Source: Henckelia pumila (lineage: Eukaryota; Streptophyta; Magnoliopsida; Lamiales; Gesneriaceae). Taken from it: a stretch of DNA of 64,000 nucleotides. The position numbers and the translations under genes were made by a program. The stretch spans positions 3,162,001 to 3,226,000 of the forward strand of contig NC_133121.1 in NCBI RefSeq assembly GCF_033568475.1. The letters are read 5' to 3'. Below are positions 1 through 64,000 of this stretch, in pieces (the stretch's first letter is position 1; every line of letters begins with the position of its first letter). The notes under the pieces are model-generated. The model ran no database searches. It was given only the letters and a program-made list of their open reading frames with translations, and was not told where the DNA came from.

Positions 1-950
1 ATGAAATAAGCCAAGCCAATCTACATCCTATGCTAATTTTGGTGATATTCAAAAAAATTACCAAAGATTTGAGGTTTTATTCGTCTCAAATATGAGGATG
101 AATAAAAAATATGAAGCAGGGACGGACAAATAAAAAAAATGCAAACCCTAATATATTTTGCAGATCGAAAAATAAGCTCATCGGATTTTGTTCTAAATTA
201 ATCGGAGTGATTTTGACGAGAGGAAGATAATTGTTGATGGTGGTAGGTAGAAAGAAGCAGCTGGGGTTGTGGGTTGTGGATATGCGTGAACGATGCAGAC
301 TAACTTTTGCGTAATTTTCTCCCAAAGTAAAGGGCATTTTCGGTAATGTGCATTAATTTAATATTAAATTATGATTTTAATCACAACAAATCAAACATAA
401 TATAATTTATCTTATCATATAACACATTAATATATTCTCTCTTTTAATCACTAGGATAATAAATCATTCTTTCAGCAAGTCACGATCTCAATTGTTTCAC
501 TTTTGGCAGTGAAAGCAATCACGTGGTCATTAAGTAATCTAAGTTATGTTGGTTTGTGTGCGACAAAAATAAAGTTTATTATAGCTTGATTATCTTTCTT
601 CTTTTTGTATTATGTTAAGAAAACAGCTAATGAAATGACCCAACTCTTTTGCTAAACTTGCTATTTCTTCCCGTGCTTCTTTTTTTTTTGGAAGCCCGAG
701 AATTTTTCTTTCTTATTGGTTAATATTATAACGAAAGACTTTATTAGTTCTTAATAAAAGTTACAATTTATCTGTAAAAAAAATCAAAATACACGACATT
801 AGCGTAAATCCCCTTACAAGTTTTTCTAAATAAAGAATTACTGTTATTATTATTTTAAAAGACATGTATTCATGAATATATACATTCAATGCCTAATACT
901 AAACGAGAATATGATAAATAAATAAAATAGTTATTATATAAATCAGAGTC
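1..950. other. AT-rich intergenic DNA
   Basis: I see no gene here. The stretch is AT-rich, and its short open frames have no recognisable motif or codon pattern. The recognisable duplicated block that leads into the first AAA-ATPase copy begins at about 960. Confidence 0.5.
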
Positions 951-959
951 AATGGAGGA

Positions 960-2060
960 ACTATCTGAAGATTGTGACGGCCGACGGGTGACTCAGATTC
1001 TTGGTTACCAAGGAAGAACAAAAATCCTAGTAAGTAGTAAGTTACTTTTTTTAAAAAAAATCATTGTAAGTTCTTCCAAATCAGTCTGCGGAGCCTAGAA
1101 ATTAAACAACTTAAAATAATAAATCCGAATTCTCCTCAAATTATAAAATAAATAAATAAAATCCCCGACTCAATGTAAGCAAACTTTACTCAAGTAAAAT
1201 CAATAGGAAATGAGGAATGACTCTGAATCTAGTCGTCATATTAGCTATAATTTAAGTAATCATCTGGTGTAAAGGATAAAATTTTAATTAAATACATATC
1301 CTTCTTTCGTACAAAGGTTTGAATCAAGTTTTACAAAATATTAAAATTATAAATAATTATGATATATATTCATATATAATCCATATTTATCATTCAAATT
1401 AGTTAAATGATGTCTTATATGTGTAGTCGGTAGAATTCTCATATTTAGATTTAGTTTTGACTTTTAAGCTCATAGTACATGAATGATCCAAGTCCACACC
1501 TAACGCCAGTTGAAAAATTCAGCTTGTTAGTAGAGTAATTAAGGCCAATTAGACGATACAAAACAATGTGAAAATCTGCTTGGAAATGAATGGAAAACGT
1601 CCAAAACTATCATTTTTCTTGCCATCTAATCCTCGGTTTCAACTTTGCAAACGATTTTCTGTAAGAAATCGGGCAAGAAATTATAATATTTGAAAATTTT
1701 CAAGAGAATATGTAACAAAAAAATGCATTTAGAGTGGATTTCAGACATAGAAGCAGCAGAGAGTCGGTAGAGACAGTGGTAATTGGACCAATTCCTATTT
1801 CTCAAATTAAACGACCGTATTTGAATTTGTGGATTTTTTTTTTGGGTTCTCCTTAACTCAATATAGGAGGAAAATATCGAGAGATCATTTCTAAAAAAAA
1901 ATATAATGTTATTCAGCCTCGACGTATAAGATGGTGATGGACCAATTCCTATTTCCCAGAAAGTCTCGTTTAAACAATGTGACTCCAATGCCTTGTGGAA
2001 TGAGAAGTCCATCTACGAGTCAATCAAATATAAATAATATATAACCAAACCAAACCATAG
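960..2060 (+). repeat. Upstream block shared by the AAA-ATPase tandem pair (copy 1)
   Basis: Short runs here match, in the same order, the DNA upstream of the second AAA-ATPase: 960-1030 with about 5615-5680, 1450-1595 with about 5910-6040, and 1925-2030 with about 8096-8190. The match is patchy, so the duplication is older than the near-identical gene bodies suggest. In copy 2 the last two blocks are pushed apart by a 2-kb insertion containing a MULE-like element and another MITE. A short phrase (ggaccaattcctatttc) occurs twice in this copy, near 1787 and 1940. Confidence 0.6.
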
Positions 2061-2329
2061 GAAAGGCCGTAGGAAGATTCCTCAAACACAATTAATTAAA
2101 ATACCTTTCGATAAAATTTTACTCAAAAAAACATAGAAGAAAAAGACTTTCTTGACAAATTTTCCAATAACACTGTATTATAACTTCAAACACATATCTC
2201 ATTGCGTATAACCCAAAAACCTCCTTAAATTTCAAGAACTCTGCCAATTCCTTACATTCAAATAAACAATCCCACCTAAAAAATTCCAAGAATCTGAAAT
2301 TTCCCATAAGAAAAAACAAGCAACTCAAA

Positions 2330-4068
2330 ATGTTTTCGAAGATGGAATTACCTTCGACAAAAACAATGGTCTCAACGGCCGCCTCGGTGGCGGCCACCGC
2401 AATGTTAGTCCGATCAGTGGCCAAGGACATCGTGCCGCCGGAGCTCAGTCAGTATTTCGTCTCTAAATTCCGCACTTTCTTCGCCACATTCAGCAATGAC
2501 ATGACCATAACCATCGAGGAATTCGACGGCATGGCGAAAAACCACCTTTTCACAGCTGCAGAAATTTACTTGGGCACCAGAATCAGCCCCTCCACCAAGA
2601 GATTCAAAGCATCAATCCCTGAGAAAGAGCAGAACATCCAAGTTTCAATGGGAGGAAACGAAGATCTCATCGATACTTTTGATGGGATCCAAATGAAATG
2701 GAGAGTAGTCCATCAACAAAATCAACCTCGATATGTTCGACACGATGATTATCATTCCACCACGCAAGTTGAATTTAAATTCTTGGAGTTGACCTTTCAC
2801 AAGAAGCACAAAAACAAGATTCTTGATGAGTACTTGCCTTATGTTGTGGAAAGATCCAAAGTTGCAAAGCAAGAAAAAAGGACCCTGAAACTGCACACTT
2901 AGAAAAATGACGGGGTTCGCCATTACCCGCCTAAAACTCCATGGCAATCTGTGAATCTTGATCATCCAGCAACTTTGGAAACTCTGGCAATGGATGATGA
3001 TCTGAAGAACACGATAGTTGATGATCTTCAAAGGTTTGTGAAGAGGAAAGAGTTTTACAGGAAAGTCGGGAAGGCATGGAAAAGAGGGTACTTGTTGTTC
3101 GGGCCTCCGGGGACCGGAAAATCGAGCTTGATTGCTGCAATTGCCAATTATCTGAAATTTGATGTTTATGACTTGGAACTGACTGATCTAAGGTCCAATT
3201 CGGATCTGAGGAGATTGCTGCTTTGGACTGCTAATCGATCCATACCAGTCGTGGAGGATATCGATGCATCAATCGATCTGTCCGAAAGGAAAACGATGCA
3301 GCCTGAAAGAAGATTTTCTCATCATGATCAACTTCAAGAACCAAAGGCAAGTTTTCCGGGCTAGCTTCCACTTTGAAATTTGTGAATAAATTGTGCATTT
3401 TTTAAAATCATACTATGATTTATAGCTTATGCTTATAGTTCTGTTCTACACTGCAGATTACCTTGTCAGGATTGCTGAATTTCACAGATGGATTGTGGTC
3501 GAGCTGTGGAGATGAAAGGATCATCATATTCACCACGAACCACATAGACAAGCTAGACGCTGCCCTGTTACGCCCTGGCCGTATGGACGTGCACATCCAC
3601 ATGTCATACTGCACGCCTCGCGGCTTCAAAATGCTTGCCACCAACTATCTTGGAGACTTGGATCACCCCCTGTTATCAGGGGCAGAGGGATTGATAGGGG
3701 AAACCAAAGTGACTCCAGCCGAAGTCGCGGAGCAGTTGTTGAAGAGCGACGACCCTGAAGTTGCCCTCCAAGGCTTGATTGAGTTCCTAGAGCACAAGAA
3801 AGAAAGTGACAAACTTAAAGGGGAAAGTCCTGAAGAGACTAAGAAAGAAGTAGTGCAAATACTGGAGGAAAATGAAGATGAAAATCAATTGCCGAAGAAC
3901 AATGAAGGCCAAAATGGGCTCCAAGTGTTGGCAAAGATGACTCCTGCGGAAGCGAAGGATCGAGTGCTGAAGAATGATGAAGCCATGAAAGCTTTGAAGG
4001 TTTTGATTGGGCTTCTTGGAGGTGAAAATGGGATCAAAGATGTGACAGTGAAAGACTCTGATTCATAA
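2330..4068 (+). pseudogene. BCS1/AATP1-like AAA-ATPase, copy 1, with a premature stop
   Basis: This is a membrane-anchored AAA-ATPase of the plant BCS1-like/ASD group, whose members sit in the outer mitochondrial or ER membrane and are often stress-induced. Exon 1 is 2330-3346, a 110-bp GC-AG intron follows, and exon 2 is 3457-4068. Exon 1 has exactly the same length as in the intact copy (1017 bp) and there is no indel, but codon 191 is TAG (2900-2902) where copy 2 has TTG. The stop falls after the N-terminal anchor and ASD region and before Walker A (GPPGTGKSS). Beyond the stop the frame stays open to 4068, giving 542 codons in all. Walker B reads IPVVEDID, with Pro where copy 2 has Leu. 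Start codon, splice sites and exon 2 are otherwise intact, so this is a very young or segregating pseudogene, or makes a 190-residue N-terminal protein. A sequencing error is possible. Confidence 0.85.
3347..3456 (+). other. GC-AG intron of AAA-ATPase copy 1
   Basis: The only donor that keeps the conserved TLSGLLNF segment in frame is AAG|GCAAGT, followed by acceptor CTGCAG|ATT. The nearby GT (gttttc, 4 bases on) would shift the frame. The intron is almost identical to that of copy 2. Confidence 0.75.
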
Positions 4069-5600
4069 TGCATTTCTATGATAAATAACAGTTGTTCATT
4101 TCGATTCTTGAATCACAAGTGATCTATAACTTATTGCCTTGTATGATTTGTATCTGGGAAACGCGATTTGAAAATGCCCGACGAATGGATTCTCTTTTGT
4201 TTCATTGTTATTACAATGCAACTTTAATTTTGGGGATCTATGTTGCATGGTAGATAACCCAACTTAGTTCTTGAGATATGATAATAGAGGATATATAACA
4301 CATGGTTAATTAATTGAAGATATAGATAACATTAGTACATACTTAAATTATTTTAAATCAAATGCTGTCTTGACTCTTGCATCCTTATGGAGGACAGAAG
4401 GCTCTCTCCAAGGCTAAAAGACGGTGAATTATAGCAAATATATTCAAATACCAGATGAGGCGAACAATTCGGTCGGTTCGATTATAGACCGAGTTGAATT
4501 TCATAAGACCAAATAGATTATAGACCGATGTTTTTCTTTTATAAAACAGAAACAAAACCGGTTCATTCGTCGGTAAAGATTTTTTGGAAAATAAATTAAA
4601 ATAAAAATATTATAAAGGCTAAAGCCCACAACTTAAAAAAAATAAATTATGGATATTACAAGTAATTTTTGGCAAATATAAAAATTAATATATATATATA
4701 TATATATTTTAAAATATCGATTACCATATTTTCTTTAAAATAAAGAATCAATTTAATTGTTTTTTTTCTAAAGTAAAACCGAAATTTCGAATTGGTTCAA
4801 TTGATTAATTCGGATTAGTCAACTCTAGGTGTGTGGACAAAGTAAATGCAACTCCCTCATCCTCCATTGTCTTGGTTAATCACTATAAAATAATAGACTC
4901 ACACTTAAAATTAGAGGAAGTTTGGATGATTCATGATGCGATGTGAAATAAAATAAAATGTAATTATCGAGTAAAAACGTGAAATAACATAATAATTACT
5001 CCAAAAACAGAGATACATTTATAGATGATTATTTTATTTTTATGTACATAGTATATATATATATAGCTCCGATCCCTGCACCTTAGGGTGCAGGAAAACA
5101 GTGTGCGACCACTAAAACCCAGTAGTACGTTTTAGTGGTTTTTTTTTTGCACCACTAAAACCCACTACTGGGTTTTAGTGATCGCACATAGTTTTCCTGC
5201 ACCCTAGGGTGCAGGGGATCAAAATTATATATATATATAAACTAAAACAAGAGTATCAACCACAAACAACACATCGTTACGTTGTTGTTATGTGTGATCA
5301 TGATGAACTCGTTGACGCTAACATTTGGTGTAAATTGGGTAAACATATGGATTGATGTAGTAGGTTGTAAGTCAGACTAGCTATGTAAATCGTATTAGAC
5401 AAAATCTAAACGACATAATCGTCCTAGAAAGTACTGCTAAAATCAAGCGCATAGTAAGTAGATAACTGAACACATACTCTAACAATTAGAATGCCTTGAG
5501 GGAAATCTTTGTACGACGTATTAATGAAAATGCAACAAATTTGTCCATAATTTAAATGAGAATATGCTAAAATTAAAATAAATTGTTTAATAAAGTAGAC
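4069..5600. other. Intergenic DNA between the AAA-ATPase copies
   Basis: No gene is visible. About 4450-4835 holds an old degenerate repeat with recurring ggttcgatt/gaccg words, of the type found in plant hAT-derived repeats. The 150-bp foldback at 5071-5220 is listed separately. The rest is AT-rich without recognisable structure. Confidence 0.45.
5071..5220. mobile_element. Foldback MITE inside a (TA)n run
   Basis: The two ends form long inverted arms: gatccctgcacc...cactaaaacccagtagt on the left, and the complementary actactgggttttagtg...ggtgcaggggatc on the right, with a short spacer containing ttttttttt. Each arm also carries its own small palindrome (tgcaccttagggtgca). TATATA runs flank both sides, so a TA target duplication is plausible but cannot be shown. 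No coding capacity. Confidence 0.75.
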
Positions 5601-6239
5601 CCAATGAAGAATAAATCCAAGATTGTGACGGGTGAGTCGGTGACGCACATATTCTTGGTCATCAAGGTAGAACGAGCAAACATCCTTGTCAAGATCACTT
5701 GCATGTGCTTTATCTCCAAGAATAAAAATTATAAATTTAATAATCTTCAAAAGGTTTTTTTTTTTAAAAAAAAAGGATTGCCCCATGCCACGTTGGCAAC
5801 TCTATTGAAGTAAAATGAATAAGACCCGACAGTGAATTTAGTCGCCATTTCAACTACAATCCTTTAGTTGATGAAATGTACAAATGATTTTGATTTTGAT
5901 TTTGATTTTGATTCTAAGCTTATAATAACATGGTCGATTAGTCATACTTTCACACCTAACGTGGGTTGAATAACTTGCTAGTAGAGTAGGGCCAATTAGA
6001 CAAGAAGAAAACAATGTGAAAATCTACTTGGAAATGAATCTTATTTAGAAACTTGTTATTTGGGCATGTTAACGAGGAGTCGAGGAGTATTGGATGGTCT
6101 AAGGGGGGAAAAATTTCTTACACGTTCATGTCGCGAATTAACCGGTCTTTTTCAAATATGTAAAGATGTCATATGTGTGATCAACTCAATATAAAAAGTG
6201 AAATATTAAAATATTATTTTATTTTCTCATTAAAAATAT

Positions 6240-7498
6240 GAGTTATGCTACATGTATATTGAGATTTACACGTTGAATTACGTATTACACTTGAAATTAT
6301 CGAACTATCTTAAATGCACTTTGCATTTCGGAAAAAAAAAATTACAAATAAAGTGATGTGATAATTTTGTAATGGGAGATGATATTTACACTCCAAAAAT
6401 TTATAATCACACTCCATTTTTTACATTTATTGTGTTCTCTTACAAATACTTGAGTTTTAAAATGAGGTCACTTTATTTATGGGATTATTATAAAAGAATC
6501 TTACTTTCCCTTCTCAAAAATATTTCTTGAAAGGATTTTGAATTTAATTAAATAGATTAGATATTTAATCTTTTCCAAAATTTAATTATTAAATATTTTA
6601 AGTTGCAAGAACATCCACAAATTAGATATAGTATAACTAAAAGAAGCAAAAGATTTATTATGTCATGAAATTGGTTTGATTAAAGTAATGTAAAAAATTT
6701 AAACAAAAATAAAAAATACTTAATTTGAGTTGTTTATTAGTATTTTCATAATCACGAGTATTGCTTGTTTTATCTGTATTTTTTTTATAATCCAACAAAT
6801 CTACAAATAATACTTTCATTTGTTACAATATATTACTAATGATATTATTTTTTTACTATCTTAAATTAAACTTTCAAAACATATAAGTAATAAATAACAA
6901 ATACACCAACGAAGCATTTTAAACCAAAAAATAATATTCAAAATTAAAAATATTCTCAATCGTAAACATTAATTTACCTTGACTTAAAAAATTTAATAGC
7001 AATTGGCATCACTTTATATTTAGAATTTTCTCTAATTATACAATAATACAAACAACAATACAGAATATTTTAAAAAATATCTTTGACAAATAATTTTTTT
7101 AAATATTTTTTTAAGCTAAAAAATGGTTTAATTTATGCAAACAATATACTTAAAAAGTATATTTTTTGGAAAAAAATCACGAAGTAATTATTAATTTATT
7201 GTATTTCAAAATCTTTTCAAGAAATTAATTTTGCTAAAAAATTTTGAGAAATTCTATAACCCCCGATAAATATATAGTGAATCATTTTGGAAACGTAAGT
7301 ATACTTATCAAAAGGTCAAATTAGTCTTGTAAAAATCTGAAATAATTAAAAGAAGTTAGTTTTATAACAAAACACATTAAATATCAAAATTGAAGTGTGA
7401 TTATCAATTTTTGGAGTGTAAATATCATCACCTTTTTGTAATTTCAAATTGAATGTGTAACTTAATGTATATTCCAACGTATACATATAGTATTTTCC
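6240..7498. mobile_element. Non-autonomous MULE-like element, 1.26 kb
   Basis: The best-conserved inverted match is tgatatttacactccaaaaatt near 6382 against its complement near 7400-7430. The outer ends also match in inverted orientation (gagttatgctacatgtata against ggaaaatactatatgtata). The flanks taaaaatat and taaaatatt look like a decayed 9-bp target duplication. The interior is very AT-rich and non-coding. Its end sequence resembles the three small MITEs at 16935, 21591 and 31776. It interrupts the duplicated region upstream of AAA-ATPase copy 2 and is absent from the copy 1 side. Confidence 0.55.
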
Positions 7499-7737
7499 TA
7501 AAATATTACTTAGCTTCAATGTATGTTATGTATGGTAAATGAGATCATACATGTATCATCAACCCAGATTTAATGGTTGAGATTTATTAATGGATGTAAG
7601 GTCTATATATTTTTTCAGTGGATCCCATAAATATTGATAAATTTGCACCCTTAAATACATCATTGGAGTAATGCTTGTGAATGTATGATGAAATTATCCG
7701 TTATTGGTATTGGAGAAAAATAATATGTGTACAATAA

Positions 7738-7936
7738 GAGTCCGTTTGGATTTTGTAGAGATTTTTTAAAATAAGTGTTTTTAAAAGCTGCAATTTTTGG
7801 CTTTTAAAAAAGCTTTAATTTTGACTTAAAAAAATGCTTATTTAAGCACTTTTTTGGTCAATCAAACACCTTGTTAACTGAAAAACACTTAAAAAATGCT
7901 TTTTTGGCCTGACTTTTGAAACCAAACGGGGCCTAA
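7738..7936. mobile_element. MITE with CCGTTTGG termini
   Basis: The ends are gtccgtttgg and ccaaacggggcc in inverted orientation, around a 200-bp AT-rich interior with aagcactttttt/aaaaaatgctttt words. This end type is common in plant MITEs. The target duplication is not clear, so the superfamily stays open. Confidence 0.5.
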
Positions 7937-8889
7937 GTATTACAAATTGGCTTATAAAATGCATTTGAAATTACCAAATTACCAATATATTTTATTTAAA
8001 TTTTTTTAAAAAAATGCGTTTATGATAAATTTATAATTTCAAATATACTTTGTAATCTAACGCATAATCGGATTTATTAATGTAACACGGTACAATAATG
8101 GACCACTTCCAATTTCCCGGAAAGAGTCTCGTTCAAATAATGTCCCAATGCGTGGAATTTAGAGGTCAATATTTGAGTCAATAAAATATGTATATTATAA
8201 TGTCTTAAAAAATATGTATATGTGTATTACAATTATCTTAATATATATCTTAATATATATCTTATTATAATAGAGACCTTATAATTAACTAAATTTCAAT
8301 TAATTAGTAAAATTTGATATGAAATTACGATTACATCAGAACATAATTCCCACAAAAACCAAAATTAGTAGATAAATTAGTCATTTTATATGATATCATA
8401 TTTTTTTGTCATTAGAAACAACCTTGTTTTTCGATTAATCACTTTATACTTTTGAAAATCTAATTTATGACGTGAGTTCTAAAAATAACATAAAAATTTA
8501 TTAACATAAATTTTTTGATGTACATGTATACACGCATTGAGTGCAAAGAGATGTTAGTAAACCAATTGGAGGAATGGGAAAATTAAAGGAAGATTCCTCA
8601 AACGCAATTAATGTACTTGTTGACAAATATATATTTCAAAAATAAATAAAATAAGAAAAAGGTGATGAAAAGACTTTAATTTCATGGCAATTTTTGTGTC
8701 TTAAAAATGTCAATCTTATAGAACTTCAAAACTATAAAATCAACCTATCCTCCATCGGCCATTGCACTCAAATCTCATTTCATATAACTTATATAATACA
8801 AATCCCCTCCTTAAATTCAAGAATTCTGCTAATCAGAAATTTCCCCATAAATCATTCTTTAAAAAAAAAAAATCAAGTTTGAAACCCAA

Positions 8890-10684
8890 ATGTTTTCGAA
8901 GATGGAATTACCTTCGACAAAAACAATGGTCTCAACGGCTGCCTCGGTGGCGGCCACCGCCATGTTAGTCCGATCAATGGCCACAGACGTCGTGCCGCCG
9001 GAGCTCAGCCAGTATTTCGTCACCAAATTCCACAACTTCTTCGCCAGATTCAGCAATGACATCACCATAACCATCGAGGAATTCGACGGCATAGAGAAAA
9101 ACCACCTTTTCACCGCCGCAGAAATCTACTTGGGCACCAGAATCAACCCCTCCACCAAGAGATTCAAAGCATCGATCCCTGAGAAAGAGCAGAACATCCA
9201 AGTTTCAATGGGAGGTAACGAAGATCTGATCGACACGTTTCGCGGGTTCCGGCTGAAATGGAGAGTAGTCCATCAGCAAAATCAAACTCGTCGCGCTCGG
9301 TACGATGACTATCATCCCACCATGCAAGTTGAATTCAAATTCTTGGAGTTGACCTTTCACAAGAAGCACAAAAACGAGGTTCTTGATGAGTACTTGCCTT
9401 ATGTTGTGGAAAGATCCAAAGTTGCAAAACAAGAAAAAAGGACCCTGAAACTGCACACTTTGAAAAGTGACGGGTTTCATCATTACCCACCTATAACTCC
9501 ATGGCAATCTGTGAATCTTGATCATCCAGCAACTTTGGAAACTCTAGCAATGGATGATGATATGAAGAACATGATAATTGATGATCTTGAAAGGTTTGTG
9601 AAGAGGAAAGAATTTTACAGGAAAGTTGGGAAGGCATGGAAAAGAGGGTACTTGTTGTTCGGGCCTCCGGGGACTGGAAAATCGAGCTTGATTGCTGCAA
9701 TTGCCAATTATCTGAAATTTGATGTTTATGACTTGGAACTGGCTGATCTAAGGTCCAATTCGGATCTTAGGAGATTGCTGCTTTGGACTGCTAATCGATC
9801 CATACTAGTCGTGGAGGATATCGATGCATCAATCGATCTGTCCGAAAGGAAAACGATGCAGCCTGAAAGAAGATTTTCTCATCATGATCAACTTCAAGAA
9901 CCAAAGGCAAGTTTTCCGGGCTAGCTTCCACTTTGAAATTTGTGAATAAATTGTGCATTTTTTAAATCATACTATGATTTTTTTTTTATTGCTTTTAGCT
10001 TATGCTTAGTGTTATACACTGCAGATTACCTTGTCAGGATTGCTGAATTTCACAGATGGATTGTGGTCGAGCTGTGGAGATGAAAGGATCATCATATTCA
10101 CCACGAACCACATAGACAAGCTAGACGCTGCCCTGTTACGCCCTGGACGTATGGACGTGCACATCCACATGTCATACTGCACGCCTCGCGGCTTCAAAAT
10201 GCTTGCCACCAACTATCTTGGAGACGTGGATCACCCCCTGTTATCAGGGGCAGAGGGATTGATAGGGGAAACCAAAGTGACTCCAGCCGAAGTCGCGGAG
10301 CAGTTGTTGAAGTGCGACGACCCTGACGTTGCCCTCCATGGCTTGATTGAGTTCCTAGAGCACAAGAAAGAAAGTGACAAACTTAAAAAGGAAAGTCTTG
10401 AAGAGACTAAGAAAGAAGTTATACAAATACTGGAGGAAAATGAAGTGGTGGAGACTTACCAAGGCCAAAATGGGCTCAAAGTGCTGACAAAGATGACTCC
10501 TGCAAATGCGAAGGATCAAGTGCTGAAGAACGATGAAACCATGAAAGCTTTGAAGGTTTTGATTGGACTTCTTGGAGGTGAAAATGGGATCAAGGATGTG
10601 AAAGATTCTGATTCGGGTTTTCGTTCATCTGAAGTAGTCTCTGTGCCAGAATCCGGGAAAGGAGATGAGGCTAATGCCGAGTGA
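8890..10684 (+). CDS. BCS1/AATP1-like AAA-ATPase, copy 2, intact
   Basis: Exon 1 is 8890-9906, a GC-AG intron is 9907-10024, and exon 2 is 10025-10684. The protein has 558 residues, a normal length for plant AATP1/ASD-type ATPases. Residues about 14-31 form a hydrophobic N-terminal anchor, followed by the ASD region with PPELSQYF and the FKASIPEKEQNIQVSMG stretch. Walker A is GPPGTGKS at 258-265 and Walker B is ILVVEDID at 305-312. The second AAA part has GLLNFTDGLWSSCGDERIII, then TTNHIDKLD, then RPGRMD with the arginine-finger region at 378-383. The C terminus is charged and lysine/glutamate-rich, as in the family, and 16 residues longer than in copy 1. Such proteins are thought to remodel membrane-associated substrates using ATP. 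It is the functional partner of the broken tandem copy at 2330-4068. Confidence 0.92.
9907..10024 (+). other. GC-AG intron of AAA-ATPase copy 2
   Basis: Donor AAG|GCAAGT and acceptor ACTGCAG|ATT keep phase 0 and give ...LQEPK|ITLSGLLNF. The same non-canonical donor occurs in copy 1, so it predates or was copied with the duplication. The intron differs from copy 1 mainly by a T-run and a few bases. Confidence 0.75.
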
Positions 10685-11528
10685 ATTGAAGAGAATATAT
10701 GAACACATTATGTGATACTCCATAACCAAATTGACTAGAAGTTCAAATTGTCTTCATACATTCACAATGTATTTCTCTGCATAATAAAAAATATTGCTTT
10801 AGATCATAGATGAAGTTTACTTTCCAGTGCCATCTACAGATCCACTCATGGAACAAACATTACGAGGCAAAAAAATTTAGTCACATGGAATTGATCTGCA
10901 TTGAAGTGCAATCGCTAACTTTAATGGAGGAAATATTTTGGCAAGTAATATGAACTAATATTTTAGCAGTACTACTAACTACTAAGACAGAGACACTGCT
11001 AGTAAAGCATATGAACTTAAATTTTTTTATTCAATAGTTCCACGCTCGTTGTTTTTATTATATTTTCTTAGATAATTTATAATTAAGCTTTTATCTAATA
11101 GAAGTTGATCATGATATATTTATACGATAAACAAATATTTCTAATTTAAAGTTTGTGTTTAATCGACCTCAAGTGAGTCAAGCCCGAATACTACTTCCCC
11201 AAGTCATGAAAGTTTAGTGAATGTGAAAGGACGAATTCTGAATATATCTAGAGGCTCTTCAACTTTCATATTTCATATCTCATAATTATATGATTTGCAC
11301 AGTTTCTTTTCCCCGGACACTGTGCATTCTAAAACAACATATCTTGTTATGAAATCGCATTAAAAAAAAACTATACAGATATGAATTTTGTGAAATATAA
11401 ATGAGTTTTTAAAGGAATCGTTGGAGTGACTTTTAGAATGAATTAAATATGGTTATAATTTGTTCCTTATGTGTCCGAAATGTATTGATGCGGCGTGGAT
11501 TAGAACCAAACTGAATTTGCGTCAGCTG

Positions 11529-11562
<34 letters not shown>

Positions 11563-11592
11563 GGTGTCGTCAAACTGAATTTGCGTCAGCTG

Positions 11593-11635
<43 letters not shown>

Positions 11636-12270
11636 GGTGTCGTTTATTTAAGATGTGTTTTGTTTCGAGTTAAGAAAGTACCTAAATTTATCTAAATAAA
11701 TTAAGAAATTTACCCGCAAATCGAACCTGAGACCACGAGTCTCAGTCTTGACCACTAGGCCAAGACCTCATTTGCATCATTTATTCAACTATATTTTCAT
11801 ATGAACATAGAGAAATCGAGTAAATTTTTCGAGGTATTTTACTAAATTGCATATGATTGCTTGCTTTATTCACACTTGAAGTTATCAAATTAATATTGTT
11901 GAGCTCTAATTATATTTGAGATAGATACAAATCATTTTCTTCAAACTAATCCAAATTACAGAACACAATCCTAGGATTAATTGATCATTTTTCTTTCTAA
12001 AAGAATAACTACTTCCTTATTATTTTACAAATACATGCAAGACCCTCCATTGTGGATCAAAAAAACATATGTGTCCGTCAATTAACTCCGTTAAAATCAG
12101 TACCACATTTTCCGGTAAATGTGGGCAGTGTCGATTAATGCCAACTGTCGCCGTCACATAAATCGTCACCAACCCAATTTTAATTATATTTTTATATAAA
12201 TTTTTATTTATTATTATTTTATTTTATTTTGTCTTTAAAAGAATACGGATTGCTTGTGGGAAGTGGATAC
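10685..12270. other. Intergenic DNA with a SINE-like insertion
   Basis: No gene is visible. The 3' untranslated region of the second AAA-ATPase probably takes the first 100-150 bases. The tRNA-derived repeat and its duplicated tail at about 11515-11769 are listed separately. Confidence 0.45.
11515..11769 (-). mobile_element. tRNA-derived SINE-like element
   Basis: On the minus strand the head reads GGTCTTGGCCTAGTGG and then GGTTCGATTTG. These match the A box (TGGCCTAGTGG, 11752-11762) and B box (11717-11727) of an internal RNA polymerase III promoter. The tail ends in AAT/TTA repeats. A 64-73 bp unit (gaatttgcgtcagctgacatt, then (aat)n, then aaggtgtcgt) is present twice at the tail side (about 11507-11570 and 11571-11643). 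The words atttgcgtca (11515) and atttgcatca (11770) may be a 10-bp target duplication with one mismatch. The lineage is not known to me. Confidence 0.6.
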
Positions 12271-12279
12271 TATATATAA
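12271..12279 (+). promoter_or_regulatory. TATA box of the RING-protein gene
   Basis: TATATATAA lies about 100 bases before the donor of a likely 5' untranslated exon (ends 12370, donor GTAAGT). The first coding exon follows after an intron of about 810 bases, with an acceptor at 13180. The transcription start itself is inferred. Confidence 0.45.
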
Positions 12280-13287
12280 GCTCATATTCGAGGGCCGTCT
12301 TGTCTGTGTGAATGAATCGGTCTTTTACACTCATCTTTCGCCTTAGGGTTCTGCCTCGCGGTTTGATCACGTAAGTTTCATTCATTGTTTTTTGTTGATT
12401 TAATTGAAAATATACGTGTATGTTTTCCGTAAGTTTGTTGGAATTGGGAGGAAATTGTGTGGTTTGGAGATCGCGATCAATTTTGGGTTTGATAGGCGCG
12501 GCATTTGGAGCGTAATTTCAAGAGTTTGGGAATCAATTTGGAATCTCTGTGGTGTCAGATGTGCACTCCGATTTCTTCCTTTTTTGGATTATTGATTTGT
12601 TCCCCGGTGTAAAGTTAATTGGTTCATGTATAATTTCAACTTCGTTGAATACTGTATAGAGTGTAGTGTTTGTTGCCTCAGTTTTCATCTAATTTTCGCG
12701 TTTTTGGCGTGATTATTGTTTGCCACAGAGATGCGTGAATGGTAACATTGCTTGATCTGTCAGTAACTTAGATTCATCATCATTTATTGACTGGGAACAG
12801 CATTCAGCTGTCACGAAAGGGTTCGTTGTCAGCAAAAATGAATCTTTAAAATATTACCGAAATTCTGATTTATCTGATCATTTAATTCGTAAGTTGGTTT
12901 ATTATTAAGCCAAAACTACTTTACCGAATGTGGTATGTGCTCATGTCAAAACCATGTTTTGGAGGAGTATATCTTGTTCTGTTTTTCCAATTTGACCTTT
13001 GTGATGCGATTAACACATGCACCATTGTTTTCACATCTCCTGATCCTTGTCGGTTTGTTTTTGGTTTTTTTTCTATTTTGAGGAGGAAACTAAGTGTGCT
13101 AATGTATATTGATAAGTCTGGGTTTGTAGAATTTGTTATTGGTTAAAAGACATTCATTGAGTTGTACTTTATTGCTGCAGATATTGTGTGTTTGGCTGAT
13201 ATCCACCATGATCTTTTTGTTGATGTCATGGATCTGAAAAACTGTTGTGAATAATCTATAAGTCATTTGGTGTCTGTTTGGAAAAGA

Positions 13288-15160
13288 ATGGGAGCTGCTT
13301 GTTGTGTTGCTGCAAAGGTTGTAACTAGAACCGATGGACCTGCCAGTGTCACAGAAAGTAATGGAACTGTAACAAATGGATCACCTAATCAACATTTATG
13401 GAGGCAGGTCCGCCATTCACCGTCGTGGAGTTTCCGATGGGATAATCGTGGACGAGTAACCGGGGAAGAAGCATCTACAATGTGCTCCCAAGATGGAGGT
13501 TGTAAGAATGACAAACAGGAAGTAAAAAATGTTAGGACTGGTGGAACTGCATTTGCTTCTGATGAGGGTAGTACATTAAAGAGTTCCCAGTCACTTGCAT
13601 GCCAAGCTCCAACTGTTTCTAAAGAAAAAGCTGGTAAGTATTCATTTCGATGTTACTCTGTTCAATTAATGGGATATATGATATGTTGACGTGAATGTAA
13701 ATTGGTGAAATGCTATTTCCAGAAATAATAATTTGATTATCTTCACATGGTTGAAATCAAGTAGTGGTTATCAACATATCATGTTTAGCTAGCGAAGCGT
13801 GGAAGAAATGGGTGCATGTAGTAGATAATTAGATAAGCTAATAGGAAGAAAAAAGGTCCCTTAAGCATTAAATTGCAGGATACAGCCCAATAGCCCTCAG
13901 ACTAGGTTTATGTACATATATTTTAATGTGATCTAAGCATCAGAGCAGCTCTTGCAGGAGGGAAAGAATTTTTTGCTTGACAACTATAATTATTAATTAC
14001 TACAGATCTAGGCCCAGAAATGTATTGGCTAGCCTAAATTATTTATTAATTATTATGTAGATATGTAAAAATGTTATATGTTGTGTGTTTGATATCTCTT
14101 TCGTTGTTTTGCAGATCAATCGATCTCACAGAAGCCAGTAGAGGTTTGTAGAGAGCATTAATTGATTAATTTGTGAAGCATGGGTTTGTGGTATAGAAGT
14201 TGTCTTCTAAAGTGTGTTGTGTTCTTTTTTCCTGTCCAGTCGAAGGGGTCAACAGAATTCCCTTCAGCACCTTCAGTTTCATGTCCACCAACAATGTTGC
14301 TGTCTTCCCAAAGTCATCTGCATCCTCCAATCTCTACTCCTTCAAGGTGTTATCACGATTCTCCAGAACATGACTTGTCACAAGAAGTTTCTGATACACG
14401 GATTCCAGAATGCAAGCAACAAGCATTCTCAATTTCTGAAGAGATGCCTTCACCTCAGCCTTCACCTTTGGCCAATGAATCGACCAGGGGATCCAGTGAT
14501 GGATCTTCAGACAGTGTGTCAATCCCTGCCTCCTCTGAGCTCATGAAATCTCGAAGAGAAAGGTGGTCTTTTGATAGTGAAACGTCGAGCTTCGGTTTGG
14601 AAAAAGTTACTAGATCCAGTGGACGAAATTCAAAATTTCCTTCTTTTGATCTTCAAACATGTGGTATTTGTGCTAGGCTTTTAACAGAGAGATCTGCGTG
14701 GGGGTGGAACAACCAAAAATTAATATCGACAAATGAACTAACTGTTGTATCTGTCTTAACCTGCGAACATGTTTACCATGCTGAATGCTTGGATTGTATG
14801 ACTCCTGAAATCCACAAGTTTGATCCAATTTGCCCGGTGTGTACTCTTGGGGAGAAACAGACTTTGAAGATTTTTGAAAATGCATTAAAAACCTCGTTGG
14901 AGTTGAAGGCTCAAAAACTTTCAAGAAAGTGTCTTGCTGGTAGTAGTCCAAAGCGAGATGTCATGCGTGCTTATAATAAAAGTAGTGGTGCAGAGGGAAG
15001 GTTTCTCAAGACAAGCTCAAGTACCAACATGAGAAGCTCGCTAGGAAAGTCTTTCTTCAGCCGTCACTTCTCATTTGGCTCAAAGGGTGGCATATCATTG
15101 TCTGAGAATGATTCCCCTAAGATAAAGGGTTCTTTCTGGTCAAGATCGAGCAAGAATTGA
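13288..15160 (+). CDS. RING-finger protein with N-myristoylation-type start
   Basis: Coding exons are 13288-13633, 14115-14143 and 14240-15160, giving 431 residues. A leading non-coding exon ends at 12370. I chose the ATG at 13288 because the protein then begins MGAACCVAAK: Gly2 followed by two cysteines suits myristoylation plus palmitoylation, and this start is typical of a plant RING family that also shares the next conserved block, SPSWSFRWDNRGRV. The middle is serine/proline-rich and probably disordered. The RING lies late: C266 and C269 (CGIC), C300-x-H302-x2-H305-x2-C308 (CEHVYHAEC), C323 and C326 (CPVC). This suggests a membrane-tethered E3 ubiquitin ligase, although the spacing between the first and second cysteine pairs is long. 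The last part is basic and serine-rich. The target is unknown. Confidence 0.85.
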
Positions 15161-16930
15161 GCTAAAAAAGTATGTATCCATCTCTTACAGTGGCTTATAT
15201 ACATATTTTCTTTAAAGATTTAGATTCCAGATCAGTTGTTACTAACTGCGGTATAACAACATTCTTGCAATCGAATTCTCTATTTGAGATGTGTTTCCTT
15301 TTATGTTTTGTAGTCTCAGATTTGACAATTTCTGTTGGTTACAGAAGATTTGTCTATGAAGGAAATGTGGTGCGGGTTATCAGCTTGATCATCGGGACGA
15401 ACCGCATTGTAGTAGTGTAGGTGCAGCAGACACACCATAAAAAGCGATTAGAGAGCATCATAATACATATGAAAAAGGATTGAATTGTAGTTGTATTTTG
15501 TCACGTTTGTACGGCGTTTATTCTGGTTATGGCCTTGTAGTTGAAGAATTCAGATTGTTAACATACATATACAACGGGTTTGTATCCTCTTGGACCATTC
15601 TTTTTATGTGTTTTGTAAAGCCTTGTTATCAGATTTATACATGTACAGCCATATTTTGCTGCACTAATGTTTTTTTGAATTTTTTTTCTTAGCATTCTGA
15701 GTTCTGGTTGTACTTGTCCATCCATACCTTACTTCTCATTTCTCAAGACCAAAGTTGTTTAAATTAGTCAAATTGTTATTTTATTCATTTCGAGGAATGA
15801 CATATTATATATGCATATCTTTTACACAAATAAATAATTATATCTTATGCTTTAAATTTTAATTAAGTTAATTAGATTGAATTTTTTATATAATCTACTT
15901 ATTTAACATATAAATAAATACTGATACAATGATAAATATGTAAATAAAATAATATATATTATTTTACTCACGTAATTAATGTATTAGTTCATTAAAAATT
16001 AATTTAATATTAATATACTGATATATATTAATAATTTTTTTAAGATTTTAGTGGAATAAATTAATTTTTGTAAATGAAACTACATGAAATATTTTGATGA
16101 TATTTCGTTTGGAGTAAGACGTAAATTAATTGTCGAAAAACGTTTTATATTTGGTGTAAAACTTAGGATAAAATAAAAGTTTTTTTTTAAAAAAAAGGTT
16201 AGGCTAAAATAAAGCGATGAGGTAAATGAGTTACAGATGACTTGAAAGTTAAGAATATGTGTATTTCAAAATAGAGTACAAATATCATGATGCAAATTAC
16301 AGTATACTAAATCTTTTCAATGCATAATTTTTTCTCATATTTAGAGAGAGAACCAAAGAATATAGTGAATGTGACCACCCCCGGCAGTCGGCAGTCGGCA
16401 CCCCCACCACTCGACTCTTCTCAGTTTATTTCCTTCTATCCTATTTTATCAAGACATTATATATATATTTTTAAATAATTTTAGTTTTTTTATTCTCTTT
16501 AATTTACAAAATTCCTTTCAATTTAACTAATTCTTAAATACGTATTTCTTTAATTTATAAAATTTATTTTTTAAAAAACTACCAACCCAACCAATCGCGC
16601 CCATTCTTTTACTACTAGTCATAGAATCACACATCTTGCGTATGTGAATTTAGTTGTGATTTGGAATGAAATAAATCACCACTATTCGCATAACCCGCTA
16701 AACACGTTTACAAACTTCCACTATCATATTTTATTTAAATTTTAAATTTCAAAATTTAAATTAATCTGCTAGGTTGGTTTTGCATTTTTAGGTTGGACGT
16801 TTTTTTTCCATTTTTAAATTTCAAATTTATCCCCCAAATATAGTTGATTAGTAGCAACACTATTTTTGGAATTTTCCCTTGTTACATCATGACATCAAAA
16901 TTGGTTTTTCTAGTAGGTCCATGTTTTATA
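15161..16930. other. 3' flank of the RING gene and intergenic DNA
   Basis: About 15161-15700 is probably the 3' untranslated region; it is less AT-rich than what follows and may contain a small intron (gtatgt...ttacag). From 15700 to 16930 I see only AT-rich DNA with no convincing open frame or repeat. Confidence 0.4.
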
Positions 16931-16934
16931 AAAT

Positions 16935-17128
16935 GAAAAATGCTAGATGTACAGCTTGTAGTATACACCTTGGTTTACATCCTTATTTAAAATTTTTCTA
17001 ATTTCCCTCATTAATTGCAAAATATCCATGATAAGAAATAAATATCTAGTTGATCAAGAAAAATTTTATAATTAATAAAAAAGAGTGTAAACCAAGGTGT
17101 ACACCGAGGTATACATCTAGCATTACTC
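16935..17128. mobile_element. MULE-type MITE, copy 1, with a 9-bp target duplication
   Basis: The element begins GAAAAATGCTAGATGTAC and ends with the inverted partner CTAGCATTACTC. It is flanked on both sides by a perfect ttataaaat (16926-16934 and 17129-17137). A 9-bp duplication points to the Mutator superfamily. The inner arms (acaccttggtttacat and gtgtaaaccaaggtgt) also pair, so the element can fold. It lies about 590 bases upstream of the dehydrin start codon. Confidence 0.85.
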
Positions 17129-17421
17129 TTATAAAATAGTAAAGATTTTAAATAAATTTACTTAAAAAACAATAATAAATTTCGTACTTTTAATGAAATG
17201 GTTTGACTCCACTCCATCCATCCACGACTAATAATAGTACTTGTTTCCTTCCAAGAATGAATTAATTATCAATTAATTAATCTTTGAAAAATGGTAGAAT
17301 GATGATAAAGATCCAAAACACTGAAAAAGAAAAAAAAAAAAAAAGAAAAAAAAGAGCAGACACTAATGTCAAAGGATAATGATCGCCGTAATAAAAGACA
17401 CACATACATCCTCACTCAAAC

Positions 17422-17448
17422 ACACGTGTTAAATTCTTGTACACGTGT
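17422..17448. promoter_or_regulatory. Paired ABRE/G-box sites of the dehydrin promoter
   Basis: Two perfect ACACGTGT palindromes (CACGTG at 17423-17428 and 17442-17447) lie 14 bases apart and about 280 bases before the dehydrin ATG. ACGT-core sites are bound by bZIP (ABF/AREB) factors, and two or more together usually confer response to abscisic acid and drying. Response in this plant is inferred. Confidence 0.7.
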
Positions 17449-17462
17449 GAAAACCCAAACGC

Positions 17463-17470
17463 CATGCATG
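17463..17470. promoter_or_regulatory. RY element of the dehydrin promoter
   Basis: CATGCATG is the binding site of the B3 factors ABI3, FUS3 and LEC2, which drive seed maturation genes. It lies 15 bases after the second ACGT site, the pairing usual for LEA genes expressed in seeds. Confidence 0.6.
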
Positions 17471-17594
17471 CATCTTCCTCCACCGTCTTCAAATCTAAAA
17501 TAATACCCATTTAAAGACGAACACCAACACATAATATTATTAGCATCTTAATTCATTCATTATATATCAATCGGTGGGTCACTTTTTTTTATTT

Positions 17595-17602
17595 TATATA
17601 AA
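17595..17602 (+). promoter_or_regulatory. TATA box of the dehydrin gene
   Basis: TATATAAA lies 117 bases before the ATG and 125 bases after the RY element, which puts a likely transcription start near 17630. Confidence 0.55.
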
Positions 17603-17718
17603 CAAAATATATTCTCATCCTTGAACCTTTGTGATATTCAAGTAACGTATATATATATATATATTCCATTACTAGATTATTAATTAGAAGATTAATTTAG
17701 AGTGAAATCTGCGAGTCG

Positions 17719-18640
17719 ATGGCGGATTTGAGAGATGAGCATGGGAATCCCATTGAGCTTGTGGATCAGAACAGTAAACCTGTTACGCTGACCGATGAAT
17801 ACGGGAACCCCATGCATTTGAAGGGCGTCGTCACCTCCCACCCCGTTCCCGAACCGGTGACCGCCGGTGGTGGTGGTGGTGGTGGTCTCGAGGCTCCGAC
17901 GGATGAGCCGGAGTCGCCGCCGCCGCCGATGATCCAGCAGCAGCCGCCGCAGCACGAGGAAATCAAGCGGTCCTCGGGTTCGAGCTCTAGCTCGGTCAGC
18001 ACTCTATAGTTTATTTTTTTTATTTTTTTCTGCCCGTAAAATTCTTGGAACATTGTGTGTTTTTTTTAAAACAATTATAAAATGTTTTGAAAGTTGTTTC
18101 AAGAATTAATATGTATTTAGTTAATATTTTGTGAAAACATTTTAACATACTTTGTTCATCTTTTCATTTTATATTTCTATTTTAAAAACATTTAAAATCA
18201 CGTGTAATGCTTGATACCCCTCAAGTTTTTTTTAAAAAAATATATTTAGAGAATATTTTAAAAAATAATTTTCAATAACATTTTAAGATTAATTTCTGAT
18301 TTATAAAAGACTAAAAACGTTTTTAAATTACACGGGAAGTGAGGTCTCTAATACATGAAATGTGATATTGATTTGTATCCTTGTTTAATATATGTATATA
18401 TAGTCGGAGGATGATGGAGCAGGTGGGAGGAGGAAGAAGAAAGGACTGAAGGAGAAAATAAAGGAGAAACTGAGCGTAGGGAAAAACAAGGATGAGGCCG
18501 CACACAGCAGCAGCACTGCAGCAGCCACCACCACGGCGGAGAGCAAGGCGTCCACCACCACGCCGTCGTCGGAGTACGAGAAAAAGGGCGTCTTCGAGAA
18601 GATCAAGGAGAAACTCCCCGGCGGCCATCACACTCATTAA
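17719..18640 (+). CDS. DHN: YSK-type dehydrin (group 2 LEA protein)
   Basis: Exon 1 is 17719-17994, a phase-0 intron of 409 bp follows, and exon 2 is 18404-18640, giving 170 residues. A Y segment, TDEYGNP, lies near residue 29. A degenerate Y-like copy (RDEHGNP, His for Tyr) lies near residue 5. The serine tract at 88-93 is followed by EDD, a casein kinase 2 site, and the intron splits this tract, the usual intron position in dehydrin genes. K segments are KKGLKEKIKEKL (103-114) and EKKGVFEKIKEKLPG (151-165), which form amphipathic helices on membranes. The region between them is Ser/Thr/Ala-rich. This gives Y2SK2 (or Y1SK2) architecture. Dehydrins are disordered proteins that protect membranes and enzymes during drying. 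The promoter sites upstream fit control by abscisic acid and seed maturation. RRKK just before the first K segment could serve as a nuclear signal. Confidence 0.95.
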
Positions 18641-19299
18641 TTAGCTAGCTAGCTAGTTTATATATATATGTAATAAATTTCGATCGGGTTCAAGAACTTT
18701 AGTATGTGATGCTTTTCCGGTTAAGGTTTGGTTGAATATCATAATTACAATAAGGTTTGAGGTTTTTATATGTTTGAGATGGTTGAGAGTTTGTGTGTCT
18801 TTGGTTGTACTTATTTGGACTTCTATGGTTTTTGAGAGTGTGATTTCGTTGATGTCTATAATCATTTGTTTCAACATTGTACATATTTTTTTTCATCGAA
18901 CGTATGTGTTAAGTACATGTTATGTTTGTCCGTAGAAGAGACGAAAATAAATGGTAGAATTTAAAGAAATGTATATTAGTAGTTTTAAGAGCTAAATTTT
19001 ATGGCCGATGAAAAGAATGTAAAGAATGTGAGTATATATGGTTATAAAATAATAATGTGATAGAATGGAATAAAATAAGGGGATGAGTATATTAATTTGA
19101 TTTTAAAATATAATGTGATTTAGCTGTCAGAATCGAATAAAAGAATACGAGTATGCATGATGGCATGATTTAATACTCGCTCATAGATAGAAGTTTTTAA
19201 TACTCGTTTTCAAATGAGTTATAGGGTTATTGGTTTATGCGGAGGTTAAATCGAGTGATGTGTGTGATCGACATTGATTTGAATGTGGAGTAATATAAT

Positions 19300-19440
19300 C
19301 AATTCTCAGAGCATATTTCACAATATTTTTAGTAGGAAATATATATGCTTCACACAAAGATCGTACATGAGGATCGAACTCGAAACGTCGAGAAATATCT
19401 TTCTATGTCAGCTCCGACTTTACCAAGGTACTTATGTCCA
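19300..19440 (-). mobile_element. Possible tRNA-derived SINE fragment
   Basis: On the minus strand, TTGGTAAAGTCGG fits the A box and GAGTTCGATCC (near 19371-19382) fits the B box, about 45 bases apart. No clear tail or target duplication is visible, so this is only a candidate. Confidence 0.35.
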
Positions 19441-20860
19441 TGTGAGCTTAATATTCGCTTATTTTTTTAATGACAGTGGGTCTAACGCACTTTTTTAACA
19501 CAGGACTAGAAATACAAATTTTGCCACTAGGGAGAATATTAGGCCCATTAGAAACTTGATAGGCCGATTATTTGGTTTGGGCCTTGTTGAAGCCCATTAT
19601 AATTTTAAATGGGTCACTGACCCGATGCTATTTTACTTATTTTTTACGCCACAATAAAATGCCATCGTGGACCGTGGTTATGGTGATGATTGAGTTAGAA
19701 AAGAAACTCTTCATTAATCACAGTTGTTGCTTCTTTTCAAAGATTAATAAATGCCAATCATTATATGCACATTAATATCTATATTTTTTTATATTAAATT
19801 ATTAGAAGCTCAAATTCAAGCAAAATAAAATAAAGAAATGCTCGAATTACAAAAAATAACAACAACAACAATTATATGAAGAGTTGCAAGAATATATCTA
19901 TAATTTTTGTCTATTAAATACATGTATTTTTTAATTTGTATAAAAAAAATTTAACTCTATTTTTATTTGAATTGGTTGATTTTCGTTCTGTAAATTATAT
20001 CATGGTTTCGTTGTGGTCCATATCGTATCACCATGTGTGTTCTATATACTTTATTTTATTGTATAGATATAATGGGGATAGAAATTTGTCTGAATTTAAC
20101 ATAACTAAATACTATCAATTTTATATAAAATATAAATTCTACGTATAAATTTAGAAATAAATATATATAAAAAATAACTGCTTATGCGTCATAATTTTGA
20201 AAATTATCGATCATCTCTATAATTTTTATAAAATATAGTTTGACGCTCGTTTGTATTTATTGTATACACACTCATTGAATTGCATTGTGATTTGTGACCT
20301 TTTTATAAAAGATAAAATAAATGCCCTCGCCGTTTCTTGCCGTCTAACGGCGTTAATCTTTTACAAATTTCCTGTTATATCCTCATATCCAGCCAGCTAA
20401 CTTTTACAAAAATTCCTACAAACAAAGAATTAAAACACAAGTTTTTACAAGTATATTATATTAGCATATTTTACATATTATTATTTCAGTCTTGGAAAAA
20501 AAAAATCAATTGTTCAGACAAATAATTTAAAGAAACTTATTTAGATGAAATCACTGCAGTTTGATCTAACAATTTACGCGCAGAAATAATTTAATATTTA
20601 TATAATATAATTGGTAACATATATAGTGACATCAAGTTTGGATAAACAATAAAATATGCCTTGGGTGTGATTATCAGATTATGAATAGGATAATATATAT
20701 ATACGTAAGTTCGTAACCCACACCACAATATTCTGGATCACGTTTAGTGTGGACAAAAGGTAATGGGATAGGGACTCCTCATTTAATCATGCACCCCTTT
20801 CATCACATGGGGCATCTTAATTTTATCAATTTTTAAAATTCATTTCATTATATAAATATA

Positions 20861-20965
20861 TGTCACATTCATCCTATTTATTTATTTATTTATTTATTTA
20901 TTTATAATATAAGTTGTAAATACATGTCACATTCATCCTATTTCTTTATTTATAATATAAGTTGT
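20861..20965. repeat. Local tandem duplication with an ATTT microsatellite
   Basis: The phrase atgtcacattcatcctattt, then (attt)n, then ataatataagttgt occurs twice in a row. The first copy has a longer (attt)n run. Confidence 0.7.
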
Positions 20966-21590
20966 GGATTTTCATTCTCCGCATTTAAGTTTTTGGGGGT
21001 TGAAGTGAATTTTAAAATTTCACGTGGTACCTCGCCTACGTTAAATTGTATTGCCGCATTTCTCACTCGTGACTATAGGAATCAGAGCAAGAAAACACAT
21101 TTAAAGCTAATGTTTGCAGTTTTGTATATGTATTTTTAAATATTTTATAAGTGAAAAATTTAAGCTGTCTATTCGGATAAATTTTTTGCAAACTATTTTT
21201 GAAAAATATTTTAAAAAAAGTGTTTATCGACTATAATTTTTAAAGAATAATTGAGAATATTTTTAAAATGAAATGTATGATGAAAATCAAAACAACGTTG
21301 TTTTTGAAATATTTAAATATTTTTATAACATATTTGTATGTACATCATATATTTATTATTAAAATAATTTTTAAAAATTTTTATACAAAAATTTTAAAAC
21401 ATTTTTGTAAATACTTGTCCAGATGAAATTATATGTTTTTTACTATATATAAACTTGGAAGGTTAGAAGTATTTAAAATAAATATTTACAAAAACACACT
21501 GTAATTTCTAATTTTTTTTCCCTCCGTGAGTGGTCTAATAAAAATGATTATAACCTACTCGCTCACGACCAGTATCCAGTATTAACTATT

Positions 21591-21771
21591 GGATAATGCT
21601 AAAGGTACAACAAATATCGTGTACAATGATATATACAACAATTATATCGTGAGATTTGTTATTGTATCGCGAAATGTTGTATTCAATTTATCGTAAGATT
21701 TTAATATATTTAATTTTTGCATGTGTTGTAAGATTTGTTGCACAAAATTCGTTGTACATGTAGCATTGCTC
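21591..21771. mobile_element. MULE-type MITE, copy 2, with a 9-bp target duplication
   Basis: The ends are GGATAATGCTAAAGGTACAAC and the inverted GTTGTACATGTAGCATTGCTC. A perfect ttaactatt lies on each side (21582-21590 and 21772-21780). Same family as the elements at 16935 and 31776, and very similar to the latter inside (tacaacaattat.tcgtgagat). Confidence 0.87.
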
Positions 21772-23603
21772 TTAACTATTATGGTGTATTATTGCATTTT
21801 ATCAGCATGGATTTATGGGCATATACTCGATTCTCAAACCATATATAATATTTAAATAATAATAAAACGTAAATAATAAAAATTCAAATCATTTTCTTCC
21901 AAAATTCATAACTTAAACGTAATTGGGGGCCGGCTTGATTATATAATTGCATGGCCACTAAAATAATTGAATTGAAATTAAATTATAGCTAATATATATA
22001 TATATATATATATTAACTATGATATTCTTTATCGCATTGATAGGACACTGTTGGCCGACAGAGTGGGTATTGCTCTTAATCTTGCATGAAAATAATTGGC
22101 CTCATGAATTAATTGATTTAGACCGTTTTTGGTCCATTATTATGAAACAAATAATTATACATCTAAAAGACAAAAACAATCTTTGTTTTATATTTTTATT
22201 AATTTTGAAATTTTTGGTAAGTAATTTATCATGATAAGCCCAATATTACTATATATGATATATTATGATGAAATAAATAGTCTAGTGGCGGAATCCGTGA
22301 GTGACGCGTAGGATCATCACCATCTTAGGTTTCGTAATCGAATTCTTTTCTATAAATAATAATTTTTTTTTGAAGTTTTTAGTTTTACTTTCAAGAGATT
22401 ATTATTTTTAAGCTTCCAAGTGATTATTCGGATTTATTAATCACTATTTTAAAAATGCTATATCGGTATGTTGTTATAGACTAGTTATTAGTTATTAAGT
22501 GATCCTTTACTAAAAAAAGTGTGATTATTTCACAAGTTTTGAATTCAAAATTGACCTTTTTCGTGAACAAGTTTTCATGTATATTTTGGGAAATAAACGC
22601 TGTATTTATGGGTTATATTGGCTTTAGAAATCGACGTTTCATTGCATGACCCATCTTATTTCTGGCCCTACACGATAAGATTACTATAAAACTACGATGC
22701 GTGTAATTTTTTGATTGATTATTTTTTCTTAATTTCCATACCATAATTGATTACTATATCGAGACCAACTTGGACAAAAATAAACCATCATTAAGGTGTT
22801 CGAATTTTTGGTTAGATCGAAAAAAACAAGAATTAAACCGAGCCGAAGTGAGTTTTTAATTTTGGATATAATGTTAAAACTGAAGTTATGTCAAAAATGA
22901 ATTGATTGGAAAAACCAAACTTTAATTAGATTAATCATTTTATTTATTTTTTGTATTTAAATCATATTATTTAATAAAATGATATTTAAATGAATTTAAG
23001 TATAGTTCTGTTAATTTTTACTTTATTATTTGTTTAATTCATCTGAAGTTTACATTTTAGAAGAGATCTCAAAAACTTAAAAGATAATAAATTATTTTTT
23101 AAATTGTATTTTAATTATCTAGCGTAAAAAATTGTCGAAACCAAAAAGACAGTCCATCTTGATGGCAATAAAGGATTGGGTTAATAAAATTTTAAAAAAT
23201 GTTATACATATACATTCGGTCATACATTCGATTATACATTAATTTTGAAATTATAAACTATCATTTTCGTTAGTGCATATGGAATAATTTTGTAAATTCA
23301 GAGGTAGGATGTAATCATGTGTATAATCAAATATGTACATATAGTATAATTTGAAAATTTTTATTTGTTCGTAAAACAATTATATATACACACACGTAGG
23401 TCAGAATTGTAAATTCCCAATTCAAATTATAATTCATTAGGGTATTGAAACTTATCAACTACTCTATATATAATTATATATCATTAAAAATGTGACAATT
23501 ACATGTTAACTAAATCGATTTAATTAAGACATAAAAATATAATTTACACAAATTCACACGGGTCTCAAAGCCAAAGCCTCGATAGTTTACTTTGGAAACG
23601 CAA

Positions 23604-23650
23604 TTAAAAAAAAAAGAAAAAAAAAAGAAAAGAAAAGAAAAGAAAAGAAT
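23604..23650. repeat. A-rich microsatellite with (AAAAG)n
   Basis: A poly-A stretch passes into four or five copies of aaaag. Confidence 0.8.
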
Positions 23651-24344
23651 ACATAACTTTCATATGGCTAGGGGAAAAAAAATATTTGATCAATCCAAGA
23701 AAGTTAACCAAAAATAAGTACAATTACCTAAGAAAGCATTATATGGGACAACCAAGAGGCCATCATCACAAATCCCATCCAAGAAAATAAAGTTGGCAAC
23801 AACATTTTCAAGAGCAAGATTTTGTGAGATCTAAACCGAGCTAGGGTCATATTCATCGATCTGATTTATATATATAGCGAAAAATAATATTTTTATATAA
23901 AAAATAATACTCATATCATGAACAAGATTAACAATCTGTGCTATAAAATTATTCCGTGAACAATTTCATGAAAATTTTTGTCTTGGATTAAATATACACT
24001 TAGATTTGATATTCTCTCGCTCTCCGCAGCCAATAACTTAGACAAAAAGAGAAAAATATATAAATAAAAATAAAATACATTCAATTGAATGTAAGCAATA
24101 AATCAACTACACAAAGCCATCAAGTTAGATGTATTTCCATAAAAAAGCACACTAAAACATTTATTTTATCTCTCTGAACAAAATCACAAATCCTCAAAAT
24201 TTTTGTCTCTGGCCATGCAGTTAAAAAGTACCAATTTTTCTTAGCTGTTGAAGCATGGATCAGTGAATCATACATTTCCCATTTTCATTGTATTTCCTTC
24301 ACAAAAATCGAAGCTTTATGCTATCAAAGAAAAAAGGTGGGAAC

Positions 24345-27300
24345 ATGGAAGCTACCTCAGCTTCTCCGAGCTTTTTCTTGCTCTGTATACTTTTGTTTTC
24401 TGCTGCTCGTCTCTCGTTTGGCAGTGTCACCTACGACAGGAAGGCGCTTATCATCAATGGCCAGAAGAGAATTCTTTTTTCTGGTTCCATTCATTACCCA
24501 AGAAGCACCCCCGATGTAAACAAATTTTCATTTTCTTGAAATTGTTCATTTTGATTTCTTCTGAAGTCCCTTTTTTCCCCCCCTCTGGGATTTGATAAAG
24601 TAGTGGCTTGATAATGCAGATGTGGGAAGGGCTCATTCAGAAGGCTAAAGATGGAGGATTGGATGCAATAGACACCTATGTGTTTTGGGACCTCCATGAA
24701 CCTTCACCTGGCATTGTACTCAATTTAATTTCTTACCTTCTTGGACAATGCTACCTTATTTACTGTACTTCTTGCTGTTTCATTCATTCAATTGGAAATT
24801 AATGAGCTGTTTCTTGTGGGTTTTTAGTATAACTTTGAGGGAAGGTGTGATTTAGTTGGATTTGTGAAGTTGGTCCAGAGAGCAGGATTGTACCTAAATC
24901 TGCGTATTGGGCCTTATGTTTGTGCGGAGTGGAAATTTGGGTAATGGGATTTTTTTCCCACTATGTACTAAGATTTTTTCTACTCTTTGTTATTGTCTCT
25001 CTTTATTTATTCTTTGTTTTATTTATATTATGGTTTCAGTGGGTTCCCAGTTTGGTTGAAGTATGTTCCAGGGATTAGCTTCAGAACTGACAATGGGCCT
25101 TTCAAGGTCTGTATGTGCATAGTGTTCATTGACCAGGAGTAAATTTTCATTTTCTGAGATTTTTCTCGTTTTGCTCTAACATTATTGATAAATTTGAATT
25201 TGGTTTCTTGAAGATGGCAATGCAAAGGTTTACTCAAAAAATTGTCCAAATGATGAAGGATGAAAGATTGTTTCAGTCTCAAGGTGGCCCTATCATTCTC
25301 TCCCAGGTATGTTCAGTAAAAAAAATATAACATTCTTGTTAAATTTTTTTTTTCTTTTTTTGAGAAAACACAAGTTATGCCTAATTACACAAGTTAAGTC
25401 ATGTATACCATCAAACTTTTGTCAAAAAATAAAAAAAGTTATACCAACAAACTAAACAGAACATGTACTTTGTGAACTTACCTTACATATTTCAAAACAC
25501 ACAAGTGATTAAATCCATGATATGTTCTAATATTTGGAATGAGTGTCCTTGATTCTTGTGAGCTCGATGTTAATGATGTAGATCGAAAACGAGTATGGTT
25601 TTGAGAGCAAGAATTTTGGTGCTGCTGGTCATGCATATATGACTTGGGCAGCTAAGATGGCTGTCGACTTGAACACCGGGGTTCCATGGCTTATGTGCAA
25701 GGAGGACGATGCCCCAGATCCGGTGGTAATACTCTTTCTTTTTGTGTATATTCTAGAAAATATTGACATCATATTTCATTTAAATCATTTAGTTGAACAA
25801 TGCTATCAAATTTCTTGTAATTGTGGTAATTTGTGTTTTGTTGAGATCCTTCAAATTTTGGTAACAGATAAACACATGCAATGGTTTATACTGCGATTAT
25901 TTTTCCCCGAACAAACCGTACAAGCCCACAATATGGACCGAGGCTTGGACTGGCTGGTACAATTGAAGTTCTCCCATCCCTCATTTTTTTTATGACTGAC
26001 ATATGAACGCCATGTTTTTTGTTGCTGTTCCTTCTCAAGGTTTGAAGATTTTGGTGGGCCTATTCATCATCGTCCTGTAGAAGATTTGGCATTTGCAGTT
26101 GCTAGGTTCATTCAGAAAGGAGGCTCCTTTGTAAACTACTACATGGTTTGTAAACATCTCTTGGCTGCTCAAGTCATGACTTTTTACTCAAGCTTTTAAT
26201 ATTTTGGAGTCTAATAAAACTTTAGATCACATCCACATCAATTAAAGAGTATGAAAAAATCATGGTTCTCCAATAACTGCTAAAATTTGATATAGTTCAT
26301 TGTAACAGTACTGATTTAGTGGGTGTGGAGTCTTTTACTGATTTGCATATAATATATGGATAGATTTGATAGATATTTATCTATTATATTTGAGTTTCCT
26401 TTGTTTGGAATGTTAATGATTAGATCGAGTATTCAAATATTTGGCCAGGTCTTATGGAACAATATTAAATGGTTTATTCTGTATAAAGATATGTAGTTTT
26501 TAATATGCTATAGGACATTCATGAACTCATCTTAGTTTATTTCCGACAGTATCATGGAGGAACAAATTTTGGAAGAACTGCCGGAGGTCCTTTCATCACT
26601 ACCAGCTATGACTATGATGCTCCAATTGATGAATATGGTGAGGGACAAGTAGTTCAAGCCCATGTTTTTTCTTTTGTATTATGCTCTTTATCCTAGCTAA
26701 TTGGTTCCCTGATATTTGGGCAGGCTTACCTAGGCAGCCAAAATATGATCATTTAAAGGAGCTTCACAAGGCCATAAAGCTATGTGAGCCTGCCTTGATT
26801 GCTTCGGATCCTACCATTACTAAATTAGGAAACTATGAGCAGGTTTGTGTTATTGCTTGATATTGTAATTCTTTGCATTTCATTTAAAGGAAGAGGCATT
26901 GGAAAATACAATAGTCCTAACTTAACCTATTGAGCTCAATTGTGAACTTCAAACTAATTATTGTTAAATAATTGAATTATATTAATCGACATGACAGGTA
27001 TTATCACTTGAAAGTATTTGTAATAAGAAATAATCAAATAACCAATATGTTAAGTGTTAACCAAGTAGAAAAATTAAATAGTTTGAACACTTGTGGCATC
27101 CAATTCGGGACCGAAGAAAATATTTCTTAATTTTTCTGGTAGTTTTGGTCTTTTGTGGTATGAGATCATTTTTTTGCTTCTTTCTTTATTGGGACTTTTG
27201 ATGCTTTGTCTTCAGGCACATGTATTTTCTTCAAAATCCGGCCAGTGTGCTGCTTTTCTATCAAATTACCACTCGGAGACATCTGTAACGGTGAAATTCA

Positions 27301-29634
27301 ATAACGTGCAATACGACCTACCACCTTGGTCAATCAGCATACTTCCCAATTGCAGAAGCGTTGTTTTTAACACTGCCAAGGTAAGCTAAGCATTTTCCTG
27401 TGCAGAGAAGTAAAGCTACAATTGATTTCTTGAAACGTTCCCTTCCACATTTTGGTATTTTTTTTCTGGTTACAATTTTCAAGTTCTTGTGGATTCCTCC
27501 CTGCTTATCATCTTCTGCTTCTCACAATTTGATTTAATCCATTTAGGTTGCAGCTCGAACTTCCCAAGCACAAATGTTGCCTACAAATGTTAAAACGCTC
27601 TTGTGGGAGACGTTCAGCGAAGACACGTCCACCACTAACTTTGATTCAAAAATCACCGTGTTTGGTCTCTTGGAGCAGTTAAATGTCACTAGAGATGCTA
27701 CTGATTATTTATGGTACACAACCAGGTAAATAACTAAATAAACAATCTAAGACAACGGCTCTTGAATTTTGTCATTAATTTCATGTATTTATTTATACAA
27801 GTTGAATCATTGCAGCATCAACATTGGTCCTACTGAATCTTTTCTACATGGAGGGCAGAAGCCGATTCTCACTGTGGCTTCTGCAGGCCATGTCTTGCAT
27901 GTGTTTATTAATGGACAATCTTCAGGTTCTACGAACTTTTCTTCTTTTTGGTTATGGAAATTAAAAACAACCGCTAGGATAATCAGATCATTCTACTATA
28001 AGTGGAGATGGACCTAGAATTTGCTGAACTTGGTCATTGTTTTCCAGTAAATGTTACATTATTTTACACTCTTGCAAAACAGAAAACATAACATTTGAGA
28101 ATTTGCCAGTATCTATATGCTGAAATAATATCTCATTACAGGTTCAGTCTATGGATCTCGTGGAAACTGGAGAGTTACTTTCTCAAGCTATGTCAACTTG
28201 CACGCTGGAATGAACACGATTGTGTTGCTTAGTGTGGCAGTTGGATTACCAGTTAGTTTTCTTGATCTTTTATATTGTAACATTGCACTTTCTGAAATCA
28301 ACCCGGTAGTAATGCTACAGGTTTTCAGGACACCTGTTCTTGGATTAGAGTCACAGGGTGTGATTCTCTTCCTAGAAAACAAATTATCTCTGTTAAAGAC
28401 CCCTTCTTCAACAACTGTTGATTCATTGGCTCTAAAAAAATTTCCCCACCATGAATATACTTCCTAGCTGCCTGTAGTTATTTATTCAGATTCACACTCA
28501 CACGAGTGTCTCCCTTTTGTATATAAAGAACGACGGCCATCATTTTGAAACTTGGAGCACTGGAATCTCGGGACCAGTTACAATACATGGACTAGATCAT
28601 GGAGTGTGGGATTTATCCCAACAAAAATGGTCATACAAGGTAATTTATTCTTCATTTTTTATCGCGTCTATTTATTCAATGAACATTTAAGTTTGCAAAC
28701 GGGGATGTAATTTGTTTATGCATTCAGATTGGGCTGAAAGGAGAAGCCATGAACTTAGCTTCACCAGGGCAAGTTTCATCCATTGATTGGATACAAGAAT
28801 CCTTGGTCGCAAACAACCAGCCACTGACTTGGTATAAGGTACTCATATTAGCTTTAGCCTTAAGTCAAGCATTAGAATTTAGAATTTCACAAGAAGAAAG
28901 CTAATAAAATGCTAAACAACAAATAATGTTAGTTATTTGGTTTTCTCTACGATATAAATTTAGAAGAACCCATTACTGTTGTAAACTATAGATTTTCCAA
29001 ATAACCTGTAATTATTTAATGACTTGAACCACATGATCAAGTGGCTACGTCGACCTTCTTAGGGACATTTGCCTAAAAATTAAGGCAAGTCGGATACCAA
29101 AGCACTCACTTTTGCGTTTGGATATGATAATTAAAAAGGGAATGAAGTACAAAACTTGAAGCTACATGTTCTGCTTCATGATTTCAGTTGTCTCGAGCAT
29201 TATATATAAGATTGGCACCTTTCTTGCAGACTTATTTCAACGCACCATTAGGAAACGAGCCATTGGCATTGGACCTAAGTTCTATGGGCAAAGGTCAAGT
29301 GTGGATCAATGGACAGAGCATCGGAAGATATTGGACTGCTTCTGCTACAGGCACTTGCAACGGCTGCAGCTATGCAGGAACATATAGACAGCCTAAGTGC
29401 CAATACGGATGTGGAAAACCGACGCAAAGATGGTAAACACTTTCTTCGTACATATGCATAATACGTTGTATCGTTTTCAGTTGTTTTCTCGCAGTTCTTT
29501 CACTCGGGTTTCTCAGGTATCACATCCCTCGGTCATGGTTGAAGCCGACACAGAATTTGTTGGTTGTTTTCGAGGAAATTGGTGGGGATGCTTCCAGAAT
29601 ATCTCTTGTTCAAAGATCACTTACATATGTATAG
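24345..29634 (+). CDS. BGAL: Beta-galactosidase, GH35, secreted (BGAL2/BGAL4-like)
   Basis: The gene has 18 exons: 24345-24515, 24620-24715, 24828-24940, 25040-25106, 25214-25306, 25582-25725, 25868-25956, 26040-26145, 26550-26637, 26724-26842, 27216-27380, 27547-27725, 27816-27925, 28142-28251, 28529-28639, 28728-28838, 29230-29432, 29517-29634. All joints keep the frame and give 730 residues. The start at 24345 gives a clean signal peptide ([17 protein letters not shown]) before SVTYD; an in-frame ATG at 24318 would add nine residues. The catalytic domain has the GH35 signature [13 protein letters not shown], with the acid/base Glu in IENEYG (181-186), and the nucleophile Glu253 in WTEAW. 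Galactose-binding and beta-sandwich parts follow, ending in [13 protein letters not shown]. There is no lectin-like C-terminal domain, as in the short BGAL class. It trims terminal galactose from cell-wall pectin and other glycans in the apoplast. Oddities: FWDLHEP where FWN is usual, and NDGHHFE where NVGGHFE is usual. Confidence 0.95.
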
Positions 29635-30746
29635 AAATGAGAAGAAGCAAATCATATATAGACTACGTATACATACTTGTGAAAGAGTGTAAAGGTTGGT
29701 TAAAATGAGACACTGTCTGAAAAGGAAAAAAAAAGAAGATAATTACTGTGTTTTGTGTGAATATACAACTCCATTCTTTGATCTATTTATTTGTAAAGTG
29801 TGGAGATATTCAAGCCTAATGTGCGTTCAATATTATTTCAAACTTTACTTATTGCACCTGAAAAAACTTGTAAATGATCTGTCAAATTTATTGTATTATT
29901 TATTTATTTATCTATTCCTATTATTAGGAATCTCTATAATAGAGGCAAATGATGGTTTTGATGTGGGGTTTTTGCCTTTTTTTTTAAAAAAAAAAAATTC
30001 AATTCTAAATTACAGTATAGTCCTTCATTAATTTTTATAATTATGGTACGACTCATATTTGAATAAAATCATTTCAAATTGCAGTATTAATCATCAATTT
30101 TTACAGTTTACGATAATACTTTGATGTTAATTAATTTTGATTTAGTGTCCAATTGCTTATCTTTTGACTATATATTAAATATTATATTATATTGAATATT
30201 ATATTATAATTATAATATTAAAATTTTGGGGAGTTCCTCACAATACTCACCACCAATTTTCGTACACACAGTAGTGATCATGTAACATATTTCAATGGAC
30301 ATGACCTTAAATAGTTGAAGGTCGTGGAATTACTATATAGTTGGGTGTTAATAATTCAAGTAGACTAACTAATACATGATGTGAATGTTAATGTTTCAGG
30401 AAAAATTCTATGCTACACGACATGTAATGTAGTTTGAACCATGTGGATCGTACCTGTTTTTGTATGGCCGGCCACACCAAAAATATTAATTTCGATATAG
30501 CATATATGGCAATGACAATAAATCAAAATTTGGGACCATTTTCCATTTGAAGATATTGGGGATTCTTTTAAGGGGTAGTAGAATTAATCAGTAGCTACAT
30601 AAGGCAAAACTTGTCCTAAGACAACTGCTCTTTGGTTCATACCTCGGAACTGCAATTGGTTAACTGTCTTTATTCAACAAAAAGATTATACATCATCGAC
30701 GCAAAGCTTAATTGTCACACTTGAGTCAAAAGCAAAGGAAAGAACT
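29635..30746. other. BGAL 3' flank and promoter of the first RBR gene
   Basis: The first 250-300 bases are probably the BGAL 3' untranslated region. AT-rich DNA follows. From about 30540 the sequence matches the promoters of the two small genes (47800-48024 and 54320-54557): shared phrases are gggattct...gggtagtaga/gggtaatata, gctacataa.ggcaa and ggttcatacctc.gaac.gcaa. So this is the RBR promoter, and one ancestral promoter serves the whole cluster. Confidence 0.6.
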
Positions 30747-31630
30747 ATGGAAAACTCTCCTACACTTGCAGATAACCCGTCGCCTTCCGACCCGGCTAAT
30801 GCTCAACACCATGTAGAAGGAATGCTACGTGATCACGCGGGTGATAGCGATCAAGAATTCACCTGTGAAATCTGCATCGAGCCAACTTTAGTTCCCGATA
30901 AAAGATTCGAGAACGGCGACAAATGCGCCCACCCCTTCTGCACCGACTGTGTGATCAAGTACATCCGCGTGAAGCTCGAGGATGACAATGCCGGACGCAT
31001 CAAATGCCCGGCTCTGAACTGCGATCACACGCTGGACCCCCTCGCTTGCGCCACGCTCGTCGGCCCCTCCCTTTTCACGCGCTGGTGCGACGTGCTATGC
31101 GAAGCTGCGATTTCGGGTGTGGATAAATGCTACTGCCCGTATAGAAACTGCAACCTGGTGATCTTGGACGAGTGTGGCGAGGATCCGAGGAAGTCGAGGT
31201 GTCCGAATTGCAAGAGGTGGTTCTGTTTCAGGTGTAAAACGGGTTGGCACGCGGGGTTTCGGTGTGAAGACATGGGTGAAGTGAGGGATGCGAACGACCT
31301 GGCTTTCGGAGGGCTGGTGGAGCGGATGGGGTGGAGAAGGTGCCCTTCTTGTAGGCATTTCGTCGAACGGCTCGGAGGCTGTAAATCAGTGCGGTGCAGG
31401 TTAGTACATTTATCGACTCAAATTTGAATTTTGGCAAGTATTTAGTACTAAATTTGACACAATGTTCCGAATGTAGATGCGGGATGGATTTCTGCTACAC
31501 ATGCGGACAACAATGTTGTCCTTGCAGGAATGGACCATTCTACGATGGTGAATCCACTATTTATGCGATTGTTTGTCTTTATTATGGAATTTTCGCCATT
31601 TGTTTATTTATTTTATGGCTGAAGCTGTAA
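30747..31630 (+). CDS. RBR-type E3 ubiquitin ligase with C-terminal membrane anchor (RBR1)
   Basis: Exon 1 is 30747-31399 and exon 2 is 31477-31630, joined by a phase-2 intron of 77 bp, giving 268 residues. A proline-rich tail precedes RING1, which starts with CEIC (C40, C43) and includes CAHPFCTDC and CPALNC. The in-between-RING domain has CYCPYRNC and CPNCKRWFCFRCKTGWH. RING2 starts CPSC, and LGGC at about 209-212 holds the cysteine expected to form the thioester with ubiquitin, followed by CRCGMDFCYTCG. The last 25 residues (IYAIVCLYYGIFAICLFILWLKL) form a membrane segment, so the enzyme is tail-anchored. The layout resembles plant RSL1-like and animal RNF144-like ligases, which are shorter than the ARIADNE class. 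It is the left-most member of a cluster that continues at 48, 54, 57 and 61 kb. Confidence 0.92.
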
Positions 31631-31775
31631 GATCCATATAGCCGAAAATTGAGGGAAACGGAAATATATAAAAATTATGTTAAAAAATTTAGAAAAAATT
31701 GGAGATGTATATTATATGTTGGAAAAGATGATCATGAATTAATTATTTAGTTTCTGATAACCGTCTTTATTTTAT

Positions 31776-31987
31776 GAATAATGCTAGAGGTACAACCAAA
31801 ATATCGTACAACGATATTTACAACAATTATGTCGTGATATTTTGTTATTATCTCGTGAGATTTTGATATGATATCGTCATATTTTGCATTCAATGTATCA
31901 TGAGATTTGATAAATTAAAATTTTGTATTGAATTTTTTGTAATGTAAAAATTGTTGTACAAATTTGGTTATACATGTAGCATTGCTC
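31776..31987. mobile_element. MULE-type MITE, copy 3, with a 9-bp target duplication
   Basis: The ends are GAATAATGCTAGAGGTACAAC and the inverted GTTATACATGTAGCATTGCTC. A perfect ttattttat flanks both sides (31767-31775 and 31988-31996). It sits 146 bases after the RBR1 stop codon, probably within or just beyond the 3' untranslated region. Confidence 0.87.
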
Positions 31988-32039
31988 TTATTTTATTACG
32001 TAAATCAGAAAAAAAAAATGTTTGTTAATAGTCTCTATT

Positions 32040-32290
32040 GACAAAAATGTTTGTTAGGTATATTATATATTTTGTAGAGATAATAACTTAATACCTTAAT
32101 TTTAATCTCAAATTTTAATTTGTTTCATATTTTATATTCAGCTGGTTAAATTAAAATTTTGACACACCAAAATTATTAAGTATTTTAAATAAAGGAAATT
32201 TAAACAAATTTTGTATTTAAATTTCCCCTCTAAAAATAGATAGATATAGTTTAGTTAGTTTATTTTATATTTACACATTACAAAAAATTA
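32040..32290. repeat. Block duplicated downstream of RBR1 and RBR2
   Basis: Phrases such as gtatattatatattttgtagagataat, aattttaatctcaaatttta and cccctctaaaaatagata recur in the same order at about 59055-59300 downstream of RBR2. This shows that the two full-length RBR genes arose by duplication of a segment that included the 3' flank. Confidence 0.75.
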
Positions 32291-33048
32291 ATGACCAAAT
32301 ACTTTAAATATGGAATTTTTTTGTTAATATAAAGAAATATTAAATTTAAGTTTTTTGGGTGTAAATCTATATTTTATAACAAGTAAAGCGTTGATATATG
32401 GACAAAAAAAATCAAATAGAAGTAATAGAAGAGGGTAATCTAGATCTTTTCAAACATTGAATTAAAAAGGTGAAGTGGAGGGGAATGGATCCCCTACTGT
32501 GGCCACAGTAGGGGGTGCCTATTTTCCTTTTTTTTTTTTTTAATTTTTTTTTATATAGAATTTGATTTGATTTTATTTGTCTTTTGTTTTTTTTTTTTAC
32601 CTTTTTTTTAATACAATCTATTTTTTTTTAGTTTTTTATATTATCAATTTTTTTATTATAATTTATCCTTTAACAATATATATTAAAATAATACATCAAC
32701 TAATAAAATATGTCAATTTGAAAACAAAAATAAATAATCATACGTTTTAATCCAAAAATAAATAAGTTCGGTAACAAAAAAATTAGAAAAACTGAAATGC
32801 AAATGATAAAAAATCGAATGTTTTATATTCAAATATTCTTATTTCCTATTGTAATTTTTTAAAAAATAAATAGAAGTAGAAAAAAAAAAAATCAAACATG
32901 TGAAAAATGAGTAAAAATGAAATACAAATTATGTCTTCCTCCCAAACGAGAAAAAAAAAACGATGTCCAAAAAAAAGTCCAAAAAATGAAATAAAAAATA
33001 AAAAATAAGCTAAAAAAATTTTAAAAAAGAAAATTTTGAGAGGGTATA

Positions 33049-35940
33049 TGAAACTACCCAAACATACTAAAATAATATATGCGGAATTTTTTTTTTTTAA
33101 ATTATACTTAGTAAAATAGATGTACATACATGCCCATACATATATGCACAAAATAAACAGATTTAAAAATAACATAAATAAAATGCAACATTCTTACTTA
33201 AATAACTGAGTCAAACTTAAATAGAATACTGTCAAACCATCCACTTAAAAGTTTGCATGCAATAAAAATTATTTAATAAAAATAATTCTAAAATTCACCG
33301 CTGGAAAGACATAAAAGAAATAAATAAGAAACAGAGTTTAAAAATTCTTAAAAATGTTCTCAAAACTCAGCCGGCGATCACGGGGGATCACTGCATGTCC
33401 GCTCATACGTCCTCACCACCGGTAGGAACTACATCTTCCTCTACGTACTCACCTGCACCATACAAGTGTAGTGAGCCTAGAGGCCCAACATGCTAATATA
33501 ACAAGGGTTTAAAATAATTTAAATCACTGGAATACTAATAAATAACATATACATGAATGAGCATGCTTAAAAAAAAATTATGAATTATAACTTAAAATCT
33601 TACTTGAACTTGAACTTAAATATAATCATATATTACATACATAACATTGTTGAGCATAACATTTTCTAACATCGCATGGTCATATCCGTAGTGTAACCTT
33701 AAACTTAAAAGTTCGACTGATCAGTCTCTTAAAATCAACGTACGCGGCGGTGACGAATCACCTCTTACTGATAGTAAACTACCCTTAAATTGACAGTAAA
33801 CTACCCTTAACATGTGGGGACTGGTCCCCCTTAAATTGTCACACTACTTCAACTTCCAACATAAAATTATTTTCTAGCTCAACCTTAAACATTAAATCAT
33901 GCCATAAAATTATTTCATGAATGCATGTACTTAAATAAAATGTGTGTCCTTCCTATATATTTAATTTAATTTTTTATACTAACATATAAATACTAAAATA
34001 ACATTCATGCATAAAATAATTAAATATATATTTAGGACACATGCAATTTCTTATGGTTTGTGCTGTACTGCTGACCCTAACACTCAAGCCCATTTTTTTA
34101 AATTTTGGCTCATTAACACTGAGACTGACCCATTAACATTCTTAAGCCCATTAACACATTTTTAAACCCAATAAATCAATTAAAGCTCATTAGCACATAC
34201 TTGGCCCAATAACAACTTAATCTGGCCCAATGGGCCCGAAAGCCCAAAGACTGGCCCAATAACTTCCATGGGCCCCCAAGCCCATAAAAATTATTGGACT
34301 AACTTAATTAAATTTATTTAAGTTCAATAATAATTAAATTTAACCCAAATAATTAAATGAAACCCAATTAAATTTTTGGATTTAATTAGGCCCATTTAAC
34401 ACTTAATTAAATTTAAAACTTAAAAATAAAAATACCCGAGCCCGACTCACTTAACCCAAACCCGGACCCAACTAACTTGACCCATGACCCGACGGACCTG
34501 ACCCGACCCGGCCCGCCAAAAACCCATATCCATAACCCTAACCGTGAATTCTATCTTCCTTCTTCTCTAAACCTGCGCCCAGCTGAGCGGCTTCACCAAA
34601 AACATTCGTGCTGCCTACTCCGACCACCTATGGCCTTGAAACCACCGTCCAAACTTAGAAACATCAAGAAGGTTCTAACCCAACAAATTTGACCTCAAAC
34701 CAATTCTTGTAGTAGGAGAACGAACCAAAACACTACAAGCCTTGTTTCTGCTCACGTGCAGAACGCAAACACGGACTTCCGGCCGATCTTCCGGAAATAT
34801 CCGGCCACCACTGGCAGAAGAACTACCTGTAATACCTTTGCCAATTTCTTGAGGTTCTAACCCAACTGGAATCACCTTAAAACACGCTCTGTGGATCGAG
34901 AACGAGCCAATCTCCCAACCCCGCTCAATCTGCGCGATCTGCTGCGCATCAGAAGGACTGGCTTCATTTCCATCCCTTTACAACCTTAAACACCGAGCCA
35001 ACCCAAGTCTAAGAACCCTAACACACCCCTCTGAACCTCGGACCAGCAGCCAGCCCGTCTTCCATGGCAAAAACGTGAGCTTTAGCATGAAAAACAAGCA
35101 AAACATGAATAAAAACATGACTAAACATGCATGCTTCAAATTTCCACATTTTCTAACGTAAAAATCGTGGTGATTCTGATGAAAAGAGATTTAATAGCTT
35201 ATATAGTGTAGAAGAAAAGGAATCAAACATGCCTTTATAATTGTTTGAAGTAGGTTGTTGCGTATAAGGGCTCCGGGACGACGAACGGACCAAAAACTCG
35301 ATAAATCTTCAAAGAACGAGTTGATCGGCTATGGAGGACTATTTTTTCTGAGATGGAGGCGTGAAGAGGGTTTGGAAGAAGGTGGGAGTCGGCTGATTAG
35401 GGCTGAGAGATAGGGTAGGTTTGTTTTAAATTTGATAAATAGAATTAAAATAGGATATTAACTAATTTAGAAATAAAATCATACCTAATTAAATATTTAA
35501 AACTCCATAATAACTTAATAATTCTGATAACACAACCCAAATCCCGAAATATTAATTTAAGGGATTTTTAAAATTTAATAAAAGTTATTAAAATGACTTA
35601 TTTTGGCTAAAAATAAACCCTTAAATAAATATATAACTAAATACTAAATTTTTCTTGACAAAATATCTTAAAATATTATTTTAAGGCTCATAAAACTCAT
35701 AAAATATTTTTGGCTAAATATTTTGGTATCTCGTCCGTCCACGATCCCGTCTACGCGATCAAAACAATTAATTTTCATAAATCATGAAGAATCACTAATT
35801 ATGGGTTAAATGCTTAAAAATAACTTAAAACATGCACACATAATTTCACATAATTATTTAACCCATAATCTAAAATTCTACATAAATAAAATTCCTAATT
35901 ATGCATGCGAATTTACGTACTAAAAATACTGGGTGTTACA
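33049..35940 (-). repeat. Left LTR of the Ty3 element
   Basis: It begins TGAAACTACCC and ends GGGTGTTACA on the plus strand (TGTAACACCC...GGGTAGTTTCA in element orientation). It matches 40810-43321 closely over its first 2.5 kb. Confidence 0.88.
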
Positions 35941-38900
35941 ATTCTCTCCCCCCCCCCCCCCCCTTAATTTGAATTTCGTCCTCTAAATTAAAGTACTTAC
36001 CCGAACAACTCCGGGTAGCGAGTCCTCATGTCTGCCTCGGTCTCCCAAGTAGCTTCCTCCTTCGAGTGATTCAGCCACTGGACTCTGACCATCGGTATGA
36101 CCCGCGTCCTCAAACTGCGCTCCTCCTTAGCCAAGATCCGTATAGGCCTCTCCTCAAATGCTAACTCCGGTATCAACTGAAGAGGCTCAAAATCCAACAC
36201 ATGTGACGGGTTCGAGATGTATCTCCGAAGCATGGATACATGGAATACATTGTGCACTGCCGCTAGCCCTTGTGGTAGAGCTAAACGGTAGGCCTACGTG
36301 CCAACTCTCTCCAAGATCTCGAATGGCCCTATATATCTAGGGTTAAGCTTGCCTCTCCGGCCAAATCGCACTACTCCCTTCATAGGTGACACCTTCAGGA
36401 ATACGTGATCACCTACAGCGAACTCCAAATCTCATCGTCGAGTATCTGCATAACTCTTCTGACGACTCTGAGCAGTCCTCATGCGATCCCAAATCTGGGT
36501 CACAATATCAGCAGTCTGCTGCACTATCTCAGGACCCAATAGGATTCTCTCTCCAAACTCATCCCAATGAAGAGGAGATCTGCATCTCCTCCCATACAAA
36601 GCTGCATAAGGAGCCATACCTATAGACGCCTGAAAGCTATTGTTATAGGTAAACTCCACTAACGGCAATCTCGTCTCCCATGAGCCCTGAAAATCGATGA
36701 CACAGGCTCTCAGTAAATCCTCAAGAACCTGTATCACCCTCTCAGACTGATCATTTGTCTGGGGATGAAAAGATGTGCTGAACAGTAATCTGGTCCCCAA
36801 TGCTGTATGTAGACTCTTCCAAAACGCGGATGTGAATCTCGGATCTCTATCGGATATGATAGACACTGGTATGCCATGCAGTCTAACAATCTCCTTGATG
36901 TAAAGCTCTGCATACTGTGTCAAGGAGTAGGTAGTCCTCACTGGCAAGAAATGTGCTGACTTGGTGAGTCTATCCACGATCACCCAAATAGCCGTGCAAC
37001 CTCTGGCACTCCTCGGTAAACCAACTACAAAGTCCATTGTAATGTTCTCCCATTTCCATTCCGGAATATGAAGAGGTCTAAGAAGTCCTGCTGGACGCTG
37101 ATGCTCAGCCTTGACCTGCTGACAAGTCAAGCACTCTGACACAACTCTCTCGATGTCTCTCTTCATCCCGGGCCACAAATACAATAGCTGCAAATCTCGG
37201 TACATCTTCGTACTTTCGGGGTGAATGGAGAACGGAGATGTGTGAGCCTCTGCTAGAATCTCAACTCTCAACTGATCGACGTTCGATACCCACATCCTAC
37301 CACGGTACTGAACAATGCCATCCACAACTGTATACAGAAGACCACCCTTGGCCTCATATCTCTGCCTCAAACGCTGCAACTCTTCATCCGTAGACTGTCC
37401 ATCTCTGATCCGATCTCGTAGAATCGGCTGCACCGTCAACAATGACAAGCTCGGTGCATGACCACTCGAGTAAAACTCCAAATCAAACCTCTGAATCTCG
37501 CTCTGCAGTGGTAACTGCACTGTCAAACACGATACTACTGACGACTTTCGACTCAAAGCATCGGCCACTACATTAGCTTTACCTGGATGGTAGCTAATGT
37601 CACAGTCATAATCCTTAACCAACTCCAACCATCTCCGTTGCCTCATGTTTAACTCCTTCTGAGTGAAGAAGTACTTGAGGCTCTTATGATCAGTGAAAAT
37701 CTTGCACTTCTCGCCATACAGATAGTGTCTCCAGATTTTCAAAGCGAAGACCACTGCTGCTAACTCCAAGTCATGTGTCGGGTAGTTCTGCTCGTGAATC
37801 TTTAACTGCCTCGACGCATAAGCAATAACCTTACCACCCTGCATAAGTACTGCGCCTAAACCTAGCTTAGACGCGTCGGTGTACACCACTAACTCCTCGT
37901 GTGGTACTGCCATCGCCAAAACCGGTGCGGTAGTGAGTGATTCCTTCAGCTGATCGAAGCTCCTCTGACAGTCTGGACTCCAAACAAACTTCGCATTCTT
38001 CTTGGTTAAGGAAGTCAAGGGTACTGCAATAGAGAAAAAACCCTTGATGAACTTTCTATAGTATCCTGTCAAACCCAAGAAACTGCGAATCTCCAAAGCA
38101 TTCTTCGGAATACCCCATTTCTGCACTGCCTCAACCTTCGACTGATCCATTGCAATCTCATCTCTAGAAATAATGTGGCCAAGAAATGCCACCTGCTCAA
38201 GCCAAAACTCGCACTTGCTGAACTTGGCATACAAACGATGCTCCCTCAAAGTCTGCAAGGCTGTCTGTAGATGCTGCCTATGCTCCTCAACGCTCCTAGA
38301 GTAGATCAAGATATCATCAATGAAGACTATGATGAACTGATCAAGATACGGCTGAAATACCCGGTTCATGAGATCCATGAAAACCGCTGGAGCATTGGTC
38401 ATCCCAAATGGAATCACTAAGAACTCGTAATGCCCATAACGTGTCCGAAAAGCAGTCTTGGACACGTCTGCATCTCTAACTCGCAGCTGATGATAACCAG
38501 ATCGCAGATCGATCTTGGAGAACACTGAAGCTCCCCGCAACTGATCAAATAAGTCCTCTATCCTCGGCAGTGGGTACTTATTCTTCACCGTGACTCTGTT
38601 GAGCTCTCGATAATCGATGCACAGTCTCATACTGCCATCCTTCTTCTTCACAAATAACACTGGAGCTCCCCATGGAGAAAAGCTAGGACGAACAAAGCCT
38701 TTCTCTAATAACTCCTGAATCTGCTCCTTCAACTCTTTCATCTCGATAGGAGCAAGTCTGTACGGTACCTTTAAGATAGACACAGTGTCTGGCAATAAGT
38801 CGATACTGAACTCCACCTCTCTCATTGGTGGAATCCCTGCAACATCCTCCGGAAAGACGTCCGGAAAATCACGAACCACCTCTATCGCTGATAATGATCT

Positions 38901-40809
38901 ACTAGCTGGTTCTGAGGCCGTGACAATACTCGCTAGGAAACCTCGGCAACCCCGTTTCAACAGCTTCCTCGCCTGAATAAGAGATATCACCTGAAGAATA
39001 TCACTGCTCTGAGATGCATGAAAAGTAAACGGGTCGCCTCCCGACGGTTTCACTGACACTGTCCTCCGACGAAAATCAATCGAAGCTCCATTGACTGTCA
39101 ACCAGTCCATACCCAATATCAAATCAAATCCGCTCAACGGCAAAACCACTGCATCTGCGCGAATGGAGTGCCCTTGTAGCTCCAACTCCAGCTCTCGAAT
39201 GACACTAGAGGTAGAAATAATCTGTCCTGACGGCATAGTGACATCATAACCACTGTCGGCAATCTCAGGTGTGATGCCTATCCGTCTGATAAACTCTAGG
39301 GAGATAAACGAATGCGTAGCCCCTGAATCTAGCAATGCAAACGTGGAGTTGCCTCCAACTAGAATTCTCCCTGCACGCAGAAGAATCCCAACAACTTCAT
39401 ACCACTACTAAACTTTTCCCCCAAAGATGAGTCACTAATAACCCTTAATTCTAGTCACAAGTAAAACATGCTTCCTATTCTAACATGCAGATAGGAAATC
39501 CCAAATATCAAATTATTCCACAAAGAGAAATCAAAATTCTTAACCAAAGAAATAAATCATAAAATACTAGGTGTAAGATATACCGGTGATCAAGGAGGTA
39601 TTTGGGTCTGCCTCCTCAGCTGCATCACGAACACTCTCCCTGTAGTGTTCTTCTTCCTCGGGCAATTGGCCATCTGGTGCCCTGGCTCCTTACAATGAAA
39701 ACAGACGCCCGCTCCTAGAAGACATGGTCCTGGATGCATCTTCTGGTACTTCGGGCAAGTAGGATATCCTCCAGCATTAGGGGCCCCGCCCCTAGACTGC
39801 TGTCTCTGCTGCTGTGGCTTCTGCTGGTTCGGGCCCTTAGACGGCCCAGTATACTGCTTCTTCGTAGGAGGCTGCGAAGATGGTCGCTGATATCCAGACT
39901 GAAACTGCCTCTTACCCTGCTGCTCCCTGTGGATCTCTCTCCTACCATCCTCCGAACGCAAGGCTCTACTGACTGCCGTCTCATAAGTAAGGACGTCCGA
40001 CATACGAACGTCATGCTTGATCTCTGCCCTGAGTCCCTCGATAAACTGTCTCATCTTCTCAGGTGCACTGTTAGCAATCAATGGCACCAAGTGACAGCCC
40101 CTCTCGAACTGACAGATGTACTCCACAACTTTCTTGTCTCCTTGCCGGAGACTCATGAAATCTCGAATCATCCTACTGCGCACGTCTTCAGTGAAATACT
40201 TGGAGAAAAACATTCTCCGAAAATCTGCCCATAGCATAGTAGTCAGATTCACTCCCCGTGATGTACTCTCCCACCATAAGTCTGCATCACCCTTCAGCTT
40301 GTACACTGCGCATCTCACCTTGTCCGCATCAGTCAACCCCATGTAAGCAAATATGCTCTCCAAAGAACGGATCCACCCCTCAGCAATGAGTGGATCTGTG
40401 GCACCTGCGAACTCCTTAGGTCCCTTCTTTTGGAACCTCTCCGCCACGTCCTCATCGTGAGACAGTCTCGGACGTGCTGCCTGCTGCTCCAACAGAGCAG
40501 TAATCCCGGCCATCATGTTTGCATTGGCTTGCTCCAATGCGGAAAGCGGATTCTGCGAAGGTGGAGGTGGAGTTCCCCCGCGTCTGTTAACTAGTCTCGG
40601 AGGCATTCTGCACCACCACATATTTCTTTACGTAAATCGACATGCATAACTAAGTACTTAAAGATTTTCTGCTAACATAAATGCTTAAGTCTTAAACATG
40701 ATACTACTAAATCATACTAAAAGCAATTAAAACTTACAGACCGGTAGCGTGGATTTCTGAGCTCGCATAGCAGTGATGACCCCTCCAAGAACGCGTCTCT
40801 GATACCAAT

Positions 40810-43321
40810 TGAAACTACCCAAACATACTAAAATAATATATGCGGAATTTTTTTTTTTAAAATTATACTTAGTAAAATAGATGTACATACATGCCCATAC
40901 ATATATGCACAAAATAAACAGATTTAAAAATAACATAAATAAAATGCAACATTCTTACTTAAATAACTGAGTCAAACTTAAATAGAATACTGTCAAACCA
41001 TCCACTTAAAAGTTTGCATGCAATAAAAATTATTTAAAAAATAATTATAAAATTCACCACTAGAAAGACTTAAAAGAAATAAATAAGAAACAGAGTTTAA
41101 AAATTCTTTAAAATGTTCTCAAGACTCAGCCGGCGGTCACGGGGGATCACTGCATGTCCGCTCATACGTCCTCACCACCGGTAGGAACTACATCTTTCTC
41201 TACGTACTCACCTGCACCATATAAGTGTAGTGAGCCTAGAGGCCCAACATGCTAACATAACAAGGGTTTAAAATAATTTAAATCACTGGAATACTAATAA
41301 ATAACATATACATGAATGAGCATGCTTAAAAAAAAATTATGAATTATAACTTAAAATCTTACTTGAAATTGAACTTAAATATAATCATATATTACATACA
41401 TAACATTGTTGAGCATAACATTTTCTAACATCGCATGGTCATATCTGTAGTGTAACTTTAAACTTAAAAGTTCGACTGATCAGTCTCTTAAAACCAACGT
41501 ACGCGGCGGTGACGAATCACCTCTTACTGGTAGTAAACTACCCTTAAATTGACAGTAAACTTCCCTTAACATGTGGGGACTGGTCCCCCTTAAATTGTCA
41601 CACTACTTCAACTTCCAACATAAAATTATTTTTTAGCTCAACCTTAAACATTAAATCATGCCATAAAATTATTTCATGAATGCATGTACTTAAATAAAAT
41701 GTGTGTCCTTCCTATATATTTAATTTAATTTTTTATACTAACATATAAATACTAAAATAACATTCATGCATAAAATAATTAAATATATATTTAGGACACA
41801 TGCAATTTCTCATGGTTTGTGCTGTACTGCTGGCTCTAACACTCAAGCCTATTTTCTTAAATTTTGGCCCATTAACACTGAGACTGACCCATTAATATTC
41901 TTAAGCCCATTAACACATTTCTAAGCCCAATAAATCAATTAAAGCTCATTAGCACATACTTGGCCCAATAACAACTTAATCTGGCCCAATAGGCCCGAAA
42001 GCCCAAAGATTGGCCCAATAACTTCCATGGGCTCCCAAGCCCATAAAAATTATTGGACTAACTTAATTAAATTTATTTAAGCCCAATAATAATTAAATTT
42101 AATCCAAATAATTAAATGGAACCCAATTAAATTTTTGGATTTAATTAGGCCCATTTAACACTTAATTAAACTTAAAACTTAAAAATAAAAATACCCGAGC
42201 CCGACTCACTTAACCCAAACCCAGACCCAACTAACTTGACTCATGACCCGACGGACCTGACCCAACCCGGCCCGCCAAAAAACCCATCTCCGTAACCCTA
42301 ACCGTGAATTCTATCTTCCTTCTTCTCTAAACCTGCGCCCAGCTGAGCGGCTTCACCAAAAACGTTCGTGCTGCCTACTCCGACCACCTATGGCTTTGAA
42401 ACCACCATCCAAACTTATACAACATCAAGACGGTTCTAACCCAACAAATTTGACCTCAAACCAATTCTTGTAGTAGGAGAACGAACCAAAACACTACAGG
42501 CCTTGTTTCTGCTCGCGCGCAGAACGCAAGCACGGAATTCCGGCCGATCGACCGGAAATCTCCGGCCACCACTGGCCGGAGAACTACCTGTAATACCTTT
42601 GCCAATTTCTTGAGGTTCTAACCCAACTGGAATCACCTTAAAACACGCTCTGTGGACCGAGAACGAGCCAATCTCCCAACCCCGCTCAATCTGCGCGATC
42701 TGCTGCGCATCAGAAGGACTGGCTTCGGTTCCATCCCTTTCCAACCTTAAACACCGAGCCAACCCAAGTCTAAGAACCCTAACACACCCCTATGAACCTC
42801 GGACCAGTAGCCAGCCCGTCTCCCATGGCAAAAACGTGAGCTTTAGCATGAAAAACAAGCAAAACATGAATAAAAACATGACTAAACATGCATGCTTCAA
42901 ATTTCCAGATTTTCTAACGTAAAAATCGTGGTGATTCTGATGAAAAGAGATTTAATAGCTTATATAGTGTAGAAGAAAAGGAATCAAACATGCCTTTATA
43001 ATTGTTTGAAGTAGGTTGATGCGTATAAGGGCTCCGGGACGACGAACGGACCAAAAACTCGATAAATCTTCAAAGAACGAGTTGATAGGCTATGGAGGAC
43101 TATTTTTTCTGAGATGGAGGCATGAAGAGGGTTTGGAAGAAGGTGGGAGTCGGCTGATTAGGGTTGAGAGATAGGGTAGGTTTTTTTAAAATTTGATAAA
43201 TAGAATTAAAATAGGATATTAACTAATTTAGAAATAAAATCATACCTAATTAATTATTTAAAACTCCATAATAACTTAATAATTCTGATAAAACAACCCA
43301 AATCTCGAAATATTAATTTAA
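40810..43321 (-). repeat. Right LTR of the Ty3 element
   Basis: It begins TGAAACTACCC, next to the primer-binding site, and matches the left LTR until about 43321, where the copia-like fossil begins. It is shorter than its partner. Confidence 0.85.
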
Positions 43322-46045
43322 GAGGTTCGTCGTCACTAAAGACGATTTAAATTATTCAACTTGAACATAAATGAAGCTAAACGATCTTATACACAAGATC
43401 AAATAATGTATTTGAGATTTAAATTTTGATCATCATGTTCACTTTATATTTCATTGGGATCGATCTCAAATATTCTTGTAGCTTCTATTTTCTCCCCCTC
43501 AATGTTGGAAACATTGTTTTACAAGAATAATAAATGAGAATGTAGCGTCATAAATATCATTTCTCAAGATAATTGATCATAAGATTCAATATATTTCCAA
43601 CATATTTAAAATCCCTTCAAGAGATTTATTGTAGTGCATTTTTCGCACAAACATTAACTTTCAGTACATGAGCATTTGAAATAATATTTATAATATATCT
43701 TTCAGATATCCCCAAAGATGACGCATTTATTCTCATGGTTTAATAGTTGATTGGAGATAAAATAAACCAACTAAACCAATGTATTTATAATCATGAAATT
43801 GATATGCATATCCTCTTTTGATCAAGCTTGTCTTGATTACATATTCTGGAAATTTTTTCAATACGTATTTTCGCAAACATCATGTTGCGCTTTGTGGACC
43901 CACGTTATTTATTCATTCCAGATAATATGGGGATTCTCTATCAATTTGAGCTAATGATAGTGATATCAAATTTGATAAGCCAATAAGAATTCATAAAATC
44001 TTCTGAATCTTTGATTCAAAAACATCCATATTTATCGATCCAGAAACTTTTGGCTTGTTCATTAACAGCTTTGTGCACTATCAATAGTTTTTCAACTATT
44101 TATATAATTTGAATGCTCAATTCAATCCATTATGCCAAACTCTGAAAGTATTTGTATCAATGATACTTTTGGAGCTCTTTAGCTCTTTTAGAAATATTGA
44201 TTTGTAATATACTATTTAAACCAAATCAATATCTACTAGATTCAAAAATACATATACGTCATTATTGTGTATCACTATTTTATAATATCAAGCACATCAT
44301 ATTTTTTATCGTCAATCAAGCGATCTTATAGATCTTTCAAACATTCAATCAACATACGATGAAACATATGATTTGGATAGATATCAATGGTCTCCACAAA
44401 CTTTTATATTTTGCTTGATAGATATCAATAAATCTTTTTACGTACTTCAGGTACGATAGTGATACGAGATACCGATGTACGTTTAGTACAATACTTGATT
44501 ATGACGTATATCTCAATATTTTGTGGTGAATTTATGATTCACATCTCGCTTCATACGAGATGACATATTCTTCCTTGAAAAATTAAACTACAGTGTATCA
44601 ACTGTGTTCATTGGCACTGTCACGTTCTCTTAAAAGAACGGACAACATTAATCAGACAATTTTCATAATTGTTTTCCTTGAACAAAATACTATAAATAAG
44701 ATATTATAATTAAAGAATAAAAAATCGGACGTACCTTTTCAAATACCTGTATGCATCAAGTAGATCGTTTACCTTCAAAAGTAACATTCGATCTATCACG
44801 AATATCGTTTTACATTAAATTCATGTTCCTACATGTAAGATAATAACATGTGATAAAAATACTCTATCATTCATTTAAAAAATGATAGCTTAATCAAATG
44901 ATTGAAAAAATTCAAAATATATATCCACAATCAAAATTGAGGAATTTAAAATCCATAATCAAAATTTTATGGAATAAAGATGTAATAACTCAATATATCC
45001 TTAAAATATAAAATTTCTCAAATAAGAAAATTTATTACCAAATTGCATAATCAATATCTCATGCAATATATTTACTAATAGATTCACAAAATTTGTAGTT
45101 CTTATTTTATATCATCAAAATAATTTATGTGAATCAAAATACATGCTAGAGTTTTTCAAAATCTAGTTTAAACATAAATAATAACTCAATTTGTCTAAAA
45201 TAAATTAGTTCAATAAATAAATAAAATGGCTTAAAGTTAGTCATATATTAACCCCTTAATATCATCATGCATAGGCTACCATCAATCTATCGTCGTCGTT
45301 GCCCAATATAGATGATTATCCAATTCATTGGGTTTAACGTTTATTTTTCTTTTTTGATTGATAGTGTTGCGATCTTACTACCGCACATTCATAATCGTCA
45401 ATCAATAGCCTATGTATTTCATCATTGAACACCAAGTCGCTATTCATAAAAATAGTGACAAATAATATATTATGCTTCTTCTAGAGCATTAAAAACAAAT
45501 ATATGATTTGAATCGATATCAAGTCAATATTTTTTGATATATATCTCACATATATCTTTAATAATATTTTCTTTGTGATATTTCATTGGCACCAATATAT
45601 CTCACATATTCATGATATTTCATTGGCACCAATATATCAATTGATTTCATTGTGCTACTTCTAGAACACCAATGAATATATCTTTGTGCTACTTCTAGAG
45701 CACCAATGAATATCTCTCATAAATTTGAGTATTGACAACACGTTGTGCTATTCCAATAGCATCAATAAAACGAGAATTATTTTCATTCTCAGTTGGTTAC
45801 AGCATCGTGCTGATAACGTGTTATAAATTATAATAGAAGTAGAGAGATGAGTAGAGAGAATTAATGAGAGAATAGAGAATTCATATGAATCAATACTCAG
45901 GTGCAATTATTATTGAACTCAATCACCCTATTTATAGGAAAAGATTACAAGATACAAATATTTACAAATATTATCTTTACATATTTATCTTGATCACATA
46001 TCTTTAATAAGATAATCATCTATAAATAATAATATATTTATAACA
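43322..46045 (-). mobile_element. Copia-like LTR element fossil, heavily broken
   Basis: The right end is a 227-bp LTR-like unit (45819-46045) that begins TGTTATAAAT and ends ATTTATAACA, the TG...CA form of an LTR. Just inside it lies a primer-site-like stretch (ttatcagcacgatgctg on the minus strand). The 2.5 kb to the left is AT-rich, contains short internal repeats (ctacttctagaacaccaatgaatat, about 45580-45715) and has no readable protein. I did not find a second LTR. The family assignment is tentative and the element is old. Confidence 0.45.
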
Positions 46046-46232
46046 AAATGGAGTTCATTTAAAAAATAAAATAATGTAACTAGCATTCCCCTATTATTAT
46101 TATCATCATCATCATTATCACTATCATTATTATCTAAATTCCATATTTTAGCTTAGAGTATGGATGAAAGGCTTTATGAGAACAAGAATATATATGTGAT
46201 TGTGTACTGTGAGTGTGACAAGCAAAGTATTG

Positions 46233-46974
46233 CAGGGGCGGAGACAAAAATGTTTAATTTGGTAAGAAAAAAAATTGTTTTGAAAAATATATATATATAT
46301 AAAGATTAATTATCAATGATGTTGATGAAAAAATTATTATATTGAAATTTTGATAAAAATATAAAGCAACATGTCATACACTTAGAAAATTTTCATATTA
46401 AAAACTCCGAAAAGAACTTGTTTGACAAAAAACCAAAAAAAACTATCTTATCACACATGAAATTTATATTATCATAAATTATTCATATCAATACACAATC
46501 AGTAGATGAAGGAAATTATAATTTAATTTTAAAATGATTATTTATTGAAACTCATTTGTCTTTACGTTTAGCAATAAATAAAAAAATGTATGTCCTCTAA
46601 AAAACATAAAACAAAAAATGTACGTTTTTTTTTTGAATCCATAAAAAATATATGTTGTAACCGGTAATCTGGTATTATCAATATATTACTAATTATTAAC
46701 TTTTGTCTCGATTTATTTCCCAACCCAATTCAAATGTCACGCTGCAAATTCTAATTTGTATTTGCATTTATTTTTGTGTTATTAAATTTAATAAAAAAAT
46801 GAAAAATTTTCTTGTAACTATATTGCACGGTCAACTCAACTAATAAAAAAAATTAGAACAAATTTAAAGTTATAAGGTGCCTAGCTAAACTAATGGCCAG
46901 TGAGTATTAGAAATTTTGGGCAAAATCTGCCGGGCTAATTGCCCGGTTTTGCCCATATAATACATCCGCCCTTG
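46233..46974. mobile_element. Non-autonomous hAT element, 742 bp
   Basis: The ends are CAGGGGCGGA and the inverted TCCGCCCTTG, flanked by a perfect 8-bp duplication, aagtattg (46225-46232 and 46975-46982). The paralogous unit B reads gcaaagtattatacgctta at the matching place (near 52990), an unoccupied site. The element therefore entered unit A after the duplication. No coding capacity is visible. Short TIRs with an 8-bp target are typical of the hAT superfamily. Confidence 0.88.
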
Positions 46975-47105
46975 AAGTATTGTCCGCTTAACCAAGCATC
47001 GAGTCTTTCACGAGACGTCGAAATATTAAGATGTTAGGATTTATTTCATCCGTGATATATATAATCGAGTCGGGGGATGTCCATGTGAAGATAAATAAGC
47101 TGCAA

Positions 47106-47169
<64 letters not shown>

Positions 47170-47176
47170 ATATATA

Positions 47177-47330
47177 TAGAGTTCTTTTATTGTGCCCAAC
47201 TCTATATGCCCAACTCCATGCCCACCATGTACAATATGTGATAAGTCAACTCATCAATTGTGTTGGTCAACTCACATATTGTACATGGTGGGCATGGAGT
47301 TGGGCATATGAGTTGGGCACCATAAAAGAA

Positions 47331-47335
<5 letters not shown>
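47177..47335. mobile_element. Foldback MITE in (TA)n, first copy
   Basis: The arms gagttcttttat.gtgcccaactc and gttgggcaccataaaagaactc are nearly perfect inverted repeats, continuing through catgcccaccatgtacaatatgtga and its complement. The spacer is under 40 bases. Position inside (TA)n recalls the micron class of MITEs, which insert into TA repeats. Confidence 0.8.
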
Positions 47336-47365
<30 letters not shown>

Positions 47366-47370
<5 letters not shown>

Positions 47371-47519
47371 TTCTTTTATGGTGCCCAACTCTATATGCCC
47401 AACTCCATGCCCATCATGTACAATATGTGATAAGTCAACTCATCAATTGTGTTGGTCAACTCACATATTGTACATGGTGGGCATGGAGTTGAGCATATGA
47501 GTTGGGCACCATAAAAGAA

Positions 47520-47524
<5 letters not shown>
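47366..47524. mobile_element. Foldback MITE in (TA)n, second copy
   Basis: It is almost identical to the first copy; differences include cccatcatg for cccaccatg and gttgagcat for gttgggcat. The pair, with the TA run between, looks like a tandem duplication rather than two insertions. Confidence 0.8.
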
Positions 47525-47563
<39 letters not shown>

Positions 47564-47958
47564 GTGGTCGAAAATGGAGGTAAGATAAATTATGATTCAC
47601 CGCGTACGTCAATTTCACCCGGGGTGGATTTTGGCAATTCATTAGGTCCCCACACGTTTCCACTAAAGAGAATTAAGATGTTATTATTCCGAGTAAATTT
47701 ATCTTTTGGCCTCGAAAATATGCACGTACCTACATAGAGTGCATGGCCATGTCAATAAATCAAAATTTTAATTACATCACTTCCCTAAGTTGTAAAGACT
47801 CCCATTCGAAGTTGGGGATTCTCGAAGGGGTAATATAATTAATGCAGCTGCTACATAATGGCAAGACGTGTCCAAATGCAATTGTTATTGGTTCATACCT
47901 CAGAACGGCAACCGGTTAATAAAGTGATCTCCGGCCTCTTCATTCCAAGGAAAAAGCT

Positions 47959-47965
47959 TATAAAT
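47959..47965 (+). promoter_or_regulatory. TATA box of small gene A
   Basis: TATAAAT within agcttataaatcc lies 66 bases before the ATG. The same agcttataaatcc occurs before small gene B. RBR1 has only a weak ttatacat in the equivalent place. Confidence 0.6.
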
Positions 47966-48024
47966 CCTCAACAAATGAAGCTTATTTAGCACACACACAG
48001 GCAATAAAAAAAAAAAAAAAAACT

Positions 48025-48477
48025 ATGGCAAACTCTCATACGCTTCCAATCACAGCCACAGCTCCTCCCGAACCCTCCAGCGCTCCAGGCCAGGGTGAGT
48101 ATGTACATATCGAGCCAAATTTGCATTTTCGCAAGTATTCGTGTTAATTTTCACAATAATATTGTTCGTATGTAGGTCCCGGACCCCCGGCCAGCGCTCC
48201 ACCACTCCAGGGTGAGTACGTACATGCATGTCGAGTACTCAATTTTCGCAAGTATTTTGTATTAATTATTTTCACGATGTTCGAATATGTAGGTGCGGGA
48301 GGAGTAGTTTCTGGCTCTGCTACACAAGTTGGCTACCAGGCTAGTACTAGGACTGTCGTAGCATCCCACGATCGTACCTGTGATTGTGCAATATTTATTT
48401 GCATTTGCTTGTTACTTTCTGCCCTTTGTATTTTCATTTATTTGCTGCACCAAGATCTCAAAATTCGGGGATGCTAA
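48025..48477 (+). CDS. Small membrane protein derived from an RBR ligase (small gene A)
   Basis: Three exons, 48025-48094, 48176-48211 and 48293-48477, joined by two phase-1 introns, give 96 residues. The N terminus, MANSHTLPITATAPPEPSS, aligns with the start of RBR1 (MENSPTLADNPSPSDP). A Gly/Pro-rich linker (GPGPPASAPPLQG) follows. The third exon descends from the RBR RING2 exon (tgcggg...ttctg...tgctacac), but is read in another frame as AGGVVSGSATQVGYQAS, so no zinc ligands remain. The end, CAIFICICLLLSALCIFIYLL, is a membrane segment matching the RBR tail in the ancestral frame. Both introns are copies of the single RBR intron (shared words: gagta.gtacat, cgcaagtatt, ttttcac, gaat.tgtag). 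It may anchor in the same membrane as the RBR ligases and influence them, but this is inference. A non-functional remnant is possible; the matching open gene B argues against that. Confidence 0.7.
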
Positions 48478-48991
48478 ATTATCGTTTCGTTAATTTATAA
48501 TATGAATGTACTTTGGCCAGATGATCATGGATTAATGGTTTATGTTTCTAAAAATAGAAATAAATGTTTGTTGATAGTCTCTATCCAATGATGCTCAAGT
48601 TGATATATGACGACGTTAATTAACATAAGAACTAGCTAGCAACGTTCCTACTAAATTAATATAAATTAATCATTTTTCAATTACATATATTTTTTTAGCG
48701 TTTGGGACATGCATGGGAGTCCAGGAAGACAATACATATTTCAAGAACGCAGATATATATCTATGGCGTTTTTAGTAGATTAGAATGAGATTAATAAATT
48801 ATTATAATGAGTTTGCTAATTAAATGGAAATAAACGTATTTGATTAAATCACTTTGACGACTCAAACAAGAACTGGAATAAACTCTATTTTTTGGGGAAG
48901 ATTTGAAGATTAAAAGTTATTAATAGAACTGTTATGTACGTATATAGCCAGTAGCTTGTGAATTGGAGATTCATTGATTTATTGTTGATTA

Positions 48992-49333
48992 CAGGGGCGG
49001 ATCCAGGATTTAAAATTTGGGGGGGCCGCATATGAAATGATAGCAACGTGCGGCAAGATCGAAGCTACCAATTTCCAACTAGTACTATTAGTTTCGCTCT
49101 TTTGACTTGTGTTTTATGCATTATTTTCTTAAAAATTTTTGTTTGAGTGTGAGATAGAAAGAAAAAAAATTGAAAAAAAAAATTTGTTCAAGGGCCACAA
49201 TGATCTTGTCATATTAAATGGTTTATTAAAATATATATACATACTTTATAAAAAAATTCATATATAATATTAAAAAATTTTAAAATTTTCGGGGAGGCCG
49301 TGGCCCCTGGGTCCCCATGTAGATCTGCCCCTG
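48992..49333. mobile_element. Non-autonomous hAT element, 342 bp
   Basis: The ends are CAGGGGCGGATC and the inverted GATCTGCCCCTG, flanked by gttgatta (48984-48991) and cttgatta (49334-49341), an 8-bp duplication with one change. Unit B (near 55540) continues ttgttgagataat without it. The ends resemble those of the 742-bp element at 46233, so both may be moved by one transposase. Confidence 0.8.
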
Positions 49334-49509
49334 CTTGATTATACAATTTATTATATCTACACTATATTATCTTAATCCCAAATACTAATAAACAAAAAAT
49401 AAAAGATTCATACTATATATAGCTTGCAATCTGATGCCCGGAGCTCTAATGTAAATTCGGATCGATTTTGAGAAGCTAATGCATGCAATCTTTTTTTAAA
49501 AAAATAAAA

Positions 49510-49579
<70 letters not shown>

Positions 49580-51238
49580 TATGTGATATCTTTACATTAA
49601 AAAACTCCCACGAGAAGATGATGTAATAATAATATATGTGATATCTTTACATTAAAAAACTCCCACGAGAAGAAGATGTCATGAAAAAGTGCAGCATATG
49701 TTTTAGTAGATTAGAATGAGATTAATAAGTTAGTAAGAGTTGATGGAACTGGATTATAAACTATTTTTTGGGGGAAGATTTTGAATATTAGGTGGTGTTG
49801 ATACAGCTGTTATGTAGCTTGTCAATTGGATATTCATTTATTTATTGTTGAGATAATCTTATCTCATCTAGGTGATTATACAATTTATTTATTATATCGA
49901 TATTATCTTATCTTAATCCCAAATAACTAATAAACAAAAAAAATAAAAGAATCTTATACTAAACATGCATTTTTAAAAATTGTTATATATTACCACATAG
50001 AAAACCGTGGGAAACAATATTACACGTGGCCGTTACCTTCCACCTGTAAAATATAATAATTTGTATGCATTGATATTTGATCTTGGTGTATTAATTTTTC
50101 ACTTTGTCAAAAAGTTTTAGGCCCTATATATATCACATGCCGTATTCAATGTTTTGCATGTCTTGAATATGTTTTCAAGTTTCAAGTGTGAGTAGCCAAA
50201 GTCAAGGCTAATTAATGCATGAAATGCTTGACCTAAATTATTGATCACATATTCACATTTGTATTTTATTGTGTTTTGTAAGTCATTGCCTAGATAAAAG
50301 AAGGTGAGAGATGTGAAGAAGAATAAGAAAGAAAAATACAATTCATTTCTCCAATTCTTTCGTTGTGATGCATGTAGACATATACATTTTTTGTTTTAAA
50401 TAATTTGTGTAAACAATTTAAATTTGAGAAATGTTTTTGAAAATAATTTTTATTTTATGGTGATATTATTGTTTAAAATTCAAAAATATAAATAAAGATC
50501 AAAATAAAATTTATGAGGATAAAATTGGGTGGATTGCATTTTTACCCACTGTATTATCACTTAAGAACATATACCCCATATGTAATATATATTGTCTTAT
50601 TAACCTTTGTGTTTTTAAATTAGGTGCATATTAGTCCCTATGGTGGTGCTTGTTTTCTCACGCGCATGAATTGGAGATTTTAATACCAAATATTTGAAAT
50701 ATTATATTTTTTTAGGATTGGAGAAATCCAAAGTAAAAGGAAAACTAGAAAACCAAGATTTTTTAGGGGAAAAATCAATTTCCCCTTTTAATGAATCTGG
50801 AGTTTTCTGTTATTTAACTTTGGTTCATATGAAAGTTTTTTTTTTCGAATAAGAACATAAAAATATTAATAAAGGATAATTTGAAAATGGGAAACGGCTG
50901 CCAACTTTTAAAAGAATGAGAATTTTAACTTTTTCTACTAAAATAAGGATTTGGTTTTTTGAATTATATATAGAAGTATATCCTAGTATAAAAAGAAAAG
51001 AGAGCATACGAGACAAAATAAACATAATTCTATGTTTTTATGTGTTGAAAATAGTGTTAAGAATGTCCAAGATCCATGAAAAAGAAGAAAAAAAACTACG
51101 AGATTAGTTTTTCTAAAAATAAATTTGTTTTGTCAATTTTTTAATTCATAATTACTATATATTCATATGTTCGATTTTTAATTTATCAAATTATTATATA
51201 ATCACTTACGTTGTAGTTCAAAATAAAAATTTTGAACA

Positions 51239-51330
51239 ATATATGTTATGATGAAATTCATTGTATATATATGTGTGTTAAAAATAAATATATTTTCGGT
51301 TACAAAGAATTTATAGAGAAATGCATGGTT
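51239..51330 (+). pseudogene. Trace of an RBR2-like promoter without its gene
   Basis: The stretch tatgatgaaattcatt.tatatatatgtgtgtt...tcggtt.c.aagaat matches 57060-57125, just before the RBR2 start codon. Here it is followed by unrelated sequence. Its place, about 700 bases beyond the end of unit A, suggests that unit A once also carried an RBR gene, as unit B does. Confidence 0.55.
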
Positions 51331-51583
51331 GGATTGCACTGATACTACAGTGATTATCTATCTATCCAGTGATTAAATGGTTACATTTTTTATGGATGAA
51401 AAATTAAAATAGACTTCATTTTTTACTTTTTATTCTATAAATAAATAAACAAACAATAATAATATTCTTCTTTCTCTTAAATTTGTTTGAAATAAAAAAA
51501 TTAAAAAAAGCTTATTATAGTTGCTACTTTTATTATTATTATTTTTTTATCTTAAAAGTATATGTACGATTTCTAAGTGATAT

Positions 51584-51690
51584 CACTACAACAAAAAAAG
51601 CCGATTTGCGACACTCAAAATCATTGCAAAACCGTCACCAATATGAAATTAATGATGGTTCTTTATGACGTTATTTGCAATAAATAGTAA
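51584..51690. mobile_element. Possible CACTA transposon end
   Basis: CACTACAACAAAAAAAG is the typical end of CACTA elements, and the following ccgatttgcgacactcaaaatc resembles their sub-terminal repeats. I found no matching opposite end, so this is a fragment at most. Confidence 0.4.
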
Positions 51691-51889
51691 TGTAAAATAT
51701 TGAAAATGTACAATTTTTTTTCAACCCCAAATTTTTATATAATTAGCACATGTATCCCTTCATATGAGTGATTGTTGCGCACAAGTCCCTCATGCGACTG
51801 ACAAACATTTTGATTTTTTGCACCAAATACCACTATAAAATATTAAAAATACATGTTTTACCACTTGAAAGTATAATTTTTAAATCTAT

Positions 51890-52660
51890 TCAACTCATAA
51901 TACACAATTTTTATTAAGATCTAATTATAAAATATTTACCAAACATTTTCGTTTTATTAATTTTTATTTTTATTTCAAATTTATTATTCTTAATTAATTT
52001 GTTTCTAAAAAAATATTATTACTTTATCTTGCTATCATAATTTATTAAATTCACTTCGTGTTTCCAACTTCTCGATTAAACATGCATATTCATAAGCAAG
52101 GAATTAAATACCTAAAATTAACAAAATATTAAACCAAAATGATAAGTTCATGCATATTACTTTTCGTGAAAATGCATTACACAATTTTCAGTAAATAATA
52201 ATACACAATTTTTATTAAGATTCAATTATAAAATATTTATCAAAAATTTCATTTTACTAATTTTTCATTTTATTTAAATTTATTATTCTTTATTAATTTT
52301 TTTCTAAAAAATATTATTATTTTATCTTGCTATCATTATTTTATTAAACTTTCTTCGTGCTTCTAACTTCTCTATTAAACATGCATTCATAAATAAAGAT
52401 TTAAATAACTAAAATTACCAAAATGATAAGTTCATGCATATTACTTTTAAATTTAGGACTATATATTTTTGAACCAAAATATAAATTTTTCGAGAAGATG
52501 CATTGCAAAATTTGTAGTAAATAATAACACACAATTTTTTATTAATATCCAATTATAAAATATTTATCAAAATTTTTCATTTTACTAATTATATTTTATT
52601 TAAATTTATTATTCTTAATTAATTTGTTTCTAAAAAATATTTTTACTTTATCTTGCTATC
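51890..52660. repeat. Tandem array of three AT-rich 300-bp units
   Basis: Each unit runs from acacaatttttattaa through ttattattct.aattaattt.tttctaaaaaa.atta and tttatcttgctatcat to catgcat.tcataa. The units start near 51901, 52202 and 52530. They differ from one another at many places. Confidence 0.7.
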
Positions 52661-52836
52661 ATTATTTAAACTTACTTTGTTTTCCAATTTCTCCATTAAA
52701 AATGCATTCATAAAACAAAGATTTAAATATCTAAAAGTTCCAAAATATTGAACCAAAATAATAAGTTCGTGCATATTACTTTTCGATTTTGAACCATATA
52801 GTTTGAACCAAAATCTAAATTTTTCGAGCATTCCCC

Positions 52837-52890
<54 letters not shown>

Positions 52891-53221
52891 CATCATCATC
52901 ATCATCATTATTATGTAAACCATATTATAGCTTAGAGTATGGATGAAAGGCTTTACGTGAACAAGAATATGTGATCGCGTACCGTGACTAGCAAAGTATT
53001 ATACGCTTAACCAAACATCAAGTCTTTCTCGAAAGATCGAAACATTTTGATGTTAGACTTCATTTCATCCGTGATATAATCGAGTACGATCGGGGGATGT
53101 CCATGTCAAGAAAAATAAGCAATGACGATATATATATATAAGTATATAACACAATAGTGATAGCATCGAACAAGCTGGTTTGATCTGTACGTGAAGCCTT
53201 AGAATTATATATTATACAAAC

Positions 53222-53450
53222 TAAGGCTGGTATACCGTACCGAAATACCGGAATTTTGGCATATCGTACCAAAATGTTTTCGATATACAGACATTTTTTC
53301 GGTGTACCGAATTTTTTTTTGATATCTATACGGTATCAATATGAATTTTTTTTGTACCAAAGTTTCAAAATTTTACTATCGGTATCAGTATGAATTTTTT
53401 TCATACCAATATTTGTAGTAAGGTATACCGAAAAACCATCCCTATTACAA
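53222..53450. repeat. Repeat rich in ACCGAAATACCG words
   Basis: Recurring ggtataccg, taccgaaata and tatcggtatcagtatga words fill this block, which has no counterpart at the matching place in unit A. It is likely an old element, but its borders are unclear. Confidence 0.4.
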
Positions 53451-53478
53451 ACAAATAGAGAAAAACAAAGTGTGTATT

Positions 53479-53792
53479 TTTAAAAGGGAAAATGAGTTTT
53501 TTAGTCCAGTAACTTTACTCCTTTTGAGTTTTGATCCAATAACTTTTTCGATGTAAGTTTTGGTACACTAACTTTGCATTTTCAGTGTTTTTTGGTCCAA
53601 CTGAATACGTGTCAGCTTCTGATTGGTCCACATTATCATTTTGGACCAATCAGAAGTTGACACGTATGCAGTTGAACCAAAAAACATTGAAAATGCAAAG
53701 TTAGTGTACCAAAACCCACATCCAAAAAGTTAATGAACAAAAACCAAAATATTGACAAGTTAATGGACCAAAAAATTTATTTTCCCTTTTTA
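53479..53792. mobile_element. Foldback MITE, about 310 bp
   Basis: The left arm (aaaagggaaaatgagttttttagtcca...tgattggtcca) and right arm (tggaccaatcagaa...tggaccaaaaaatttattttccctttt) are inverted repeats along almost the whole length, meeting at tccacattatcattttgga. No open frame of note. It lies in unit B only. Confidence 0.8.
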
Positions 53793-54354
53793 AAATATGT
53801 ATTTTTTTGTTAAAAGCAAAAAAATTCGATTTTTTTAAAAGTAAATTTTAACATTGGAAGGATTTAGCTTACAACCACTGATAATTCTGCTCATGGTCTC
53901 AACTCTCATGCCACATTATTGCTTGGATAGATATTCATCGGTAAAGTAATAAAGGTGGTCGAAAATGGAGGTAATATTTAAGCTCACCGTGTCAATTTCA
54001 ACTGGTGGATTTTGGTAATTCATTAGGATTTAGGCATGCATGAGTCCCCACAAAATGTATGAGGACCATGTCCAATAAAGGGTATATGATTATTATTCCC
54101 GAGTGAATTTTACGCGGTTTAAAATCTTTTAGGCCTCCAAAACACAATGCGTCGTGGGCTTCACGTCCAATATATATATAAATGGTAAAAGTTATCAATC
54201 CGAGTAAATTAATTTCACGCGGTTTAGTAAAGTGTTGGCCTCGAAAATGTGCACGTATGTACATAGAGTGCATGGCCATGGCAATAACTCAAAATTTGAC
54301 GTCACTTTTCTAATTTGGAAATACTCCCATTTGAAGTTTGGGATTCTTGAAGAA

Positions 54355-54376
54355 GGGGGGGGGGGGGGGGGGGGGG
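54355..54376 (+). repeat. Run of 22 G in the promoter of small gene B
   Basis: An uninterrupted G tract replaces the short gggg of the paralogous promoters (aaggggtaatata in unit A near 47826, aaggggtag before RBR1). It lies about 180 bases before the ATG. The exact length may reflect sequencing or assembly. Confidence 0.9.
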
Positions 54377-54476
54377 ATATAATTGTATTAATGCACTTGC
54401 TATTAATGTTTCATACCTCAGAACGGCAAAGTGCTGGTCAACAAAGTCTTCTCTCTTCATCCCACGGAAAGCAGCT

Positions 54477-54483
54477 TATAAAT
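54477..54483 (+). promoter_or_regulatory. TATA box of small gene B
   Basis: TATAAAT within agcttataaatcc, as in small gene A, lies 75-81 bases before the ATG. Confidence 0.6.
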
Positions 54484-54557
54484 CCCAACACATGAAAGCT
54501 TAATGCTAACACACAGAGGCAAAAATAAAGAGAAAAAAAAAAAAACAAAACAAAACT

Positions 54558-55032
54558 ATGACAAACACTCATACGCTTGAAGCCACGGCTCCTCTCGAAC
54601 CCTCCGGTGCTCCAGGCCAGGGTGAGTATGTACATATCGACTCGAATTTGCATTTTCGCAAGTATTCCTATTAATTTTCACGATTTTGGAATGTAGATGG
54701 TGGAGGGGTAAAAATTATGGCAGAATCTCATGCGGTAACAATCACATGTCCTCCTCCCGGACCCCCCGCCGGCGCTCCACCCCAAGGTGAGCACATGCAT
54801 GTCGAGTCAAATTTTGCTAAACATTTTAGCAAGTATTCGTATTAATTAATTTTCACAATGTTGGAATGTAGTAATTGCGGGAGAGGTCTCTGCTACACGA
54901 GTTGGCTACAAGGCTAGTACTTGGATTGTCGTAGCATTCGAAGCTCATCCCATTGCTCGTGCAATTCTTTTCGTTGGCTTCTTTGTTTTTTTCATTTGGA
55001 TGTTAATTTATTGGCTGAACCAATCTCTCTAA
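54558..55032 (+). CDS. Small membrane protein derived from an RBR ligase (small gene B)
   Basis: Three exons, 54558-54621, 54697-54786 and 54872-55032, with two phase-1 introns as in gene A, give 104 residues. Exon 1 encodes MTNTHTLEATAPLEPSGAPGQ. Exon 2 is longer than in A and shows its origin: it starts like the RING2 exon (atggtggagggg), then carries a second copy of exon 1 including its ATG (MAESHAVTITCPPPGPPAGAPPQ). The gene therefore contains an internal tandem duplication of exon 1 plus intron. Exon 3 begins tgcgggagaggtctctgctacac, close to the RBR2 exon (tgtgggagagatttctgctacaac), but reads AGEVSATRVGYKAS in a shifted frame. The tail RAILFVGFFVFFIWMLIYWLN is a membrane segment, back in the ancestral frame (IYWLN against ILWLK). 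RBR2 follows 2.1 kb downstream on the same strand. Function unknown; a membrane partner or decoy of the ligases is conceivable. Confidence 0.7.
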
Positions 55033-57132
55033 ACTCAGTAGGGACTCTAAAATTATCGTTTCGGTTAATTATATATATAAATGTTTGGCCAGATATGATC
55101 ATGAATTCATTGTTTTTGTCTCCGACGGCCATATTTATTTTATTATGAAAAAAATAGAAATAAATGTTTGTTCATAGTCTCTATCCAACAAGGAATCTAA
55201 CATAAGAATTGAACTAGCAACCTAATAAATAAATCATTTTTCAATTAAATATTTTGTAGCGTTTGGGACATGGAAGTCCAGAAAGACAATATTTCAAGAG
55301 GGCAGATATATATCTATATAGCTTTTTCAGTATATTAGAAATTTATAATGAGATTAATAAATTATTTAGAGTTTGCTAATTAATGGAAATAAATTTATTT
55401 GATTAAATCGCTTTGACGACTCGAACAAGAACAGGATCGAATTAATAAACAATTTTTTGGGGAATTAAAGAGTTTGAAGATTAATTAGAAGGTGTTGATA
55501 GAACTGTTATGTAGCTGGTCAATTGGAGATTCATTGATTTATTGTTGAGATAATATGATCACGATATCTCTTATCTCATCTTGGTGATTATACGATTTAT
55601 TATTAATATATCTATACTATCTTATCTTAATCTCAAATAACTAATAAACAAAAAAAAAATAAAAAACTCTTATACTAAACATGCATTTTTAAAAATTGTT
55701 ATTACCATAAAGAAAACCATATTGGGAAACAATATTACACAATCGAGGCCGTAACCTTCCACCTTCCACCTGTAAAATTTAATGATTTGTATGCATTTGT
55801 CTTCTTGTATAATTAATTTGTTTACGTTGTGAAAAAGCTTAGGCTATGTATCACATGCCATATTCAATGTTTTTTCTTTAATTTGTGTTTAAGTGTGAGT
55901 AGCCAATTAGGTCAAGGTTAAATATTAATGTATGAAATGCGTGATCCAAAATTTAAAATGATTGTAACTTGGATGCAGATGTGAGTTCATCGACACTCTT
56001 GTAATTCCAATATCTCGTTTCGCCACATGCTTTTGATTCAAAGTGTAGATCTTTCAATCTTCCTATTTAGGACTTTCATTATAATTCCCTGGAAAAATGG
56101 AACAATACACATTCTATATTTTCGTTATTTTTTGGGGTTTGTTATTGATTAAATTAAATTAAATATAATATCATGGTATATGTGTTTGTTTATTGTTCAA
56201 ATGCTAATTTTACATTGGCCGTTAATTTTTTTCCCAGTCGCTAACTAGTTAATTCCTACATTATTGGTTGGATGATATGCCAAGTAATTTTCGGGATAAA
56301 AAAAAAACTGGTTAATTCCATTGTATTGTAGAATCAAACCTGTTTTTAGTGTCCTCAAATTAGGGGTGTCAATTCGGTTGGGTTCGGGTCGGGTTGACGA
56401 AATTTTTTTAAAAAAATTTCTCAACCTGAATCCGAACCAATCGGGTTAACGGGTTGTGTTGAGTTTTGACACCCCTACCCCAAATAGCATGATTCTCCCT
56501 TACTTTTTTTTTTTTTTTTTTTAATTTGATACCGTTTACTCCCTACTACACCCATTCAGTGGGTGTTAATGCTGACTGCTGAGCTCCTCATAAAAATAAT
56601 TTAATTTTTTTTTAAGGATTGCAGACCGAATGTTTTGTAAAATTTTACTTAAATAATTACATACAATAATAACATAATTAAAATATTCTACAAGATAAAT
56701 TTTTTTATCATATACTAGTGTCTCTGTGTACGTGATAGCCGTGATGCACACATACACATTACATTTTTTGTTTAAAAAATTTAAATTTGAGAAATGTTTT
56801 TGATAAATAATTTATTTTATGGCGATATTATTGTTTGAAATTCAGAAATATAAATAAATATCAACACAAAATTTATCAGGATAAAATTTGAAAGGTGAAA
56901 AAATAAGATCTAATAAGTTATATTGTTGGAATATTGTCTTTGCATATATTTTTGTAGTGATCGAATGATAATCTAAAAATTTAATGATATATTAGATAGA
57001 TAAAGATAAGTAAAGACTTTTATAAATTTAAAATAATTTTGAAGGTAAACAAAAATATTTTAGTATGATTAAATTCATTATATATATATGTGTGTTCTTC
57101 GGTTCCGAAGAATATAGAAACAGAGTTGAGCC
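55033..57132. other. Between small gene B and RBR2
   Basis: No gene is visible. The sequence follows unit A to about 56890. A hAT-type MITE at 56361 is listed separately. The last 80 bases are the RBR2 promoter, whose trace also lies at 51239. A clear TATA box is not seen; tatatatatatgtg near 57078 is the best candidate. Confidence 0.5.
56361..56477. mobile_element. hAT-type MITE, 117 bp
   Basis: Perfect 12-bp inverted ends (TAGGGGTGTCAA and TTGACACCCCTA) are flanked by cctcaaat (56353-56360) and ccccaaat (56478-56485), an 8-bp duplication with one change. The interior has ggttcgggtcgggttg and aatcgggttaacgggttg. Confidence 0.85.
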
Positions 57133-58298
57133 ATGGAAAACCCTACTAAAGGGGCCAATAATCGGCCGCCTTCCACTACAGCTCACCATGCACAAGTGCA
57201 ACACCAGCAGGAGGATGAATTCACATGCGAAATATGTACCGAGACGACGTCGCTTCCCAACAAATTCAGAAATGGCGACGTTTGCGCGCACCCCTACTGC
57301 ACCGACTGCGTGATCAAGTACATCGGCGTCAAGCTCGGGGACGAAAACACGGGACACATCAAATGCCCGGCTCCCGACTGCGATCACACGCTCGACCCCC
57401 TCGCTTGCGCCCCCATCGTCGGCCGTCCCCTATTCTTACGATGGTGTGACGTACTCTGCGAGTCGGCGATTAAGGGTTGGGAAAGGTGCTATTGCCCGCA
57501 TAGAGATTGCAATGTTACGATTTTAAACGAGTGTGGTTGGAAATTGAGAGTCTCCAAGTGCCCGCAGTGCAAGAGGTGGTTTTGCTTTCGGTGTAAAACG
57601 GTTTGGCACACGATGATTTCATGTGAAGAGAAAAGGGAAGCTGCTGAGCCAGGTTTGAGAGAGCTGGCGGCGCGGAAGCATTGGCAGAGGTGTCCCTCTT
57701 GCGGGCAATACGTCGAACGGTCGTGGGGCTGTCATGTTGTGAGATGCAGGTAAGTCCTATCGCTTGGCATATTTGCACGTATGTATTTTGGTTAGTACGT
57801 TATTAGGTTTATTTACAGGGTTAATTAATTAATTTCCTCCTATACCTTTTACTATCCACCCAAATTAGGGATAACAATTTTCCGGGATGGTGACGGGTAT
57901 AATTCAGGGGCGGGGATGGGACGGCAAACCCGTTCCCGCCCCATTGCCATCCCTAACCCAAATGAATGGAATGAAATTGAAATTGTATCTTTAATAAGAT
58001 ATTTGGGTATAATATGAATATCACGGAAATGGGAATGGGAATAAAAACTGTTTTTGGTTTAGCAAACTTGAATGAGCTAGCGAGATAAGGAATTAATACA
58101 TAATCGATTTGAAACTGGTGTACGTTTGAATGCAGATGTGGGAGAGATTTCTGCTACAACTGTGGAAGGCCAATTTATCAACATTCTTGTACTTGTGGAG
58201 GAAGCCCACGTGAGATTATAGATCTGTTATTTATTTTGTTTCTAGTTTTAGCTTTGATAATTTTGATCCCATTTGGGGCGCTTTATATGTTATCTTAA
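57133..58298 (+). CDS. RBR-type E3 ubiquitin ligase with C-terminal membrane anchor (RBR2)
   Basis: Exon 1 is 57133-57749 and exon 2 is 58136-58298, with a phase-2 intron at the same place as in RBR1, giving 259 residues. RING1 runs from CEIC through CAHPYCTDC and CPAPDC. The in-between-RING part has CYCPHRDC and CPQCKRWFCFRCKTVWH. The conserved LRELAARKHWQRCPSC leads into RING2, where SWGC holds the expected catalytic cysteine (about C200), followed by CRCGRDFCYNCG. The last 25 residues (LLFILFLVLALIILIPFGALYML) form a membrane anchor. It is close to RBR1 in order and spacing of all zinc ligands, though the N-terminal tail differs. The intron is longer (386 bp) because it holds a 90-bp hAT MITE and other DNA. 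It lies just behind duplication unit B. Confidence 0.92.
57866..57955. mobile_element. hAT-type MITE in the RBR2 intron, 90 bp
   Basis: The ends TAGGGATAACAAT and ATTGCCATCCCTA are inverted repeats (11 of 13). A perfect acccaaat lies on each side (57858-57865 and 57956-57963). The interior is GC-rich (caggggcggggatgggacgg). It explains part of the intron's extra length relative to RBR1. Confidence 0.88.
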
Positions 58299-58495
58299 TA
58301 TGTTATCTTAATATGAGAAAGAAGAGAATAATGGATCATTTTATTTTTTACATTTAGTTGTGTAAGTTTACAATATTAACCTCTTATTGGCTGTTCCTTT
58401 TCTTAAGTATGTTTTATAATGACCCTCAATTCCTAAACCAGATTACTTTAATTATATATCTAAAACAATTTAATTCTATGTCAGTATATTCAGAA

Positions 58496-58526
<31 letters not shown>

Positions 58527-59349
58527 AAAATTAAAACTATTATAATCTAATTAATCTATTTGCTATTTTTATTTTCTCTTAATATATATATGTATTACTT
58601 CTATTTTTCAGATCAAGTGATATTTCGTTCCTTTTATAATTCATCATGTGACACACGTCTTCTAAGTTTTTTTTTTTAAATTTTAATTTCTTCCTATTAA
58701 GTATCGCGGATCATTATCCGTGAGACGGGTAAAAATAATATTTTTTCATAGGTTATAACCCAAATATGAGATCCATATCACAAAATGACCCGTAAAACCG
58801 TCTCACATAAGTATTTGTGTTAATTCTAATATCCAATAAAAATAAATACGGATCGGAGACTATCGGATATTAGCATCTAAAAATAAAAATGTCGTTAACT
58901 TTTACCATTAAAATCATTTGTGAAACTATTCTTTAAAAATCGAGCCTATATTAATTATTTTTAATATTTTGTGTATATCAACATAAATTTGCTAGATCGA
59001 TATAGTAAAAATAGTAGCTTTATTGTGTAAAAAATATACGACTTTAATCGCTAGAGGGTATATTATATATTTTGTAGAGATAATATATATAATAGAACTT
59101 AATTTTAATCTCAAATTTTAATTTGTTTCACATTTTAGCCTCAACTTGTTAAATTAAAATTTTTGACACCCCAGATTATCAAGTATTTTAAATTAAATAA
59201 AAAATGACCAAAATTTATTTATACCCCTCTAAAAATAGATATAATTTAGTTAGTTTATTTTATATTAGTTTGGTTAGTTTGTTTTATATTTACACAACGA
59301 AAGGGTTATGACTAACTTTCTAAGTATGGAATTTTTGTTATCATACTAA

Positions 59350-59592
59350 GGCACCGTTTGGTTTGAGTGATAGGATAAGTAATTCATAGATAAGTAATAT
59401 AATATAAATTAAAAATAAATAAGAAAAAATAGTTAATACATTATTTGATTTGATGGATAGATTATAATTTATTTGATTTAATTGATGTAAAATTATTAAT
59501 TAATAAATAGATAAATAATATGACGAAAATAAGGCGAAATTGATTGGGATAAGTTATACATAGATTAATAATACATCAAACCAAACAATGCC
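59350..59592. mobile_element. Tourist-like MITE (PIF/Harbinger), 243 bp
   Basis: The ends GGCACCGTTTGGTTTGA and TCAAACCAAACAATGCC are inverted repeats, with TAA on both sides (59347-59349 and 59593-59595). A TAA target and GTTTGG-type ends are typical of Tourist elements. The interior is AT-rich, with gataagtaat words. Confidence 0.85.
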
Positions 59593-60501
59593 TAAACATA
59601 TTACATTAAAGTGTTTTGGTGAAAGTAGAGATATTTTTATCTATAATTCAAATGATGGAGTTAGTTAAAGGATTAGTGTATTATCATATAGTAAAAAAAT
59701 ATAAGCAATTATATCTATATCTTATGTGTGTGCATGCACGCATTCGCATTTGTGTATTATAATGAATAAGGGAGCTAAAGATAATACTTTATCTTCATAA
59801 AATCAAAAAATATAATAAAGAAATATATTTTAATAAATTTTTGTTTATATATAACTATCATATCTTAATAAAATATTTATTTTATCTATTTGTTTCAAGC
59901 TAGATGGGGAGAACCGACTCCATTTTCTGTGGTGCAGGATCTTTTTACCATCGCCCCCCGCGTTTCTGAAGCTTCGCTCATTAACCAAATCACCTTGTTG
60001 AAATTTATATAGTATTTAATGATAATTATTATGGATTTCAAGTTCATTTAGTAATGTTGTTATTTGAAATACATGCAATAATTTATATAAATAACGAGTA
60101 AATAATTAGGTATGAATTTAAGATTTGATATATTATCTCACGTTAATAATAAAACTACAATTAAAATCGATGGATTTTAAATACTCCTATTCCATTATCT
60201 TCATCTTCAAAAAAAAAACAAAAGCTAAATTTTCCATTCATAACTTAAATTATATATAATCTAATATTACTTTAAAATAATTAAGATATACTAAAACAAT
60301 TACTTAAAATTACAGTTAATGAGGCCCTTAATTAGCTTGGTTGAAGGTATGGATTTCTAAGAGGTAATTTTCGAGTCCGATTCCAAATGGTAATAAAGTA
60401 CTTCAATGAAGACCATCATTAACCCGGAATTGTTTCACTCGTAGACAAGTAAACGAAGTTGGGTTGTTCACAAATCACAATCTTGCTATGGTGTCTTGTT
60501 T

Positions 60502-60671
60502 CTATTAGAATGGATACTCCAAGATTTGATATTATTTGATTTGATTTGATTTTATTCAACTTATAATTAGTCTGTAGATATCATTTATATTAGGAAATTA
60601 TAGGCAGCAAAGTGTGTATAAATGTTTACCTCTTGTGTATAATAAAATTATCAATTCAGTGCCAATTCTAT
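60502..60671 (+). mobile_element. Copia-type LTR fragment
   Basis: The stretch starts near tattagaatggatactcc, contains a typical short-LTR end (gtgtataataaaattatcaattcag) and is followed by tggtatcag, the primer-binding site for initiator-methionine tRNA. A little internal sequence may follow. Fossil, heavily broken, family tentative. Confidence 0.45.
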
Positions 60672-61309
60672 ATGGTATCAGTATCACCTTTGGCTCACGC
60701 CCATCAAGTCTGAATCTTCATATTCATTGTTTCCACATCTAGACTTTTAATTTCCTCCAGGTTTTATTTATGATGTTTTGAATTAAGATTGTAATTCTCT
60801 TGGTTCTTAATAATATTAAAATTGCAGTTAAAATATAATATATCAAATTTATAACTTAATTATAAAGGGCGAATATAAATACATTATTACAAATAATAAA
60901 AGAGTAAAAGAGTAAATAAGACAACAAATACGCGTCGCGTGAACATATAATATTTATATATTTAAAAAATTAATTTTACTTTATTAATTTAATTTATGTT
61001 AAGATTATTCATCAAATCATGAAATATCTTCCTCCCAAAAAAACACAATCAATCCATACAAACGCAACCTAAGTTTCTCTATAACATAGATGAAAGAGAT
61101 GAGCTGTTGGGGGGAGAAGTCATCAAATTAGGAGTTTGTTGATAATATTGTTACTTGGCTCGTCCACGGGAGATTCTTTGATTATTGTTAAGATAATAAT
61201 ACGATCAAATCATTTTTTTTTTTTTTTGAAGTCATAATACGATCAAATCTAATCTCAATGGTCACATAACTAGTTTCCTTTTTTTGTGTTCGTATCTCCA
61301 AAAAAACAA

Positions 61310-61764
61310 ATGGGAAACAGCAATGCTCGTGGCCATAATCCACCCGTACCTCGCCCTGCACAAGAACTGAAACTTCGCCGCGAAGATGAAGTTCAAGAAT
61401 TCACCTGCGAAATCTGCATCGAGCCCATGTCGAACCCCGCATGTATTGTTAAATGTGGACCTTCAGATCTATCATGGATAATATCTGTAAAGGTAAGTTG
61501 AAATAAACCTGTACGTAATAGTCGTTCATTAACATAGAATTTCTCCTATATTGTTGGATTATTGTTAATGATTAAATCATAAAAATGCAGATGTGGCATC
61601 AGTTTCTGCTACAATTGTGGAAACCGAGTTCATCAACATTGGTGCCGTTGCAAACCTCCATCGGTGGGCGAGGCTTTGTTTGACTTTACTTTTGCGATTA
61701 TAGCTATAGCATTTGTTGTTGGTTGGGGTTGTTTATTATTTTGGTCGGCTGTTTGTTGTAAATA
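61310..61764 (+). pseudogene. Gutted RBR ligase remnant (RBR3)
   Basis: The start reads MGNSNARGHNPPVPRP and continues to EFTCEICIEPM, the first cysteine pair of RING1. Then the rest of RING1, the in-between domain and most of RING2 are missing; the sequence passes into ACIVKCGPSDLSWIISVK and a GTAAGT donor at 61493. The second exon (from 61591, after tgcag) reads, in the family frame, RCGISFCYNCGNRVHQHWCRC and a membrane tail (FAIIAIAFVVGWGCLLFW) ending at 61764. The exon 1 frame meets exon 2 in phase 0 rather than the family's phase 2, so normal splicing would give about 30 unrelated residues and a stop. I see no donor that restores the family frame. It is probably dead, though it may be transcribed. 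Confidence 0.75.
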
Positions 61765-62058
61765 ATTTTGACTTCTTTTGTTAACTTCGGTGATCTAGAA
61801 ATTTTCTGATTCGTTTTTTTTTTTTCCCATATCACATTGTGGGTTTAATTATGATTGAAAAAAAAAACATTTGATAATTTAGTATATTGAATATTAGGTA
61901 TGATAGTAATTAAACATGGATCATTTGCATTCCCGTCGAATGATACGATAAAATATCATTTCCGTCTTCCTCGTGATTTTCTACCATTTTCCTGTCATCC
62001 ACGATTTCCTAGCTAACTCTATTATTATTATTTTTTAAAATAATAATAAGAAGCCATG

Positions 62059-62274
62059 AATCAGGCTAGGGGTGCAAACGAACCGAATCGAGCCGGATAA
62101 TGGTAAAATTTTAAGGCTCGAACTCGAATAAATCAGGCTAGGGGTGCAAACGAACCGAATCGAGCCGGATAATGGTAAAATTTTAAGGCTCGAACTCGAA
62201 TAAATCAGGCTAGGGGTGCAAACTAACCGAATCGAGCCGGATAATGGTAAAATTTTAAGGCTCGAATTCAGCTC
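62059..62274. repeat. Three tandem 72-bp units spanning the left end of a hAT element
   Basis: Units start at 62059, 62131 and 62203. Each begins with aatcaggc, which is the element's target duplication, and continues with the first 64 bases of the element (taggggtgcaaacgaaccg...). They are nearly identical, so the triplication is recent and came after the insertion. Confidence 0.9.
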
Positions 62275-62670
62275 GATAAGAGTATATTCGAGTTCGAGCT
62301 CGATTCGAAGTTCGATAATTTCAAATATTTTGGCTCGAGCTCGGCTCGAAATGAAGTTCGAGTTCGACTCGAAATATTCGAACCTATTCGTGAACTATTC
62401 GGAGATTATGGTTCGAAAAGCTCAAAATTTTCGAAAAAAGTTCTAAGTGTATATATATTTATTATATAATTATATTATATTAATTAAATATTAAGGTTCG
62501 CGAACTATTCGGGAACTATCGAACAGTATAATTTCGGCTCGAGCTCGGCTCGAAAAAAAGTTCGAACATGTTCGAATTCGGCTCGAGTTCGATAAGCTCG
62601 AATACGAATCAAATATTTATCGAGCGGACTCGTAAAACTCACGAATATGTTCAGTTCATTTGAATCCCTA
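62067..62670. mobile_element. hAT-type non-autonomous element with gctcga/ttcgaa repeats
   Basis: It begins TAGGGGTGCAAACGAAC and ends with the inverted TTCATTTGAATCCCTA. A perfect aatcaggc lies on both sides (62059-62066 and 62671-62678). The interior is built of short inverted words (gctcgagctcgg, ttcgagttcgag), a pattern common in plant repeats. No protein is encoded. Confidence 0.85.
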
Positions 62671-63303
62671 AATCAGGCCATTTAATAATTATTAATAGCA
62701 TGCTGATAAAATGGGCCGCCATTTTTCAGCCCATGTTCGTTTTTTGGATCATTGTCGCAGCCCATGTTGGTATTTAATTTAAGAGTTAAGCTGAAGTTTG
62801 TCTCCAGTCTTTATGTGAACAAAAAATGTATTTGTACTCTCCACAAAAAATGTTTCTGCACGAGCCCATATCTATTTTCTCGAATGTAAAAAAATATCGT
62901 ACAATTTTCTATTGTAGAAGCAATTCCAAATACTACATGTATTTGAATTCCATGCGATGGTGCATATCTAGCAAATTGAAACTGGTGGAACCAAATCATT
63001 AGGGGAAATAAAACCAAATGATGGAACCAAATCATGATGTCATAGATGATATCTTAAAACAATATTTTTTAATTAAAATATGTGATGATATTTTCTTTTA
63101 AAATTGGGGACCAGGATGTGATGTCTTTTTCTTTTCTTTTCTTTTCTTTTTTTCCTTCAAAATTTGGTGGGATAATATATAATAATAATCAATAATATTA
63201 TAATGTGTGGCTTAAACGTACAAGCAAGCCCAAGCTTACTTCTTCTCTATACATTCTCTCTAAAGGTAGTTGACCTTTACTTTTATCTTCGAGAGAATTC
63301 TTC

Positions 63304-63786
63304 ATGGCTCCACGCTTCGTGCACCTCTTGTTGGCTGCTACACTCGTCGCGGCGTCGTTTTCTTGTATCCTCGCCGGCGGTGATGACATCCACGGGAGTG
63401 GCGACGACTTGCTGATCCGTCAAGTCGTCGATCTCGGCAACGACGGCGAGAAAGCGCCGCTCGACGCCGATAATCACTTCGAGCTCTTCAAGAGGAAGTT
63501 CGGAAAGACCTATGCAACGCAGGAGGAGCACGATCACAGGTTTTCCGTGTTTAAGGCTAATTTGCGCCGCGCGAGGCGCCATCAGAAGCTCGACCCTTCC
63601 GCCGAGCACGGCGTCACTGCGTTCTCGGATCTCACTCGCTCTGAGTTCCGACGTCAGTTACTCGGAGTGAATCGGAGACTTCGTCTCCCTGTTGACGCTC
63701 ACAAGGCTGAGATACTGCCGACGAACGACCTTCCGACTGATTTTGACTGGAGAGATCACGGTGCCGTCTCACCGGTTAAAAATCAG
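63304..63786 (+). CDS. RD19: RD19-like papain-type cysteine protease, first exon (gene runs past the window)
   Basis: Exon 1 encodes 161 residues and ends ...GAVSPVKNQ with a GTACTT donor at 63787. The next exon, which should bring the active-site cysteine (CGSCWSF), is not within the window. Residues 1-24 form a signal peptide (FVHLLLAATLVAASFSCILA). DDLLIRQVV and the I29 inhibitor prodomain follow (FELFKRKFGKTYATQEEHDHRFSVFKANLRRARRHQ, then GVTAFSDLTRSEFRR), with the ERFNAQ-type pattern of RD19/cathepsin F enzymes. The mature enzyme should begin near LPTDFDWRDHGAVSP. Proteases of this class act in the vacuole and are induced by drought, senescence or infection. The exon is GC-rich compared with its surroundings. 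Confidence 0.9.
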
Positions 63787-64000
63787 GTACTTGTCAAGTT
63801 TTTTGTTGAAATTGATGAACATGATGTTGAATACTTCAATTATTTGTTCAGCTGTGAGAATACATTTCTTCCTTGCCTATTCGACATGGGAGTATATGTT
63901 TTGGGGAACGATTTTGCAATTGTATTCACGCGAGCTTATTGGAAGGCAGTATCTATGTTTTCCGAATATAACTTTTTACAGCTTAGCTTGCTGTTGGTTA

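What the first reader, a model, noticed from the sequence alone, without database searches (positions are those of the whole stretch)
48025..55032. Two small membrane-protein genes built from a gutted RBR ubiquitin ligase, with the RING2 exon read in a new frame
Genes at 48025-48477 (96 aa) and 54558-55032 (104 aa) share promoter, N terminus, intron sequence and membrane tail with RBR1 at 30747 but lack all zinc domains. RBR genes use a phase-2 intron before the RING2 exon (AG|A TGC GGG); the small genes use phase 1 (G|GT GCG GGA). CGRDFCY therefore becomes AGEVSAT, and the ancestral frame returns at the membrane segment (ILWLK, IYWLN, IYLLH). Both copies stay open across three exons although they differ at many bases, which suggests they are kept. 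Seen: frames, phases, homology. Inferred: a membrane-anchored modifier or decoy of the RBR ligases.
Basis: partly seen in the sequence, partly recalled or inferred. Interest (0 to 1): 0.87.

Follow-up and report, generated by a model that had tools for sequence, protein, structure and literature searches.

The report
Tiny membrane genes from gutted ligase
In a plant genome, two neighbouring copies of a ubiquitin-ligase gene have lost their whole enzymatic part and seem to encode tiny membrane-anchored proteins whose reading frame has been kept while their amino acids changed unusually fast, a possible case of a new gene function in the making that still needs proof of expression.

Summary
S1 (48025-48477, 96 aa) and S2 (54558-55032, 104 aa) are tandem relatives of the RBR ligase gene at 30747. 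They lost about 590 nt of exon 1 and every recognisable zinc domain, use phase-1 introns (RBR1/RBR2 use phase 2), and return to the ancestral frame before the membrane segment, apparently through one extra base. Capped whole-genome searches found no third S-type gene (one 74-base fragment); no other plant genome was available.

Frame maintenance looks better than chance: the five exon gaps between S1 and S2 are multiples of 3 (13 of 47 in non-coding alignments), with no stops. But this is not ordinary purifying selection. In the DNA alignment exon 3 has 1 synonymous and 35 non-synonymous changes (omega 15.6, p 0.0003). A gap-independent core has 0 and 30 (1 of 20,000 null runs). Protein-driven alignments weaken exon 3 omega to 1.9-2.8 (p 0.06-0.18). 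The helix changed at 14 of 19 residues, staying hydrophobic or small.

Best reading: young tail-anchored proteins under diversifying selection. A decoy for RBR ligases is possible but unshown. Without transcripts, decaying pseudogenes remain the main rival.

The parts
48025..48094 (+). S1 exon 1 (MANSHTLPITATAPPEPSSAPGQ), donor G|GTGAGT, phase 1
   Evidence: aligned to S2
48176..48211 (+). S1 exon 2, short proline-rich exon, phase 1 both sides
48293..48477 (+). S1 exon 3: RING2 exon read in a shifted frame, then membrane helix (IFICICLLLSALCIFIYLL, Kyte-Doolittle 3.06), 9 residues after it
54558..54621 (+). S2 exon 1, phase 1
54697..54786 (+). S2 exon 2: repeat of exon 1 (ATGGCAGAATCTCATGCG...) preceded by about 20 nt; proline-rich, phase 1
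   Evidence: 54710-54859 matches S1 48018-48157, 73.4%; 54751-54871 matches 54589-54696, 73.6%
54872..55032 (+). S2 exon 3: shifted RING2 exon, then membrane helix (IARAILFVGFFVFFIWMLI, 2.51), 7 residues after it
47740..48024 (+). S1 promoter and 5' UTR, TATAAAT at 47959; homologous to RBR1 and S2 upstream DNA
54268..54557 (+). S2 promoter and 5' UTR, TATAAAT at 54477
30747..31630 (+). RBR1, open two-exon RBR ligase gene (268 aa) with C-terminal membrane helix; exons 30747-31399, 31477-31630; phase 2
57133..58298 (+). RBR2, second open RBR gene (259 aa) with C-terminal membrane helix; exons 57133-57749, 58136-58298; phase 2
61310..61765 (+). third gutted copy (RBR3): start of RING1 kept, then sequence also found at L008 9301-9378, then RING2 exon; visible donor is phase 0, so the exon is out of frame and stops early: probable pseudogene

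Best explanation
S1 and S2 are partial duplicates of an RBR gene like RBR1 that have become small protein-coding genes of a new kind. Read from the alignments: most of exon 1 was lost, so the N-terminal leader joins almost directly to the old splice-donor region in a new phase; the RING2 exon is read one base out of frame; an apparent one-base insertion brings the ancestral frame back before the membrane helix; the leader exon was duplicated to give exon 2; the whole unit was then duplicated to give S1 and S2. Inferred: both are transcribed from the inherited promoter and make proteins with a proline-rich cytosolic head and a C-terminal membrane anchor (tail-anchored layout). Since the S1/S2 split the frame and helix hydrophobicity were kept while amino-acid change was favoured, mostly in exon 3. 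The most likely mode of action is contact with changing membrane partners through the helix and the stretch before it. The partner is unknown; sister RBR ligases in the same membrane are one candidate.
For: Gene models and phases. Exon gaps 6, 51, 3, 9, 3 in an unsupervised DNA alignment, all multiples of 3 (that alignment sets the exon 2 acceptors 6 bases apart, and by exon lengths the 51 is 57), against 13 of 47 gaps in non-coding alignments made with other gap settings. No stop in 84 aligned codons (null P 0.17); the other two forward frames of exon 3 hold stops in both copies. 5 synonymous and 44 non-synonymous changes overall, omega 4.0, p 0.0014; exon 3 omega 15.6, p 0.0003. Core of 43 codons whose register is the same in the alignments tried: 0 of 30 synonymous, omega test p 0.0002, null mean 6.8, as low in 1 of 20,000 runs. 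None of 994 overlapping non-coding windows with at least 15 changes is as low as 1 in 36 (minimum 0.056). Other forward frames of exon 3 look neutral (10 of 33 and 9 of 32 synonymous). Membrane part diverged 0.286 against 0.125 in the adjacent 3' flank (Fisher p 0.0004) and 0.166 in all non-coding (p 0.007). Helix: 14 of 19 residues changed, none to a charged, strongly polar or Pro residue (null P 0.05; with no synonymous-only codon 0.004). Contrast: RBR1-RBR2 omega 0.40. TATA box, GTGAGT/GTGAGC donors, TGTAG acceptors, AATAAA in S1 and S2.
Against: Only two sequences; no RNA, no orthologue, no second species. With protein-driven alignments exon 3 omega falls to 2.8 (p 0.056) and 1.9 (p 0.18). 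The core was defined after seeing that omega depends on gap placement. Exons 1 and 2 alone show no departure from neutrality (omega 1.55, p 0.50). Coding DNA overall is not more conserved than flanks (0.194 against 0.166). One reverse frame of exon 3 is also poor in synonymous changes (3.5 of 33) though it holds stops. At least two related RBR copies elsewhere carry in-frame stops, so decay is common in this family.
Confidence: 0.55

Rival explanations
1. Decaying partial duplicates: S1 and S2 are pseudogenes or non-coding duplicates that happen to remain open because they are short.
For: No stops in the coding length is not rare under neutrality (P 0.17). Exons diverge as much as flanks. Another gutted copy in the array (61310-61765) is out of frame, and RBR-like copies at C3:35.60 Mb and C4:34.25 Mb carry stops.
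Against: The five exon gaps keep the frame; synonymous changes are far too few in this frame, though less so with protein-driven alignments; both copies keep splice sites and a hydrophobic helix.
Confidence: 0.28
2. MicroProtein-like decoy (a special case of the best explanation, and the first reader's idea): the small proteins share the membrane anchor position of RBR1/RBR2 and occupy membrane sites or pair with the ligases' helices, damping them.
For: Same promoter ancestry, same N-terminal leader and C-terminal anchor position as RBR1. Truncated paralogues acting on full-length relatives are discussed for plant receptor kinases (PMC7318236, passages). RSL1 and RFA6-9 ligases carry C-terminal membrane domains (PMC8268412, passages).
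Against: No ligase domain is left. The tail is only weakly similar to RBR1's (5 and 14 of 1000 shuffles reach it), S2's not to RBR2's (916 of 1000), and it is the fastest-changing part of the gene. Contact was not testable.
Confidence: 0.15
3. The apparent positive selection is an alignment or mosaic artefact: the membrane parts of S1 and S2 come partly from different RBR tails, by conversion, and the genes are otherwise under weak constraint. This may overlap with either coding or pseudogene readings.
For: Membrane-part differences are rich in transversions (19 of 24, against 137 of 241 in non-coding DNA), and omega depends on alignment. Divergence varies between segments.
Against: The core register is the same in the alignments tried and has no synonymous change. 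S1 and S2 tails match each other (0 of 1000 shuffles) far better than they match RBR1's (S1 against RBR2 not tested). Changes polarised by RBR1 fall on both lineages (9 and 12, 11 unresolved).
Confidence: 0.2

Closest known systems
RSL1/RFA-type (Plant II) RBR ubiquitin ligases with C-terminal membrane domain
   Same: Parent family: N-terminal leader, promoter, intron before RING2 and C-terminal helix position are shared with RBR1 here. RSL1 and RFA6-9 carry a C-terminal membrane domain (PMC8268412, passages). Tandem duplicates are known in Arabidopsis Plant II A RBRs (PMC2904391, passages).
   Different: S1 and S2 have no RING1, IBR or RING2; intron phase differs. That RBR1 itself belongs to Plant II/RSL1 was judged by layout, not by a tree.
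Young partial gene duplicates under positive selection (e.g. EXOV of Arabidopsis)
   Same: Partial copy of a slower parent, fast selection-driven protein change (PMC8824575, abstract and outline; review PMC3449122, passages).
   Different: Here the inside rather than one end is lost, one exon is read in another frame, and nothing is known of expression.
Pairs of compensatory frameshifts (pCFM)
   Same: A short stretch of an old coding exon is read in a new frame between two frame changes (PMC8935012, abstract and outline).
   Different: Here the first change is a deletion plus a change of splice phase, inside an otherwise gutted paralogue.
CYSTM/PCM and Bs5 small tail-anchored proteins
   Same: Similar size and layout: Bs5 has three exons, 92 residues, a C-terminal helix, and a two-residue deletion in the helix conditions disease resistance (PMC10030403, passages; PCM family seen only as a listing, PMC8049917).
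   Different: No CYSTM match by Pfam at E up to 1 (that the library holds a CYSTM model is recalled); no Cys block in the S2 helix; different origin.
MicroProteins
   Same: Short paralogue of a multidomain protein keeping part of it (concept: PMC7318236, passages).
   Different: What is kept is a leader and a fast-changing membrane anchor, not a known dimerisation domain; no interaction is known.

Membership tests
RBR ubiquitin ligase | RING1-IBR-RING2 zinc domains | tested here: not met
   Pfam finds none in S1 or S2; in RBR1 IBR 41.6 bits and zf-C3HC4 22.7 bits pass the cut-offs; in RBR2 IBR passes and zf-C3HC4 is just below (19.9 against 21)
RBR ubiquitin ligase | Descent from an RBR gene | tested here: met
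   Promoter, leader and introns homologous to RBR1; colinear three-way alignment; exon 3 alone is weak
RSL1/RFA6-9 class | C-terminal membrane helix | tested here: met
   Hydropathy 19-mers S1 3.06, S2 2.51, RBR1 2.53, RBR2 3.16, ending 4-9 residues before the C terminus; no dedicated predictor was available
Functional protein-coding gene | Reading frame kept by selection | tested here: inconclusive
   Five of five exon gaps in frame against 13 of 47 outside; exon 3 omega 15.6 p 0.0003, but 1.9-2.8 (p 0.06-0.18) with protein-driven alignments; two sequences only
Functional protein-coding gene | Spliced transcript and protein | not testable with these tools
   No RNA or protein data for this genome
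microProtein | Binds and interferes with its full-length relative | not testable with these tools
   No interaction data
CYSTM | CYSTM cysteine-rich membrane module | tested here: not met
   No such match in a Pfam scan at E up to 1 (presence of the model in the library is recalled)

The most novel reading that the evidence does not exclude
A ubiquitin-ligase gene array has thrown off anchor-only proteins: the enzyme was cut out, the catalytic RING2 exon re-read in a new frame, and the membrane anchor restored by a compensating base. These are now in an evolutionary race acting on the membrane helix, as changing decoys or partners of the sister ligases or of an outside agent that targets them.
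Probability: 0.17. Interest if true: 0.78.

Novelty: new variant of a known kind. Interest (0 to 1): 0.5.

Why it matters
Partial duplicates with broken frames are commonly written off as pseudogenes (a point made in PMC3449122, passages). Here the substitution pattern suggests that a gutted enzyme gene can turn quickly into a different small membrane protein, with a stretch of new sequence from an old exon. If transcripts and orthologues confirm it, the pair would be a compact case of gene birth by gutting plus frame compensation, and a testable candidate for membrane-level control of RBR ligases. Diversifying change concentrated in and next to a membrane helix would need an explanation.

Tried and rejected
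Rejected: that the RBR frame could still be used in S exon 3 (stops in both copies). Not found: a wider S family in this genome. DNA searches found S1 and S2 plus a 74-base piece resembling the S2 3' region on C1, and the S2 protein search returned four rows, all in S1 and S2. Those searches score only the best candidates (2, 3 and 3) and treat exons separately, so divergent copies could be missed. Rejected: CYSTM membership. Scanned 110 kb of flanking DNA (50 kb upstream, 60 kb downstream) by blastn for further array members: the one match was a 78-base hit to the foreign piece in RBR3, at L008 9301-9378 (a first attempt failed because the files were named otherwise). Considered and not done: structure prediction of S1/S2, since a single sequence without relatives would give a poor model. 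Papers: searches listed 15 of 21, 15 of 75, 6 of 6, 15 of 49, 10 of 149 and 6 of 6 papers; among those listed I saw no report of an anchor-only or gutted RBR gene. This covers only the open-licence library. Statements about splice consensus are recalled.
Full report
WHERE. The window is C2:3162001-3226000 of an 884.7 Mb genome in 133 contigs; the contigs C1-C4 are 183-234 Mb. It looks like a plant genome from its gene content (judgement). No other plant genome could be searched.

THE GENES. S1 has exons 48025-48094, 48176-48211 and 48293-48477 (96 aa); S2 has 54558-54621, 54697-54786 and 54872-55032 (104 aa). All four introns are phase 1. RBR1 (268 aa) and RBR2 (259 aa) each have two exons with a phase-2 intron before RING2. 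Pfam finds IBR above its cut-off in both RBRs and RING above its cut-off in RBR1 (just below in RBR2), and no zinc domain in S1 or S2. A third damaged copy at 61310-61765 keeps the start of RING1 and the RING2 exon, but its visible donor is phase 0 and the exon stops early; its middle resembles a piece about 10 kb downstream of the window. So three of the five RBR-derived units seen in the array are gutted.

ORIGIN. S1 shares a 252-column match of promoter and start-codon region with RBR1 (70.6%; 121 against a shuffle maximum of 30). S1 introns 1 and 2 and S2 intron 1 match the RBR1 intron beyond 300 shuffles. By eye, the S leader aligns with the first 65 or so bases of RBR1 exon 1; the next 590 or so of its 653 are gone. 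S2 exon 2 repeats exon 1 (54710-54859 against S1 48018-48157, 73.4%; 54589-54696 against 54751-54871, 73.6%). In the three-way alignment S reads the RING2 exon one base out of frame; an extra base in S restores the ancestral frame, so the end reads ILWLK in RBR1, IYWLN in S2 and IYLLH in S1. Exon 3 by itself matches RBR exons only weakly, and the tails match RBR1 weakly (14 and 5 of 1000 shuffles) and, for S2, RBR2 not at all (916 of 1000). The frame-return claim therefore rests on colinearity between a homologous intron and a homologous 3' flank (S2 3' region against RBR1: 54 against a shuffle maximum of 34).

COPY NUMBER. Whole-genome DNA searches with S1 and with the S2 region found these two copies and one 74-base fragment; these searches score only the best candidates. 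The S1/S2 duplication extends into flanks on both sides (46975-50239 against 52994-55953 in pieces), which gives a neutral yardstick: 241 substitutions in 1454 aligned non-coding sites (0.166), from 0.120 (intron 1) to 0.267 (intron 2, uncertain alignment).

IS THE FRAME KEPT? In the unsupervised DNA alignment, gaps inside exons are 6, 51, 3, 9 and 3 bases. That alignment sets the exon 2 acceptors 6 bases apart, so by exon lengths the 51 is 57; exon 3 of S2 also starts 3 bases earlier relative to S1. All keep the frame. Non-coding gaps are multiples of 3 in 13 of 47 cases (other gap settings), so five of five has a chance of about 0.002 (by hand from these counts). A 4-base gap lies after the S2 stop, within the last S1 codons, and was not counted. 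No stop arose in 84 aligned codons; with substitutions drawn from the non-coding spectrum this happens in 17% of runs.

WHAT KIND OF SELECTION? Counts by Nei-Gojobori: 5 synonymous, 44 non-synonymous; dN/dS 3.4, bootstrap 1.5-17. By maximum likelihood: all exons omega 4.0 (p 0.0014); exon 3 15.6 (p 0.0003); exons 1 and 2 1.55 (p 0.50). The null from non-coding spectra expects 8.2 synonymous of 36 in exon 3; 0 of 2000 runs were as low as 1. The other two forward frames of exon 3 give 10 of 33 and 9 of 32, as expected without selection; of the three reverse frames one is low (3.5 of 33) but holds stops. Of 994 overlapping windows in non-coding alignments, none is as low as 1 in 36. RBR1-RBR2 shows omega 0.40. 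Against this: if exon 3 is aligned as protein, omega falls to 2.8 (p 0.056) or 1.9 (p 0.18), at the cost of 38 or 44 substitutions instead of 36; for all exons it is then 2.2 (p 0.04) or 1.8 (p 0.10). The difference lies in the first codons and beside one gap. The 43-codon core, whose register is the same in the alignments tried, has 0 synonymous of 30 (p 0.0002; 1 of 20,000 null runs). The core was chosen after seeing the alignment effect. Codons with a single change only: 0 of 24 synonymous in exon 3.

THE HELIX. The last part of exon 3 (24 of 84 sites) diverges more than the adjoining 3' flank (55 of 441; p 0.0004) and than all non-coding sites (p 0.007). Over 19 helix codons 14 residues differ, yet none became charged, strongly polar or proline and none became a stop (null P 0.052; together with no synonymous-only codon 0.004). 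Changes polarised by RBR1 fall on both lineages (9 and 12, 11 unresolved). This is the pattern of a kept anchor with changing surface, on limited data.

FUNCTION. Hydropathy puts one helix 4-9 residues from the C terminus in S1, S2, RBR1 and RBR2, a tail-anchored layout; RSL1 and RFA6-9 ligases have a C-terminal membrane domain (PMC8268412, passages). I take the S proteins as proline-rich heads on membrane anchors whose contacts in the membrane plane change. Whether the partner is the sister ligase (microProtein-like) or something else is open. Small tail-anchored proteins matter in plant disease in the CYSTM/Bs5 case (PMC10030403, passages), but S1 and S2 show no CYSTM match.

VERDICT. Observation confirmed; 'kept' is supported but as change under selection, not conservation, and on two sequences only; decoy role unproven. 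Confidence 0.55 that these are real, fast-evolving genes; about 0.28 for decay. Interest 0.5.

Noticed in passing
61310-61765: Third gutted RBR copy: RING1 start, then a piece that resembles a sequence about 10 kb downstream of the window (L008 9301-9378), then a RING2-plus-helix exon open in the RBR frame but joined by a phase-0 donor.
   Followed up: partly
L018, L020 (C3:35.60 Mb, C4:34.25 Mb): Further RBR1-like copies (58-59% protein identity) with in-frame stops; the family leaves broken copies in this genome.
   Followed up: partly
   Followed up: no
2330-4068 and 8890-10684: Tandem pair of AAA-ATPase-like genes (by eye); the first is split over more reading frames than the second.
   Followed up: no
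36432-40621: Retrotransposon-like open frames on the minus strand (capsid-like and reverse transcriptase/integrase-like, by eye) between RBR1 and S1.
   Followed up: no
47180-47345 and 47365-47530: Two adjacent, very similar inverted-repeat elements (ends like GAGTTCTTTTATGGTGCCCAACTC, by eye) flanked by long AT runs, just upstream of S1.
   Followed up: no
63304-63788: Start of a papain-like cysteine protease gene at the window end (by eye).
   Followed up: no
C1:30083027-30083100 (L046): A 74-base match to the 3' region of S2; I recognised no S or RBR coding sequence in the three frames of the short locus that were read (open stretches of 60 codons or more only).
   Followed up: partly
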